Source: SAR202 cluster bacterium bin87 (GTDB lineage Bacteria; Chloroflexota; Dehalococcoidia; Lucifugimonadales; UBA3495). From it: 46,767 nucleotides of DNA. The notes under the pieces were generated by a model, which saw only the letters and a list, made by a program, of their open reading frames with translations, searched no databases and was not told the DNA's origin. The position numbers and the translations under genes were made by a program. This document shows positions 1-46,767 of the stretch, piece by piece; the stretch's first letter is position 1, and the number at the start of each line of letters is the position of its first letter. The stretch spans positions 1 through 46,767 of the forward strand of contig MPNC01000019.1 of NCBI GenBank assembly GCA_002238825.1. Direction: 5' to 3'.

Positions 1-2
1 GG

Positions 3-266
3 GACAGCGGCACCCTGCGGGGCAAGCGGGCCGTCTGGGGCGGGCGCGCCCGAGTACGAGCCATTTTGTATATGGGAGCGATGGTAGCCAGCCGTCACAA
101 CCCGGTCATCCGCGACTTCTACCAGAAACTGCTGGCAGCCGGTAAGCCGAAGAAGGTGGCACTCGTCGCGTGCATGCGCAAACTGCTGGTCATACTCAAC
201 TCCATGCTCAAACACGGCTCCCCGTGGTGCGATATGACACAGCCAGAAGTCGCTCATTCCTATTGA
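3..266 (+). CDS. IS110-family transposase, C-terminal end (cut by window edge)
   Basis: This is an open frame from the left edge to a TGA. It reads as the C-terminal part of an IS110/IS116/IS902 transposase (Transposase_20 region). The conserved run includes RVRAILYMGA, ASRHNPVIRDFY and GKPKKVALVACMRKLL, ending shortly after MLKHGSPW as is usual. IS110 enzymes are DEDD recombinases guided by a bridge RNA. Only the C-terminal Ser-containing domain is visible. The element's right end must lie just after the stop, because SNF2-helicase homology starts within about 50 bp. The insertion therefore seems to have removed the helicase N-terminus. The rest of the transposase lies outside the window, so whether it is intact is unknown. 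Confidence 0.8.
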   Translation, partial: DSGTLRGKRAVWGGRARVRAILYMGAMVASRHNPVIRDFYQKLLAAGKPKKVALVACMRKLLVILNSMLKHGSPWCDMTQPEVAHSY

Positions 267-309
267 CATTAAAGACAGTTGCTACCGGACTCGACCCGCC
301 ATTGCCCTC

Positions 310-2565
310 ACGGCCAGCGCGCCGTTTCGGGTCTGCTTTCGGCTCGAGGAACCGCCGGAGCCTCCCGGCGATGAACCCGAGGTTGCTCCAACGCAGCAGG
401 ACGGGTGGTATCTGCGCTACCTGCTGCAATCCCACGAGGACCCGAGCCTGCTGCTGCCCGCCAGCGCGGTCTGGAAAACCGGCCGCCAGCGGGTCCGACA
501 GCTGGAGCGGGACGGCTTCAACCCCCGTGAGTTCCTGCTGGCGTCATTGGGCCAGGCCAGCGGGGTCTGCGCCGGCGTGGCCGACAGCCTGCAGCGAAAG
601 AGACCGGAGGGCCGGAAGCTGGACGCCGCCGCGGCGTACCAGTTCCTGACCAGGGAATGCATGGCGCTGGAAGAGGCTGGCTACGGCATCATCCTGCCGG
701 CATGGTGGACCCGCCGGGGAACCAGGACCAAACCCACGGTCAGGGCCAACGTGAAGACCCCGCAGATGCAGGGTGGGGGCGGCGTATCGCTGGCCACCAA
801 CCTGGAGCTGGACCTTGAGGTGGCATTGGGGGACCAGGTCATGACCGCCCGGGAGCTGGAGGCGCTGGCCCAGCTGAAAACGCCGCTGGTGAGACTGCGG
901 GGGCAGTGGGTGGAGCTCAACGCTGGCGAGATACAAGCGGCGCTGGATTTCTGGAACCGGAAGGGCGAGACCACCCTGAGGGACGTCATCCGGCTGGCGG
1001 TGGGCGCCGGCGAGACGCCGGGCGGGTTCGACGTGGACGGCGTGGCGGCCACCGGATGGGTGGAGGACCTGCTGGGGCAGCTCACTGGACGGGCCGAGTT
1101 CCAGGAACTGGAAGCTCCGGAGGGGTTCTGCGGGACGCTGCGTCCCTACCAGCAGCGGGGCTATTCCTGGCTGGCGTTCCTGCGGCGCTGGGGGTTGGGC
1201 GCCTGCCTGGCCGACGACATGGGCCTGGGCAAGACGGTCCAGACCCTGGCGGCCATCCAGCAGGACCGCAGGGAAGGGGTAAGGGAACCGACGCTGTTGG
1301 TATGCCCGACCTCGGTGCTGAACAACTGGCGCAAGGAGGCCGCCCGGTTCACGCCCGACCTGCCGCTGATGGTGCATCACGGCCCGGGCCGCAAACGGGA
1401 CGCCGAATTCGTTGAGATGGCCCGTCGGCACGCCATGGTGGTGGCCAGCTACGGGGTGCTGGCGCGGGACGTCGGGTTCATGGCCGAGGTGCCGTGGCGG
1501 GGCATCGTGCTGGATGAGGCCCAGAACATCAAGAACCCGGCCACCCGACAGGCCCGGGCCGCGCGGTCGCTGGGCGCCGATTACCGGATAGCCCTGACCG
1601 GCACGCCCGTGGAGAACCACGTGGGCGACCTGTGGTCGGTGATGCAGTTCCTGAACCCGGGCCTGCTGGGAACGGAGAGCGAGTTCAAGCGCAACTACTT
1701 CGTGCCCATCCAGGCGGAACGGGACGAGGGCGCGGCCCAGCGGCTGCAGTGTGCCACCGGCCCCTTCATCCTGCGGAGGCTCAAAACCGACCGGGCCATC
1801 ATCACCGACCTGCCGGACAAGATGGAGACCCGGGAGTTCTGCCCTTTGACCCGGGAGCAGGCGACCCTGTACGAGGCGGTATTGCAGGAAGCGGAACAGG
1901 CTTGGGAAGATGCCGAGGGCATCGAGCGGCGGGGCGCGATACTTGGCACGCTGACCAAGTTGAAGCAGGTTTGCAACCACCCCCGTCAGTTGCTGGGAGA
2001 CAATTCCGCCATCGCCGGCCGGTCGGGCAAACTGGCCCGGTTGCAGGAGATGCTGGAGGAAATCATCGCGGTGGGCGACCGCGCCCTGATATTCAGCCAG
2101 TTCGCCGAGATGGGCGCCATCCTGCAGCGGCACATCCAGGACACCTTCGGCCGGGAGGCCCTGTTCCTGCACGGTGGGGTCTCCAGGCGCCAGCGGGACC
2201 GGATGGTGGAGCGGTTCCAGGACGCAGGGAACGGGCCGCCAGTGTTCATCCTGTCGCTGCGGGCCGGCGGCACCGGGCTGAACCTGACGGCGGCCAGCCA
2301 CGTCTTTCACTACGACCGCTGGTGGAACCCGGCCGTGGAGAACCAGGCCACGGACCGCGCCTTCCGCATCGGCCAGACCAGCAACGTCCAGGTGCACAAG
2401 TTCATGTGCGCCGGCACCCTGGAGGAGCGGATCGATATGATGATTGAGGCCAAGCAGGCCACCGCCGAGCGCGTGGTTGGGACGGGCGAAGGCTGGCTGA
2501 CCGAATTGTCCAACGACGAACTGCGCGATGTGCTCAGCCTGAGCTCGGAAGCCGCCGTCGCATGA
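310..2565 (+). CDS. SNF2-family DEAD/DEAH helicase, 5'-truncated
   Basis: This is a superfamily-2 ATPase of the bacterial SNF2 type, a nucleic-acid-dependent ATPase or translocase. Visible motifs: Walker A DDMGLGKT (about 1213-1236), DEAQ box (1513-1524), ALTGTPVEN (motif III), and SLRAGGTGLNLTAASH with DRAFRIGQ (motifs V-VI, about 2257-2390). Family-like sequence (FRVCFRLEEP, WYLRYLLQSHEDPSLLLP) begins near 310. There is no ATG, GTG or TTG in frame until TTG at 547. Bacterial members are usually 900-1100 residues, so roughly 200-350 N-terminal residues are missing and an IS110 end sits just upstream. The ATPase core is complete and could be made from TTG 547. The SWIM-domain gene 49 bp downstream is its usual partner. 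Function of the pair is not established; transcription- or repair-linked remodelling is an inference. Confidence 0.85.
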   Translation, partial: TASAPFRVCFRLEEPPEPPGDEPEVAPTQQDGWYLRYLLQSHEDPSLLLPASAVWKTGRQRVRQLERDGFNPREFLLASLGQASGVCAGVADSLQRKRPEGRKLDAAAAYQFLTRECMALEEAGYGIILPAWWTRRGTRTKPTVRANVKTPQMQGGGGVSLATNLELDLEVALGDQVMTARELEALAQLKTPLVRLRGQWVELNAGEIQAALDFWNRKGETTLRDVIRLAVGAGETPGGFDVDGVAATGWVEDLLGQLTGRAEFQELEAPEGFCGTLRPYQQRGYSWLAFLRRWGLGACLADDMGLGKTVQTLAAIQQDRREGVREPTLLVCPTSVLNNWRKEAARFTPDLPLMVHHGPGRKRDAEFVEMARRHAMVVASYGVLARDVGFMAEVPWRGIVLDEAQNIKNPATRQARAARSLGADYRIALTGTPVENHVGDLWSVMQFLNPGLLGTESEFKRNYFVPIQAERDEGAAQRLQCATGPFILRRLKTDRAIITDLPDKMETREFCPLTREQATLYEAVLQEAEQAWEDAEGIERRGAILGTLTKLKQVCNHPRQLLGDNSAIAGRSGKLARLQEMLEEIIAVGDRALIFSQFAEMGAILQRHIQDTFGREALFLHGGVSRRQRDRMVERFQDAGNGPPVFILSLRAGGTGLNLTAASHVFHYDRWWNPAVENQATDRAFRIGQTSNVQVHKFMCAGTLEERIDMMIEAKQATAERVVGTGEGWLTELSNDELRDVLSLSSEAAVA

Positions 2566-2614
2566 AACCGGTCGCAACCAACACCATGATCCGCGGACTA
2601 CAGGACTGAACGCC

Positions 2615-3511
2615 GTGGTCTATTACGATTTTGAGTACACCCGTCCCCGGGAAGCCAGGGGCGGTATCCGGGCGCAATCAAAGCGGGGCGACTTCGGCGC
2701 CAGTTGGTGGGCCAGGCGCTGGGTGCAGGCTTTGGAGAGATTCAGCATGGGCTCCAGGCTCTCTCGGGGCCGGTCCTACGCCCGCCGGGGGCAGGTGGTG
2801 TCCATTGAGGTGGGTCCGGGCGAGGTGGCGGCCAGCGTCCAGGGTTCCCGAAAGCGGCCCTACCGGGTCAGCATCGCGGTCGCCACGCTGCCGGGCTCCG
2901 ATTTGCACAGCCTCCAGGCTGCCCTGGCCGAGCGGCCGGTATTCGCTGCCAGCTTGCTGGCGCGCCGGATGCCGGAGAACATCGAGGATGCGTTTGCCGA
3001 TGTCGGCCTGTCCCTGTTTCCGTCGCGGAAAAGCGACCTGGAAACCCATTGCTCATGCCCCGACTTCGCCAACCCGTGCAAGCACATCGCGGCCGTGTAC
3101 CTGCTGCTGGGGGAGGAGTTCGACCGCGATCCGTTCCTGATCTTCAGGATGCGGGGCATCGAGCGGGATGAGCTGTTGGGACCCGACCTGCGGAAATCCG
3201 CCGAGGCCAGCGCCTGGGTATCCCCGACGCTGCCACCGGAGCCGCTGCCCGCGGACCCCGACGCATTCTGGCAGCGACCCGAATGGGACGACAATTACGA
3301 CGACCTCATCGGGCCGGCCCGGGTGCCTGAGGAGCAGGCTGCGCTGCCCAGGCAGCTGGGCCGTTTCCCCTTGTGGCAGGGCAGCGAGGAGTTCCTGCCG
3401 GCGCTGGAGGCTGTCTACGTCCGGGCTTCGCAGACCGGATTGGAACTGTACCTGGACACAGACCTATCCCCACAATCGGCCGTCGAGGGTCTGGACGACC
3501 GCCCATTTTGA
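2615..3511 (+). CDS. SWIM zinc-finger protein
   Basis: The product has 298 residues from a GTG start (GTG GTC TAT TAC). A SWIM zinc-binding motif CxCx(n)CxH is clear: Cys146-Ser-Cys148 followed by Cys155-Lys-His157. The N-terminal half holds the family's GASWWARRW signature and a basic region (SRGRSYARRGQV). The acidic, proline-rich C-terminal third ends at a TGA. SWIM proteins of this length are typically encoded next to SNF2 helicases and may act as a DNA- or protein-binding subunit. The two genes are on one strand with a 49-bp gap, so they are probably co-transcribed. The gene looks intact even though its partner is truncated. Confidence 0.85.
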   Translation: MVYYDFEYTRPREARGGIRAQSKRGDFGASWWARRWVQALERFSMGSRLSRGRSYARRGQVVSIEVGPGEVAASVQGSRKRPYRVSIAVATLPGSDLHSLQAALAERPVFAASLLARRMPENIEDAFADVGLSLFPSRKSDLETHCSCPDFANPCKHIAAVYLLLGEEFDRDPFLIFRMRGIERDELLGPDLRKSAEASAWVSPTLPPEPLPADPDAFWQRPEWDDNYDDLIGPARVPEEQAALPRQLGRFPLWQGSEEFLPALEAVYVRASQTGLELYLDTDLSPQSAVEGLDDRPF

Positions 3512-3865
3512 CCGGGGAATAGTCTCTGATGACGGCCTTCCTTGTCGTCGCCTGACGGCCAGCGTTGGGCCTTGCCCGAAAAGTCGCCCACAAAGCGGGC
3601 TTTTCGGGCAAAGCCGGGTGGAGACGATGGTGGATCCAGGGAGTACAGTGCGTAGATCGAAGTCTATAGTGAAACGGTCGAGAGCAAGGACCGTTTCCAG
3701 CTGTACGAGCGGCAAACAATACTGGCCACCAATCTCGATCTTGAGCATGTCTCTGGCGGGAACATACGGTATCCCGGGTGGGAGTACCGCCATGATGCGT
3801 CTTTCGCGGATCAATGTCCTCCGTGCGCTCGGTGGTTTTCCTGAGGCAATGGACTGGCTACAGCG
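3512..3865. other. Intergenic stretch with hairpin; no convincing gene
   Basis: Between the SWIM gene and the next membrane protein there is no supported gene. A leftward open frame (about 3464-3814, with fragments such as YVPARDMLKIEI) crosses the hairpin at 3572-3611 and the 3' end of the SWIM gene, and I do not recognise it. The first half of that frame looks protein-like, so a decayed gene fragment is possible. Confidence 0.4.
3572..3611. terminator. Hairpin with perfect 12-bp arms, probable terminator
   Basis: TTGCCCGAAAAG (3572-3583) and CTTTTCGGGCAA (3600-3611) are perfect inverted arms around a 16-nt loop. The loop holds a further GCCC/GGGC pairing. The hairpin is 60 bp past the SWIM stop and reads the same from both sides, so it could serve as a bidirectional terminator. 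The loop sequence GTCGCCCACAAAGCGG recurs exactly at 4332-4347, so it may instead be a dispersed palindromic repeat. Confidence 0.5.
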
Positions 3866-4306
3866 ATGATGTTCACTCTATGCGCGGTCAATGAGATCAA
3901 GCAACTGGCGTTTTTCTCCTTTTTCGCCATCGCGCTGCTCACCGGCCCGGCGACCGGGTTGGCAGTCTGTTGGTCACTCGGCTGGGTCCAGAAACTGAAA
4001 GGCGTGGCAGTTGGATCCGCCGTGGGGGCGTTGGCGGTGGTGGCCTTGGCCTTTATGGTTGACGCCACGGGCAGGGACCTGACGCCAGTGTCCGGCGAAC
4101 TCATCCGGCATACATTTCCCTGCGGGCCACCGGACTTGTCCGGTAATGTCACCCTGGGTTGGACGATGCTGTACGCGGTGAAGGTGGCGGCGATCATTCT
4201 GACCACAAAATTCGCCACTACCTCCCTGCTGTCCCTCAGCTCGGTGGCTATGCAGCTCGGGATGCGGTTTAGACGGAACCTGCGCCAGCGGCCCGGTCCG
4301 GATTGA
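3866..4306 (+). CDS. Small multi-pass membrane protein, unknown function
   Basis: The product has 146 residues starting MMFTLCAV. I do not recognise the family. Three hydrophobic segments are visible: about residues 12-34 (LAFFSFFAIALLTGPATGLAV), 46-66 (GVAVGSAVGALAVVALAFMV) and 98-125 (TMLYAVKVAAIILTT onward). A Cys-containing polar loop lies before the third. The C-terminus is basic (RFRRNLRQR). The length and three-helix layout suggest an inner-membrane protein. It stands alone between two related hairpin sequences. A decayed hairpin copy follows within 30 bp of the stop. Confidence 0.5.
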   Translation: MMFTLCAVNEIKQLAFFSFFAIALLTGPATGLAVCWSLGWVQKLKGVAVGSAVGALAVVALAFMVDATGRDLTPVSGELIRHTFPCGPPDLSGNVTLGWTMLYAVKVAAIILTTKFATTSLLSLSSVAMQLGMRFRRNLRQRPGPD

Positions 4307-4331
4307 ACCTCCGGACCAGCACTGCCCGTAC

Positions 4332-4400
4332 GTCGCCCACAAAGCGGCCTTTTCAGGCAGATTCCGGATTTTTCGGGCAAGGCCCCAGCGTTGGGAATCA
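4332..4400. repeat. Decayed copy of the 3572-3611 hairpin repeat
   Basis: GTCGCCCACAAAGCGG at 4332-4347 is identical to 3583-3598. It is followed by CTTTTCAGGCA and, further on, TTTTTCGGGCAAGGCC with CAGCGTTGGG. Those motifs flank the intact hairpin upstream in another order and orientation. This looks like a rearranged or decayed copy of the same palindromic repeat, placed after the membrane-protein gene. Confidence 0.45.
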
Positions 4401-4470
4401 AGGGAGGGAAAGTCGGGCCGACGGTATTCACCATAATGCTGACATTCTGAGTGCTAGGGCAACTCACTCG

Positions 4471-4642
4471 ACGTAATGACCCTTATGCGAACCACGGCGG
4501 GTATCAATAGGGCGGAGGATGGCGGAACGGCGCACGGGTAAGTCATCTCCACGGATGCTTTGCGGCGGAACTTCGAAATGGTGCTGGCCGTGGGTGCACA
4601 AAATGCTGATGTTTCGGTAACATTTCTGAATGAGGCAACAGG
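4471..4642. repeat. IS-end-like dispersed repeat, copy 1
   Basis: About 170 bp here align with 8277-8450 over their whole length. Shared landmarks are ATCAATAGGGCGGAGGA, GATGCTTTGCGGCGG, and the terminal CGGTAAC followed by TGAGGC(A/G)ACAGG. The last 35 bp also match the right end of the IS at 28498-30133 (TTTCGGTAACATT, then TGAGGCAACAGG). On the minus strand both copies keep a similar reading frame (PPQSI, then ILRPID/VLRPID), so a small decayed coding segment may be included. Best read as a remnant of an IS related to, but not identical with, the 28.5-kb element. Confidence 0.5.
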
Positions 4643-4657
4643 CCCCCTCAGCACCCC

Positions 4658-4686
4658 GCGACAATCACCTCTTCGGTGGATTGGGG
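4658..4686. mobile_element. Solitary IS1380-type terminal repeat
   Basis: TTCGGTGGATTGGGG followed by TTTAG matches the right termini of the two IS1380-like elements (GCGGTGGATTGGGG at 21686-21699, TCGGTGGATTTGGG at 23979-23992). The 15 bp inside it are also similar to the 21.7-kb copy. No transposase remains on the left, so this is an orphan end left by a deletion. Confidence 0.5.
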
Positions 4687-4812
4687 TTTAGCTGCGATAC
4701 ATGGAGTGTACGAGGCCGGGGATAGTGCCGAAGCCGAATAAGCAAACCTATACACGGTGTAAACTGACGGAGCCTTGGGCGGAGTACTGCTAGAGGTGAA
4801 CAACCTACCAGA

Positions 4813-5361
4813 ATGAGGGGAATTTGTTTGGACATCTACAACCCTGGACAATTGCAAGACCATAGAGTCAACGTCATCAAACAAGCTGGCCGCGCACGGG
4901 CCGAATTGAATAACCTCATGCCCGACCCTATGGAAGCCTTGCGTGCGATGAAGTTCGAGAGAATGGGCTTCAACCCGCTGGATGGAACCCCACTAAACCT
5001 AATTGAGCAACTGAACCAGACTTTTCACGACCTGGCTTCCTTCGCGGCGGCGAGCTACCTGCTTGAACGCTTCCCACAATGCGAGGGACTGCGCCTTGCT
5101 CCACAATTTGCGGCCGGGAGCGACATCGCGAGTATCATGCCGGGTTTGGTGGCGGCGGAAGTATTCGCTGCTGTAAGTCCCACGAACAACCTTAAGCTGA
5201 AGAAGGACGCCCAGAAGGTGGACGGGACACCAGCTGAGCACCGCTTTGTCTTCTTTTATTCGCCCAATGATGCTCCGGCTCCGATTGAAAACGTCCGTCA
5301 GCAGTTTCCCGCTGTCCAGATCCGGCCCTTGACGTGGGGTGAAATGCTAGGACAGCGGTAG
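4813..5361 (+). CDS. Conserved hypothetical protein, possible PD-(D/E)XK-like nuclease
   Basis: The product has 182 residues starting ATG AGG GGA. I do not know an experimentally defined member. The core reads FERMGFNPLDG, LNLIEQLNQTFHDLASF, then AAGSDIAS and VAAEVFAAVSP followed by LKKDAQKV and RFVFFYS. An Asp in a GSDI turn, a Glu on the next strand (AAEVFA) and later lysines are compatible with a restriction-endonuclease-like fold. That assignment is inference. It ends with TAG. It stands alone just downstream of IS debris and upstream of recombinase remnants, which suggests an orphan from a lost R-M or defence locus. Confidence 0.5.
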   Translation: MRGICLDIYNPGQLQDHRVNVIKQAGRARAELNNLMPDPMEALRAMKFERMGFNPLDGTPLNLIEQLNQTFHDLASFAAASYLLERFPQCEGLRLAPQFAAGSDIASIMPGLVAAEVFAAVSPTNNLKLKKDAQKVDGTPAEHRFVFFYSPNDAPAPIENVRQQFPAVQIRPLTWGEMLGQR

Positions 5362-5449
5362 AAGACGCGAGAGGCGCCACTGCGGGAATAAATGCGGAGA
5401 CGGGTGGACTGAATCCCAGCTCACTGGGTTCAATTTGGTCTGGGAGGGG

Positions 5450-5668
5450 AACGTTGGCCTTGCCGCCCTCTTCGATCATCTTGCGGAACTGTGGGCGGTC
5501 AGGGATGCGCCGGCTCTGGGCGTCGTCCACCTACTCTGGCGCGATGGAGTAGCCGTTCTTCTCGGCGTAGTCCCCCAAGGCCCGCAACTGGGTGGCCACT
5601 GAGAGGTCAACGTCCTAGCGGTCGCTGTATACCCGGGCGTACAGCGCCGCCGGGGTCAGGGGTTGGAA
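5450..5668 (-). pseudogene. Serine recombinase N-terminal remnant with two in-frame TAG codons
   Basis: Read leftward from about 5668, one frame gives ALYARVYSDR, stop, DVDLSVATQLRALGDYAEK, then GYSIAPE, stop, and VDDAQSRRIPDRPQFRKMI. This is the N-terminal catalytic domain of a large serine recombinase; the catalytic Ser is the one in YSDR. Both stops are TAG. One stands where RQD (CAG) is expected and the other where a Tyr is usual. Homology fades after KMIEEGGKANVP. The start codon lies at or beyond the Tn3-type inverted repeat at 5675, so the 5' end was cut by that insertion. Inactive relic. Confidence 0.65.
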
Positions 5669-5674
5669 CTGCTC

Positions 5675-6084
5675 GGGTCGACTCCGGTAAGGGGCAGAAT
5701 CGTACGCTAACGCCGCCAAATCTGTTATCGCGCTTTGGCCACCGGTATTCGCTGGTGAGAATGATGTGAGCAACGAGCTCGGGCTCGACCGTCAGGCCGG
5801 CGTGTTGCCGCTGTCTGACTGCTTCGCCGAGATGGGCGATATTCCAGGAAATGACGATGGCGGTGAGCAGGTTGAGCCCGGCCATGCGGTAGTGCTGCCC
5901 TCGCTGGGGCGGTCGCGGATTTCGCCCTGGCGTCCGATCCGGAGCGCGCTCTTGAGCGCGTGATGAGCCTCGCCATTGTTCATTCCGCTACGCGCGGCGC
6001 TGTCCGTAAGGAGACCGTCTATCGCACACTTAACCGTCACTTTGTTCCTTAGCGTACGATTCTGCCCCCTACCGGAATCGACCC
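5675..6084. mobile_element. Miniature Tn3-derived element (TIME-like), 410 bp
   Basis: Two 37-bp near-identical inverted repeats bound this segment, 5675-5711 and 6048-6084. Each has an outer GGGTCGA(T/C)TCCGGTA and an inner GAATCGTACGCTAA. The outer GGG and inner CTAAG, and the 37-38 bp length, are hallmarks of Tn3-family ends. The same repeat occurs at 46374-46410. Between the ends only a decayed 3' segment of tnpA remains. Tn3-derived miniature elements of this type can be moved by a related transposase. The 5-bp flanks (TGCTC left, TATTA right) do not match, so no target duplication is left. Confidence 0.65.
5725..5986 (-). pseudogene. tnpA: Tn3-family transposase (tnpA) C-terminal remnant
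   Basis: Inside the miniature element, the minus strand reads MNNGEAHHALKSAL and GRQGEIRDR in one frame. After a frame change near 5885 it reads MAGLNLLTAIVISWNIAHL and VEPELVAHIILTSEYRWPK in another. These match the last 100 residues of Tn3 transposases: NKGE, GEIRDR, SGLNLLxAAIxxWNTxYL, PDxLLAHxSPL. The catalytic DDE residues are upstream and lost. At least one frameshift and a missing stop show it is dead. Its place with the 3' end facing the repeat is the normal Tn3 layout. Confidence 0.65.
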
Positions 6085-6285
6085 TATTAGGGTTGATCCG
6101 GCCGGTTTTGCGGCACGCCGGCCTCCGATTTACAATAACTGCGTCGCGTGGTTGTGGCCTCTGCGGGACACCCCCTTTAGCTCGGCTCGGCCGCCCGCAG
6201 GATAACCGTTGTGGGCGGCCATCGTATTGGCGCCGCCCTCCAGGTACAGTCCAGGGGACGGACAGTTCAGCGGGGAGAGTATTTC

Positions 6286-7134
6286 ATGGCGGAAACGCCC
6301 CGAGGCGTTCTGATCGCGATCGACTGGGAGAACATCCGACGCGGGGCGCAGATCTACGGCCGCACCGTGAGGCCAGCCGAGTTGTGCCGGGCCATGACGG
6401 ACGTGGGGAGCATCTTCGGAGCGGTGCAGGGAGGCAAGGCCTTCGGCGACTGGTCGCTGCGGCCCGACGACGGACGGGAGTTCGCCGAGCAGGACATCGT
6501 GCCGTACCACGCGCCGCGCACCGCCGCCGGCAAGGACCGGACCGATCCAGCCATCCTGTTGGAGGTCTACGACTGGGTCCGGGACCGGGATGACTGCGCC
6601 ACCATCATCCTGGGCTCGGGAGATGCCGACTACCAGGTCCTGGTGGATCGTGCCAGGCTCCACGGGCGGCGCATCGTGCTGTGCGCCTTCAGCCAGTCGG
6701 TGTCGCGGGACATGCTGGCCACCGCTCCGCTGTTTCCGCTGGAAGCAGAGCTGGGCATCCGGCTGGCGGAGCACGGCGACGTGGAGGTTGGGATTGCACC
6801 CGCCCAAGCTACGGACGATGGCGACGTCGATGACCTCCTGGCGAAGTTCGTACGGGAGATGCACCGGCTGGAGGGCCGGATGAACTTCGTAGGCTACGGA
6901 ATGCTGTGCAACCAGTGGATGCTGGACTGGGGGATCGCCTGGAACGAGCACGAGTGCCGGCGGCTGGTCGACGAGTACCTCGATGCCGGCATCGTGGAGC
7001 GCCACGAGGTGGTGAACCCGAACAATCCCGACTGGCCCACGGCCGCGATTCGGTTGGTGCGCGCCAACGAGATGGTGCGGGCGGCGCTGGGGTTCAGCGA
7101 CGGACCCGCATCAGACCCGGTTCCGGCGCGCTGA
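6286..7134 (+). CDS. NYN-domain (PIN-like) nuclease family protein
   Basis: The product has 282 residues. The start ATG GCG GAA at 6286 is chosen for the purine-rich GGGGAGAG seven bases upstream. The N-terminal 150 residues are a NYN/LabA-like (former DUF88) PIN-fold domain: IDWENIR (Asp13), TDPAILLEVYDW (Asp87) and GSGDADY (Asp113, Asp115). These acidic residues form the usual metal site of RNA-cleaving members. The C-terminal part (about 185-270: FVGYGMLCNQWML, RRLVDEYLDAGIVE) looks like a winged-helix or OST-HTH-like module. It is a monocistronic gene with about 200 bp of free upstream sequence. RNA processing or decay is the likely role; the substrate is unknown. Confidence 0.75.
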   Translation: MAETPRGVLIAIDWENIRRGAQIYGRTVRPAELCRAMTDVGSIFGAVQGGKAFGDWSLRPDDGREFAEQDIVPYHAPRTAAGKDRTDPAILLEVYDWVRDRDDCATIILGSGDADYQVLVDRARLHGRRIVLCAFSQSVSRDMLATAPLFPLEAELGIRLAEHGDVEVGIAPAQATDDGDVDDLLAKFVREMHRLEGRMNFVGYGMLCNQWMLDWGIAWNEHECRRLVDEYLDAGIVERHEVVNPNNPDWPTAAIRLVRANEMVRAALGFSDGPASDPVPAR

Positions 7135-7312
7135 TGTTGCTCCAGACGCCCGGGGCTGGCTGCAAACTGCACGTTGCCGGCGAACCGGCGGACTGCAACC
7201 AGCGAATGGTGATCGCCGGTGGCCTTGGAACCCGTTGCCCTGAGATGCGGTTCGTTGTGGCACCCAACGCTGGAAACTATACTCGAACGGCGATGCTGCG
7301 AGGACGAGAGCG

Positions 7313-7873
7313 ATGATAGGGGGTGTCGCTGTGACCCGGGTGCGCGTGGAAATCGAGGGCAGCGCTGATGAGGTGGTTCGGGTCCTGCGGCATCTTGGGA
7401 GCGCGGGACGAAACGCAACTGCGTATGGTGCCGGCGGGTCAGGGGAGGCGCCGGCTGGCGGCGGAGATGATGCGACGCCAGTCACCGGGACACTAGGCGT
7501 GGCGGGATCCGGCGAAACGTCTCCGGCCGAATGGACGGAGGTCCTGGCCGGCGAATTCCTGGCTGGGCTGGAACCGGTGGCCAGGCGAATGGCGCTACAC
7601 GTGTGGAGAGCCGGTACGGCGGGCATCCACCGGAGCACCCTGTGCCAGCGTGCGGAGCTGACGCCCGGGGAGTTGTGCTCGCTCATGATGCGGATGGGAC
7701 AGGCGCTGCGGAGGTTTCAGCAGGAACGCGGGGTGGCGCTGTCCCGGCCGTTGGCGGCCAACAGCCCGCTGCAGAGCTACTTCGTCGATCGCGACTTCGC
7801 CGCGGTGGCGAGGTCCCACATGTTCGGCGAGAGGGTGCCGCCCCAGTTGGCCAATGGCGCGGGGCGCCCCTGA
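7313..7873 (+). CDS. Conserved hypothetical protein
   Basis: The product has 186 residues from ATG ATA GGG. No family is recognised. Residues 1-30 form a beta-alpha-like start (VRVEIEGSADEVVRVLRHLG). A Gly/Ala-rich low-complexity linker follows (about 35-70). The second half is helical and basic (WTEVLAGEFLAGLEPVARRMAL, HRSTLCQRAELTPGELCSLMMRMGQALRRF). That half reads like a helix-turn-helix or winged-helix region in which Thr/Pro-Gly-Glu starts a helix. Such a domain could bind DNA, but this is inference. It lies 178 bp after the NYN gene and 29 bp before a lipoprotein gene, possibly as a two-gene unit. Confidence 0.5.
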   Translation: MIGGVAVTRVRVEIEGSADEVVRVLRHLGSAGRNATAYGAGGSGEAPAGGGDDATPVTGTLGVAGSGETSPAEWTEVLAGEFLAGLEPVARRMALHVWRAGTAGIHRSTLCQRAELTPGELCSLMMRMGQALRRFQQERGVALSRPLAANSPLQSYFVDRDFAAVARSHMFGERVPPQLANGAGRP

Positions 7874-7902
7874 CGGATCCTGTCGTTGGGCGGTCGGGGC
7901 AG

Positions 7903-8178
7903 ATGACGGTGCAGCGTTTGTGGACCGTGCTGGTGATTATGGTCTGCCTGTGGGTCGCGCTGGCCTGCGAGGAGGATGGCGACGACCGGATAGTGCGTCG
8001 GTATGCCGATTGCATGGCGGACCCCAACACCACCCTGCATCGGCGGACCATGTCCAACGCGGTAGGTTCGGTGCCGCTGAGCGCCGGGGCGATTGAGGCG
8101 CGGTTGCGCGCTCAACTGGAGCGAGGGGAGGTCACGATGGCGGAGATCAGGGCCGACTACGCCCGCTACTGTGAGTAG
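7903..8178 (+). CDS. Small predicted lipoprotein
   Basis: The product has 91 residues (ATG ACG GTG to TAG). The first 23 residues are a signal peptide with a short charged start, a hydrophobic core (LWTVLVIMVCLWVALAC) and a lipobox VALAC. Cys22 would be lipidated after signal peptidase II cleavage, leaving an acidic EEDGDD start. The mature part is a small charged domain with two further cysteines (YADCMADP, YARYCE) that may form a disulfide. Function unknown. The longer in-frame open frame upstream overlaps the previous gene and is ignored in favour of this start. Confidence 0.6.
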   Translation: MTVQRLWTVLVIMVCLWVALACEEDGDDRIVRRYADCMADPNTTLHRRTMSNAVGSVPLSAGAIEARLRAQLERGEVTMAEIRADYARYCE

Positions 8179-8276
8179 GTTTGGGCGAGAGCTGCGAAAA
8201 TGGCATTGGGAAAGGCGCTTGGGCTGACGAAACCCACCGTGATACTGGCGGACGATAGTGCCCTGCCGGCCGATTC

Positions 8277-8450
8277 ACGTAATAGCCCTTGAGTGAACCA
8301 AGGCCGCCATCAATAGGGCGGAGGACGCCGGGCCGGCGCACAGACAAAACATCTCTATAGATGCTTTGCGGCGGCAATTCTAAATCGTGCTGACCGTGGG
8401 TTCCCCCTGGTATTAATGCTCCGGTAACTTTTCTCAATGAGGCGACAGGG
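8277..8450. repeat. IS-end-like dispersed repeat, copy 2
   Basis: This is the second copy of the repeat at 4471-4642, sharing ATCAATAGGGCGGAGGA, GATGCTTTGCGGCGGC and the terminal CGGTAAC and TGAGGCGACAGGG motifs. It is more diverged in the middle. The right boundary falls exactly where a fragment of an unrelated coding sequence begins (8450), which supports this being a true element end. No transposase is attached. Confidence 0.5.
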
Positions 8451-8572
8451 ACAGTTGGCGATATGGCGTGGCGTCGTGGCGAACCGTCGAGCGAACACTG
8501 CGCAACAAGATCTGCTGACTGAGCGTTACCAGAAGGGAGCGGAGATCCTTGGCAGCGAAGTTCTCTCAGTCA
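8437..8572 (+). pseudogene. Gene fragment resembling the linker region of pentapeptide-repeat membrane proteins
   Basis: The frame reads LAIWRGVVANRRANTAQQ, then DLLTERYQKGAEILGS and EVLSVR. This resembles the segment that follows the membrane helices in a family of large pentapeptide-repeat proteins (usual form: RYQKGAEMLGSEVLSVRLGGIYAL). It starts at the end of the IS-like repeat and breaks at 8572, where sequence identity stops before the expected LGGIYAL. Both ends are therefore missing. It is a relic of a gene split by the IS, with no function expected. Confidence 0.45.
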
Positions 8573-9025
8573 GATGGAGCGGCATGCCGCAATCTAGGCC
8601 CGCGCTGCTGCTAAGGTGAGGATGTTCTGCGGAACCGATAATCTGGCTGAACGCATCATAGACGATCTGTGCGACGGCACCAAGGCACCGAGGCCAGAGA
8701 GCCCTCCGTCTACACACGGTGCCGACAGGATGAGCTGCACCAGCCGCAAGGGGGTGATCAAGCACGCGGACGTTATCACCGTGTTTAACGCGCCGCCGCG
8801 ATCTACCAGAGAACTGGGACCGCCTGCAGGTGGATGGTGCCGGTGGTGAAGCCGACTAAGCGGGCCACCTTATGAGCTGGTCACCACCGGTTCAGATGCC
8901 TAGGTGGTCAGCCTATCCTTGACTTTAGCGTACGCCATCCACGCGGCTCCTTCGGCGTGGACAGCGAGCTTAAGGGTTGGGTCCTCGAATTCGACATTGC
9001 AACCTTGGCACAGACTTCTCTCAGG
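8573..9025. other. Unassigned stretch, probably element debris
   Basis: No gene is supported in these 450 bp. Open frames exist on both strands (for example 8594-8779 minus, 8616-8849 plus), but none has family features, a ribosome binding site or a sensible start. Sequence breaks at 8572 suggest a decayed mobile element. The last 100 bp are the 3' flank of the leftward gene at 9026. Confidence 0.35.
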
Positions 9026-10066
9026 TTATCGAAAATCTCCGTCGCTGGCATCGGCAGTCAACTCCAACTCCTCCCGGATATATTCGCTCAGAGCGGTGGA
9101 GAAGTCTACAGTAAGTTGATTTGTGCATTCAGTCGTCCTGCCCAAGCCCAAGGAGTCCAGTTGACCTCGCCGGATTTCGATAGCTCGCTCGACTATGCGC
9201 TTGAAGTTTTCGAGGTCGAGTTCGCAACCGCATTCGACACAGACCGCTGAGATCTGCTCTTGGAGATGCGAAATGTTTTTCTGCATTTCTGGGGTAAGGG
9301 ATCGCCAAAAATCATAGCAGGTGAGGCGGCGAACCAGCTGTTGGATTCCCCACCGACGGTCATCCTTCTCCCAGCAGCGTTCGCATGGAGGAGCAGTCTC
9401 TCTCACTGGATATTGCCAGTCCTCTACCGTTCGATTGACGGCGACGGTCTCTGCACGCCGTATTTCCTCGAACCTATCGTCCAATGGGCAATGGCGGAAA
9501 TGCTGGTATGCCCTACACAAACCATCGGTCTCGAATTCGTCCACGAATAAGTCAATTCGGGTGCTGGGCCAGATCTTATACGAGACTACGCTTGGCGGCC
9601 AAGCGAGGCGTTCGTATTCGCGAGCTTTCATTACCGCGCCTTCCCGGGAAAGTGTTTCCAGCGCGTTCGCCACGTAGTAGTCGTTTAGCCAACGAGGCTT
9701 TTCGGGAGTGAGGTGCCCAAAATGCAGCCGTGTTGAAGACCGCGGGTCGCTGGTCAAGGAGCGCTCAAACGCTTGGGCATTGACGGACATAACCCGTTCT
9801 TGAATTTGAGCCTTCATGATCCGGTTGGCTCTCCATCGGCGGTACTTTGCCAGTAACCCTAGATATAAGTGCTTCGAAGTTCGCCAGGCCCATTGTCCGG
9901 TCCTCCGCCATAACCATCCCCAGATCTTCCAGCTGGCAATAGCGGATATGAAGCGACTGAGCTGGGTGATCACGGTCAGGAAGAATGCGAATGCACCCAT
10001 GACCGTCATAATCGCGCCCAAATTACCTGTCTTTACGCTCTCCACGATGCCGTTCAGAAATTCCAT
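9026..10066 (-). CDS. Membrane-anchored protein with C-terminal cysteine pairs
   Basis: The product has 346 residues, ATG at 10066 with AGG about 9 bases upstream. Residues 17-45 form one hydrophobic segment (LGAIMTVMGAFAFFLTVI), then an aromatic/basic juxtamembrane region (WLWRRTGQWAWRTSKHLY). The soluble part is charged. It carries two CxxC pairs, CERC (about 227-230) and CVECGC (about 274-279), which could hold a zinc. No family recognised. It is the last gene of the leftward cassette, 195 bp after the HEPN-like gene; that gap contains a 10-bp direct repeat (GCTGGCGATT) but no gene. Membrane anchoring beside a suspected RNase and a P-loop ATPase fits an abortive-infection type cassette, by inference only. 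Confidence 0.5.
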   Translation of the reverse strand: MEFLNGIVESVKTGNLGAIMTVMGAFAFFLTVITQLSRFISAIASWKIWGWLWRRTGQWAWRTSKHLYLGLLAKYRRWRANRIMKAQIQERVMSVNAQAFERSLTSDPRSSTRLHFGHLTPEKPRWLNDYYVANALETLSREGAVMKAREYERLAWPPSVVSYKIWPSTRIDLFVDEFETDGLCRAYQHFRHCPLDDRFEEIRRAETVAVNRTVEDWQYPVRETAPPCERCWEKDDRRWGIQQLVRRLTCYDFWRSLTPEMQKNISHLQEQISAVCVECGCELDLENFKRIVERAIEIRRGQLDSLGLGRTTECTNQLTVDFSTALSEYIREELELTADASDGDFR

Positions 10067-10261
10067 GGGGTATACCTCGGCGAATTTGCCGATATCTGCG
10101 GACTGGTTTTATTCCGAAAACCGCGTGTGCGTTTGCTCGGACCGCGTCGGGATCGAAGGTCTCTAGACCAGGCATGTCAAGCCACTTTCGCCTTGCGGTG
10201 ATTGCGGCAGGGGGTTCACTGATTGTTGGAAGCTGGCGATTGTCAACAGCTGGCGATTATC

Positions 10262-11872
10262 TCAAGTCCCATCCGCGGATTGACGACCGGGAACCGGTTT
10301 AACGGCTTCATCGTACATACTGGTTCTGCTCCGATACAGGTCGGAATAGTCAATCGCTCGAAGCACCAAGAGTTCCAAGTACTCCAGCGTCAGCTGTGAG
10401 TAATTTCGGATATCGTGAAACGTGCCACCTCCAGCATGGGCGTCAAAGTGCGATGCTCGCTGGTCCCTCCAAGCCTTGATGGCATCGATCCCATAATCTT
10501 CATCTATGGGGTTACTACTTCTGGGGGACCCGTACTCAGGCTGCACCACCCAACTGGTCGCCCCTTCTGGCGGATCCTTTACGCCTGTTATGGTTTGGGC
10601 GGCTCCCCAGGAGACGTTCTCGTAAGAGCCAATCCCATGGAACCTTTTTCCGGGCGGGATGCCATGACCACGTAGAAACGCCCCCATTGCGCCCGCTGGC
10701 AAGCGCGCTTTGTCGGGTGTGCCCGACCGCTGCTTGGCCTCGGATTCCAGCGTTGCGAGAGCAGCATTGAGCGCGTCGTGCGGAAGCTCCAGGGACGCTG
10801 CCCTTAGATAACCTTCAAGTATCGGAATGGCTGCTCCGAAACCGTGGCGCTTGTGCAGGCCGGGATCCAAGAAATGAGCCGGTACACCGTTCTCATCGGA
10901 ATGCCGGTCGTAGTCTTCTTGGAAGTGGATCAGGAAGTTGGACGCAAAAGCGGGGAAGTCCATCGGCCATCTCTGGGGAAACCAGGTGAATTTACAGGGG
11001 ACTTGCTTGGCGAATCGCTGTGGCAATTCTGCGTATGACCAGCCGCCGTGATCTCCGTAGCCGATAATGATGTCGGCGGTACGGAAGGCGCCGGAGCAGA
11101 ACCCCAGAAGGTATTCCCATAGATCCACGACCCGATGCCCCTCATTCGCGTCAAGTTCTTGTTTGTCTGTCCTGCCGAAGGAAAAACGGTATTGTCGTCG
11201 GACTCCAGTCGGCCTGGTACCGAGAATGGCATGTGCTCGATCAATCGAACTTTCCAGCTCATAGCTGAACCAATACTCAACCTCCTTACCACCGCGCCGG
11301 TGATCGTTCAGAGAGCAAGTGAAATACGTGCCCGGGTATACGCCAGGCGCGGTATTTCGTTGGCACAACTCTGATTCTCCGAGTGGGGGCAAGCAGGGAA
11401 GGTCGTTGACCGAGAACCACCATTCGTGGCCCGCGGAGTGTTCATCAGAAGCCCACCAGCGATTACTGGTAACCTGCATGACGAAACTGGAAAGTCTTGC
11501 GGGATCGTCGGCGTCGGGGGGATGACGCTCGGGACGCCCTGCCTCGTTCAGGAAGAAGTCTGGCGCCGACATCAACCGGACGTCAAGGTCGTAATGGAAA
11601 CCCTCGGGCAGCATGACACGCAACTGGAGCGGGTCGATCCGGTCGAACCATACTGCGCTGCCGTTGTCGGGATCGTACAACCAGGCCGGGGGTTCATTTG
11701 TATAGGAGACGATAGCCTGCAGGTGATCTTCGTCCGTCGACCGGAGAACAACGCTGTGTGCTTCAGCGAAGTCGTCGCCCCAAGCCAGACCGCCTTTCAG
11801 AACAACGTGGCCGCGTCGCGGATCCACTCTGAAGGGCAGGATCTCCCCAAACAGCTTACGCGCCAGATGCAT
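10262..11872 (-). CDS. Large conserved hypothetical protein with HEPN-like C-terminus
   Basis: The product has 536 residues. The ATG at 11872 is preceded by AGGAGA at good spacing. The N-terminal 250 residues look beta-rich (many Trp, Tyr and Pro: WFDRIDPLQLRVMLPEG, HEWWFSVNDLPCLPP, VEYWFSYELE). This resembles ApeA-type N-terminal domains found before HEPN modules. The C-terminal 150 residues are helical and end with WRDQRASHFD (Arg469-x5-His475) followed by a long helix LTLEYLELLVLRAI. An Rx4-6H motif before a terminal helix is the catalytic signature of HEPN RNases. The HEPN and ApeA comparisons are inference from layout, not proven homology. It is followed by the cytosolic/membrane 9026 gene and preceded at 44 bp by the P-loop gene. 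Confidence 0.55.
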   Translation of the reverse strand: MHLARKLFGEILPFRVDPRRGHVVLKGGLAWGDDFAEAHSVVLRSTDEDHLQAIVSYTNEPPAWLYDPDNGSAVWFDRIDPLQLRVMLPEGFHYDLDVRLMSAPDFFLNEAGRPERHPPDADDPARLSSFVMQVTSNRWWASDEHSAGHEWWFSVNDLPCLPPLGESELCQRNTAPGVYPGTYFTCSLNDHRRGGKEVEYWFSYELESSIDRAHAILGTRPTGVRRQYRFSFGRTDKQELDANEGHRVVDLWEYLLGFCSGAFRTADIIIGYGDHGGWSYAELPQRFAKQVPCKFTWFPQRWPMDFPAFASNFLIHFQEDYDRHSDENGVPAHFLDPGLHKRHGFGAAIPILEGYLRAASLELPHDALNAALATLESEAKQRSGTPDKARLPAGAMGAFLRGHGIPPGKRFHGIGSYENVSWGAAQTITGVKDPPEGATSWVVQPEYGSPRSSNPIDEDYGIDAIKAWRDQRASHFDAHAGGGTFHDIRNYSQLTLEYLELLVLRAIDYSDLYRSRTSMYDEAVKPVPGRQSADGT

Positions 11873-11916
11873 CTCTTCTCCTGTTGACGTGCGCGGTCTC
11901 CGGTCGGCGGACGCTT

Positions 11917-12519
11917 TTAGCCCAAGCGTATGATGTCCTTGTTGAAGGAATTGGTCAGCATCGCAGCGCTTCTGACACTTTGTGGATCAAACGTTTCCAG
12001 GGCGTGCGTGCGCACATCTTGATCCATGAATGCCGAACGGTACAGGTCGGGCAGTTCAGAGAGTTTGGTGTGCCCCTTGGGGATTCGCACGGCTTGCAGG
12101 TTGAATGATGAGAACTCGATGCAGGGAAGCACGATTTCATCAATCCTGTCCAAGAAAACATCCGCAATATCCATCACCTGCTCCACCCTGGTTGTGAGCA
12201 GCACCAAGCAGTCGAGTTCCGTGAGAATCGATACCGCCTGGCTGGTAACTGGATCATCGTCGAAGCTGGGACTGCGTTTTGTTGCCGCTGCTAAATTCGC
12301 GTCCTCAATCAAGACGCTCGCTCCTCGTGGTATTCGGTCGGCTACCTCCAGCAATTCAGTAGGCGAAGCAAGCCTACCGAATAGGGCCGTGCCGTTGCTG
12401 AAAGCTTCGAACCCGGCCTTGTACCTCTCGGATATCCTTAATACCGAGTAGATGGATTTCCCGGACTCGGCTGGTCCGGTGACCAACTCCCACTGGCCCC
12501 TGGTTTCTCCGTGCAACAT
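11917..12519 (-). CDS. Small P-loop ATPase, Zot- or HerA/FtsK-like
   Basis: The product has 200 residues from ATG at 12519 (MLHGETRGQW). Walker A is GPAESGKS (15-22). Walker B-like ASVLIED lies at 67-73. A sensor-like strand LDCLVLLTTR is followed by a DIADVFLDRIDEIVLP segment. This order resembles the compact ATPases of filamentous-phage assembly (Zot/pI) and HerA/FtsK-type motors, but the match is not decisive. The open frame continues upstream without a good start codon to about 12650 and would add a hydrophobic segment (AIAVSAVSGAVLLAG). A membrane-anchored longer form from a rare start is therefore possible. Stop to next start is 44 bp. Confidence 0.55.
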   Translation of the reverse strand: MLHGETRGQWELVTGPAESGKSIYSVLRISERYKAGFEAFSNGTALFGRLASPTELLEVADRIPRGASVLIEDANLAAATKRSPSFDDDPVTSQAVSILTELDCLVLLTTRVEQVMDIADVFLDRIDEIVLPCIEFSSFNLQAVRIPKGHTKLSELPDLYRSAFMDQDVRTHALETFDPQSVRSAAMLTNSFNKDIIRLG

Positions 12520-12656
12520 CGATGGTCCTCCGATTGGGAACGTTGCGCTGGTTAGCCGTTTGCATCCACGTGCCGCGCAACATAGAAAACGTTGGGACAA
12601 TCCGGTGCCGGCCAATAGCACGGCACCGGAGACGGCGGATACCGCAATTGCGGGCG

Positions 12657-12848
12657 TCAGCGCTTCGCGAATGCGAAGTACAGCGTCATTCCCACGCTGA
12701 CGATCAGCGCGATGAATGTCGCAACGGGGTACGCCCGTGCCAGTTCTTGTAGAGTGGCGAACAGTGCATCTATCGCTGGGGGAAGGGCATAAATCCCGAC
12801 AATCACTAGAATCGGCAGTACTGCAACTGCCACCAGGGCGTTGTTCAT
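12657..12848 (-). CDS. Small two-helix membrane protein
   Basis: The product has 63 residues (MNNALVAVAV to FAFAKR). Two hydrophobic helices are obvious: residues 3-25 (NALVAVAVLPILVIVGIYAL) and 40-60 (YPVATFIALIVSVGMTLYF). A short amphipathic, acidic stretch lies between, and a basic C-terminal tail follows. This layout is shared by phage coat-like, holin-like and toxin-like peptides and cannot separate them. It lies between a three-helix membrane protein and the P-loop ATPase in the leftward cassette. Confidence 0.55.
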   Translation of the reverse strand: MNNALVAVAVLPILVIVGIYALPPAIDALFATLQELARAYPVATFIALIVSVGMTLYFAFAKR

Positions 12849-12919
12849 AACTGGTCCTCCGTTGGTGAAGTTGGAAGCTCAGTGCCGGCCCGGACCACAT
12901 GGGCCCGAGTGAGGCTGAG

Positions 12920-13372
12920 CTACTCGTAGACCAACGAAGGATTGATGCCGGCCGTCCATTTACGTCGCCAAGCGATTAGGCGAGTAAGAACGTTCTGCCG
13001 CAGGCGGGTCGTACAGGCCGACAATGGAAGCGGCCGTTCATGGACTCTTCCGAGTAGTAGGTAGCCAATTCGTCGTTTGTCAGCAACGGGGAGCCGACGT
13101 ATCTCTCCAACAGTGGCAGATATCAGGGCGGCAAGGGCAGTGAAAACAGCCCAAATTGCGACCAGATGTTTGACAAGCGGTGTGACCTCTACTGTAGCGT
13201 CAGTTATGAACCCCGCCATCACAGCTGGGGGGTCAGCACCGACCGCGGCGGCGAGCAATCCCAAGCCGATGGTCGCGCCGACCATCACGTAAAGCACAGG
13301 CCGGAACAGCACGATGGCCAACCACACGGACAGGCGAATCCAAAGCGGGTATCTGTGGTTGTCGAGGCCCAT
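12920..13372 (-). CDS. Multi-pass membrane protein, first gene of leftward cassette
   Basis: The product has 150 residues from ATG at 13372 (MGLDNHRYPLW). Hydrophobic segments lie at about 13-45 (LSVWLAIVLFRPVLYVMVGATIGLGLLAAAV) and 66-86 (LVKHLVAIWAVFTALAALIS). The rest is a basic cytoplasmic tail with RRKW. Family not recognised. It is the promoter-proximal gene; a TATGAT -10-like element lies 39-44 bp upstream at 13411-13416. No strong ribosome binding site is visible, so it may be weakly translated or near-leaderless. Confidence 0.5.
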   Translation of the reverse strand: MGLDNHRYPLWIRLSVWLAIVLFRPVLYVMVGATIGLGLLAAAVGADPPAVMAGFITDATVEVTPLVKHLVAIWAVFTALAALISATVGEIRRLPVADKRRIGYLLLGRVHERPLPLSACTTRLRQNVLTRLIAWRRKWTAGINPSLVYE

Positions 13373-13410
13373 GTTTCAATTTTATCAGGAAACGGTTTAG
13401 TTTCGGACGG

Positions 13411-13475
13411 ATCATAGGTCGCTCGTATATGTGCCAACAATATCGTTGCCAACAATATCGTTGCCATGGTATTCT
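13411..13475. promoter_or_regulatory. Divergent promoters around a tandem 15-bp operator-like repeat
   Basis: CCAACAATATCGTTG occurs twice in direct abutment (13434-13448, 13449-13463). The core CAACAATATCGTTG is itself a near-palindrome, 12 of 14 positions symmetric. Rightward, TTGCCA (13446-13451) and TATTCT (13470-13475) with an 18-bp spacer form a fair sigma-70-type promoter for the 13513 gene. Leftward, TTGGCA (13437-13432) and TATGAT (13416-13411), spacer 15, face the 13372 gene. The repeats cover or touch both -35 elements, so one dimeric repressor could silence both operons. No regulator gene is visible next to it. Confidence 0.6.
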
Positions 13476-13512
13476 GATGGCGTCACCATGAATTGGTCGG
13501 GCTGGAGATTCA

Positions 13513-14757
13513 ATGACGACACTACGGACAAGCAGCAATTGGGTCGATGGAGACCGCTTCTTCGACCGTGAGGCGGAACTGCAATTGTTGCGCGAACGGG
13601 TGGAGAACGGAACCCACACGTTGTTGACTGCCCAGCGCCGCATGGGAAAGACGAGCTTGGTGCGTGAACTCCTGCGTCGGTTGGATGAGACAGGCGAGTT
13701 TGCGACAGTGTTCGTGGATTTGGAAGGCGCCATGGACGCCGCGGATGCTGTCGCCGAGATGGCCAGCCAAGCCCGGTCACTTCAGGACGTTCGGGGTAGG
13801 ATAATGTCGTGGGCGAGCAACAGTCTTCGGGGCGTTCTCGACAACGTTGAGGAGCTGGGCGTTTCCGAGTTTCGGGTAAGACTTCGCGGGGGGATTGATG
13901 CCGGGAACTGGCAGCGGATCGGTGATCAGGTGTTTGAAGCTTTGGCGTCCAACGAGCGTCCGGTGGTGCTGGCCGTCGACGAGTTGCCCATACTAATCAA
14001 CCGTTTGCTGAAGGGGCACGAGTACCACATCACCGCCGAACGTCTGTCGGTTACCGACAGTTTCATGGGGTGGTTGAGGAGGTGCTGCCAGGCGCATCAG
14101 GGACAGGTCTGCCTGATTATCTCGGGGAGCGTCGGGCTGGAGCCAGTTTTAAGCCAAGCCAGGCTCAGCGCCCATGCGAATGTCTATGAGCCTTTTGACC
14201 TGAGAGCCTGGGACCATGATGTTGCCGCCGATTGCCTGTCGGCGTTGGGTCGGGGGCACGGGATAGAGCTTCCTGAGGAGGTGCAGCGTGAGATGTGCCT
14301 GCGTCTGCGCTGCTGCGTTCCCCATCACGTTCAGCGATTTTTCCATCACATCTATGAGCATCTAGTTAGGAATCAGCGCCACGAGGCGACCCTGGACGAC
14401 GTTGATCTCGTGTACCAGCGGGACCTGCTCAGCGTCAGGGGTCAAAGGGACTTGGTTCACTACGAGGAACGGCTGCGGATGGTCCTGGGGGACGAGGGCT
14501 ATACCGACGCTCTGAGCCTGCTGTCCGAGGCTGCGGTGAATGGCGGACTGCTTACGCACCCGGTGGTTGACCTCTACCGCGATGAATCGGCCACCAGAGG
14601 GGAGGGTGACGGCATGGCCGGCGTGCTTTATGTCCTGCAGCATGACGGATACCTGGAGGAATGCGCGGGCGGATATGGCTTCGTTTCCGGTTTGCTGGAG
14701 GACTGGTGGCGTGCCAGGTATGGACGACAATTCACTCCAATCACGCAACGGCAGTAG
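13513..14757 (+). CDS. AAA+/STAND-type ATPase
   Basis: The product has 414 residues, ATG at 13513 with CTGGAG just upstream. Walker A TAQRRMGKTS (39-48) and Walker B VVLAVDELP (151-158) belong to the archaeal-type/STAND ATPase clade that often acts as a sensor or switch. The middle has a sensor-like strand LIISGSVGLE. The C-terminal 150 residues are helical and winged-helix-like (TDALSLLSEAAVNGGLL, VLYVLQHDGYLEE). It is the first gene of a three-gene operon; the next gene starts 17 bp downstream. Together with the following ATPase it could gate the restriction enzyme encoded last. This role is inference. The stop is TAG. Confidence 0.75.
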   Translation: MTTLRTSSNWVDGDRFFDREAELQLLRERVENGTHTLLTAQRRMGKTSLVRELLRRLDETGEFATVFVDLEGAMDAADAVAEMASQARSLQDVRGRIMSWASNSLRGVLDNVEELGVSEFRVRLRGGIDAGNWQRIGDQVFEALASNERPVVLAVDELPILINRLLKGHEYHITAERLSVTDSFMGWLRRCCQAHQGQVCLIISGSVGLEPVLSQARLSAHANVYEPFDLRAWDHDVAADCLSALGRGHGIELPEEVQREMCLRLRCCVPHHVQRFFHHIYEHLVRNQRHEATLDDVDLVYQRDLLSVRGQRDLVHYEERLRMVLGDEGYTDALSLLSEAAVNGGLLTHPVVDLYRDESATRGEGDGMAGVLYVLQHDGYLEECAGGYGFVSGLLEDWWRARYGRQFTPITQRQ

Positions 14758-14774
14758 GTACTAAGGGTTCTGCT

Positions 14775-16928
14775 ATGGTGACCGGTATCAAGAAATACAA
14801 CCCGGGCTTCCTCAGCGACGACGAGATCGTGGCGTCCTTCTGCGTAAGGAACGCCGAATTGGAGTCTCTCCTGGAATCCCTGTACTCCAGCACCGGCAAT
14901 TCCAACGCGCACTCCTTGGTCATTGGGCCCAGGGGCAGCGGCAAGAGCCATCTGCTGTTACGCGTGGCGGCTGAGATCCGGCGCAATGAGTCGCTATCAG
15001 GGTTCTACCCCATCGTATTCGCCGAGGAGAGCTACGAGGTTTCCACCATCGGGGAGTTTTGGCTGGGATGTCTGGAGTACCTGGCGGAGCAGGCTGTGGA
15101 AGAGGAGCGGGCTGACCTGCGGCTGTCTCACGGCGACCTGCGGACCGTCCGTGATGATCGGGAGTTAGCCAATCGCTGCCTTGGATCCATTCTGGACTAT
15201 GCGGACCGTCATGGTAAGCGGATGGTGTTGGTGGTGGAGAACCTGAACATGCTCTTCGCCGACATGGGCGATCCTGACGCCGGCTGGCGGTTACGGCACA
15301 CGCTGCAGACCGAGCCGCGGATAGTCCTGCTGGGCAGCGCCACCAGCAGGTTCGACGAGATTGACCATCCTGACCATGCGCTGTATGACCTATTTCGCGT
15401 GGTCACCCTGCATCCTCTGGATATCGGGGAATGCGTATCGTTATGGCGAACTGTATCAGGGCGGGAAGCTGAGGAACGTGTGGTCAGGCCTCTGCAGATT
15501 CTCACCGGCGGCAATCCGCGCCTGCTTGCCATCATCGCCCGATTTGGCGCCGGGAGTTCGTTCGATGATTTGATGGACAGCCTGCTGGACCTGGTTGATG
15601 ATCACACCGAGTACTTCAAGAGTCATCTGGAATCGCTGCCACCGCAGGAACGGCGAATTTACCTGGCGTTGGCCACGCTGTGGAGGCCGGCCACTGCCAG
15701 GGAGGTCGCCGAACAGGCGCGGATGGATGTCAATGTCACGAGTGCGTTGCTCAAGCGCTTGGTGGAGCGCGGCGCGGTTACCATCGATGGAGGGACGCCG
15801 CGCCGAAGGCAGTACTATCTGACCGAGCGTCTCTACAACATCTACTACCTCCTGCGCCGGGGTAGTGGCGAGAGCCAGGTGGTGAAGGCGCTGATAGATT
15901 TCATGGCCTGTCTGTACTCGCCCGCGGTGGTTTGGGACGCCTTCAGCGGCGCCATCCGGCACGTTCCTGATGTCCGTACTTTGCGTCCGCGTTTGGCGGA
16001 TTTATTTGCGGAGAGGATGCTGGACGAGGCAGACCACCTGGCGGAACTGGGGCAAACGGAAGACGCCCTGGCGGTTCATGACGATATCATCCGCCGGCTG
16101 ACCGGGGACGACGAATGCGTGACCAGCGGCTGGATCGCTATGGTGCTGATGGAGAAGATGCAACTATTGCGCGAGTCCGGCCGGGATCTCGAGGCGATGG
16201 CCATCTGCGATGATCTGATCACCTGCTTTGGCGGCCGTGAGGAGGTCCGGTGCGTTCTCGCCGTAACGGTCGCTCGAAACTTCAGGGCCTTGGCGTCGCT
16301 CGATGCAGGCCAGACCTCTGCGGTCGTGTCGCAGTTGGACCAGTCTCTGGCTCAACTCTGCGGCATGACAACTCCCTTGAATGGGTTGGATGGGTTAGAT
16401 GGGTTGGGAGAAGGCGTCTCGTTCTTTACCAAGGGGGTTGTCCTCATGCGTGCGGGGCAGTTACCGGCGGCCGCGGCCGCATTCGATGAGGTAGTGGCTA
16501 GGGAGGAGGCGCTGGAGGAATGGGGTTCGATTGGTTTGGTGGCGGCAGCGTTGGAGTTCAAGGAGACTGCCTTGGATACGCCGATCAGCGAGGAGGAAGC
16601 ATCGACGCTGCTGAGATGCCTGGCGCAAACAGGCGAGATCGATGTGGTCGCCATGAGAGCCTTATTGCAATTCACGGTCCGGGCGGGGGCCCACAGGGCA
16701 CTTGAAATATTTGAAGCATCACAGGCCTGTGCATTGTTGCTGCCTTTGGTTACGGCATTGCGACAAGGCATCGGTCAGGCTACGCATGTGGCGAAAGAAG
16801 TCGATGAGGTCGCGGAGGATGTGCGGCAGGAGTTACTCACCATTGAACTTACCGTCCCGGAGGGGGTCTTTATCGCTGACGTCCCACTCCAGACAGCGGA
16901 TGACGTAGATTACCCAACTGGATGTTGA
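14775..16928 (+). CDS. STAND-type ATPase with C-terminal helical repeats
   Basis: The product has 717 residues from ATG at 14775 (MVTGIKKYNPGF). An open frame extends further upstream but overlaps the previous gene, so this start is preferred. Walker A is GPRGSGKS (51-58). The Walker B-like strand is RMVLVVENLN (149-158), with Glu-Asn in place of the common Asp-Glu. A winged-helix segment lies at about 300-370 (TAREVAEQARMDVNVTSALL). Residues 430-690 are TPR-like helices (LAELGQTEDALAVHDDII, RESGRDLEAMAICDDLI). Such C-termini usually bind a trigger or partner. It sits between the first ATPase (17 bp) and the MmeI-like enzyme (15 bp). A G-rich tandem repeat (GGGTTGGATGGG-like, 16382-16408) encodes NGLDGLDGLG. 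Confidence 0.75.
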   Translation: MVTGIKKYNPGFLSDDEIVASFCVRNAELESLLESLYSSTGNSNAHSLVIGPRGSGKSHLLLRVAAEIRRNESLSGFYPIVFAEESYEVSTIGEFWLGCLEYLAEQAVEEERADLRLSHGDLRTVRDDRELANRCLGSILDYADRHGKRMVLVVENLNMLFADMGDPDAGWRLRHTLQTEPRIVLLGSATSRFDEIDHPDHALYDLFRVVTLHPLDIGECVSLWRTVSGREAEERVVRPLQILTGGNPRLLAIIARFGAGSSFDDLMDSLLDLVDDHTEYFKSHLESLPPQERRIYLALATLWRPATAREVAEQARMDVNVTSALLKRLVERGAVTIDGGTPRRRQYYLTERLYNIYYLLRRGSGESQVVKALIDFMACLYSPAVVWDAFSGAIRHVPDVRTLRPRLADLFAERMLDEADHLAELGQTEDALAVHDDIIRRLTGDDECVTSGWIAMVLMEKMQLLRESGRDLEAMAICDDLITCFGGREEVRCVLAVTVARNFRALASLDAGQTSAVVSQLDQSLAQLCGMTTPLNGLDGLDGLGEGVSFFTKGVVLMRAGQLPAAAAAFDEVVAREEALEEWGSIGLVAAALEFKETALDTPISEEEASTLLRCLAQTGEIDVVAMRALLQFTVRAGAHRALEIFEASQACALLLPLVTALRQGIGQATHVAKEVDEVAEDVRQELLTIELTVPEGVFIADVPLQTADDVDYPTGC

Positions 16929-16943
16929 GGATCACGACTATCG

Positions 16944-19814
16944 ATGATGCCGACTATGACACCTCAGGATTTTGTCGGACGCTGGAGCAAGGCAGGGTTC
17001 GGCGAACGGCAGGGTGCGCAGCCCTTTTTCATCGACCTCTGCGCCGTCGTGGGCCATCCGACGCCGGCCGCGTACGGGGACCCGGAGCGGTTTACGTTCG
17101 AGAAATGGGTCCCGGGCGGCTTCGCCGACGCGTACTTCGAGGAGCACTTCGGCTGGGAATTCAAGGGTCGGGACGCTCAGCTGGACGGGGCGTTCGACCA
17201 ACTGCTGCGCTACCAGGTCCACCTGAAGACCCCGCCGCTGCTCATCGTGTCGTCCTTCCAGACGATACGGATCCAGACCAATTTCCCGGGAATGGAGACG
17301 GGCCGCTACGACCTCGGCATTGAGGAACTGACGCAACCAGAGCGGCTGGATATCCTGAGGGACGTGTTCGTCGCGCCGCACCGGTTCCGAGAACGGTTGC
17401 GATCGGTGGACGTGGTGACGCGAGAGACGGCGTCGTTGTTCCAGTCCATTGTGGTGGATATGGAGGAGCGGAACGAGGATCCGGAGCGGCTGGCGCGCTA
17501 TCTCAATCAGTTGGTCTTCTGTCTGTATTCCGAGGACGCGGGACTTCTGCCCGACGGACTGTTCAGTCGCATCGTTCGGCAATACCACAGGGATCCGGCG
17601 ACCTTCGACCGGGCGATACGGAGCCTGTACGCGCAGATGGCGACCGGCGGGTTCTCCGGCGCGGACGAGATTGCGCACTTCAACGGCGACCTCTTCAACG
17701 TCGTGGACACCGTGGAACTGAGCACGGTAGCGCTGCAGCGGCTGGGCGAGGCCTGTGAGCGGAACTGGCGAGACATAGAGCCGTCCATATTTGGCACCCT
17801 GTTCGAGCGGGCGCTGGACGCGTCGAAGAGAGCACAGACGGGTGCGCACTACACCGGAGCCGACGACATCGAGTTGGTGGTGGAGCCGGTGGTGATGGCG
17901 CCGCTGCGTCGGGAGTGGGAGGAAACGAAGGCTAGTGTCGACGATCTGCTGGACGCGGAACATGGCTCTAGCGTCGCGCTGGCGACGACGGAGGCGGAGG
18001 CGATCATTCGACGGGCCCAGCGTGGACAGCTGGCGGGGCCGACGGGACCCGACCCCCCGAACGTGTTGGCCAACGCGCCACGGATCAGGGCAAGGCTGCT
18101 GCTGGATGAGTTCCAGGATCGCCTGGCGTCGGTAAAGGTTCTGGATCCTGCGTGCGGGAGCGGAAACTTCCTCTATATTGCGCTCCGGTCGCTGCTGGAC
18201 CTCGAGCTGGAGGTGATCGACTTCGCGGCAGTGCGGGGATGGCACGGGTTGACTCCCAGGGTGCAGACAAACCAGATGTTGGGACTGGAGATCAACCACT
18301 ACGCGGCAGGGTTGGCGCGGACGGCGCTGTGGATCGGCTACATCCAGTGGCACCAGTCCAACGGCTTCCCGTACACGCAGCGTCCGATCCTGACGCCGCT
18401 GAACACGATACGGCAGACGGACGCGATACTGGACCTGAGCGATCCTGACAATCCAGTGGAACCGGTGTGGCCGGCGGCGGAGTTCATCGTGGGGAACCCG
18501 CCGTTTCTAGGAGGCAAGCTGCTGCGCACCGGCCTGAATGACGGGTACGTGGAGGCGCTGTTCAAACAGTACCACGGCAAGGTGCCGGCCGAGGCAGACT
18601 TGGTGTGTTACTGGTTCGACAAGACGCAGCGGGAGATCGAAATCGGGACGACCAAACGGGCGGGCCTACTGGCAACGCAGGGGATACGGGGCGGCGCAAA
18701 CCGGAAAGTTTTGCAGCGCATCAAGGAGACCGGCGATATTTTCATGGCGTGGTCGGATCACCCATGGGTGCTGGAAGGGGCCGCGGTGCACATATCTATT
18801 GTCGGCTTCGATGACGGCACGGAGTTGGAGCGGGCGCTGGATGGGCAACCGGTTACGGCGATAAACTCCAACCTGACGGTGGGGGTCGACCTGATGGTGG
18901 CCAAACGGTTGGCAGAAAATCTCGGTATCGCGTTCATGGGGGACACGAAGGGTGGACCGTTCGACATTCCCGATGAATTGGCGCAAGAAATGCTCAGCAG
19001 CCCCAACCCGCATGGTAAAGGAAACGAGGATGTGGTTCGTCCCTGGGTGAATGGCCGGGACATAACAAACCGTTCCAGAGGAATGTGGATCGTTGACTTC
19101 GAGGATATGCCCATCGATCAAGCTGCGCTTTACGAATCACCGTTTGAATACGTGAACACTCATGTACGGCCAATGAGAGAGCGCTCTCGATCAACGATTG
19201 CAAGCTGGTGGCTGCACGAGCGTCCTCGGCCAGAGATGAGGACAGCCCTGGCCGGTATTCACCGTTACATCGTCACACCGCGCGTATCCAAACACCGGCT
19301 TTTTTCATGGATTGGAAGCGACACACTCTCCGACAGTGCGATAATCACGTTTGCCAAGGACGACGACTACACATTCGGCGTGTTGCACTCGCGTTTTCAC
19401 GAGCTTCGGGCGTTAGCTATGGGGACACAGTTGGAAACGCGCCCACGTTACACGCCGACAACGTGCTTTGAGACGTTCCCCTTTCCACAGCCGGCGGACG
19501 AGCAGAGGGAGGCAATCGGCGCGGCGGCAGCCGAGTTGAATCGGCTACGCGAAGGCTGGCTGAATCCGAAGGGCGTTACTGCAGCACAACGACGAAGGCG
19601 GACACTGACGAACTTGTACAACGACCGACCGACTTGGCTGGAGAACATCCACGCCCGCCTCGATGCGGCGGTGGCCGACGCTTACGGGTGGGCAACGGAT
19701 CTGCCAGATGCAGAGATCTTGGAGCGACTGCTGATGCTGAACCTAAAGAGAGCAGCAGCGGAAACCCGATTCGAAGGGACTACAGCGGGGTCGATTGTCT
19801 TGGGTGAGCAGTGA
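16944..19814 (+). CDS. MmeI-like single-chain restriction-modification enzyme
   Basis: The product has 956 residues from ATG at 16944. Layout: N-terminal PD-(D/E)XK nuclease with Asp62-x9-Glu72-x-Lys74 (GFADAYFEEHFGWEFKG), the spacing known from MmeI; a helical linker (about 120-380); an N6-adenine methyltransferase with motif I DPACGSGNF (401-409) and motif IV NPPF (518-521); and a target-recognition region (about 650-850) with GIHRYIVTPRVSKHR. A C-terminal helical domain contains DRPTWL. Enzymes of this type (type IIL/IIG) methylate and cut with one polypeptide using SAM. All catalytic residues seem present. It is last in the operon after two ATPases, which are not normal partners of MmeI enzymes. 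Confidence 0.85.
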   Translation: MMPTMTPQDFVGRWSKAGFGERQGAQPFFIDLCAVVGHPTPAAYGDPERFTFEKWVPGGFADAYFEEHFGWEFKGRDAQLDGAFDQLLRYQVHLKTPPLLIVSSFQTIRIQTNFPGMETGRYDLGIEELTQPERLDILRDVFVAPHRFRERLRSVDVVTRETASLFQSIVVDMEERNEDPERLARYLNQLVFCLYSEDAGLLPDGLFSRIVRQYHRDPATFDRAIRSLYAQMATGGFSGADEIAHFNGDLFNVVDTVELSTVALQRLGEACERNWRDIEPSIFGTLFERALDASKRAQTGAHYTGADDIELVVEPVVMAPLRREWEETKASVDDLLDAEHGSSVALATTEAEAIIRRAQRGQLAGPTGPDPPNVLANAPRIRARLLLDEFQDRLASVKVLDPACGSGNFLYIALRSLLDLELEVIDFAAVRGWHGLTPRVQTNQMLGLEINHYAAGLARTALWIGYIQWHQSNGFPYTQRPILTPLNTIRQTDAILDLSDPDNPVEPVWPAAEFIVGNPPFLGGKLLRTGLNDGYVEALFKQYHGKVPAEADLVCYWFDKTQREIEIGTTKRAGLLATQGIRGGANRKVLQRIKETGDIFMAWSDHPWVLEGAAVHISIVGFDDGTELERALDGQPVTAINSNLTVGVDLMVAKRLAENLGIAFMGDTKGGPFDIPDELAQEMLSSPNPHGKGNEDVVRPWVNGRDITNRSRGMWIVDFEDMPIDQAALYESPFEYVNTHVRPMRERSRSTIASWWLHERPRPEMRTALAGIHRYIVTPRVSKHRLFSWIGSDTLSDSAIITFAKDDDYTFGVLHSRFHELRALAMGTQLETRPRYTPTTCFETFPFPQPADEQREAIGAAAAELNRLREGWLNPKGVTAAQRRRRTLTNLYNDRPTWLENIHARLDAAVADAYGWATDLPDAEILERLLMLNLKRAAAETRFEGTTAGSIVLGEQ

Positions 19815-19989
19815 CCTAATAGGAGGGTAGCTTCGAGCCCCGGCGCAATCTTATCCGTTCAACGGTCCCGCTGGTCAGCTTCCGGGAGGCCGAGATGATC
19901 GTCTGCCATTAGGGCGTATGACCAAAGAGGATTTGGGGAACTCTTCCCAAGTCGTTGTCTGCCATCTGGGCGACGTATTCGTTCCTAAT

Positions 19990-21699
19990 CCCGAATCCAC
20001 CGAAGGGATGCGGAGGTGCCGGTCAGACGAGGGACCGGGTCCAGTGAATGGATTTGCGAGGCCCTGATGCCGATAGAAATGGACGGTGCGGAGTGCGGCT
20101 GCCACGCCAGGGGGATTTTGACGGCCCGTGGTAGCGACGCTGGGAGCGATTTTCAGTGCCGACCGGAGGCGGAGGGCGTCAGGGGCCCAGCCTGACGCAG
20201 GTCGGCCAGGCGGTGGGTAATCCGGTGGAGGGGTCGGACGCCATGAATGGCGTCAGGATGGAAGGGGTAGGGCGCGCAGTTTGGCGAGAGCGCTGCTGAA
20301 CTGGTTTTGCCAGGGCCAGCCCTGAGGGAGATGCAGGGTGATGCGGCGTGCCTTGCGGGTGATGCGTCCGGCCAGGGAGAAGAAACGTCGCCTGAGGGTC
20401 TTGGTGGTGATCACCGGCTCGCCCAGACCGATGCGTGTGGTCCAGCGGGCCAGATTATGGGCCAGCACCTGCACTGCCAGCCAGGCGGCGTTGGCGGCGA
20501 AACGGCCCGAGGGGAGATGATTGAGCCCGACGCCGTACTTGAGATCGCGGATGGCGTTCTCGATCTCGGCGTGGCGGCGATGGTCGGCCTCCAGGTACAG
20601 GGTGTCGCCGTCCCGGTCGGTGATGAAGGCGTGATAGCTGTAGTCGGCAAGCAGCGCAAGTTGGGAGCCGGGCGTGGGCTGCACCCTTCGTACAATGAGA
20701 CGCACCGCCACGGCATCGGGCTCATGCTGGAAAGGAACGTAGGTTGTCTCGGCCACGTCGGCAGCGCCCTCCATCCAGTACGGGATGGGTGTCCAGTCCG
20801 CCTCGGGTATGGCTTCGATGATGTTGCGCAGGCTCTGGTGCTGTCGGGCGGTGATGGAGAAACGGACCTTCGCCTTGCGGCAGGCGGCGACGATGTCGTG
20901 GGTGTAGAAGCCGCTGTCGGCCCGCAGGGTGAGTTGACCGGTGGCACCGGCGTAGCGCACGCGGCTCACCGTCTCCCGCAGGAAGTGGGCGGCGCCCCGG
21001 GCGGTGTTGGCCCGTCCCTTGCGCAGCCGTGCCATCAGCACCTCTCCGGTGCCCGCAGCCACGGCGAACAGCGGGTGATAGCCCCGCTGACCAGCGTAGT
21101 TGTGGCTCTGTGCGCCCTCCTTGGCAAGACCGTAAGTCTCGCAGACGGTGGAATCAAGGTCGATGGTGAACGGATCATCGCCTGGTCCGTCCCCAACAGC
21201 CCAGGCCCCAGCCAGAAACTCACGGCCCACCCGATCCAACTGGCGCACATGGCCCCACCGGGAGCTGCACAGAAAGGTAGCCAGCGTGGATAGCGCCTTG
21301 ACCACGCAGCCCAGCACCCGCCCAACCCCACCAGCGCGCATCGCGTCGGCGTCGTCAATGCAGTCGCCACCGGCCAATGCCGACGCCACCAGGGTCAACA
21401 GTTTGTCTCCAGCATTGGCTCGACCCGGCGCATCTTCCAGGTCAACATGGTTGTCCACCAGCTCGCACAATCCCAGGCGGTGGGCCATCGTGACTGGAAG
21501 CAGCAGTCCGGCATTAGCCACCAGGCGGTGGTCATCGAAGGCGACTTGGATGCGGTCGGGGTCGTTGCGTGGTAGCATCCGTTGGGTGCACCTCGTTTCG
21601 GGTAGGTTTTCTTTGTCAAAAACCATTATCCCCGAAGCGCAGGAGGACTTTTCCATCCCCTCGGCGCACCGCCACACTCATCTTTGCGGTGGATTGGGG
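19990..21699 (-). mobile_element. IS1380-family element, copy A
   Basis: The element is about 1710 bp. Left end CCCGAATCCACCGA (19990-20003) and right end CGGTGGATTGGGG (to 21699) are inverted copies matching copy B. It carries one leftward transposase. Flanking 5-mers are CTAAT (left) and CTTAG (right), which are not identical. Different flanks and an hsdM 3' remnant directly at the right end suggest an adjacent deletion or recombination between IS copies after insertion. Confidence 0.75.
20253..21578 (-). CDS. IS1380-family transposase, copy A
   Basis: The product has 441 residues; ATG at 21578 (MLPRNDPDRIQ) is chosen to agree with the same start and length in copy B. It is a DDE transposase of the DDE_Tnp_1 / IS1380 type. 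Acidic residues are seen in IDLDST, RADSGF and the Glu-rich HAEIENAIRDLKYG block, and the typical YHPLFAVAAGTGEVL segment is present. It is roughly 90 percent identical to copy B by eye. No frameshift or internal stop is seen, so it may be active. An upstream in-frame extension (MWRCAEGMEKSS) reads through the IS leader and is not supported. Confidence 0.85.
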   Translation of the reverse strand: MLPRNDPDRIQVAFDDHRLVANAGLLLPVTMAHRLGLCELVDNHVDLEDAPGRANAGDKLLTLVASALAGGDCIDDADAMRAGGVGRVLGCVVKALSTLATFLCSSRWGHVRQLDRVGREFLAGAWAVGDGPGDDPFTIDLDSTVCETYGLAKEGAQSHNYAGQRGYHPLFAVAAGTGEVLMARLRKGRANTARGAAHFLRETVSRVRYAGATGQLTLRADSGFYTHDIVAACRKAKVRFSITARQHQSLRNIIEAIPEADWTPIPYWMEGAADVAETTYVPFQHEPDAVAVRLIVRRVQPTPGSQLALLADYSYHAFITDRDGDTLYLEADHRRHAEIENAIRDLKYGVGLNHLPSGRFAANAAWLAVQVLAHNLARWTTRIGLGEPVITTKTLRRRFFSLAGRITRKARRITLHLPQGWPWQNQFSSALAKLRALPLPS

Positions 21700-21957
21700 C
21701 TTAGAGACACAGAGCAGATTCCGCTACTTGAGGACGGTGGCATCGACGCCTTCCTCGGGCGCGAGGTGTTGCCCTTCTCGGAAGATGCCTGGTACGCGCC
21801 CTAAAGCACGAAAATCGGCTACGCAATCAGCTTCAACCGCCACTTCTACAAGCCGCCACCAATGCGCTCGCTAGGCGCGATAACGGCTGACATCGTTGCG
21901 CTGGAAAACGCGAGCGAAGGGCTGCTTGGCCAAATAGCCGCAGGGAGTTTCGCATGA
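21700..21957 (+). pseudogene. hsdM: HsdM-like (type I N6-adenine methylase) 3' remnant
   Basis: From the IS boundary the frame reads LRDTEQIPLLEDGGIDAFLG, REVLPFSEDAWYAP, a TAA, then STKIGYAISFNRHFYKPPP and ADIVALENASEGLL, ending at TGA. IPL, IDAFLGREVLP, DAW and KIGYxIxFNRHFY are the usual C-terminus of type I methylase subunits and their relatives. The TAA inside shows further decay. IS1380 copy A removed everything upstream. The final TGA overlaps the ATG of the next gene (ATGA at 21954-21957), so the two were once translationally coupled. Confidence 0.65.
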
Positions 21958-22283
21958 GAATTCCGAACCCGTTCAAGCGGATAGACTCGCAGTCATTGGT
22001 GGTGCGCCTGAGCCTTCCAGGCGCCGCCTCCGTTTCATGGACTGCAACGTTCAAGAATGCCGACAAGCTCGCGGCTTGGGAGCTGTATGTCGAGATGTCC
22101 ACAACGGTCCTCACCCAACCGTTGGGAGACAATGACGGGGACGAACAATCGGCACTCAGTAGCCTATACTCGATATTCGAGACCACTCGTGAGGTACTCC
22201 GACGATATGGGCCTCCTTCCTATGAATGCAGCAAGGTCTCCATCACGATGCTGAACCGGGCAATACGCCCTTTTACTGCTAAG

Positions 22284-23992
22284 CCCCAATCCACCGAAAA
22301 GATGAGCGTGTCGGTGTCGTGAAGCGATAAGAAAGTGCTCCCGGCTTCGGGGATAATGGTTTGTGAAATAGCAAACCGCCCTGAAACAAGGAGCACCCAT
22401 CGGATGCTATCACGCAACGACCCTGACCGCATACAAATCGCCTTTGATGATCACCGCTTGGTGGCCAACGCTGGGCTGCTGCTTCCGGTCACCTTGGCCC
22501 ACCGCCTGGGACTGGGCGAGCTGGTGGACCACCATGTTGACCTGGGAGATGCGCCAGGTCGGGCGAACCCGGGCGATAAGATGATGACCCTGGTGGCGTC
22601 GGCGCTGGCCGGTGGCGACTGCATCGACGACGCCGACGCGCTGCGCGCTGGGGGAACCGAGCAGGTGCTGGGTTGCGTGGTCAAGGCGCCATCCACGTTG
22701 GGAACCTTCCTGCGGAGTTTCCGGTGGGGCCACGTGCGGCAGTTGGATCGGGTGAGCCGGGAGCTGCTGGCTCTGGCCTGGTCCGCTGGTGCGGGACCGG
22801 GCGATGATCCGTTGACCATCGACCTGGACTCCACGGTCTGCGAGACCTTTGGGTTGCTCAAGGAGGGCGCGCGCGACCATAACTACGCCGGCCAGCGAAG
22901 CTATCACCCGCTGTTGGCCGTGGCTGCGGGCACCGGAGAGGTGCTGATGTGTCGGCTACGCAAGGGACGAGCCAACACGGCTCGGGGCGGTGCCCACTTC
23001 TTGCGGGAGACGGTGAGCCGAGTGCGCCACGCCGGCGCCACCGGTCCACTCACCATGCGTGCCGACAGCGGCTTCTACACCCACGACATCGTCGCCGCCT
23101 GTCGCAAGGCGAAAGTCCGTTTCTCCATCACCGCCCGCCAGCACCAGACCCTGCGCAACATCATTGAGGCCATACCCGAGGCAGACTGGACGCCCATCCC
23201 GTACTGGATGGAGGGCGCTGCCGACGTGGCCGAGACAACCTACGTTCCTTTCCAGAGTGAGCCTGATGCCGTGCCGGTGCGGCTCATCGTGCGAAGGGTG
23301 AAGCCCACACCCGGCTCCCAACTTGCGCTGCTTGCCGACTACAGCTATCACGCCTTCATCACCGACCGGGATGGCGACACCCTGGACCTGGAGGCCGACC
23401 ATCGCCGCCACGCCGAGATCGAGAACGCCATCCGCGATCTCAAGTACGGCGTGGGGCTCAACCACCTGCCCTCGGGACGCTTCCCCGCCAACGCCGCCTG
23501 GCTGGCCGTACAAGTACTGGCACACAATCTCGCTCGCTGGACCACGCGCATCGGTCTGGGCGAACCGGCAGTAACCACCAAGACCCTCCGGCGACGCTTC
23601 TTCTCCCTGGCGGGACGCATCACCCGCAAGGCACGCCGCCTCACTCTGCACCTGCCACAGGGCTGGCCCTGGCAGAACCAGTTCAACTCCGCCCTCGCCA
23701 AACTGCGCGCCCTGCCGCTCCCTTCCTGACCCCAACCACGGCGTCTGACCCGTCCGCCAGACTATCTACAGGCTTGGCTGTCCCGCGTCAGGCCGGTCCC
23801 TGTGGTCTCCTGCTGCAATCCGACCGCTGATCTTGCCCGTCGCCGGCACCGCGGTCCGCCAAAATCCCCTTGGCGTGGCTATTACACCCTATGCCCAGCC
23901 GGATTGGAGCAGGTCAAGGCCGCGCCGCCTCGATCCGGCTCCTCTCATCCCTGGCTTCCTCGCGGTGACCAGACCCTGTCGGTGGATTTGGG
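22284..23992 (+). mobile_element. IS1380-family element, copy B, with 5-bp target duplication
   Basis: The element is 1709 bp. Terminal inverted repeats are CCCCAATCCACCGA (22284-22297) and TCGGTGGATTTGGG (23979-23992), one mismatch in 14. CTAAG flanks both sides (22279-22283 and 23993-23997), a perfect 5-bp target duplication. Both ends and the duplication are intact, so this insertion is recent compared with copy A. Confidence 0.85.
22404..23729 (+). CDS. IS1380-family transposase, copy B
   Basis: The product has 441 residues. ATG at 22404 (MLSRNDPDRIQ) is preceded by AAGGAG (22387-22392). Longer in-frame starts (GTG 22335, ATG 22356) lack a binding site. It carries the same DDE landmarks as copy A: IDLDST, MRADSGF and HAEIENAIRDLKYG. 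The frame is uninterrupted and ends LRALPLPS like copy A, so the enzyme is probably functional. Differences from copy A are scattered single substitutions, which suggests two independent arrivals or some time since duplication. Confidence 0.88.
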   Translation: MLSRNDPDRIQIAFDDHRLVANAGLLLPVTLAHRLGLGELVDHHVDLGDAPGRANPGDKMMTLVASALAGGDCIDDADALRAGGTEQVLGCVVKAPSTLGTFLRSFRWGHVRQLDRVSRELLALAWSAGAGPGDDPLTIDLDSTVCETFGLLKEGARDHNYAGQRSYHPLLAVAAGTGEVLMCRLRKGRANTARGGAHFLRETVSRVRHAGATGPLTMRADSGFYTHDIVAACRKAKVRFSITARQHQTLRNIIEAIPEADWTPIPYWMEGAADVAETTYVPFQSEPDAVPVRLIVRRVKPTPGSQLALLADYSYHAFITDRDGDTLDLEADHRRHAEIENAIRDLKYGVGLNHLPSGRFPANAAWLAVQVLAHNLARWTTRIGLGEPAVTTKTLRRRFFSLAGRITRKARRLTLHLPQGWPWQNQFNSALAKLRALPLPS

Positions 23993-24164
23993 CTAAGTGG
24001 CACAGCGAGACCCTATCCGGAGCATTCGGCGACGATTCCAAACGAAAGCAGTTCCGAAACGAGCTTGCAGATTTACAGGACCACCTTCAAAATTACGCCG
24101 AGCAGTTGAGGAGGATTGCTGGAGTACCCGCCGGTCCTAACCCATGAACTGAAAGGAGAACCCC

Positions 24165-24722
24165 GTGGTCCAAGCTCCAAGGCACAAAGTTTTCGTCAGC
24201 TTCCACCATGTCGACCAAGCATACAAAGATTGGTTCGTACAGTTCATGGGCGAAGACATGGTTGACCAATCCGTAGAGGACGGCGACATCAACGATGAAA
24301 ACCTCGCAACTGAGACGATTCGTCAGTACATCAGAGACCGCTTCATCCGAGATGCGACAGTCACGGTCGTTCTCGTCGGGTCATGTACATGGCAACGCAA
24401 ACACATCGACTGGGAGATTGGCTCCAGCCTACGCGCCACGCGCCTAAACTCTAGGTGTGGATTACTCGGGATTCTGCTGCCCGGTCACCCTAACCATGGG
24501 CAGACCACATATAACCCAAGACTGGTACCACCTCGTTTGGCGGACAACTGCAACGGCAATGACGCCTACGCGAAAATCTACGACTGGGTCCAAAACCCCG
24601 AGACCATCCGAAACTGGATCCATACCGCGTTCGAGAGAAGGAGCGGTACGCCTCCCAACAATAGCCGCCAGCAGTTCCGTTACAACCGAAGCGGCAATTG
24701 CAATGTTGGATGGTCCTCATGA
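24165..24722 (+). CDS. TIR-like domain protein, ThsB type
   Basis: The product has 185 residues. GTG at 24165 follows AAAGGAG. The first 110 residues match the TIR-like fold of Thoeris ThsB/MTH538 (former DUF1863): HKVFVSFHH at the first strand, DGDIND, IRDRFIRDATVTVVLVG, and TWQRKHIDWEI with Glu84 at the conserved active-site-like place, then LLGILLPG. Thoeris ThsB proteins sense phage and make an NAD-derived signal. No ThsA effector (SIR2/TM-SLOG) is adjacent. The gene lies 17 bp after the IS-broken small gene, so it is the last gene of a damaged operon. The C-terminal 30 residues (PPNNSRQQFRYNRSG) look atypical. Confidence 0.75.
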   Translation: MVQAPRHKVFVSFHHVDQAYKDWFVQFMGEDMVDQSVEDGDINDENLATETIRQYIRDRFIRDATVTVVLVGSCTWQRKHIDWEIGSSLRATRLNSRCGLLGILLPGHPNHGQTTYNPRLVPPRLADNCNGNDAYAKIYDWVQNPETIRNWIHTAFERRSGTPPNNSRQQFRYNRSGNCNVGWSS

Positions 24723-24955
24723 CGACCCAAACCAAGACATCCGAATATAAGAGGCACGAGTTCAAGGTAGATTGACGGCAGGAAGGAAGCTAATGCGGCC
24801 CATTGGGCGCCGGTTAAATTTCCAGGATACGATCGTCGATTCACACCTCCAAGAACGTCGTCAATTCTGCGCTCAACCCAGGTCGTGATTGCGCGGGCTT
24901 ATCTTGCTTTCATGAGCCTCTTTATAGATGTTCTCACAAATCCACGATAGCCGAT

Positions 24956-26071
24956 ATGAAAGGGCTCATAAATATCCAAACATCACTCTTTCAAGATCTG
25001 GAGGAACCGATTGCCGCGCCTGATGGACACCAGGCGTCCCTTTCGACGTTACCTCCCACTCACCCCACGGTCGTCTATGACACATTTTGGCGTTTTGCCG
25101 CAGAGCGTCAAGAAGTCTTCTTTCGGAAGTTGGAAGGAGGCACTCCACCATGGACTGACGACCCAATCATGACCCGACATAAATTCACCAACGCCTACCG
25201 GGCGGCAGACCGAGTGAGTCAGTACCTCATTCGGAATGTCATCTACGACGGTGACCCATCGCCTCAAGAAGTCTTCTTCCGCACGATTCTCTTCAAGCTT
25301 TTTAACAAGATAGAGACTTGGGAAATTCTGAGATGCCGTTTGGGCACGATTAGCTATGCCAGTTACTCCTTCGCCCAATTTGACGACGTACTGTCCGAGG
25401 CGATTGCGTTCAAAACGCGCATCTATTCTGGAGCCTACATGATGCCCTCCGGAAAAAGCGCCTTCGGAAACCGGGAAAAGCACCGTAACCATCTCAGGCT
25501 GCTGGAGCGGATGATGGAAGACGAGGTGCCGCGCAGGATAGCCGGCGCCACCGACATGAAGCAGGCTTTTGAAATCCTCCGATCGTATCCGACCATCGGT
25601 GACTTCCTAGGCTACCAATTCGTGACCGACCTGAACTACAGCGAGATTTGTGACTTCAGCGAGATGGAGTTTGTGGCACCGGGGCCCGGAGCGCGGGACG
25701 GTATCCACAAGTGTTTCAGCGATTTGGGTGGCCTCAACGAATCCGAAGTCATCAGACTCGTCACGGACTGTCAGGAGCAGGAATTCCGCCGGTTGGGGTT
25801 GCAATTTCGTTCATTATGGGGAAGGCCCCTCCAGCTTATCGACTGTCAGAACCTCTTCTGCGAAGTGTCCAAATACGCCCGGGTGATGCACCCTACAATC
25901 AGGGGAGTGAACGACCGGTCCCGTATCAAGCAGATCTACCGGCCGTCGGCCAAGCCAATGGAATATTGGTTTCCGCCCAAGTGGGGCATCAACCATCTGT
26001 TGCCCCAACCAAAGCAATCTGGCACCGAACCCAGCCAGCCCTCGAATCCCGAAAGGAGACTGGTATTGTGA
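24956..26071 (+). CDS. Putative DNA-base hypermodification enzyme (HMUDK/aGPT-Pplase-like)
   Basis: The product has 371 residues from ATG at 24956. The N-terminal half carries FWRFAAERQEVFFRK (44-58) and PPWTDDPIMTRHKFTNAYR (64-82), then VSQYLI and FNKIETWEIL. These are the hallmarks of the helical domain shared by 5-hmdU DNA kinases and alpha-glutamyl/putrescinyl-thymine pyrophosphorylase-like proteins. Phage members act in thymine hypermodification; bacterial members are found in defence-like islands without a proven role. The C-terminal half has a YPTIGDFLGYQFVTDLNY segment typical of the family. GTGA overlap with the next gene indicates coupling. The context lowers in GC compared with the flanks, a sign of transfer. 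Catalytic function is inference. Confidence 0.7.
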   Translation: MKGLINIQTSLFQDLEEPIAAPDGHQASLSTLPPTHPTVVYDTFWRFAAERQEVFFRKLEGGTPPWTDDPIMTRHKFTNAYRAADRVSQYLIRNVIYDGDPSPQEVFFRTILFKLFNKIETWEILRCRLGTISYASYSFAQFDDVLSEAIAFKTRIYSGAYMMPSGKSAFGNREKHRNHLRLLERMMEDEVPRRIAGATDMKQAFEILRSYPTIGDFLGYQFVTDLNYSEICDFSEMEFVAPGPGARDGIHKCFSDLGGLNESEVIRLVTDCQEQEFRRLGLQFRSLWGRPLQLIDCQNLFCEVSKYARVMHPTIRGVNDRSRIKQIYRPSAKPMEYWFPPKWGINHLLPQPKQSGTEPSQPSNPERRLVL

Positions 26072-26970
26072 TTCTGAGCGGCGAGGCAATCCGAAATCAT
26101 CTAAACGATGGGCGGATTTTCAGGCATGGGAGTTGGGTTAAAGATTCGATAAAGGAAGCCTCCTATGCGCTCAGGATTGCCGACGACGGCTTGTTGATCA
26201 ACGGCGATTTCTACGATCCTGGGGTGCATTTCACAGAGACTTACATAGAGATTGAGCCGGGCAAGATAGCGATTCTTTCAACCAAGGAACACCTGAATAT
26301 GCCGGATAATTTGATGGGAAAAATCGGGATACGATTTGACCAAGCCGCTCAAGGGTTGACTAGTTTGATAGGGATCCAAGTGGATCCGCTTTTCGGCAGT
26401 GATAAGGACAATGAACGGTTGTTCATCAGAGTGGCCAATCTCGGCAATGAGTCATTAAAACTCTTGCCTGGAGCCGAAGTATTCACTTTTGAGGTCCACG
26501 AAGTAACTGGAAATGTTCGGGCGCCTTCGCCTGGCAAAGAATCCACGTGGCTACGTCTGAAGCGGCACCTGGGCAATCAAAGCAATGCGAGTTGGACCTA
26601 TGTTACCCAGGTCGACCAAGACCTCACGGAGCAGACCGAGCATATCCGGGAACATCTGCAGCCGTTGGTTTTGTTTGGCGTCTTCTTGGTTGCCGTAACG
26701 ATTCTGGGCGTGTCAATATCGGTGATCCTGAATTTACGCGAGACGTCCCCAGGCCAGGTTCCGAACTGGATGACCAATTGGGGTTGGATCCTGCTGCTAA
26801 GCACACTGTCATTAGCGACAGCCGCCACTGCTTGGGTTGGTCTCGCTGCCGGAATTCGTATCTTATGGCCATATCGACTCAACCGACCCCGACCAAGAAA
26901 GCGGCAACGTTGGAAGTTCTGGCAAAACCGTGGACCACAAACCCAGCGAAGTGACCCTTTGTATCGCTAA
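26068..26970 (+). CDS. Membrane-anchored dCTP-deaminase/dUTPase-fold protein
   Basis: The product has 300 residues. GTG at 26068 overlaps the previous TGA by 4 bp and follows GAAAGGAGA. Residues 1-150 form a DCD-like domain: ILSGEAIRNHLNDG, the KEASYALRI strand, GLTSLIGIQVDPLFG, and ANLGNESLKLLPGAEVFTFE. In E. coli Dcd the catalytic Glu lies in VLEFYNSG. The aligned place here is FIRVANLG, so Arg121 replaces the Glu. Two membrane helices (200-222 and 239-266) and a very basic tail follow. A dead nucleotide-binding sensor or a different chemistry is possible. Soluble dCTP deaminases are known anti-phage enzymes; a membrane-tied version coupled to a hypermodification-type gene is unusual. Confidence 0.7.
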   Translation: MILSGEAIRNHLNDGRIFRHGSWVKDSIKEASYALRIADDGLLINGDFYDPGVHFTETYIEIEPGKIAILSTKEHLNMPDNLMGKIGIRFDQAAQGLTSLIGIQVDPLFGSDKDNERLFIRVANLGNESLKLLPGAEVFTFEVHEVTGNVRAPSPGKESTWLRLKRHLGNQSNASWTYVTQVDQDLTEQTEHIREHLQPLVLFGVFLVAVTILGVSISVILNLRETSPGQVPNWMTNWGWILLLSTLSLATAATAWVGLAAGIRILWPYRLNRPRPRKRQRWKFWQNRGPQTQRSDPLYR

Positions 26971-27028
26971 GCGCTGCGGCCGGTTACTCTCTGTCAATGG
27001 CGGGTTGTGTCACTTAATCCTGAGAAAC

Positions 27029-27910
27029 TCAACCCACCAACTCGACTGTGCCTTTCTCTAGGTCGGCCATGAGATGGCCTTTTCCTTTGGCCCTAACTTG
27101 ACGCCAGATGCGGAAGCCCGTCATTATCGCGCGCTCCCAATCGCCTTCGGTGCGGCTGCTGACTTCCAGGTGAGCGGTCATGTCCTTGATGGTGCGCAGT
27201 AGTTCATAGTTGACGCTCTCCGCCCCGTCCAGGAAGTTACGGCGTTCGGCGTAACTGAACACCATCGCGGCAATCCCTTCTTCTATGACAATTGCCCTGC
27301 CGCCGTCCTCTACTTCATCAATCCGGGGATCGCTTTTACGCTTGCAGCGCAACAAAGCCCTCAGCGTGGGAGACCATCCAAGGACGCTGGCGTAGGACAG
27401 GTGGAAGATATCGTGGAAGCGGTAGCCATCGTCCTCGTAGCGGTTATCCCTAAGCGGGTCTCCGAATTTCTTGCCGTTTATGAGTGTGACGATTTTACCG
27501 GGCCCCCCCGAGTCGATCGAGACGTGCATCTGTCTCGGGAATTGTTCCTCAGGAGGGAATCCTTCGTCGAATCGGCTTGGCCGCACGAGACTGCGGGTGT
27601 CGGGATGCCAACGCCTTTGGGTCTTTTCGATGTTGTAGGTGGCAACTTCTTCCAAGGTCAAGCCATGTTTGGTAGCCACGTTGGACAGGTACCAAAGAAG
27701 GTCGCCGAGCTCTTCCCTGACCCGGTCTGGAAACAGCTTGTAGGAATCGCCGTCCCTGATCCATTTCTTGTGCTCGCCGAGTAGCTCGCCCACTTCGCCT
27801 GCAAGACCTAGCAGGGGTACCAAGATACTTCGGGGGTCGGCCTCAAAACTCTCCGTTTCGGGTTGCTGGTCAGTCTGATTGGCGAGGCGTTGGTATTCAT
27901 TAAGCTCCAT
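27029..27910 (-). CDS. MazG-type nucleotide pyrophosphohydrolase, two-domain
   Basis: The product has 293 residues. ATG at 27910 (MELNEYQRLANQT) is chosen because the family begins there; the longer frame adds unlike sequence. The N-terminal MazG fold has EVGELLGE (39-46) and REELGDLLWYLSNVA (65-79), which supply the metal-binding acidic residues. The C-terminal domain (about 130-290: GYRFHDIFHLSYASVLGWSP, GGRAIVIEEGIAAMVFSYA) is known from larger MazG-like proteins and is not characterised. It converges on the hypermodification/DCD pair. Cleavage of (modified) NTPs to NMPs is the likely reaction, so the three genes could form a nucleotide-control module. Confidence 0.75.
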   Translation of the reverse strand: MELNEYQRLANQTDQQPETESFEADPRSILVPLLGLAGEVGELLGEHKKWIRDGDSYKLFPDRVREELGDLLWYLSNVATKHGLTLEEVATYNIEKTQRRWHPDTRSLVRPSRFDEGFPPEEQFPRQMHVSIDSGGPGKIVTLINGKKFGDPLRDNRYEDDGYRFHDIFHLSYASVLGWSPTLRALLRCKRKSDPRIDEVEDGGRAIVIEEGIAAMVFSYAERRNFLDGAESVNYELLRTIKDMTAHLEVSSRTEGDWERAIMTGFRIWRQVRAKGKGHLMADLEKGTVELVG

Positions 27911-28061
27911 ATGAAGTGGACTCCCTTCCCATCGTGCCAGTCGCGCAGTTTCCGATGTCCAGCTGATGTGAAAAGCTATGGTCACCTCTGTAATTTTAGC
28001 AGTGAGTTCAATGGAATTTCAGAATGGTCCGGGTTTGGTTTGTCCTCAATGCGGGCGTACA

Positions 28062-28455
28062 GTCCGCTTCGGGTATGGCCTCGATGATGTTCCGCAGGCT
28101 CCGGTGTTGTCGGACGGTGATGGAGAAATGGTCAACGGATCATCGCCGGGTCCCGCCCCAGCGGCCCAGGCTCCAGCCAGCAACTCCTGGCGCACCCGAT
28201 CCAACTGGCACACGTGGCCCCAACTGAAACTCCTCAGGAAGGTCCCCAGCGTGGACGGCACTTTCACCATGCAGCCCAGCGCACTATCGGTACTGCCGGT
28301 ACGCAGCGCGGCGGCGGCGGCGATGTAGTCGCCACCGGCCAGCGCCAGACGCCACCAGGGTCAGTAGCTTGTCCCCCGCGTTCGCCCGACCCGGCGCATC
28401 TCCCAGGTCAACGAAGTGGTCCACCAGCTCGCCCCAGTCCCAGCTACCAGACTGA
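28062..28455 (-). pseudogene. IS1380-family transposase remnant with internal deletion
   Basis: Minus strand reads WGELVDHFVDLGDAPGRANA, DKLLTLVAS, then (frameshifted) VKVPSTLGTFLRSF, WGHVCQLDRV and GPGDDPLTI. It then jumps to FSITVRQHRSLRNIIEAIPE in another frame. Compared with the intact copies about 400 bp between DDPLTI and FSITxRQH are missing, and both ends are gone. The IS at 28498 lies directly at its 5' side. Dead relic. Confidence 0.75.
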
Positions 28456-28497
28456 CGCACGCATTGCCTCAATAAAAACGTTACTTTCAGGAAGTAA

Positions 28498-30133
28498 TTG
28501 CCGCAAATAGAATGCTACCGAAAAATCGGGAGGCGTTCGTGTGGCAGGAGGCATGAGCAGAATGGCGAAACAAGAGCTGCTGGCATCGATCCGGGACCGT
28601 TATCGGGAGTCGTCTCGCAAGGACAAGAGCAAGATCCTGGACGAGTTCATCGCCGTAACCGGCCACCACCGCAAGCATGGCATCAGGCTGTTGGCCCGGT
28701 CCTCGGAGGGCAGCGACGGGACCAGTGCAGTCAAAGGGCGGCGGATCTACGACGACGCGGTCCGCGATGTGGTAGTCCTGATCTGGGAAGCCTCGGACCG
28801 CATCTGCGGGAAGCGTCTGAAAGCTGCGATGCCGCACCCGGTGGAATCCATGGAGCGCCACGGCTATCTAGATCTGCACCCAGAGGTGAAAACACGGGTG
28901 CTATCAGCCAGCGCCGCCACCCTGGACCGGTTGCTGAAACCGGTGAAATCCACGGTAATCGGTCGCCGCAAACGCCGGCGGCGGTTATCACCTGGTCGCA
29001 ACATTCCGGTGCGCACCTTTGCCGACTGGAACCGGCCGCCGCCGGGTTTCCTGGAGGCCGGGTTTCCTGGAGATTGATCTGGTGGCGCATTGTGGCGACA
29101 GCATGTGGGGATCCTTCATCTACAGTCTGGTGGTCACCGACGTCTGCACCGGCTGGACCGAGGCGGTGCCCCTGCTGGCCAGAGAGCAAAACCTGGTGGT
29201 GGCGGGACTGGAAGCCATCGCCAAACAATTGCCCTTTCCCGTGCTCGGCATCGACTCCGACAACGACAGCGTGTTCATCAACGATACCCTCACCGGGTAC
29301 TGCGCCGACCGGGGCATCGAGTTCACCCGTTCCCGGGCGTACCGCAAGAACGATCAAGCGTGGGTGGAGCAAAAGAACGGAGCGGTGATCTCGCGTTTCC
29401 TGGATCATGAGCGTTACTCGGGCCAGGTGGCGGGACAGACCATAGCCCATATGCACGGCGCCGTGTGGCTGTACGTGAACTACTTCCAGCCATCATTCAA
29501 GCTGATGGAGAAGACGCGCAACGGGTCGGCCGTGATCAAACGCTACAGCCCGCCGGCCACGCCCTGCGACCGGGTGATCCGACACGAGGCGGTCGGCGCC
29601 GAGGCGAGAGCAGCCCTCGCCGAACGCAGAGCCACCTCGGATCCGGTGGCATTGTTGCGCACCATCCGGGAAGCCCAATCGTCGTTGGCGGCTATCGTGT
29701 CCCCTGAACTCAGGCCCACTCCTCGGGGTGAGAGCCTGGAACGGTTCCTCGCCAAGCTGCCCGATCGATGGCGTGCGGAGCAGGAACCGACCGGTCGGGA
29801 GCCCAGGGTGAAACCACCGCGCCACTGGCGAACACGGAAGGACCCTTTCGAGGGTGTGTGGTGCGACGTATTGGAGTGGTTGCAGGAAGACCCCGATGCC
29901 AGTGCGATGGCGCTGCTGGGCCGGCTGCAGGCAGATCACCCGGACCGATTCAGCCGGGCCAACCTGCGCACGTTGCAGCGACGGGTGCAGCAGTGGCGAG
30001 GCATCATGGCAGACAAGCTGGTCTACGCCACGTCCAAATCTCCGCCGCCCGAACTCAGTGGACTGCCGGAAATGGCGCTGTCAACGGGCGATCCAAAGTG
30101 CTGAGTTTTCGGTAACATTCTCCGGTGAGGCAA
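28498..30133 (+). mobile_element. IS element with rve-type DDE transposase (ISNCY/IS481-like)
   Basis: Imperfect inverted ends are visible: left TTGCCGCA, AGAATGCTACCGAAAA (28498-28526) and right TTTTCGGTAACATTCT, TGAGGCAA (30105-30133). The element is about 1636 bp with one interrupted transposase. No clear target duplication is seen at the flanks. The right end resembles the termini of the repeats at 4471-4642 and 8277-8450, so relatives of this IS once occupied those sites. Confidence 0.55.
28541..30104 (+). pseudogene. DDE (integrase-core) transposase broken by a 16-bp tandem duplication
   Basis: Frame 1 (GTG 28541 or ATG 28553 to about 29056) has the helix-turn-helix part (SSRKDKSKILDEFIAVTGHH). 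Frame 2 (from about 29057) has the rve catalytic core: FLEIDLVAHCGDSMWG (first Asp), GIDSDNDSVFIND (second Asp), RKNDQAWVEQKNGAV (Glu). GCCGGGTTTCCTGGAG stands twice in tandem (29041-29056, 29057-29072). Deleting one copy restores a single protein of about 515 residues through PPPGFLEIDLVAH. The C-terminal half ends at TGA 30104. All three catalytic acids remain, so the loss of function is a simple, reversible duplication. Confidence 0.8.
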
Positions 30134-30298
30134 CAGGGCCAGCTGGACGCCAAGGGTATGATTAACCGGCAACCCACAAACTCATACTGATCACATTCGC
30201 CAGGTGCTCATTGTCGAACAAAGTCCGCGATACTTCGCATCCGGTGGCTAGGCCGGGGTAAAATAGATTCACGTTACCGGTCAATCAGAGGTCATGCC

Positions 30299-30772
30299 AT
30301 GGCGCCCAAAGAAAAGAATATCTTCGTTAGTCACATCCACGAAAACGACCATAAATTGGGAGACCTGATGGGCCTTCTACGCAGAAAGGGAATGCAACCG
30401 AGGAACTATTCCATCACCTCGGACAAGCCCAACAACGTGCGTAGCGAGCGAAGCATCAAACGCCTGCTCAAACGCCACATCGAACCGTCCTCGACTTTGG
30501 TTGTCTACATCACACGGGACACCCGAACGAGCAAGTGGGTCAATTGGGAGATCGAAACCGCGGCCAAGATGGGCAAACGCATTGTGGGCGTTTGGGCGCA
30601 CGGCGATGCCGGGTGCCCCATACCCTCGGCATTAGACAAATTTCACCATGCAATCGTCGGATGGAACGGCGGGAACATCGTGCGGGCGATTAACGGCCAA
30701 CTGGATAATTCCTACGATCCCACGGGCAAACCATCACCCCCTAGGCCGAAAACCCCCTACAGGAGGTGCTGA
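30299..30772 (+). CDS. TIR-like domain protein (ThsB/MTH538 type)
   Basis: The product has 157 residues, ATG at 30299 with AGAGG upstream. It is a single TIR-like domain: KNIFVSHIHEND (first strand), SERSIKRLLKRHI, SSTLVVYITRDT, SKWVNWEIETAAK with Glu84 at the same relative place as in the 24165 protein, then RIVGVWAHGD. The C-terminal tail is Pro/Arg-rich and has no membrane helix. TIR proteins of this fold use NAD+ to make signals or deplete NAD+. The TGA overlaps the next ATG (TGATG at 30770-30774), so the Nmad2 protein is its obligatory partner in translation. Confidence 0.75.
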   Translation: MAPKEKNIFVSHIHENDHKLGDLMGLLRRKGMQPRNYSITSDKPNNVRSERSIKRLLKRHIEPSSTLVVYITRDTRTSKWVNWEIETAAKMGKRIVGVWAHGDAGCPIPSALDKFHHAIVGWNGGNIVRAINGQLDNSYDPTGKPSPPRPKTPYRRC

Positions 30773-31398
30773 TGGTGACAACAGCACAACCCGATTTCTT
30801 TATGTACACCGTCAAGTATGACGATGGCTTCGCTCCGAACCCATTCCATGGCGTCTGTTCATTGGCAACATGCAAGCCCGATATACGGAAAGCCGCAAAA
30901 TTGGGAAACGTAATCATAGGTAAAGCTCCAGCTCCCAACGGCCGCCGATTGGTGTTCGTAATGGAAGTCGACGAAGTTTTGACGTATGACGAATACTGGC
31001 GTGACCCTCGCTACCAGTGCAAAAAACCAAGGATAAACGGGAGTTTGATGCTCGCTTGTGGCGACAACATATACCATCGGCCGACGCCCGATGGGAAATG
31101 GAGTCAGGCCCATTCTTACCACAGCAAACGAGATGGAACCGAAGAACCGGAACACATCAAGCACGACACTGATAGGACCCAACGAGTTCTACTATCGCGC
31201 GACTTCAAGTACTTCGGGGGCAATGGACCGGTTCTTCCGGAATTGCGCGACCAAACGATAACTGAACCTGTCAGAAATATGCGCCGGCATTTCTCGGAAC
31301 GAGACTATACGACTCTCACGAGATGGCTTGGGGCCCTGAAAGGTTGGGGCTTGTTGTATGAACCATCCGATTGGCGGAAGCTACAGCTCCGGGCGTAG
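30772..31398 (+). CDS. Nmad2-like protein (nucleotide modification associated domain 2)
   Basis: The product has 208 residues. ATG at 30772 has a perfect AGGAGG (30761-30766) and overlaps the TIR stop. It matches the Nmad2 pattern: FFMYTVKYDDGFAPNPFHGV, SLATCKPDIRKAAKLGNVII, LVFVMEVDEVLTYDEYW, GDNIYHRP, DTDRTQRVLLSRDFKYFGG. Nmad domains were named from genomic association with DNA-base hypermodification. They are predicted to bind or act on modified nucleotides, but the activity is unproven. Coupling to a TIR protein suggests a sensor/effector pair in which Nmad2 recognises a phage nucleotide. That pairing is inference. Confidence 0.75.
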   Translation: MVTTAQPDFFMYTVKYDDGFAPNPFHGVCSLATCKPDIRKAAKLGNVIIGKAPAPNGRRLVFVMEVDEVLTYDEYWRDPRYQCKKPRINGSLMLACGDNIYHRPTPDGKWSQAHSYHSKRDGTEEPEHIKHDTDRTQRVLLSRDFKYFGGNGPVLPELRDQTITEPVRNMRRHFSERDYTTLTRWLGALKGWGLLYEPSDWRKLQLRA

Positions 31399-31416
31399 CT
31401 GGCTACTACAGCAATT

Positions 31417-31432
31417 CCCGTTGGAAAACGGG
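31417..31432. terminator. Short hairpin between convergent genes
   Basis: CCCGTT-GGAA-AACGGG forms a 6-bp stem with a 4-nt loop, 18 bp after the Nmad2 stop and about 100 bp before the SLOG stop. It is at a convergent junction where a bidirectional terminator is expected. No T-run follows directly. Confidence 0.3.
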
Positions 31433-31534
31433 GGCGTCTTGTCACGACTCAGCTCCAGTCTTCAAGTCACGAGTGACCCATAATGGCCTCATGGATCTTC
31501 CTACCCAGTGACCGCCAACGTGAACTCTGTAGCG

Positions 31535-32383
31535 TCACAGACGACGAAGACCGCGTAGTAACATAGGGAGCCATTGGTCAATGTATGGCGTCTGGGCTAG
31601 TATCCGGTTCTCTTCTGCCGATAGGCGGTTATTCAAGCTTTCCGGACCATAATCGTCAAACTCCGGAAGTCCTTGCCACCGTGGACGCGAGCCCGCTAAA
31701 GTGTCGGCGAGCCCAAGGGTCTCTGCGATGTCTCGAGTACAGCCGCCGAAACCGCCCAGCAAGAACACGGGTTGTCCCGACTGCAGGGACAGCAACGCCT
31801 CTTCCGCAACTCCGGGCATCCGCCCTTTGTAATTCTCAATCCGGCCACCCAGGAGGATGCGGGCATCTATCGCGTCTTGCATAGTCCTCCTCATGGCGGT
31901 CAGACCTTCTGCCCATGTTGCCTCATCTGGCTCGCTGGTTGGAATCTCCCTTCGGCGTTCCATCGTCATGAGGTCGCCTTCCATGTCGAGGAATTTGAGA
32001 TCTGCCACGTTGTCAACCTCTCCGGCCAGTAAGTCCAAATTATCGTTGGTCATCCGGATATGGACAGGCCATGCGAAGTAGTTGGCAACCCTCCGCAGCT
32101 GCTCGACTAAGTCGTCCGCCAACTCTCGGTCGTCGTGACTATGGGAGATGAACACGCTGGGCTTAGTGTACCGACTAGCCAGCTCAAACAGTGTCCAAGT
32201 AAAGCCGTTTTCGCGCAAGTCGCCTCCGTAGGCCAGATCGTCGCCAGATGCCAGCAGATAGGTGGCCACCTCCGTCATCGCGTCTCGCAAATGGCCATTG
32301 CCCAACCCTAGCGCCTTCATGTCGGAGCTGTCGGAAATGGAGATGCCAATAGTCTTGGGTTTGCGGTTTTCCTGAGTAGTCAT
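31535..32383 (-). CDS. SLOG-like Rossmannoid nucleotide-sensor protein
   Basis: The product has 282 residues. ATG at 32383 overlaps the upstream TGA (ATGA 32380-32383). N-terminal strand KTIGISISDSSDM, then LLASGDDLAYGGDLRENG, a FISHSHDDRELA segment, and the late glycine motif QPVFLLGGFGGCTRDIAE. These fit SLOG/LOG-superfamily nucleotide-binding proteins that occur beside TIR effectors. SLOG domains in Thoeris ThsA bind a cyclic ADP-ribose isomer. A similar ligand-sensing role is plausible here but unproven. FISHSHDD is also TIR-like. No membrane helix is seen. Confidence 0.65.
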   Translation of the reverse strand: MTTQENRKPKTIGISISDSSDMKALGLGNGHLRDAMTEVATYLLASGDDLAYGGDLRENGFTWTLFELASRYTKPSVFISHSHDDRELADDLVEQLRRVANYFAWPVHIRMTNDNLDLLAGEVDNVADLKFLDMEGDLMTMERRREIPTSEPDEATWAEGLTAMRRTMQDAIDARILLGGRIENYKGRMPGVAEEALLSLQSGQPVFLLGGFGGCTRDIAETLGLADTLAGSRPRWQGLPEFDDYGPESLNNRLSAEENRILAQTPYIDQWLPMLLRGLRRL

Positions 32384-33567
32384 TTCTTCACCCCCGCCAG
32401 CCATTCTGTCAGGCTGTATACGTGGATATCCGGAGAGACGTCGGCGAACAACTGCTTTTCATGTGCGCTTATTGGAGGCCCAGGATATACGATATCGCGC
32501 CTTGTTCCGGAAGACGCTGGTGATATGGAGGTCAGGGAAATTAGCTCCGGCGCACGAGCGAAAAACGTAGTCTGCGGGAAGGCATTACGGAAGCTTTCCA
32601 CTCGACATTGCCAAAGATAGTCCTTGAACACCTCATCTAGCAGGTGTCCGGCGACATAATCAAGCCGGTCCACGGTTTGAGGATTCATCCGAACCCAGGG
32701 CACGTTCCCCAGGTATGGGAATGAGGATGGATCGGTGTCTTGAAGGCAATCCACCACCAGCATGGGAACGTGCCGGCGTTTAGCTATGATGACCTCGCGA
32801 CGGCACCACTCGCTCGAAGAATAGGAATCGGTATAAATTGCCAGCATGATGCTGCGGCTCACTTCGTGATCAAGCACCAAGTCGAAAGGAGCCCCTGCCG
32901 GTATGTTGTGGATGTCCAAAAAAGGAGCCAAGTTAGAGTTGTCGTTCAGCCATGTCCATAACGCACCGGCCACTACTTCTCCTCGACCACCGTGTTTGGA
33001 ATGATTTAGGAAGACCCGTACGTTCGTCAGGTAATCATCAAGGGCATGCTGATCAACTCTGGGATGGCGCAGTTGGGCCAAGTGATGTCTCAGCATCCTG
33101 ATGAACGTGTCCGTAAGCTCCCTGACCAACTGTGGACCTTTCTCGTCATCGGGCCCGGCCCAATCATGCCAGCGTAGTGCCTGCTCCACAAGCCCGATAT
33201 CAAGGACACCATCTTCCATGGCCACCGGGATAACGCGGGTGCCGAAGGCAGTTCGCCCAGCTTGTTCCGTGAGATCGCGTACATACTGAGACCATGCCGG
33301 GTCCCCGACCAACGTGTTGTCGAGGAGCACGACCACCGCGGTAGTGCCGGACCCGACCCAGTCTATTGGCAAAGGTTCCTGAGACCCGGGCCCAGCAGCA
33401 TTGCGGAACATGACCCGCAAACTGTCACCACCAGACACGTACCTAAAGCGGTGAGAGCCGAAGTGATCGAGTAGCATATTGCCGACGTTATCACCCTGGG
33501 TGAAGTCGGGATGCCATACGACGTACAACGCGAGCGGTGGGACTGGATCGACGTTGATGTCCTGCAT
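32380..33567 (-). CDS. Protein with two TIR domains
   Basis: The product has 395 residues from ATG at 33567 (MQDINVDPVP). An ATG at 33666 would add 33 basic residues without domain features. TIR-like domain 1 (about 12-160): ALYVVWHPDFTQGDNVG, TAVVVLLDNTLVGDPAW. TIR domain 2 (about 182-300): NVRVFLNHSKHGGRGEVV, SRSIMLAIYTDSYSSSEWCRREV with Glu258 at the usual NADase catalytic place of SxWCxxE. The second domain thus looks catalytically competent; the first lacks this motif and could bind or dimerise. A 3' tail of 70 residues follows. The SLOG-like gene downstream overlaps by 4 bp, which makes a two-gene effector/sensor unit. Confidence 0.75.
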   Translation of the reverse strand: MQDINVDPVPPLALYVVWHPDFTQGDNVGNMLLDHFGSHRFRYVSGGDSLRVMFRNAAGPGSQEPLPIDWVGSGTTAVVVLLDNTLVGDPAWSQYVRDLTEQAGRTAFGTRVIPVAMEDGVLDIGLVEQALRWHDWAGPDDEKGPQLVRELTDTFIRMLRHHLAQLRHPRVDQHALDDYLTNVRVFLNHSKHGGRGEVVAGALWTWLNDNSNLAPFLDIHNIPAGAPFDLVLDHEVSRSIMLAIYTDSYSSSEWCRREVIIAKRRHVPMLVVDCLQDTDPSSFPYLGNVPWVRMNPQTVDRLDYVAGHLLDEVFKDYLWQCRVESFRNAFPQTTFFARAPELISLTSISPASSGTRRDIVYPGPPISAHEKQLFADVSPDIHVYSLTEWLAGVKK

Positions 33568-33717
33568 AAGGCAATTTCTTCTCAACAACCGTGCCTTCGT
33601 CTTATTGACAAAGGACCTAATACAGCCATAGAGCTCGGATAAGAGATTGGACGTTTGCATTGGCATGGATCAAGGATCGGGCTGGTTCCTTTCCATTAGT
33701 TTACTGCAATGAGCATT

Positions 33718-34686
33718 TTACAAGTACCGCAGCGCCGACCCTGCGGACTCGCCGCGGGTGTAGCGGCCGACCATACCGCCGCCTTGTTTCCAGCGGCCCT
33801 GGCGCTCGATCTCGTGGGTGGGGGCGCCGTTCTGGGCCATGCGCCTTGCCATGCCGACGCGCCCGCTGTGTCCGCTGAAGAACTCCCAGTTCTCCAACCC
33901 AGCGGCCCGGGCGATGGCCTTCACCCGCCGGGCGATCTGGGACTCCGACAGCCCGAACACCTTCACCTCGCCGCCGACCCCCGCTGGCCTGATGGCTTCT
34001 AGGGCTTTCATTGCTATGGGCGTGATGGCCACCACCGCGCCCTGGGCCTCAGCGTCGGTCTTGGAGCGGATCACCGTGATGCGGCCGGAGCCGTCCTCCC
34101 AGCGCTGCACGTCGCCCCAGGTGAGAGACGAAGCCTCGGAGCGCCGCAATCCCGCGTCAGACAGCACGGCCACCAGGGCGAGGTCGAACTTCCCGCGATC
34201 CGCGGCCTGCTTGGGCGTCTCGAACCCGCGGCCGCGCCGGCGCGGCTGGACGGCGGTGAGCCGGATGACGGCCAGCACGTCGGCGGTGAGGGCGCCGGAC
34301 TGACGCTGGGGTTTGGCGAGTCTCCGTCCCCATCCCTTCAGGGAGGCGCGCACGCCCGGGTCCCGGCAGGGCGATTCCAGCTTCGCCCACTCGTGGGCCT
34401 TCGATATGGCGCTGGTGGCCAGACGCAGGGTGGCGATGGATGCGCCGGAGCCCGCCCGGGCGGCCAGGTAGCGCGCCACGGTGAGGGGCTCGGCGGGCAG
34501 AGAGACCAGCCCCACCTCGTCGCACCAGCCGGTGAAGATCCGCCACTGGGTCGTGTAGGTCCGGCGGGTGTTGTCGGCGAGGACCGACTCCAGAGACGAA
34601 GCCACACCCCGGTCCGCGGCCCGCAGCGCCGGCGCTGGCGGAGTCTGCTGGGGAACTATCTGCGAATGGCTGGCGGCGGTGGTCAT
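33718..34686 (-). CDS. Tyrosine recombinase (site-specific integrase)
   Basis: The product has 322 residues. The N-terminal SAM-like core-binding domain (about 30-130: NTRRTYTTQWRIFTGWCDEVG) is followed by the catalytic domain with the first Arg in DAGLRRSEASSL, HSGR (His-x-x-Arg) and the nucleophile Tyr309 in VGRYTRGES. A full R-H-R-Y set is present, so it should be active. It is a lone gene, leftward. No tRNA or obvious att core is next to it, and no excisionase gene is seen. It could be the integrase of the island to either side, or a chromosome-dimer or integron-like relative. Higher GC than the 24-33 kb block. Confidence 0.8.
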   Translation of the reverse strand: MTTAASHSQIVPQQTPPAPALRAADRGVASSLESVLADNTRRTYTTQWRIFTGWCDEVGLVSLPAEPLTVARYLAARAGSGASIATLRLATSAISKAHEWAKLESPCRDPGVRASLKGWGRRLAKPQRQSGALTADVLAVIRLTAVQPRRRGRGFETPKQAADRGKFDLALVAVLSDAGLRRSEASSLTWGDVQRWEDGSGRITVIRSKTDAEAQGAVVAITPIAMKALEAIRPAGVGGEVKVFGLSESQIARRVKAIARAAGLENWEFFSGHSGRVGMARRMAQNGAPTHEIERQGRWKQGGGMVGRYTRGESAGSALRYL

Positions 34687-34742
34687 GACGGCTCCGTTGC
34701 AATGAGAAGGCGAAACGCGTTATCGGCGCGGGGCGATGCGGT

Positions 34743-35654
34743 TCATGATCCATGGGCAGGATTTTCACGGGCGGCGGCCAGGTCGTACCCGCTGAGCTGG
34801 CGGATGCGTTCCCACAGGGCACACCGGTCGATTTCCAGATCACGCCACATGGCGGGCGCATCCGCGATGGGATCGGTCACCACCACCTCGCAGCCGCACT
34901 CGGAGTATTGGTCAATCTGGGCAAGGTCGCTTCGGAAGGCGTGGCTCCAGCCGGCGTCGTGCCGGGCGATTGCCGCGGCCATCTCCGCCACCGAGTCCCG
35001 TGGGTAGATCACGCCCAGGATGGAGAGCAGCGCCGCGCCTGAGTTCCACAGCAGCCCGTGAGCGTTTCGCCCGGGCAGGGCGTTCAGAGCCAGGCTGCGA
35101 CGAGGTTGATCGAGCCAGGTCCCGCGCAGATGGCCCACATCCAGGGCGTCCGAGGATGCCCTGCGCAGCCTTTCCAGGGTAACCAGCTCCCACTCGTTGG
35201 AGACGTCGCCGTCGTGGCGGTAGCTGTCCTCGGCGCCGGGATCCCTGGTGAAGATGAACCCTTCTCGGGCCGCCCGGGCGATGACGTGGTTCAGGGTGCG
35301 GCGGCCGGCGTGGTAATGCTGCGGGGTCTCGACCATCAGCCCGTCCGCCACGCCGTGATGGGGGCTGTCGTACTCGACGTGGCCCGGGTAGTGGAACTCC
35401 CTGAGCTCGGCCAGAACCCGTCCGAGGACCTTCCTGCGGTCATCCTCGTCGTCGGCAGCGGGATGGATGATGATCATGTCGAGATCGGACTGCTCGTCCC
35501 AGCCGCCGGCGGCCCGGGAGCCGAAGAGGATGACGGCCTGGGCGTCGGTGTTCGCCGCCAGGTCCCGGCAGAGATCGATTGCGGCCGGATCCGGACCCGG
35601 GTGGACCAAGGCCGGCATCTGTTCGCCGATGCGGTGTCGTCTCACCGGCGGCAT
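34743..35654 (-). CDS. Nucleotidyltransferase-domain protein with C-terminal helical region
   Basis: The product has 303 residues from ATG at 35654. A pol-beta type MNT core is clear: ILFGSRAAGG (42-51) and SDLDMII (56-62), the GS-x-n-DxD metal site. The second half is helical (about 150-240: LERLRRASSDALDVGHLRG, WNSGAALLSILGVIYP) and looks HEPN-like, but no Rx4-6H is evident. MNT proteins with HEPN partners transfer AMP to toxins or tRNAs, often as a toxin-antitoxin pair; here both parts may be fused. It is 56 bp upstream of the integrase on the same strand. A second in-frame ATG (residue 13) is an alternative start. Confidence 0.65.
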   Translation of the reverse strand: MPPVRRHRIGEQMPALVHPGPDPAAIDLCRDLAANTDAQAVILFGSRAAGGWDEQSDLDMIIIHPAADDEDDRRKVLGRVLAELREFHYPGHVEYDSPHHGVADGLMVETPQHYHAGRRTLNHVIARAAREGFIFTRDPGAEDSYRHDGDVSNEWELVTLERLRRASSDALDVGHLRGTWLDQPRRSLALNALPGRNAHGLLWNSGAALLSILGVIYPRDSVAEMAAAIARHDAGWSHAFRSDLAQIDQYSECGCEVVVTDPIADAPAMWRDLEIDRCALWERIRQLSGYDLAAARENPAHGS

Positions 35655-35770
35655 GGGGTCTTCTCCGGCCGGCCGGAGCGCCGGCGGGCGGGCTGCAGGT
35701 GGTTGTCAACAGTGATCATGGGCGGGTCTCCGGCGGTGGGTTTTTAGAGGCGGTCTGGGCGACTAAAAGA

Positions 35771-35796
35771 TGCGCGATAACTCTGATTATCGCGCA
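35771..35796. repeat. Perfect 10-bp inverted repeat
   Basis: TGCGCGATAA-CTCTGA-TTATCGCGCA has perfect 10-bp arms and a 6-nt loop. It lies about 115 bp upstream of the nucleotidyltransferase start. There is no T-run, so an operator or a recombination site is more likely than a terminator. Confidence 0.5.
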
Positions 35797-35955
35797 GCGA
35801 ACGGGCGTGCGCAAGAGGCTGTTTTAATGCCTTTTTACCGCCCTCAGCGAGGCCGGAAAACCGCCGCCGCCCACCGCCTGGCCACGGTTCCCGCAGCGGG
35901 AAGGCCAATTGGTTCCTGCGACCCTGCCTATAGGCCCCCCGTCTCCACGGGCGAT

Positions 35956-36070
35956 CAATCCATAGGTATCCATTCCAATGATATCCATACCTATCCATTG
36001 GAATGGACGGCGTCATGGAATGCATTAGTATCCAATGCATTGAAGTCCATTGCATACCAATGCAATTCAT
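35956..36070. repeat. Cluster of inverted repeats (CCATTCCAATG / AATGCATT type)
   Basis: CCATTCCAATG (35970-35980) and CATTGGAATGG (35996-36006) are an 11-bp inverted pair. AATGCATT occurs twice as a perfect palindrome (36019-36026 and 36034-36041). ATTGCAT (36049-36055) and ATGCAAT (36060-36066) form a third pair. ATATCC/TATCC spacers recur. The cluster may be an operator array, an iteron set or a recombination site for the nearby integrase. Confidence 0.55.
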
Positions 36071-36180
36071 CCCCGACCCCGACGTCCTCCCGACACCCGC
36101 CCGGGGAAAACGACAAACGAGACCGGGGGTGGTTTCACTACAATTCCGGTAAAGCCACGAATCACCCGGAGGTGAAAACC

Positions 36181-36378
36181 ATGCCCAAGTGCGCTTTCTG
36201 CGGCGCAGAACTGGAACCGCCCGTGCGTGTGCCCCACACCGTCTACGTGAAGAAGCTCTACCGCGTCGCCGGCTAGGACTACTGCCGCCACCACATCATC
36301 AGGGCCGCCGTGGTCGCCGGCGTCATCACCGAGATCCGGGCCGGCGCCAGACCGGTGGTGACCGTGTCACCGGAGTAA
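36181..36378 (+). pseudogene. Small zinc-ribbon-like protein gene with in-frame amber codon
   Basis: ATG follows GGAGGTG at ideal spacing. The frame reads MPKCAFCGAELEPPVRV, then VYVKKLYRVAG, TAG (36274-36276), DYCRHHIIRAAVV and ITEIRAGARPVVTV to TAA. CxxC at the start and YCRHH after the stop would form one zinc site, so both halves belong together. One codon (probably for Arg or a similar residue) has become TAG. Either the gene is dead, or the amber is read through. Strong start signals and otherwise intact frame argue for a recent change or a sequencing error. Confidence 0.55.
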
Positions 36379-36430
36379 TCCCCGCGGCGGGGCAGGCGCG
36401 ATTTCGTCGGGCGGGACCAAAGGGCTCACG

Positions 36431-39400
36431 TTAACGCCCTTCATTGGTGGGGCTCACGTCCATCACGCGGACGGCGATCCGACGCCTTTCCGAATCGGTC
36501 AGTTGCTCTTCCAGCCGCTGCTGCAGCTCGGCAGGGCCGGTGGGCCGCCGGCCCTGGGGGGGCGCTGGGATCTTCCCGTCGCCAAACCAGAACACGAGGT
36601 AGACACCGTGGCCGCCAGTCTCAGGGTCGATGGTGTATTGCGCGATCAGCTGGTCGTGGAGCGCGCTCCATAGCCTGGGGTCCCGGTCCCGCTTGATTCC
36701 CACCGGCACGTTGAATCCACCATAGGAAACACCGATGTCGGCCCGCCTGTCGTTGGCGTACTCAACCTCGGGCCGGGCGATGACCCCGATGGGAAGCACG
36801 CCGCGCAGATGGGAAAGCAGGGTATCCCGGCAGTCAGCCTCAATCCTCGGAGATTCCGGACGGCCGTAAGCGCCGCCGGTATTCCAGTACTGCTTCCAGA
36901 CGTCGATGTCGCTAGTGCGGATCCTCTCGGCGAGCCTCTCCAGGGAATGGACCAACAGAGCAGCCAGATCCACAGCATTGGCCGGAGCTTTGTTGCTGAG
37001 AGTCTCTCGAACCTGATCGACGGTCGGATGTTGGTATGAAGCATCCCGGTGGATAACCCGCTGTTGGGCTCGGACCCGTTCCAGCATAGCGCGCCACTTA
37101 GACAGCGCGTCATCGTCGACCAGGGCGTCCAGCGCCTGCGCTGCGTCGTCGCTGCTTAGGGACGCCAACCGACGTATCAGCCGGTCGACCTGCTCCGAGG
37201 CGCGCATCTCGGGGGTTACCCGAACGGCGGACTCGACGGGATCGAAGGTTCGGCCCATGGGATCGAAGGTTCGGCCCATCAGATTGATGAGGCTCTGCAG
37301 GGTTCGTGAGTCCAGGCTCTCCACCAGGAAGGGCAGACTTTCGTCTGGAGAGAAAAAATCCGCCATCTTCCTGATCCGATCATCCTTACCCTCGACCAGA
37401 CTTTCGAGGGGTTCGAGATAGATTCCCGGAGCCATGATGACTCCGGCCGCCAGCCAGTGAATTCGCTGGGCCAAGTTCAGGCTCCTACAGGAAAGCTTCT
37501 CTTCCAGCAACTCTTGCAGGGCCGTCCGGTCGGCGTGCTGCAGGGCAGCCCACAGCAGTTCGTCCAGCGTCTCGAGTTGGCGTAGGCTGCAACGGAGGGG
37601 AAATGATGCCAGGAGACGCGGAGTGGCGTATGTGGCGACTCGGCGGTGGCTCTTCTGGCGGACGAGTTGATACAGTTCGGGAACATACTCGTTGCCGCCG
37701 CGAATTGACGGGACTGCGCACTGCACCAGCACATCCGCCACGAGTTCGGGACGCAGGTCAAGCCATCTCAGATACCACCGGGGATCGGTGGTCCGGCCGG
37801 TGGGTGTGCAGTAGTAGAAGGCCAGAGCCTGCCGCATCCGGAGGGCGCTCAGCCCTTCCAGTTCATCCGGTTCTGCTCGGTCAACTTCGTCCATGCCGGC
37901 GAGGAACGCCGGACCCAGCGGATGGAAACGTGAGTCCACGAACAGCTGGATAATCTCCGCAACCTCCGGAATGTCCTGGCGCCCAACAGTGCCCCTGAGC
38001 CCGGCCTTCGCCGCTTCGACCAGGTCGGCACTCTGCAGAACACCCTCAAGCCCCCTTTCAGAAGCGATATTGGGCGCGGCAAACGGGAAATGGCCGAAGT
38101 ACGCCATGCCGATTCCGAACAGCAACCGGGGGGAGGCCCGGTTCTCCCGCAAGGCGTCCGCGTTGTCTCGAACGAGGTCTATCCACCGTTGTCTCTCACG
38201 GTCAATTTGAGACCGGTTCGTATCGGCCGCGCGCGGCGGACTGGGGGCTGGGATGTTGGGCGGCGCCAACAACTCCGCCAATCGTTGTCGGAGGACCTCA
38301 TGCTCGAGGGTACGTTCCTCCAACACTGCCTTGGACAATCCTTGCCCCCCGGTCGCGCGGTCGCAGTAGTGGACGGCCTGACGCAGCAGTTGATCCGCTA
38401 TTTTGGGGTTCTCATCAAAGGCGGCAATAGCGGTATCCAAGCACCATAGTCCGAAGTCCGGTGGAGGATCGCTGCCATGCAGGCGGTGCCAGACCTCGCT
38501 GGCGCAGAGGTCGAATCCGCCGTCGTCCGGACAGCGGTTCAGGCCTTCCAGAAAAACTGCCTTCTGGACGTCGGAGCGACGCTCCAGCCAAACTCGGATT
38601 TCGGTCGCGGAGTCGTCCGTGAGCGAGGGAGGATCCCAGAACGGGTAGCAGGCTGCGTCCAGCCAATCGTAGAGACGAGCCGGGTTCTGTTCATCCCCCA
38701 ACCTGTGAAGGGCTCTGGATAGGAGCCGTAGCGGGAGGTTTTCCAGGTGATAAACCCTGAAGGTCGCGCGCAGGTCAGGCATCAAACGGCCCAGACCATC
38801 TAGGAGCTCCGCGACATCTCCGTCCGACGATCGCTGTAGTAGCCGCCAATGCCAGAAGGCAAAATACGCTCCGATCAGGTCCACATTCCCCTTGTCAACG
38901 AGGTGCCCCCAGATCTGCGAGGGGAGTATCCCCCGAGGATACAGACGGGCCAACAGTTTGCCCAGCAGTTCGTTATCGGGATCTGCAATTTCTCCGCTCT
39001 CAATCTCGCCCAGTAGCTGCTTGAGTTGTTCTGTGCCGTCTGGCAACGCAGCAGAGATGTGGATGAGCGCGTTGAGTGCGGCGGCGGTAACCCTGGGCCA
39101 TCGGCTATCGTCATGCACCGCCTGCAGCAACTCCGGGAAGAGACCGGTCAGCGGAGGTCCATCCTGCAGTACACGCAACAGGAACTCGGTAACCAACTGA
39201 TGGTCCGTGTCACGGCGTTGATCTTGCAGGAATCCCCGGAGGGTGCATTCCATATCGGAGGACGCCAAGGCGCCGAATGCCGAGGCATGTACACCGTGGT
39301 CCGCCACCTCACGGTTCATGGCCAGCAGAAGCCTGCTCTTGTTCTCCACGGAAAACCCCTGGAGGTCGCCGTAAAGCCCCACACCGACCGGGTCGCTGTC

Positions 39401-40501
39401 AATCAGTTGCTCGCGAGCGTCCGGACAAAGAGCTGCCAGCCACGCGGACAGCCCTCTAAGCACGGTGACCACAACACCGTCGCCGGCCGTGATCATGGCC
39501 AGGATGCGGGCGACGGGCAGACCGCCGTCAACTAGCTGGGTGAGGTATCTGGCGCCCAGAAACTCCGCAATGTGACGGTGCGCCGGCACGAAACGTCCGC
39601 TACCGACGCTTGAGAACAGCCTTGTGGCCAGGACGCGTTGCTCTGTCAGGCTTGTCCCATCATCCGAGTGGTCGAGATGGATGTAGTCGGCGTCGGTCTC
39701 GTGGTAGTTGATGGAGCACCCTGCTGCTCCCGATATCAAAAGGTGAGCACAGAGCAGGCCCGCCATGTGTAACAGCTGCTCAGGGTGAGGCGGTGGGCCT
39801 GCGGCAACGTGTTCTTCGTTGAACTCGGTGGCCATCTGACGGCAGGCCATTTCAAAAGTCCGCAGCCGGCTCTCCGGCCAACCGTGGCCACCGCCCACAG
39901 CTTTGGCCAACAGGTCCAGGGTCAAGGGGTTGTTGAGCAGGCCGTCGACGCGGTTATCCTTCGCGTCGGCCACGAACTGGTGAGGGTCATCAACAGCGGG
40001 GTGGGCATTCAGCACTCGCTCAACGTCAGCATCGGTAAGGGGATCGAGCCGGGCTACCGCCACCCTGCCGTCCTGGACAACCGCCTCCAGCCTGCTCCGG
40101 TCGTTCTCTCCGAGCCAATCCGCCTCTCGGCATGAGATCCTGAACCTGGGGCATCCCAAAATCTCCAAACGGCTCCTGATGTTATCCAAGGCCTGACGGC
40201 GGTCCCCCGAACCGACGCGCATCTCGTCCAATCCGTCAATGAAGAGAACCGGGCCTTGCCACTCGGGATGGCTGTCCACATTGAGGGTGAGAAAATCCCG
40301 GGCGGAAACCAGCTTGGCCTGCGACCCAAGGGCTTTGGTCTCGGTCCTGAATGCGGTGCTCTTGCCCGACCCCGGGTCGCCGAGCAGGACGTAGGCCGGC
40401 TCCTGCCTCAGGGCTTCCAGAGGTCCGGAGGCCGGTTCACGACGCTGGCGCTCAGCTTCCGATAGCACTTCGGTCCAGGTCCGCTGGATGATGACGGTCA
40501 T
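36431..40501 (-). CDS. Giant NACHT-type NTPase with degenerate nuclease-like C-terminus
   Basis: The product has 1356 residues. ATG at 40501 overlaps the upstream stop (ATGA). NTPase: Walker A GDPGSGKS (41-48), VLFIDGLDE (85-93), then RFRISCREADW and the helical NACHT/STAND extension (FVPAHRHIAEFLGARYL). The middle 800 residues are helical repeats. The C-terminal 110 residues resemble a PD-(D/E)XK-like domain: RADIGV (Asp1255), VPVGIKRD, QLIAQYTIDPETGGHGVYLVFWFG. In relatives of this pattern EIK is expected; here Gly1268 replaces Glu before Ile-Lys1270. STAND NTPases such as Avs detect phage proteins through the repeats and fire the effector. The Gly may inactivate cleavage. The DUF4143 ATPase is its coupled partner. 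Confidence 0.75.
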   Translation of the reverse strand: MTVIIQRTWTEVLSEAERQRREPASGPLEALRQEPAYVLLGDPGSGKSTAFRTETKALGSQAKLVSARDFLTLNVDSHPEWQGPVLFIDGLDEMRVGSGDRRQALDNIRSRLEILGCPRFRISCREADWLGENDRSRLEAVVQDGRVAVARLDPLTDADVERVLNAHPAVDDPHQFVADAKDNRVDGLLNNPLTLDLLAKAVGGGHGWPESRLRTFEMACRQMATEFNEEHVAAGPPPHPEQLLHMAGLLCAHLLISGAAGCSINYHETDADYIHLDHSDDGTSLTEQRVLATRLFSSVGSGRFVPAHRHIAEFLGARYLTQLVDGGLPVARILAMITAGDGVVVTVLRGLSAWLAALCPDAREQLIDSDPVGVGLYGDLQGFSVENKSRLLLAMNREVADHGVHASAFGALASSDMECTLRGFLQDQRRDTDHQLVTEFLLRVLQDGPPLTGLFPELLQAVHDDSRWPRVTAAALNALIHISAALPDGTEQLKQLLGEIESGEIADPDNELLGKLLARLYPRGILPSQIWGHLVDKGNVDLIGAYFAFWHWRLLQRSSDGDVAELLDGLGRLMPDLRATFRVYHLENLPLRLLSRALHRLGDEQNPARLYDWLDAACYPFWDPPSLTDDSATEIRVWLERRSDVQKAVFLEGLNRCPDDGGFDLCASEVWHRLHGSDPPPDFGLWCLDTAIAAFDENPKIADQLLRQAVHYCDRATGGQGLSKAVLEERTLEHEVLRQRLAELLAPPNIPAPSPPRAADTNRSQIDRERQRWIDLVRDNADALRENRASPRLLFGIGMAYFGHFPFAAPNIASERGLEGVLQSADLVEAAKAGLRGTVGRQDIPEVAEIIQLFVDSRFHPLGPAFLAGMDEVDRAEPDELEGLSALRMRQALAFYYCTPTGRTTDPRWYLRWLDLRPELVADVLVQCAVPSIRGGNEYVPELYQLVRQKSHRRVATYATPRLLASFPLRCSLRQLETLDELLWAALQHADRTALQELLEEKLSCRSLNLAQRIHWLAAGVIMAPGIYLEPLESLVEGKDDRIRKMADFFSPDESLPFLVESLDSRTLQSLINLMGRTFDPMGRTFDPVESAVRVTPEMRASEQVDRLIRRLASLSSDDAAQALDALVDDDALSKWRAMLERVRAQQRVIHRDASYQHPTVDQVRETLSNKAPANAVDLAALLVHSLERLAERIRTSDIDVWKQYWNTGGAYGRPESPRIEADCRDTLLSHLRGVLPIGVIARPEVEYANDRRADIGVSYGGFNVPVGIKRDRDPRLWSALHDQLIAQYTIDPETGGHGVYLVFWFGDGKIPAPPQGRRPTGPAELQQRLEEQLTDSERRRIAVRVMDVSPTNEGR

Positions 40502-41754
40502 GACCCTTCGAACCAATGCTCGGCCGGCTCGCTCAGAAACTCGTTCAGAGGTATTCCGTCTGCCCCCACCACAAGCGAGCTGACGGGATGGTACTGCTTT
40601 TCGAACTCCGCCATACCAGAGGTGCTGCGGCGCTGTGGGCCGCTCTTCACCTCGACGGCGACGACGCGACGACCTCGTTGAAGCACGAAATCGACCTCAT
40701 GCTGTTTGTTGCGCCAGTACCGAATGTCGATGTCGGAGGCTGCGGTGTTGCACAGGTGCGCGCCCACGGCGCTCTCGACCACCCTTCCCCAGAAGGTACG
40801 GTCGGCCCTGGCTTCGTCGAATGAGTACCCAGACCCGGCGGTCATCAGGGCGGTGTTCAACACGTTGAGCTTGGGGCTCGACCCCCGGCTGCGGTGCGCT
40901 TGATTGGAATGATTGGATAGGCCGGTGAGAAGGCCGGCGCTGGTCAGAAGATCCAAATACCGAGCCAGGGTGGTCGTATTGCCGGCGCCTTGGAGCTGCC
41001 CCAGCATCTTGTTGTATGACAGCACCTGGCCGGAGTAATCAGTCCCGAGCTCAAATAGCTGTTTCAACAGCGCCGGCTTGTCCACCCGGGTCATGGCCAG
41101 AATGTCTCGCTCGATGTTGGGCTGCACGAGGGACTGTTGCACATAATCGCGCCACCGCCCTTCATCCCGCAGCAAGGATGCGGCGCCAGGGTACCCACCG
41201 AAATACAGGTATTCGTCCAGATCGAGGCCGAATGCCTGATACATCTCGGGAAACGACCAGTGGGCCACTCGGATGGTTTCAAAGCGTCCGGCCAAGCTCT
41301 CGCTCAACCCTGTCTGGAGCAAGAGTGGCGCCGACCCCAGGATGACCACGTGGAGAGGATACTCTCGAGCCCGGTCGTCATCCCACAGACCTTTGACCGC
41401 TTCCGACCAGCCCGGCACCTTCTGGATCTCGTCCAAGACCAGTACGAAACTCGCGCCAGTCCGTTCGACCTGCAGTCTGGCCCTCTCCCAATTGAGGGCC
41501 AACTGCTCGGTGGTGGGCGTTTGGGTCGACTGAATAAACACGCGACCAATCAGTTCAGGGGCAAGGGGCAACCGTGAGAAGGCAGGATCATCGACCGACA
41601 GGTAAAGGTTATCCAGTTCAATCTGCTGAAGCGCCTGCCGCACCATGGTGGTCTTCCCGGTCTGGCGTGGACCGGACACCGCAATAATCCGGCTGGGAGG
41701 CTCGGCCAACCGATGGGCGATGACATCAACCTGGGCGCGTTGGAAGGGAGGCAT
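40498..41754 (-). CDS. AAA_14/DUF4143 ATPase
   Basis: The product has 418 residues (MPPFQRAQVDVIAHRL). N-terminal AAA ATPase: Walker A SGPRQTGKTT (27-36) and Walker B FVLVLDEIQKV (about 102-112), then ILGSAPLLL and the SLAGRFE arginine-finger segment. Central FPEMYQAFGLDLDEYLYFGGYPG is the family hallmark. The C-terminal DUF4143 domain has a PD-(D/E)XK-like strand pair (HEVDFVLQRG, RVVAVEVKSG). Members are common and their role is unclear; here the last 4 bp overlap the start of the NACHT gene, so the two are made together. It starts the leftward operon. The upstream region is AT-rich. Confidence 0.8.
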   Translation of the reverse strand: MPPFQRAQVDVIAHRLAEPPSRIIAVSGPRQTGKTTMVRQALQQIELDNLYLSVDDPAFSRLPLAPELIGRVFIQSTQTPTTEQLALNWERARLQVERTGASFVLVLDEIQKVPGWSEAVKGLWDDDRAREYPLHVVILGSAPLLLQTGLSESLAGRFETIRVAHWSFPEMYQAFGLDLDEYLYFGGYPGAASLLRDEGRWRDYVQQSLVQPNIERDILAMTRVDKPALLKQLFELGTDYSGQVLSYNKMLGQLQGAGNTTTLARYLDLLTSAGLLTGLSNHSNQAHRSRGSSPKLNVLNTALMTAGSGYSFDEARADRTFWGRVVESAVGAHLCNTAASDIDIRYWRNKQHEVDFVLQRGRRVVAVEVKSGPQRRSTSGMAEFEKQYHPVSSLVVGADGIPLNEFLSEPAEHWFEGS

Positions 41755-41857
41755 ACCCGTATTGTAGGCTATTGCGTATATTTACTCAACAGCATACAAT
41801 TAACGCGGTCCAGCCGTCAGATGCTTCGGCTGGCGAGATCCGGATGGAGGCAAGGAT

Positions 41858-42266
41858 ATGACGGCTACCGCTGAGGATTTCGGCCAGGAGCCTATGGTCA
41901 GTTTTACCTCCCGCTGACGGACAGGAGGTCAAGCAATTTCGCCATTCAAGCACGGCTCAAGACCTGGTGGAGGCGACTTTTGCCAACGACAGGCGGCCAT
42001 TCGTGCAGAAAATGTCCAGACCGGAGTCCGTGACAATCGACCTTAGCGCTGCTGCAGCCAATTTTCAAAGTATGTCCGCATACAACGCTTTTGTACAAGG
42101 GCAAGGGGCGAAGGCGGGTTCAGAATTCGCGGACCATGCAGGTTTGATGATCCGGAGGACCCTGACTCCGGAGCCGCTGACCCAGTTTGCGGAGGCGTCC
42201 GTCACCGGCCGTGCCCGGTACATCGGCGACATTACGATAGCCGAAGCAGTGGCGGCAGCGGAATAG
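41858..42266 (+). CDS. Small hypothetical protein, possibly frameshifted at the 5' end
   Basis: A strong GGAGG (41846-41850) precedes ATG 41858. That frame stops after 19 codons (MTATAEDFGQEPMVSFTSR). The neighbouring frame is open from about 41892 (SVLPPADGQEVKQFRHSS, TAQDLVEATFANDRRPFVQK) to 42266 and looks coding. One frameshift near 41890-41900 would join them. Otherwise the protein starts at GTG 41967 (99 residues) or ATG 42012, neither with a good binding site. The main part is Ala/Gln-rich with no recognised domain (LSAAAANFQSMSAYNAFV, YIGDITIAEAVAAAE). It lies 12 bp before a small membrane-protein gene. Confidence 0.4.
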
Positions 42267-42278
42267 CGGAGGCGTCGA

Positions 42279-42461
42279 ATGCAGCGCATCAAGATTGCAG
42301 CGACTGTGGGAATCATCCTGGGCGTCGCCGCCATGGTTCTCTGGGCGTGGCTTCAATCCAAGATAACGCCGCTGGATACCATGGACATCTCATATCTCCA
42401 CGTGTTTATCGCCGGCTTTGTCATCGGCACGCTGCTCGGTTTTGTGTGGCCGCGTTCTTGA
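42279..42461 (+). CDS. Small two-helix membrane protein
   Basis: The product has 60 residues, ATG at 42279 after GGAGG (42268-42272). Helix 1 is IAATVGIILGVAAMVLWAW (about 6-24). Helix 2 is VFIAGFVIGTLLGFVW (about 42-57). The loop between them is short and polar, and the protein ends WPRS. The family is unknown. It precedes the vWA/PP2C/kinase operon by 71 bp and could belong to it. Confidence 0.5.
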   Translation: MQRIKIAATVGIILGVAAMVLWAWLQSKITPLDTMDISYLHVFIAGFVIGTLLGFVWPRS

Positions 42462-42532
42462 CGCGGCATAGCGCACTGGCTAGGTTGTAGCGCACCTGTG
42501 CCAACTCTAAATAAGATTAGGAGGCAATTCAG

Positions 42533-43201
42533 ATGTCATCGCGTCCAGGCCTTGAAAGTGTCGAGTTCCCGGATAACCCCGAACCCAGATGCGCTTGCGT
42601 GCTGCTGCTGGACGTGTCCAGCTCGATGAGCGGAGCCCCAATTGACGCACTCAACGAAGGAATACGGTCATTCAAAAACAACGTCGGGGCCGACGATCTG
42701 GCGTCGTTGCGAGTCGAGGTCGCCATCGCAACCTTCAGCAGCGATGTTCAGATCGTGCAGGATTTCGTGACCGTGGACGATTTCGACCCGCCAACCCTGA
42801 CCGCCTACGGCCAGACGCGCATGGGGGCCGGGATTAGCGAGGCGCTGGACATGGTCGAACGCCGCAAGCAGGATTACCGGAGCAACGGCATATCCTACTA
42901 CCGGCCCTGGGTCTTCATGATTACCGACGGGGCGCCCACCGATGACGTAACCGGAGCCTCCGCCCGGCTCAAGCAGGACCATGTGGACAAGCGCGTAGCT
43001 TTCTTCAGCGTCGGCGTGAAAGGCGCGGATATGCAAAGACTGAAGGAAATCGGACCGGCGGACCGCGAGCCTTTGCTACTGGACGGTTTGCGGTTCAACG
43101 ACCTGTTTGAATGGCTCTCTCAATCGATGAGCGCCGTTTCACGGTCGCAGACCGACGCCGAGCAAATTGCCTTGCCCGCCGTAGGGTGGGCGGTAGTGTG
43201 A
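42533..43201 (+). CDS. TerY-type vWA domain protein
   Basis: The product has 222 residues, ATG at 42533 after AGGAGG. The von Willebrand A domain has the complete MIDAS start DVSSS (Asp27-x-Ser29-x-Ser31), the second Thr in QTRMGAG and the Asp in MITDGAPTDD. Such proteins bind a metal and a partner peptide. vWA-PP2C-kinase gene triads (TerY-P triads) are known from comparative genomics of tellurite-resistance/stress systems. The TGA overlaps the PP2C start (TGATG, 43199-43203). No Ter genes (TerC/TerD) are in the window. Confidence 0.8.
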   Translation: MSSRPGLESVEFPDNPEPRCACVLLLDVSSSMSGAPIDALNEGIRSFKNNVGADDLASLRVEVAIATFSSDVQIVQDFVTVDDFDPPTLTAYGQTRMGAGISEALDMVERRKQDYRSNGISYYRPWVFMITDGAPTDDVTGASARLKQDHVDKRVAFFSVGVKGADMQRLKEIGPADREPLLLDGLRFNDLFEWLSQSMSAVSRSQTDAEQIALPAVGWAVV

Positions 43202-44013
43202 TGAGGGACGCTTTTCCGTGCGATGGCCCGCGCTGGCGGGTGATGGGAGCATCGGTCAAAGGCATTAGCCACGTCAGAGCCGGGCAGCCCTGCCAGGACG
43301 CGGTACGGTGGCGCACCATTCCAATTCCCGGATTGCCCCCGGACACTCTGATAGCCGCGGTTGCGGACGGAGCCGGGTCGGCCCGCCACAGTGGCGAGGG
43401 TTCGTTCCTGGCCGCCGATGCCGCCATAGACAGGGCCGCGGCAATGCTTCAGGACGACCCCTGCGGCATTACGTCACCGAGGTTGACACACATTCTCCAC
43501 CAGGCGATGTACGCAGCCTACAGGCGGATTGTGGAAACTGCCGCCCAGCCAAATTACTGGCGTCCAATACGGGAATACGCAACTACACTGCTGTTGGTAA
43601 TCTGGGCAAGGGGAACCCTGGCTGCGGCCCAGATAGGCGACGGCGCAGTGGTGGCCTCGAATGAATCGGGGGATTACATTCTATTTACGACCCCGCAGCG
43701 GGGTGAATACGCAAACGAAACCAGCTTTTTGACCGGGCGCAACGCGATGCAACAGCTGCAAATACGGACTGCCGCCTGGCCGAACGCCAAGCGTATAGCC
43801 ATGTTCACCGACGGCCTCCAGAACCTGGCCCTGGAGCACACGGCCAACGCTCCGTTCCCCGGATTCTTCACTCCACTTTTCAACTGGCTCGAAGCTCAAA
43901 CGGACGAACTGGATGCCTACGCCGGACTGCGCGCGTTCCTGAAATCCGACCGCGTAACGGCGCGTACCGGCGACGATACTACTCTGCTGCTGGCGTTGCG
44001 GGAGCAAGGGTGA
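43201..44013 (+). CDS. PP2C-family Ser/Thr phosphatase
   Basis: The product has 270 residues from ATG at 43201, translationally coupled to the vWA gene. The PP2C core shows AAVADGAGSARHSGEGS (Asp56), TTLLLVIWARGTLAAAQIGDGAVV, IAMFTDGLQNLAL and the closing GDDTTLLLA. The metal-binding Asp residues are all there, so it should be active. Its substrate is presumably the kinase encoded next. It ends TGATG with the kinase ATG. Confidence 0.8.
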   Translation: MRDAFPCDGPRWRVMGASVKGISHVRAGQPCQDAVRWRTIPIPGLPPDTLIAAVADGAGSARHSGEGSFLAADAAIDRAAAMLQDDPCGITSPRLTHILHQAMYAAYRRIVETAAQPNYWRPIREYATTLLLVIWARGTLAAAQIGDGAVVASNESGDYILFTTPQRGEYANETSFLTGRNAMQQLQIRTAAWPNAKRIAMFTDGLQNLALEHTANAPFPGFFTPLFNWLEAQTDELDAYAGLRAFLKSDRVTARTGDDTTLLLALREQG

Positions 44014-46019
44014 TGCCAACCTATTACAACCTCCGGGGAGAACCCATCTCGCTGGGCGACGTGCTCGGCTCCGGCGGCCAGGCCGACGTTTACGCCGTCG
44101 TCGGCAAGCCGGATACCGCGGCCAAAGTCTATAAAGATGGGAAAGCTCCCTTCAACATTGACCGCAAGCTCCGCCTGATGCTGGACGGTCCGCCCGATCA
44201 AGGCGCCGCCGGCCACCGGCACATCGCCTGGCCCAGCGACCTGCTGCTGAACGAACGTGGCCGTGTGGTCGGTTTTCTGATGCCCCGCGTGTCGTCGGGG
44301 GACAGCGGTAAAATAATCAACTTCTACCACCCCGCTCGCCGCCCTCCCGGGTTCAATTATCGTTACCTGATACAGACGGCGCACAACCTCGCCGTTGCGG
44401 TGGAATCTCTCCACCGGCAGGGCTACGTTATCGGAGACATTAACGAGTCGAACGTCTTCGTCAACGACCAGGCCCTGGTGACGCTGGTTGACGCCGACTC
44501 ATTCCAGGTCAGCGACGTTGGGAGCAAAACAGTCTATCTCTGCCCCGTTGGCCGCCCGGAATACACGCCGCCCGAATTGCACGGCAGCGACTTTCGCCGC
44601 ACTGTACGCACCTCCCACCATGACGGCTTCGGGCTGGCGGTCCTCATCTTTCAACTGCTGATGCAGGGCCGCCATCCCTATCACGCCAGGTATGCCGGCG
44701 ACGAACCGGATGAGCCGCAGCCGGAACTCTCACTTCGCGTCGCCGCCGGCAACTTTCCCTACACCAAGCGCCCCGGACAGGCGCCCTATGTTCCGAATGA
44801 ACTCTGCCGCCGCTTGTGGGATGCCCTTCATCCACAGCTGCGAGCTCGTTTTCTCAGTTGTTTTGACCAGCCCATTCGAGACTCCGTAGCGCGTCCCTCC
44901 GCGTCCAACTGGCGCGGCGCCCTTGACGCCGCCATCCATGACCTGACGCAGTGCGAAGGTAACGAGCAACACTGGTATTTCAAGCACAACGGAACCTGCA
45001 CCTGGTGCGAACTGGCGCAGGAGCAGGGGACAGACCGGTTCCCGCCCTTTCGTTCGAGCAGCCACGACGCGCAATACTATTTAAATCGTGGCGACGACAA
45101 GCTTGAAAGGGACGACTACGATGGTGCCATCGCCGATTACAACCAAGCTATCTTGCTGAACCCCAACGACAGGTTGGTCTACTTCCATAGTGCTCGTGCC
45201 TACTACAACCGAGGCAGTGTCAGATGGGAAAAGGGTGATCGAGACGGGGCCATCGCCGACTACGACGAAGCCATCGCCCTGAGACCCAACTACGCGACGG
45301 CCTACTACAACCGAGGCCTTGCCAAAAGGTACAAGCGAGATTACGACGACGCCATCTCCGATTACGACCAGGCCATCGCCCTGGACCCCAACTACGCGGC
45401 AGCCTACAACAATCGAGGCGTTGCCAAAGAGTACAAGCGAGATTACGACGGCGCCATCTCCGATTACGACCAGGCCATCGCCCTGAGACCCAACTACGCG
45501 GCAGCCTACAACAATCGAGGCGTTGCCAAAGAGTACAAGCGAGATTACGACGGCGCCATCTCCGATTACGACCAGGCCATCGCCCTGAGACCCAACTACG
45601 CGACGGCCTACTACAACCGAGGCCTTGCCAAAAGGTACAAGCGAGATTACGACGGCGCCATCTCCGACTACAACCAGGCCATCGCCCTGAGACCCAACTA
45701 CGCGGCAGCCTATCGTAGCCGAGGCATTCTCAAAGAGTACAAGCGAGATTACGACGGCGCCATCTCCGATTACGACCAGGCCATCGCCCTGGACCCCAAC
45801 TACGCGACGGCCTACTACAACCGAGGCAATACCAAAAGGTACAAGCGAGATAACGACGGCGCCATCTCCGATTACGACCAAGCCATCGCCCTGGACCCCA
45901 ACTACGCGGCAGCCTATCGTAGCCGAGGCCTTCTCAAAGAGTACAAGAGGGACGCTGACGGGGCTGTCGCGGATTACAGCCGGGCCGACGCTTTGCAGCG
46001 GAAATATAAGGGCGAATGA
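44013..46019 (+). CDS. Protein kinase fused to nine TPR repeats
   Basis: The product has 668 residues; ATG at 44013 overlaps the PP2C TGA (a GTG 3 bp upstream is in frame). Kinase domain (about 10-315): glycine loop LGSGGQADVY (18-27), Lys38, catalytic GDINESN (Asp142, Asn147) and VDADSF (Asp160/Asp162) in the DFG place. A CxxC-like knuckle (CTWC, about 330) links to nine 34-residue TPRs (about 352-668) of the form NRGxAKxYKRDYDGAISDYDQAIALRPNY. Kinases in TerY-P triads usually have other C-termini; a TPR array would supply partner binding. Repeats 4 and 5 are identical in DNA, so the array is still expanding or being homogenised. Confidence 0.8.
   Translation: MPTYYNLRGEPISLGDVLGSGGQADVYAVVGKPDTAAKVYKDGKAPFNIDRKLRLMLDGPPDQGAAGHRHIAWPSDLLLNERGRVVGFLMPRVSSGDSGKIINFYHPARRPPGFNYRYLIQTAHNLAVAVESLHRQGYVIGDINESNVFVNDQALVTLVDADSFQVSDVGSKTVYLCPVGRPEYTPPELHGSDFRRTVRTSHHDGFGLAVLIFQLLMQGRHPYHARYAGDEPDEPQPELSLRVAAGNFPYTKRPGQAPYVPNELCRRLWDALHPQLRARFLSCFDQPIRDSVARPSASNWRGALDAAIHDLTQCEGNEQHWYFKHNGTCTWCELAQEQGTDRFPPFRSSSHDAQYYLNRGDDKLERDDYDGAIADYNQAILLNPNDRLVYFHSARAYYNRGSVRWEKGDRDGAIADYDEAIALRPNYATAYYNRGLAKRYKRDYDDAISDYDQAIALDPNYAAAYNNRGVAKEYKRDYDGAISDYDQAIALRPNYAAAYNNRGVAKEYKRDYDGAISDYDQAIALRPNYATAYYNRGLAKRYKRDYDGAISDYNQAIALRPNYAAAYRSRGILKEYKRDYDGAISDYDQAIALDPNYATAYYNRGNTKRYKRDNDGAISDYDQAIALDPNYAAAYRSRGLLKEYKRDADGAVADYSRADALQRKYKGE
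45294..46007 (+). repeat. Tandem 102-bp coding repeats (TPR array)
   Basis: Units begin at 45294, 45396, 45498, 45600, 45702, 45804 and 45906. The units at 45396-45497 and 45498-45599 are identical at all 102 positions. The others differ by a few bases in the NNRGVAKE and DPNY parts. The unit equals 34 codons and stays in frame, so copy number can change without breaking the kinase gene. Confidence 0.85.
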
Positions 46020-46056
46020 TTATTCGCCCCTACAAGGATCGCCGCGTGTTACGGCG

Positions 46057-46373
46057 CTAGTTCGCCGTAATCGTCGCCGCCGCGGTGGTTGCGGCGTCCG
46101 CGACGGGCTGGTTGGTGCGTGGGGCCACCTCGAAGGGTGAGTAGATCTCCAGCTCCTTGCCCATCTCGAGGACGGCGGGGATGACTTCCTCGCCCATGAG
46201 CCGCAGGTTGCGCATCTGGTCCTCATGGGTCATGATGCCGTCGCCGTCCCAGAAGAAAACGCTACCGGGGCGCAGGTATTCCAGCACCTCGCGGATCTTG
46301 AAGATCACCGTCTTGGGTGTGCCCGTGATGATCGTGCTGTAGGCCACCGGGTCTTCGTAGGGCCGGCAGTTGC
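46057..46373 (-). pseudogene. Luciferase-like (LLM-class) flavin monooxygenase, C-terminal fragment
   Basis: Minus frame reads RPYEDPVAYSTIITGTPKTV, FKIREVLEYLRPGSVFFWDG, and HEDQMRNLRLMGEEVIPAVL to a TAG at 46057. GTPxxVIxKI, WDGxGxMxHED and RLMGEEVIP are the C-terminal signature of bacterial luciferase-like F420/FMN monooxygenases. The sequence stops at the Tn3-type inverted repeat starting at 46374, so the TIM-barrel N-terminal two-thirds is separated by the transposon and lies, if anywhere, beyond the window. The last residues are Ala/Thr-rich. Confidence 0.7.
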
Positions 46374-46410
46374 GGGTCGATTCCGGTAGGGGGCAGAATC
46401 GTACGCTAAG
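46374..46410. mobile_element. Tn3-family terminal inverted repeat
   Basis: The 37 bp begin GGGTCGATTCC and end TCGTACGCTAAG, nearly identical to the ends of the miniature element at 5675-6084 and identical to 6048-6084 in inverse. The inner CTAAG side faces the resolvase at 46436. This is therefore the left end of a transposon that continues past the window edge. Confidence 0.75.
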
Positions 46411-46435
46411 AGGAATGGCGTCGGTTGAGCGTGCG

Positions 46436-46766
46436 TTAGACGGTTGGTCTTGAAACGGAGAAGAGCTCGGCAAGGTCGCTGATGGGATACTCGCCGGTGG
46501 CGTGCATGCGGGAGAGTTCCCGCTGCTGACGGTCGGACAGTTTGGGCTGCTTGCCGCGCAATTTCCCCTTGGCGCGGGCGATGGCCATGTCCTCGCGGGT
46601 GCGCATCCGGATGAGATCGGCTTCGAACTCGGCGAAGGTAGCGAGGATATTGAAGACCATCTTGCCCATGGGATCGTCCGGGTCGTAGAGCGCCGGGCCC
46701 AAGGCAAGTCTCATGCCTCGTTCCTGAAGCTGGTCGGCGATGGCGCGGGCATCCGGAACGGACCTG
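46436..46766 (-). CDS. tnpR: Tn3-family serine resolvase, C-terminal part (cut by window edge)
   Basis: At least 110 residues are visible. They read VPDARAIADQLQERGMRLAL, then DPDDPMGKMVFNILATFAEFE, ADLIRMRTREDMAIARAKGK, and a C-terminal helix-turn-helix SDLAELFSVSRPTV ending at TAA. It belongs to the resolvase/invertase family; the catalytic Ser lies beyond the edge. The protein ends early after SRPTV compared with usual SRxTVYR tails, and the stop lies 26 bp from the inverted repeat. It would resolve cointegrates of the transposon whose end is at 46374. Confidence 0.75.
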   Translation of the reverse strand, partial: RSVPDARAIADQLQERGMRLALGPALYDPDDPMGKMVFNILATFAEFEADLIRMRTREDMAIARAKGKLRGKQPKLSDRQQRELSRMHATGEYPISDLAELFSVSRPTV

Positions 46767-46767
46767 G

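What the first reader, a model, noticed from the sequence alone, without database searches (positions are those of the whole stretch)
5675..6084. Tn3-derived miniature element with same ends as the transposon at 46374
Paired 37-bp repeats and a dead tnpA tail make a 410-bp non-autonomous element. The matching repeat at 46374 starts a larger transposon with a resolvase. The two could be mobilised by one transposase and could together move the 40 kb between them.
Basis: partly seen in the sequence, partly recalled or inferred. Interest (0 to 1): 0.52.

Follow-up and report, generated by a model that had tools for sequence, protein, structure and literature searches.

The report
Tn3-derived miniature transposon (TIME) relic
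A 410-base "hollowed-out" transposon, one of a family of such leftovers scattered through an uncultured bacterium's genome, is real but of a known kind, and the evidence does not show that it helps to move the 40 kb beside it; nearby, another mobile element appears to carry an RNA guide that spells the ends of these very transposons.

Summary
Window 5674-6084 is a Tn3-derived miniature element (a TIME): 36-bp inverted repeats (34/36 complementary), a broken tnpA 3' end on the left, about 40 bp of the tnpA-tnpR intergenic region, and the tnpR 3' end on the right. The same end opens at 46373, with a tnpR tail that the contig end cuts off. The genome holds at least 20 such ends, but only tnpA fragments. 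Complete relatives are 3.7-kb Tn3 transposons of Rhodobacteraceae. Deletion junctions shared with other loci and other species suggest spread as a non-autonomous element served in trans.

The "moves 40 kb together" idea is not supported. No target duplication exists. The flanks of 5674-6084 do not belong to one ancestral site. No assembled end carries the missing half of either interrupted gene. The right transposon is unassembled.

Unexpected: window 1-282 is the end of an IS110-family element lodged inside a fourth TIR of this family (283-298). Intact copies in a sister species have a 5' leader in which both halves of the TIR target appear as perfect candidate bridge-RNA guides. Analogues (IS4321/IS5075 in Tn21 ends) are known. 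New member of a known kind.

The parts
5674..6084 (.). Tn3-derived miniature element (TIME), 411 bp with the outer C
5674..5710 (+). left TIR (tnpA-side end)
5711..5977 (-). tnpA 3'-end remnant (last part of PF01526), frame broken and with an internal gap
5978..6019 (.). remnant of the intergenic (res) region between tnpA and tnpR; tnpA junction at GTTCA (5978), tnpR junction at ACCGTC (6014-6019)
6020..6048 (+). tnpR 3'-end remnant
6049..6084 (-). right TIR (tnpR-side end); the usual outer base is changed here
5442..5673 (-). 5' part of a decayed serine-recombinase gene cut by the left TIR
46373..46409 (+). TIR of a second element (tnpR-side end)
46436..46714 (-). tnpR 3' part (resolvase + HTH_7); the gene continues past the contig end
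46057..46372 (-). 3' part of a luciferase-like monooxygenase gene cut by the second element
283..298 (-). outer 16 bp of a further TIR of the same family, split by an IS110-family element
1..282 (+). right end of an IS110-family element (97.7% to intact copies in a sister species); the contig starts inside it

Best explanation
5674-6084 is a TIME: the two ends of a Tn3-family transposon (order TIR-tnpR-res-tnpA-TIR) left after two internal deletions, one removing most of tnpA, one removing most of tnpR and part of res. It has no transposase of its own. When a matching TnpA was present it could be copied by paste-and-copy transposition in trans; in the assembled genome no intact TnpA is left, so it should now be immobile unless one arrives or is unassembled. 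After or during insertion the site was rearranged (adjacent deletion by intramolecular transposition, or recombination between copies), so its two flanks no longer belong together. The end at 46373 belongs to a second, tnpR-bearing member that the contig end cuts; a shared 40-kb mobile unit is not indicated. Shown: anatomy, family, other copies, shared junctions, mismatched flanks, lack of an intact tnpA in the assembly. Inferred: trans-mobilisation, the rearrangement mechanism, present immobility.
For: TIRs and Tn3 parts. 20 TIR ends in the fetched parts of the genome. Five paired elements in the genome: 410, 2475, 1312, about 1125 and 241 bp. Piecewise mapping on complete 3.7-kb relatives. 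Transposase relatives 76-90% identical in aa, mostly Rhodobacteraceae. The tnpR-deletion junction (ACCGTC) is shared by the 410-bp element, C17_241, C54_47347, C37_15621 and, in another species, G012_421. The tnpA-deletion junction (TTGTTCATTCCGC) is shared by the 410-bp element and a 1.2-kb element of sister species G010 (the 410 bp has ATT for CTT just before it). TIRs are better conserved than the adjacent interior: 92% vs 81% over 10 tnpA-side ends, 87% vs 79% over 8 tnpR-side ends. In 4 of 8 relatives' loci the recombinase gene aligns to exactly 5673 and runs on into sequence absent right of 6084; 6085-6320 matches none of 20 fetched stretches. At C42 the same insertion exists in G010, with 128 bp more flank on the tnpA side, consistent with an adjacent deletion in this genome.
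Against: Shared junctions lie at short direct repeats (8-bp CGGCGCTG, 6-bp ACCGTC, 5-bp GTTCA), so recurrent independent deletion is possible; tnpA breakpoints differ among members that share the tnpR junction, so a member may still have had tnpA when it spread. No target duplication at any of 7 paired elements examined, although only 6 of 40 paired relatives of the family show a perfect one, so this is weak. The Pfam hits of the tnpA tail are below the curated cut-off frame by frame.
Confidence: 0.82

Rival explanations
1. Dead relic by decay in place: each miniature copy arose from a full transposon at its own site by deletion between short repeats, and none ever moved without its own transposase.
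For: Short direct repeats at the junctions; tnpA breakpoints differ between members; frameshifts in tnpR and tnpA remnants.
Against: The same tnpR junction at five loci in two species and the same tnpA junction in two species; TIRs better conserved than interiors.
Confidence: 0.28
2. Composite (TIME-COMP-like): the 5674 end and the far end of the 46373 transposon moved the 40 kb between them as one unit.
For: Correct orientation of the outer left end; near-identical TIRs; TIME-COMPs exist; 26.4-46.4 kb is not syntenic in three sister genomes, as expected of accessory DNA.
Against: If it had inserted as a unit into the recombinase gene, the partner end should carry the rest of that gene; none of the 20 ends does. 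The rest of the gene cut at 46372 was found at no TIR end either. The largest TIME-COMP in the table read is 11.4 kb. The two left-hand boundaries, 5673 and 46372, each cut a different gene, as two separate insertions would.
Confidence: 0.05
3. The mosaic flanks were made by the IS110-family element, or by homologous recombination between TIR copies, and not by Tn3 transposition: TIRs are its landing sites and recombine when IS110 copies do.
For: IS110 inserted in the TIR at the same base in this contig (283), in C17 and twice in G010; two of the three intact TIRs of the window are perfect guide targets.
Against: I saw no IS110 sequence at 5674, 6084 or 46373; the boundary is exactly the TIR end, as Tn3 strand transfer gives.
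Confidence: 0.12
4. Chance similarity or assembly artefact.
For: The contig starts and ends inside repeats; contigs C11 and C15 end in the same 127 bases.
Against: 0 control matches; the element lies 5.7 kb inside the contig; similar elements occur in independently assembled sister genomes, one of them a single contig.
Confidence: 0.02

Closest known systems
[quoted passage not shown] PMC4133298 (passages read)
   Same: 38-bp Tn3-type ends, no transposase, short, derived from a Tn3 transposon
TIME-RES (1186 bp, resolvase gene plus res); PMC4133298 (passages read)
   Same: Like the 1.1-1.3-kb members here (C54_1312, C17_1125, G010_1200): ends plus tnpR/res without a whole tnpA
   Different: tnpR of the members here is frame-broken where I looked
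TIME244 and TIME-COMPs; PMC13367494 (abstract, introduction and sections 14 and 15 read)
   Same: Miniature Tn3 element with part of the res region
   Different: TIME244 resembles all three res subsites and mostly sits on plasmids; this one keeps about 40 bp of the intergenic region, on a contig not shown to be a plasmid; no composite shown
3.7-kb Tn3-family transposons of Rhodobacteraceae and relatives (e.g. loci L062, L098)
   Same: Same order of parts, TIRs 6-8 mismatches from this one, DNA about 76-77% over the 46374 end
   Different: About full length (tnpA open throughout in L062, broken in L098); outer base mostly G instead of C
IS4321/IS5075 (IS1111 group of the IS110 family), which insert into Tn21 TIRs; PMC8269217 (passages), Partridge and Hall 2003 (title only, in a reference list)
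   Same: An IS110-family element whose target is the TIR of a Tn3-family transposon
   Different: Different TIR family; candidate guides lie in the 5' leader of this element

Membership tests
TIME (Tn3-derived miniature element) | Tn3-family terminal inverted repeats of about 38 bp at both ends | tested here: met
   36-37 bp, 94%; similar TIRs bound Tn3 transposons with tnpA
TIME (Tn3-derived miniature element) | Short and without a complete transposase gene | tested here: met
   410 bp; tnpA remnant only
TIME (Tn3-derived miniature element) | Interior derived from a Tn3 transposon | tested here: met
   tnpA 3', intergenic and tnpR 3' pieces mapped on relatives
TIME (Tn3-derived miniature element) | 5-6-bp target duplication | tested here: not met
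   CTGCT vs TATTA/ATTAG. It marks the insertion event, not the element, and is often lost: 34 of 40 paired relatives lack a perfect one too
TIME (Tn3-derived miniature element) | Mobilised in trans by a cognate TnpA | not testable with these tools
   Only indirect: shared junctions
TIME-COMP (composite of two TIMEs) | Two copies bounding a segment, outer ends inverted | tested here: inconclusive
   Left outer end present; right outer end not assembled
TIME-COMP (composite of two TIMEs) | Target duplication or split target at the two outer ends | tested here: not met
   No assembled end carries the other half of the recombinase gene
IS110 family (element at window 1-282) | DEDD_Tnp_IS110 plus Transposase_20 domains | tested here: met
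   E 3.6e-22 and 1.7e-19 in the intact copy L179; the window holds only the right end
IS110 family (element at window 1-282) | Bridge RNA whose guides match the target on both sides of the core | tested here: inconclusive
   8 + 8 nt perfect guides for the TIR in the 5' leader; a 73% relative in L024 does not match its own flank; no RNA shown

The most novel reading that the evidence does not exclude
In this genus an IS110-family element carries a bridge RNA tuned to the terminal inverted repeat of this Tn3/TIME family (left guide TGCCCC + core CT, right guide for CT + ACCGGA), so that it homes to and caps the ends of these transposons, blocking their movement and turning TIME ends into programmed landing and recombination sites; the left edge of this very contig is one such capped end.
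Probability: 0.5. Interest if true: 0.52.

Novelty: new member of a known kind. Interest (0 to 1): 0.33.

Why it matters
It adds a TIME family that seems to have spread within one bacterial genus while its transposase decayed, with copies that can be ordered by shared deletion junctions. The capped ends offer a natural, sequence-only test of how IS110 bridge RNAs choose a mobile target: the guide and the transposon end can be compared across species of the genus.

Tried and rejected
Target duplications of the window element and the other paired elements: none. An inversion by intramolecular transposition at C17 (both right ends followed by AAGGA): the 5-mers would have to be reverse complements, and they are not. 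Synteny of 26.4-46.4 kb in three sister genomes: scattered matches only. Plasmids: only partial matches to the tnpA tail; viral contigs: no exact TIR. Rfam: nothing for the window; a sub-threshold sX15 hit on the opposite strand of the IS110 leader (25.4 vs 55 bits), taken as chance. A paper search for miniature elements, Chloroflexi and Tn3 together returned nothing; the host was never named, and Chloroflexi was only a guess of mine. Guide control: the 73% IS110 relative in L024 has other guide letters, which do not match its own left flank; this counts against the guide reading, unless its ends are rearranged. The IS110 copies other than the window's were seen only because they sit at Tn3 ends, so 'all copies seen lie in TIRs' is biased.

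Full report
Observation. The true ends lie one base further out (CGGGTC...): 16 of 20 ends have C there, and homologous target genes stop aligning exactly at 5673 and 46372. The interior has the end of a Tn3 transposase in broken frames. At 46436-46714 lies the 3' part of a serine resolvase, but the window is a complete contig and ends there.

The family in this genome. With up to 3 mismatches the TIR occurs 12 times, 6 of them without any; the reversed control pattern occurs 0 times. In the 12 sequences read (window and L018-L028) 20 ends were found with up to 10 edits; L025 has a tnpA tail without a TIR. Paired elements are 410 bp (window), 2475 bp (C42), 1312 bp (C54), about 1125 bp (C17, left TIR interrupted) and 241 bp (C17). 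Pfam's Tn3 transposase domain gives 9 matches, all partial; the longest covers 144 of 389 positions. The transposase N-terminal model matches once, partially, inside the C42 element. So no intact tnpA is assembled.

The family elsewhere. In 60 genomes (this one and 59 relatives), 6 have the TIR and 8 have transposase matches, all partial; besides this genome these are sister species of the genus and one genome of another genus (G035). Complete relatives, about 3.7 kb, are mostly in Rhodobacteraceae; their order is TIR, tnpR reading outward, gap, tnpA reading outward, TIR. The nearest relative by protein (90%) is on a contig filed as a Gemmatimonadetes MAG, whose TIR differs at one base and also has the outer C; that genome has one such end.

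How the 410 bp arose. Mapped on L062, it is tnpA 3' end, intergenic piece, tnpR 3' end. The tnpR junction (ACCGTC) is shared with C17_241, C54_47347, C37_15621 and G012_421 of another species; the tnpA junction (TTGTTCATTCCGC) is shared with a 1.2-kb element of G010. C15start and C37 share a different tnpA junction at an 8-bp repeat; G008's 272-bp element has its own junctions. The simplest reading is descent and spread of deleted forms, hence a transposase in trans. Recurrent deletion at short repeats is the main rival. TIRs are more alike than interiors (92 vs 81%, 10 ends; 87 vs 79%, 8 ends), as expected if ends were kept by transposition while interiors drifted.

Insertion sites. The left end cuts a serine recombinase gene after its first codons: in L157 the open frame holds MKKQQFQPLTP at that place and a Resolvase domain follows; the window's copy has a stop in that frame (own reading). 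Of 8 related loci, 4 align to 5673 exactly and 4 end earlier (5660-5670); in none does the window's right flank follow. In the genus search nothing but this genome matches 6093-6264. So the two flanks are of different origin. The end at 46373 cuts a luciferase-like monooxygenase gene that is intact on C49 of the same genome and continues in the sister species read. At C42 the same insertion is present in G010 with the same left junction, and there the right flank is 128 bp longer, which fits an adjacent deletion in this genome, though G010's copy is itself truncated on that side. No paired element (5 here, 2 in sister species) has a target duplication; in the wider family 6 of 40 pairs have a perfect one, so absence is common.

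The 40-kb proposal. It needs an outer right end, unassembled here, and a split target. None of the 20 ends carries the missing recombinase 5' part or the missing part of the monooxygenase gene. The 26.4-46.4 kb stretch is not syntenic in three sister genomes, so it looks like accessory DNA, with restriction and defence-type genes in the window, but nothing ties its arrival to these ends.

An unexpected fourth end. Window 1-282 is the right end of an IS110-family element; 283-298 is the outer part of a TIR. In G010 two copies, identical over 1172 aligned bases, sit in a tnpR-side and a tnpA-side TIR at the same base; contig C17 starts in a third copy. The joint is CCCC-CT-ACCGG. The 5' leader holds TGCCCCCT and, 16 bases further on, TCCGGTAG, both inside one predicted stem-closed loop. 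These are what the bridge-RNA model asks of left and right target guides (passages of PMC11208160). Of 108,753 CT-centred 14-mers in the held sequences (overlapping loci counted again), 53 are guided by this leader, and all 53 are the TIR sequence; in 200,000 letter shuffles of the leader, an 8-letter left and a 7-letter right guide appear together in 15. Against: a 73% relative in L024 does not match its own flank, and the other copies were found because they sit at Tn3 ends. Two of the three intact TIRs of the window are perfect targets. IS4321/IS5075 do the same with Tn21 ends (PMC8269217 passages), so this is a new member of a known behaviour.

Verdict. Real, and a TIME by every feature that could be tested except the target duplication; known kind. 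Interest lies in the family history and in the IS110 guide, not in a 40-kb composite.

Noticed in passing
window 1-298; L179 4399-5570; L126 4406-5577; L020 1-284: IS110-family element inserted at the same base of this Tn3 family's TIR; its 5' leader holds two perfect 8-nt candidate bridge-RNA guides for the TIR.
   Followed up: partly
window 13513-46019: Region rich in restriction/defence-type genes: two AAA/ORC-like ATPases, a type IIG (MmeI-like) enzyme, a 5-hmdU DNA kinase-type protein, MazG_C, a SLOG + TIR-domain pair, a PP2C phosphatase next to a kinase-TPR protein.
   Followed up: partly
window 20208-21638 and 22344-23774; remnant 28053-28434: Two inverted copies (87%) of a DDE_Tnp_1_4 transposase gene 705 bp apart, plus a fragment of a third.
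   Followed up: no
window 36431-40516: A 1361-aa ORF with no Pfam match at 1e-5, next to a DUF4143 ATPase (PADLOC candidate PDC-S01).
   Followed up: no
L019 1746-1810; L019 15621-16030; window 4648-4692 and 22278-22322: A second repeat family (GCTAAGCCCCAATCCACCGAA...) is fused to the inner edge GCTAAG of the Tn3 TIR in two places on C37, as if recombined there.
   Followed up: no
L024 4363 and L028 4825: Two Tn3-derived ends are inserted at slightly different points of the same 1.5-kb repeat (91% identical flanks).
   Followed up: no
window 45096-46007: Seven overlapping register copies of a 300-nt unit spaced 102 bp (TPR-coding repeats) in the kinase-TPR gene.
   Followed up: no
L024 about 4510-4545: Perfect 30-bp palindrome GGATTGACATTCAATATTGAATGTCAATCC at the edge of an IS110 relative.
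   Followed up: no

Follow-up and report, generated by a model that had tools for sequence, protein, structure and literature searches.

The window analyzed here, a 46,767-nucleotide stretch of contig MPNC01000019.1 from SAR202 cluster bacterium bin87, contains three co-directional open reading frames on the forward strand that are separated by gaps of only 17 and 15 bp, an arrangement described in an earlier note on this DNA and reproduced when the ORF coordinates were rechecked. The first gene, A1 (positions 13513-14757), encodes a predicted minimal STAND ATPase of 414 aa, the second, A2 (14775-16928), a predicted STAND ATPase of 717 aa with a TPR array, and the third cistron (16944-19814) an MmeI-like type IIL restriction-methyltransferase of 956 aa. 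Terminator-like matches occur at background level in this region, and none of them falls inside either intergenic gap.

Judged by its predicted structure (pLDDT 89), A1 has a STAND NTPase fold, in which a P-loop NTPase, a helical domain and a C-terminal winged helix form an apoptosome/NLR-like arrangement. Its model aligns with the PDB entries 2fna and 2qen at a Z score of 25 and with CED-4 and NRC4 at about 20, and the sequence matches ATPase_2/AAA_22 in domain searches. The Walker A motif reads RRMGKTS, and the canonical Walker B residues DE are invariant in 46/46 aligned rows. The protein ends at the winged helix, before any superstructure-forming repeats, and neither the domain search nor the model revealed a sensor or effector domain. 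A2 is likewise predicted to adopt the STAND fold, with matches to AAA_16, a TrmB-like winged helix and C-terminal TPRs, the repeats that the earlier note had recognized in one of the ATPases; its model shows a Z score of 21 to 2qen and has the STAND-TPR protein 6mfv as the top Foldseek match. Since both proteins share a STAND/ORC fold and are encoded as a conserved pair, the previous description of them as two unrelated P-loop ATPases has to be abandoned.

The individual parts of A2 differ markedly in conservation. Its engine (14775-15929; aa 1-385) is about 63% identical to homologues, and the DNA homology to a second copy of the pair in the same genome, which has its own operator, is restricted to A1 and this engine (13532-15925). 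The Walker A motif is GPRGSGK[ST]. Walker B reads VEN, with E-N in 37/37 rows and [ED]-N in distant homologues, and ATP hydrolysis by A2 is doubtful because the second residue is asparagine throughout. The engine includes a MarR/TrmB-like winged helix (15645-15827; aa 291-351) with a conserved, arginine-rich wing (GGTPRRRQYYL), which represents a candidate DNA-binding domain, although the winged helix of STAND proteins need not bind DNA. The TPR array (15945-16694; aa 391-640) is hypervariable, with about 20% identity, and in relatives of A2 comprises 129-bp units in up to 25.7 copies of 92% identity, making it a candidate sensor. The C-terminal cap (16722-16844) is again conserved (LLLPLxTALxQELG...VAxEVxEVAxDIR; about 45% identity). 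No effector or toxin domain was found in the A2 protein of the window by domain search or in its model.

A1 lies directly upstream of A2 in 77 of 84 A2 loci and in all 12 further loci drawn, and the pair occurs across many bacterial phyla. It is a mobile, horizontally spread gene pair, with no viral carrier detected in one IMG/VR scan; a literature search confined to open-access papers returned no description of it. Its commonest state is to stand alone, and at only a handful of the 84 loci does a genuine gene in the same orientation follow within 30 bp. Several known categories were considered and rejected. The ORC-like fold raised the possibility of a plasmid replication initiator with iterons, but the repeats sit at the promoter in two to three copies and most loci look chromosomal. 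Similarity to MADS is limited to weak mad8/mad2 HMM matches, with no mad operon (mad1-mad8) in the scanned neighbourhood of the pair, and membership in AVAST (Avs) requires a large STAND protein with its own N-terminal effector domain, which neither A1 nor A2 contains.

Upstream of A1, the window contains a tandem palindromic element (13435-13463), absent from the earlier note, that consists of two identical CAACAATATCGTTG units (13435-13448 and 13450-13463) with a 15-bp period. It overlaps a promoter-like sequence (TTGCCA-18-TATTCT; 13446-13475), with the -10-like hexamer situated slightly outside the two palindromes. This putative operator follows a general consensus, CAAC-N6-GTTG in tandem with a 15-bp period, which precedes A1 in 72/89 loci and none of 498 control genes. 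The palindrome itself is present in 84/89 upstream regions, compared to a maximum of 6 in shuffled sequences, and neighbouring palindromes are spaced by exactly 15 bp in 114 cases, with fewer than 10 for any other listed length. A palindrome covers at least part of the -10 box in 41 of 60 predicted promoters. Of the 89 loci, 17 do not show the strict tandem arrangement, although several of these have variant palindromes. Perfect copies occur in this genome only at its two A1 promoters and are lacking in five genomes of the same genus without the pair. Among 16 distinct perfect genomic sites, 15 lie just upstream of A1; the sole perfect tandem site away from A1 promoters (G1029:C22:177463) has no adjoining A1 or A2. 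A wider regulon was dismissed on these grounds, given that perfect tandem sites are found almost exclusively at A1 promoters. Because the operator persists in front of A2 at loci without A1 (L003, L004) and at loci that have lost it (L019, L081), A2 is the likely autorepressor and putative DNA-binding partner.

The third protein matches the full set of five MmeI domains in Pfam, with a score below the cut-off for the C-terminal one, as well as the PADLOC model REase_MTase_IIG (3.5e-252) and the solved MmeI structure 5HR4 (1.2e-49). Its sequence thus predicts an MmeI-like type IIL enzyme composed of a PD-(D/E)xK nuclease, a helical spacer, an N6-MTase, a TRD and a C-terminal domain. The D-x9-E-x-K, DPACGSGNF and NPPF motifs are all there and the frame is intact, in agreement with the complete single-chain restriction-modification (R-M) enzyme previously proposed. 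The family is otherwise solo, as the note had held for MmeI enzymes in general, and this includes L111, a copy of 79% identity within this genome that lacks A1-A2. Nothing like the R-M protein of the window was found among the called genes of 80 further A2 loci, and A1 or A2 adjoins the R-M gene in 0/20 R-M loci opened from the phylum. The link between MmeI and A1-A2 is unique to the window and was seen once. The three-gene order, for which a search in other genomes had been suggested, does not recur at these loci, the outcome that the note had named as refuting its proposal, and these loci together with the solo copy rule out a conserved A1-A2-MmeI system.

At a minority of loci, the pair lies ahead of, beside or fused to Hma, CBASS, DSR2/Avs, PD-Lambda-4/Avs4 or Pycsar components. 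Hma is encoded directly downstream at L019, L022 and L031 and 283 bp away at L079. At the former three loci, the pair or its A2 is located inside an operon of the Hma/DUF499-centred, BREX-related type (PMC12839542), just before the DUF1156 methylase gene; canonical Hma operons, including those on plasmids, lack this insert, and the window has MmeI instead. A one-clade test of the three insertions as a single event gave a p value of 0.06. Further links involve DSR2 and Avs3 (L028), PD-Lambda-4/Avs4 (in Moraxella), PDC-S39 (L017), a fusion of A2 to a CD-NTase (L007) beside CBASS in the same genome and a Pycsar system that shares the operator region (L004). No defence-island enrichment is claimed for the pair, since PADLOC matches are not clearly commoner near it than 5-10 kb away. 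Like controllers of the Cap type, the pair in the window stands at the head of an immune operon and has a conserved operator, but it does not share their habit of mostly lying beside immune operons, as most pairs stand alone.

We infer that A1-A2 may constitute an autonomous STAND switch, encoded by two genes and repressing the promoter of its own operon, which has captured an R-M gene, a reading to which we assign a probability of roughly 50%. It builds on near-obligate pairing, a constant engine with a variable TPR array, co-directional linkage, solo R-M relatives and a conserved operator found almost nowhere outside this operon, all apparent at the sequence level. The A2 winged helix would occupy the tandem palindromes over the promoter and keep the operon low, until the TPR array detects its trigger, probably a molecule that is foreign or linked to damage. 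Binding and exchange of ATP, in partnership with the ATPase A1, would then alter the A1-A2 assembly and release the promoter. As the third cistron, the formerly solo MmeI-type gene would now have its expression tied to this switch, possibly in an anti-phage role. The broader idea behind the earlier suggestion, that the ATPases regulate a defence enzyme, gains support from the several defence links and the dedicated operator, although the level of control shifts: because the pair joins several unrelated defence systems and has its own conserved operator, the evidence points to transcription rather than cleavage. The ATPases could conceivably also add a second line of response once restriction fails, as the note had suggested. 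Post-translational gating of the R-M protein itself, the cleavage control of the note, appears highly improbable. Tight gene linkage fits this idea, as does the fact that certain R-M-like systems employ ATPases of the ORC/STAND kind, DUF499 and BrxC among them (PMC12839542), but MmeI-like enzymes of the same family exist without A1-A2, and the same pair accompanies partners as dissimilar as a cyclase and a protein of the Avs type.

The switch reading has its own counterpoint, because a pure controller of neighbouring genes would often have nothing to control if most pairs stand alone. Also against it are the single occurrence of the MmeI link, the similar PADLOC matches near and far from the pair, the dispensability of DNA binding for a STAND winged helix, the loci without the strict tandem pattern and the position of the -10-like hexamer in the window. 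The stand-alone pair, a complete two-gene unit, would suit a conflict module of the abortive-infection or addiction type that regulates itself and has the ATPase assembly as its output. Like toxin-antitoxin modules, it would enter genomes as well as defence operons, and the R-M gene would be a passenger. The operator is compatible with such a module, tandem palindromes over the promoter being typical of toxin-antitoxin autoregulation, and the L019 insert contains a HigBA-like pair, read from ORFs, while a VapC-type toxin and antitoxin are annotated within a Nostoc Hma operon. However, A1 and the A2 of the window showed neither a toxin nor an effector domain, the fused CD-NTase has kept its catalytic motifs, which resembles coupling more than passenger status, and the methylase gene overlaps the A2 stop codon in three Hma cases, so that we consider this explanation rather unlikely. 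Chance adjacency, with an R-M gene landing behind A1-A2 in a defence island with no functional link, would account for the single known MmeI instance, the two inverted transposase copies just downstream and the homology to L111 at the DNA level, which starts exactly at the ATG (16944). It is nevertheless improbable, as a separate R-M promoter would hardly fit into the 17- and 15-bp spacing and the pair has repeatedly been placed directly ahead of other defence genes.

The proposed self-repressing switch combines features of several known systems. STAND/ORC ATPases with a winged helix include 6mfv, which has a TPR sensor like A2, MalT, and the ORC/Cdc6 heterodimer 2qby, which binds DNA; no origin function is indicated for A1-A2. 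MalT activates via a separate LuxR-type domain. In their genomic behavior, A1-A2 resemble CapK-CapS, CapH-CapP and CapW/BrxR (PMC13373217, PMC9122588, PMC9122601), in which one or two genes head unrelated immune operons and operators lie at their own promoter, with CapK-CapS also forming an obligate gene pair. However, these controllers use WYL, HTH-peptidase or kinase/STAS proteins instead of a pair of STAND ATPases that includes a TPR array, and CapK-CapS mostly precedes an immune operon, whereas the putatively self-repressing A1-A2 does so only in a minority of cases. RptR (PMC12255303) is an autorepressor that acts on tandem palindromes at an R-M operon promoter, as proposed for A1-A2, but it has 79 aa and a single domain, involves no ATPase and is found mostly before type I R-M genes. 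Nuclease-protease pairs (PMC12799240) are equally portable and joined to several unrelated immune systems, yet they are proteolytically activated effectors, as opposed to an ATPase pair with its own operator.

It is tempting to speculate, albeit with less than even confidence, that A1-A2 represent a previously undescribed class of immune controllers: paired-STAND, nucleotide-switched autorepressors whose TPR sensor evolves rapidly and whose tandem operator is conserved. Insertion, capture or gene fusion would have connected them, time and again, to five or more unrelated defence systems (type IIL R-M, Hma, CBASS, DSR2/Avs and Pycsar). The conserved operator makes the switch reading directly testable and provides a sequence signature by which to search for additional members, along with the defence genes under their control. 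If the proposal is true, bacterial NLR-like ATPases would not only be receptors with built-in effectors but also portable, self-repressing gene switches, and inducible control could be extended to defence enzymes of any kind, down to a simple restriction enzyme.

The three reading frames of the earlier note are borne out: they encode the STAND ATPases A1 (13513-14757) and A2 (14775-16928) and an MmeI-like restriction-methyltransferase (R-M; 16944-19814), all on the forward strand of the window. So are the gaps of 17 and 15 bp between them, in which no terminator-like match was found. The note's description of the R-M as a complete single-chain enzyme also holds: all five MmeI domains are present, the protein matches PADLOC type IIG (3.5e-252) and the solved MmeI structure 5HR4 (1.2e-49), and the D-x9-E-x-K, DPACGSGNF and NPPF motifs are retained. 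It is an ordinary and apparently intact type IIL enzyme. Directly downstream lie two transposase-like copies (20253-21677 and 22335-23729), which form 1431-nt inverted arms that are 87% complementary and separated by ~700 nt. The R-M family is common in the phylum (47 of 301 genomes, E <= 1e-60) and solo, with neither A1 nor A2 beside the enzyme in any of 20 R-M loci opened. These include the second R-M copy of the same genome, for which DNA homology (78-80%) sets in exactly at the R-M ATG. No R-M-like gene appeared among the genes called in 80 further A2 loci either. Since the enzyme is solo elsewhere and missing from these A2 loci, the observation that the note named as refuting its idea, ATPase homologues without MmeI-like neighbours elsewhere, holds for MmeI itself; the link is local to the window.

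A1 and A2 are a conserved gene pair. A genome scan with an alignment of the A2 engine (residues 1-385) yielded 80 loci from many phyla, and A1 lies immediately upstream in 77 of 84 A2 loci, with fragments in two more and five lacking it. In all 12 further loci opened, A2 follows A1 in the same orientation, down to A1 scores of ~130 bits, including one (L189) whose A1 was dropped by the gene caller and detected by profile search. A1 is carried by ~1-3% of genomes, as judged from draws of ~200-400 genomes from the window's group and three further groups, and was absent from 59 relatives, among which 13 belong to the window's genus. A literature search of incomplete coverage returned no description of the pair.

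A1 is a minimal STAND ATPase, whose AlphaFold model (pLDDT 89) is nearest to 2fna/2qen (Z 25), followed by CED-4 and plant NLR resistosomes (Z ~20). A2 adds TPRs to this engine, with the STAND-TPR protein 6mfv as its top Foldseek hit, and has a conserved winged helix with an Arg-rich wing. Walker B reads DE in 46/46 A1 and EN in 37/37 A2 proteins ([ED]N in distant A2); judging from these residues, A1 looks hydrolysis-competent and hydrolysis by A2 is doubtful. Identity among A2 proteins is ~0.63 over residues 1-385, ~0.2 over the TPRs and ~0.45 in the short cap, and DNA homology with the second A1-A2 copy of the genome is confined to A1 and the A2 engine (13532-15925). The TPR region forms a DNA-level tandem array in 16 of 84 A2 genes, reaching 25.7 copies of 129 bp at 92% in the 1745-aa A2 of L024, a locus with two convergent A1-A2 pairs (13192-19812 and 8649-12928). 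The constant engine and fast-changing array of A2 look like the pattern of a sensor. The A2 of L025 has a 285-aa C-terminal extension (11609-12466) with no Pfam match.

Palindromes of the CAAC-N6-GTTG type lie 5' of A1 in 84 of 89 loci (shuffled maximum 6), with two or more copies in 78; 114 spacings between neighbouring copies are exactly 15 bp, and a palindrome overlaps the -10 box in 41 of 60 predicted promoters. Strict tandems occur at 72/89 A1 promoters as against 0/498 control genes. The window's genome has perfect tandems only at 13435-13463 and 5' of its second A1; together with the pair-bearing genomes, it places 15 of 16 distinct perfect sites directly upstream of A1, whereas none occurs in five genomes of the same genus that lack the pair. 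The sole perfect tandem found away from the pair (G1029:C22:177463-177491, locus L220 of another genome compared) has no A1 or A2 beside it. Distant pairs show other tandem palindromes, such as ACTAT-N6-ATAGT in Moraxella, identified by eye. Because operator-type sites persist upstream of A2 in loci that lack A1 (L003, L004) or have lost it (L019, L081), they point to A2 as the operator's partner.

Genes starting within 30 bp downstream of A2 comprise the window R-M gene, Hma DUF1156 methylases (L019, L022, L031), a PDC-S39 candidate defence gene (L017) and a PD-Lambda-4/Avs4-like gene in Moraxella; the remaining frames are A2 remnants (L061, L062) or, in our judgement, look non-coding (L051, L085). 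Other loci contain DSR2 and Avs3-like genes (L028, the first of them at 76 bp), an Hma ATPase at a distance of 283 bp (L079), Wadjet JetC further downstream (L025) or Pycsar cyclases divergent from A2 (L004). The sister of the window A2, encoded in the same genome (97% support), is fused to a CD-NTase domain that retains its catalytic motifs and is 82% identical to a CD-NTase further down the locus; with a patatin, an IrrE-like peptidase and an E1-type protein beside it, this neighbourhood is a type II CBASS. Canonical Hma operons on plasmids have the order DUF499, ~160 aa, DUF1156, helicase, without A1-A2. In L019, L022 and L031 the methylase is separated from the 160-aa gene or DUF499 by additional genes, the last of which are A1-A2 (in L019 only A2), and a frame 5' of A1 in L031 begins like the N-terminus of the DUF1156 methylase, an arrangement consistent with insertion. 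Further inserts 5' of the methylase (L022, 3295-8618; L019, 4488-5148), among whose genes are a HATPase protein and a HigBA-like pair, suggest that this stretch is an insertion hotspot.

Within 10 kb the island in the window also encodes two ThsB-type TIR proteins, an SLOG cluster2 protein and one more TIR_2 protein (24165-24722, 30299-30772, 31535-32404 and 32380-33666), which may form a TIR/SLOG signalling cluster. At 24956-27985, a MazG protein and a dCTP deaminase-like frame lie next to a protein with the helical domain of 5-hmdU DNA kinase; these are genes of nucleotide or hypermodification type, here in a bacterial island. A TerY-P-like triad of vWA, PP2C and kinase-TPR proteins (42533-46019) includes many near-identical TPRs in its kinase.

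Most A1-A2 pairs are solitary, with the next gene on the opposite strand in 35 cases and a contig edge in 15. As most have no effector next to them, A1-A2 could be a conflict module in its own right, which we consider the less likely reading. The overall pattern, with its tandem operators over the A1 promoter, fits an autorepressed operon. An A2-containing complex would cover the promoter, a trigger sensed through the TPRs would open it, and the window R-M gene would be the third cistron; A1-A2 would bind and repress its own operon and may have an anti-phage role. The pair belongs to neither Avs nor MADS, and it lies outside the protein families of the systems that it resembles. Its mobility is reminiscent of nuclease-protease pairs (PMC12799240) and its proposed working is similar to that of RptR (PMC12255303) and of CapW/BrxR, CapH-CapP and CapK-CapS, which control the immune pathways encoded next to them (PMC9122588, PMC9122601, PMC13373217).
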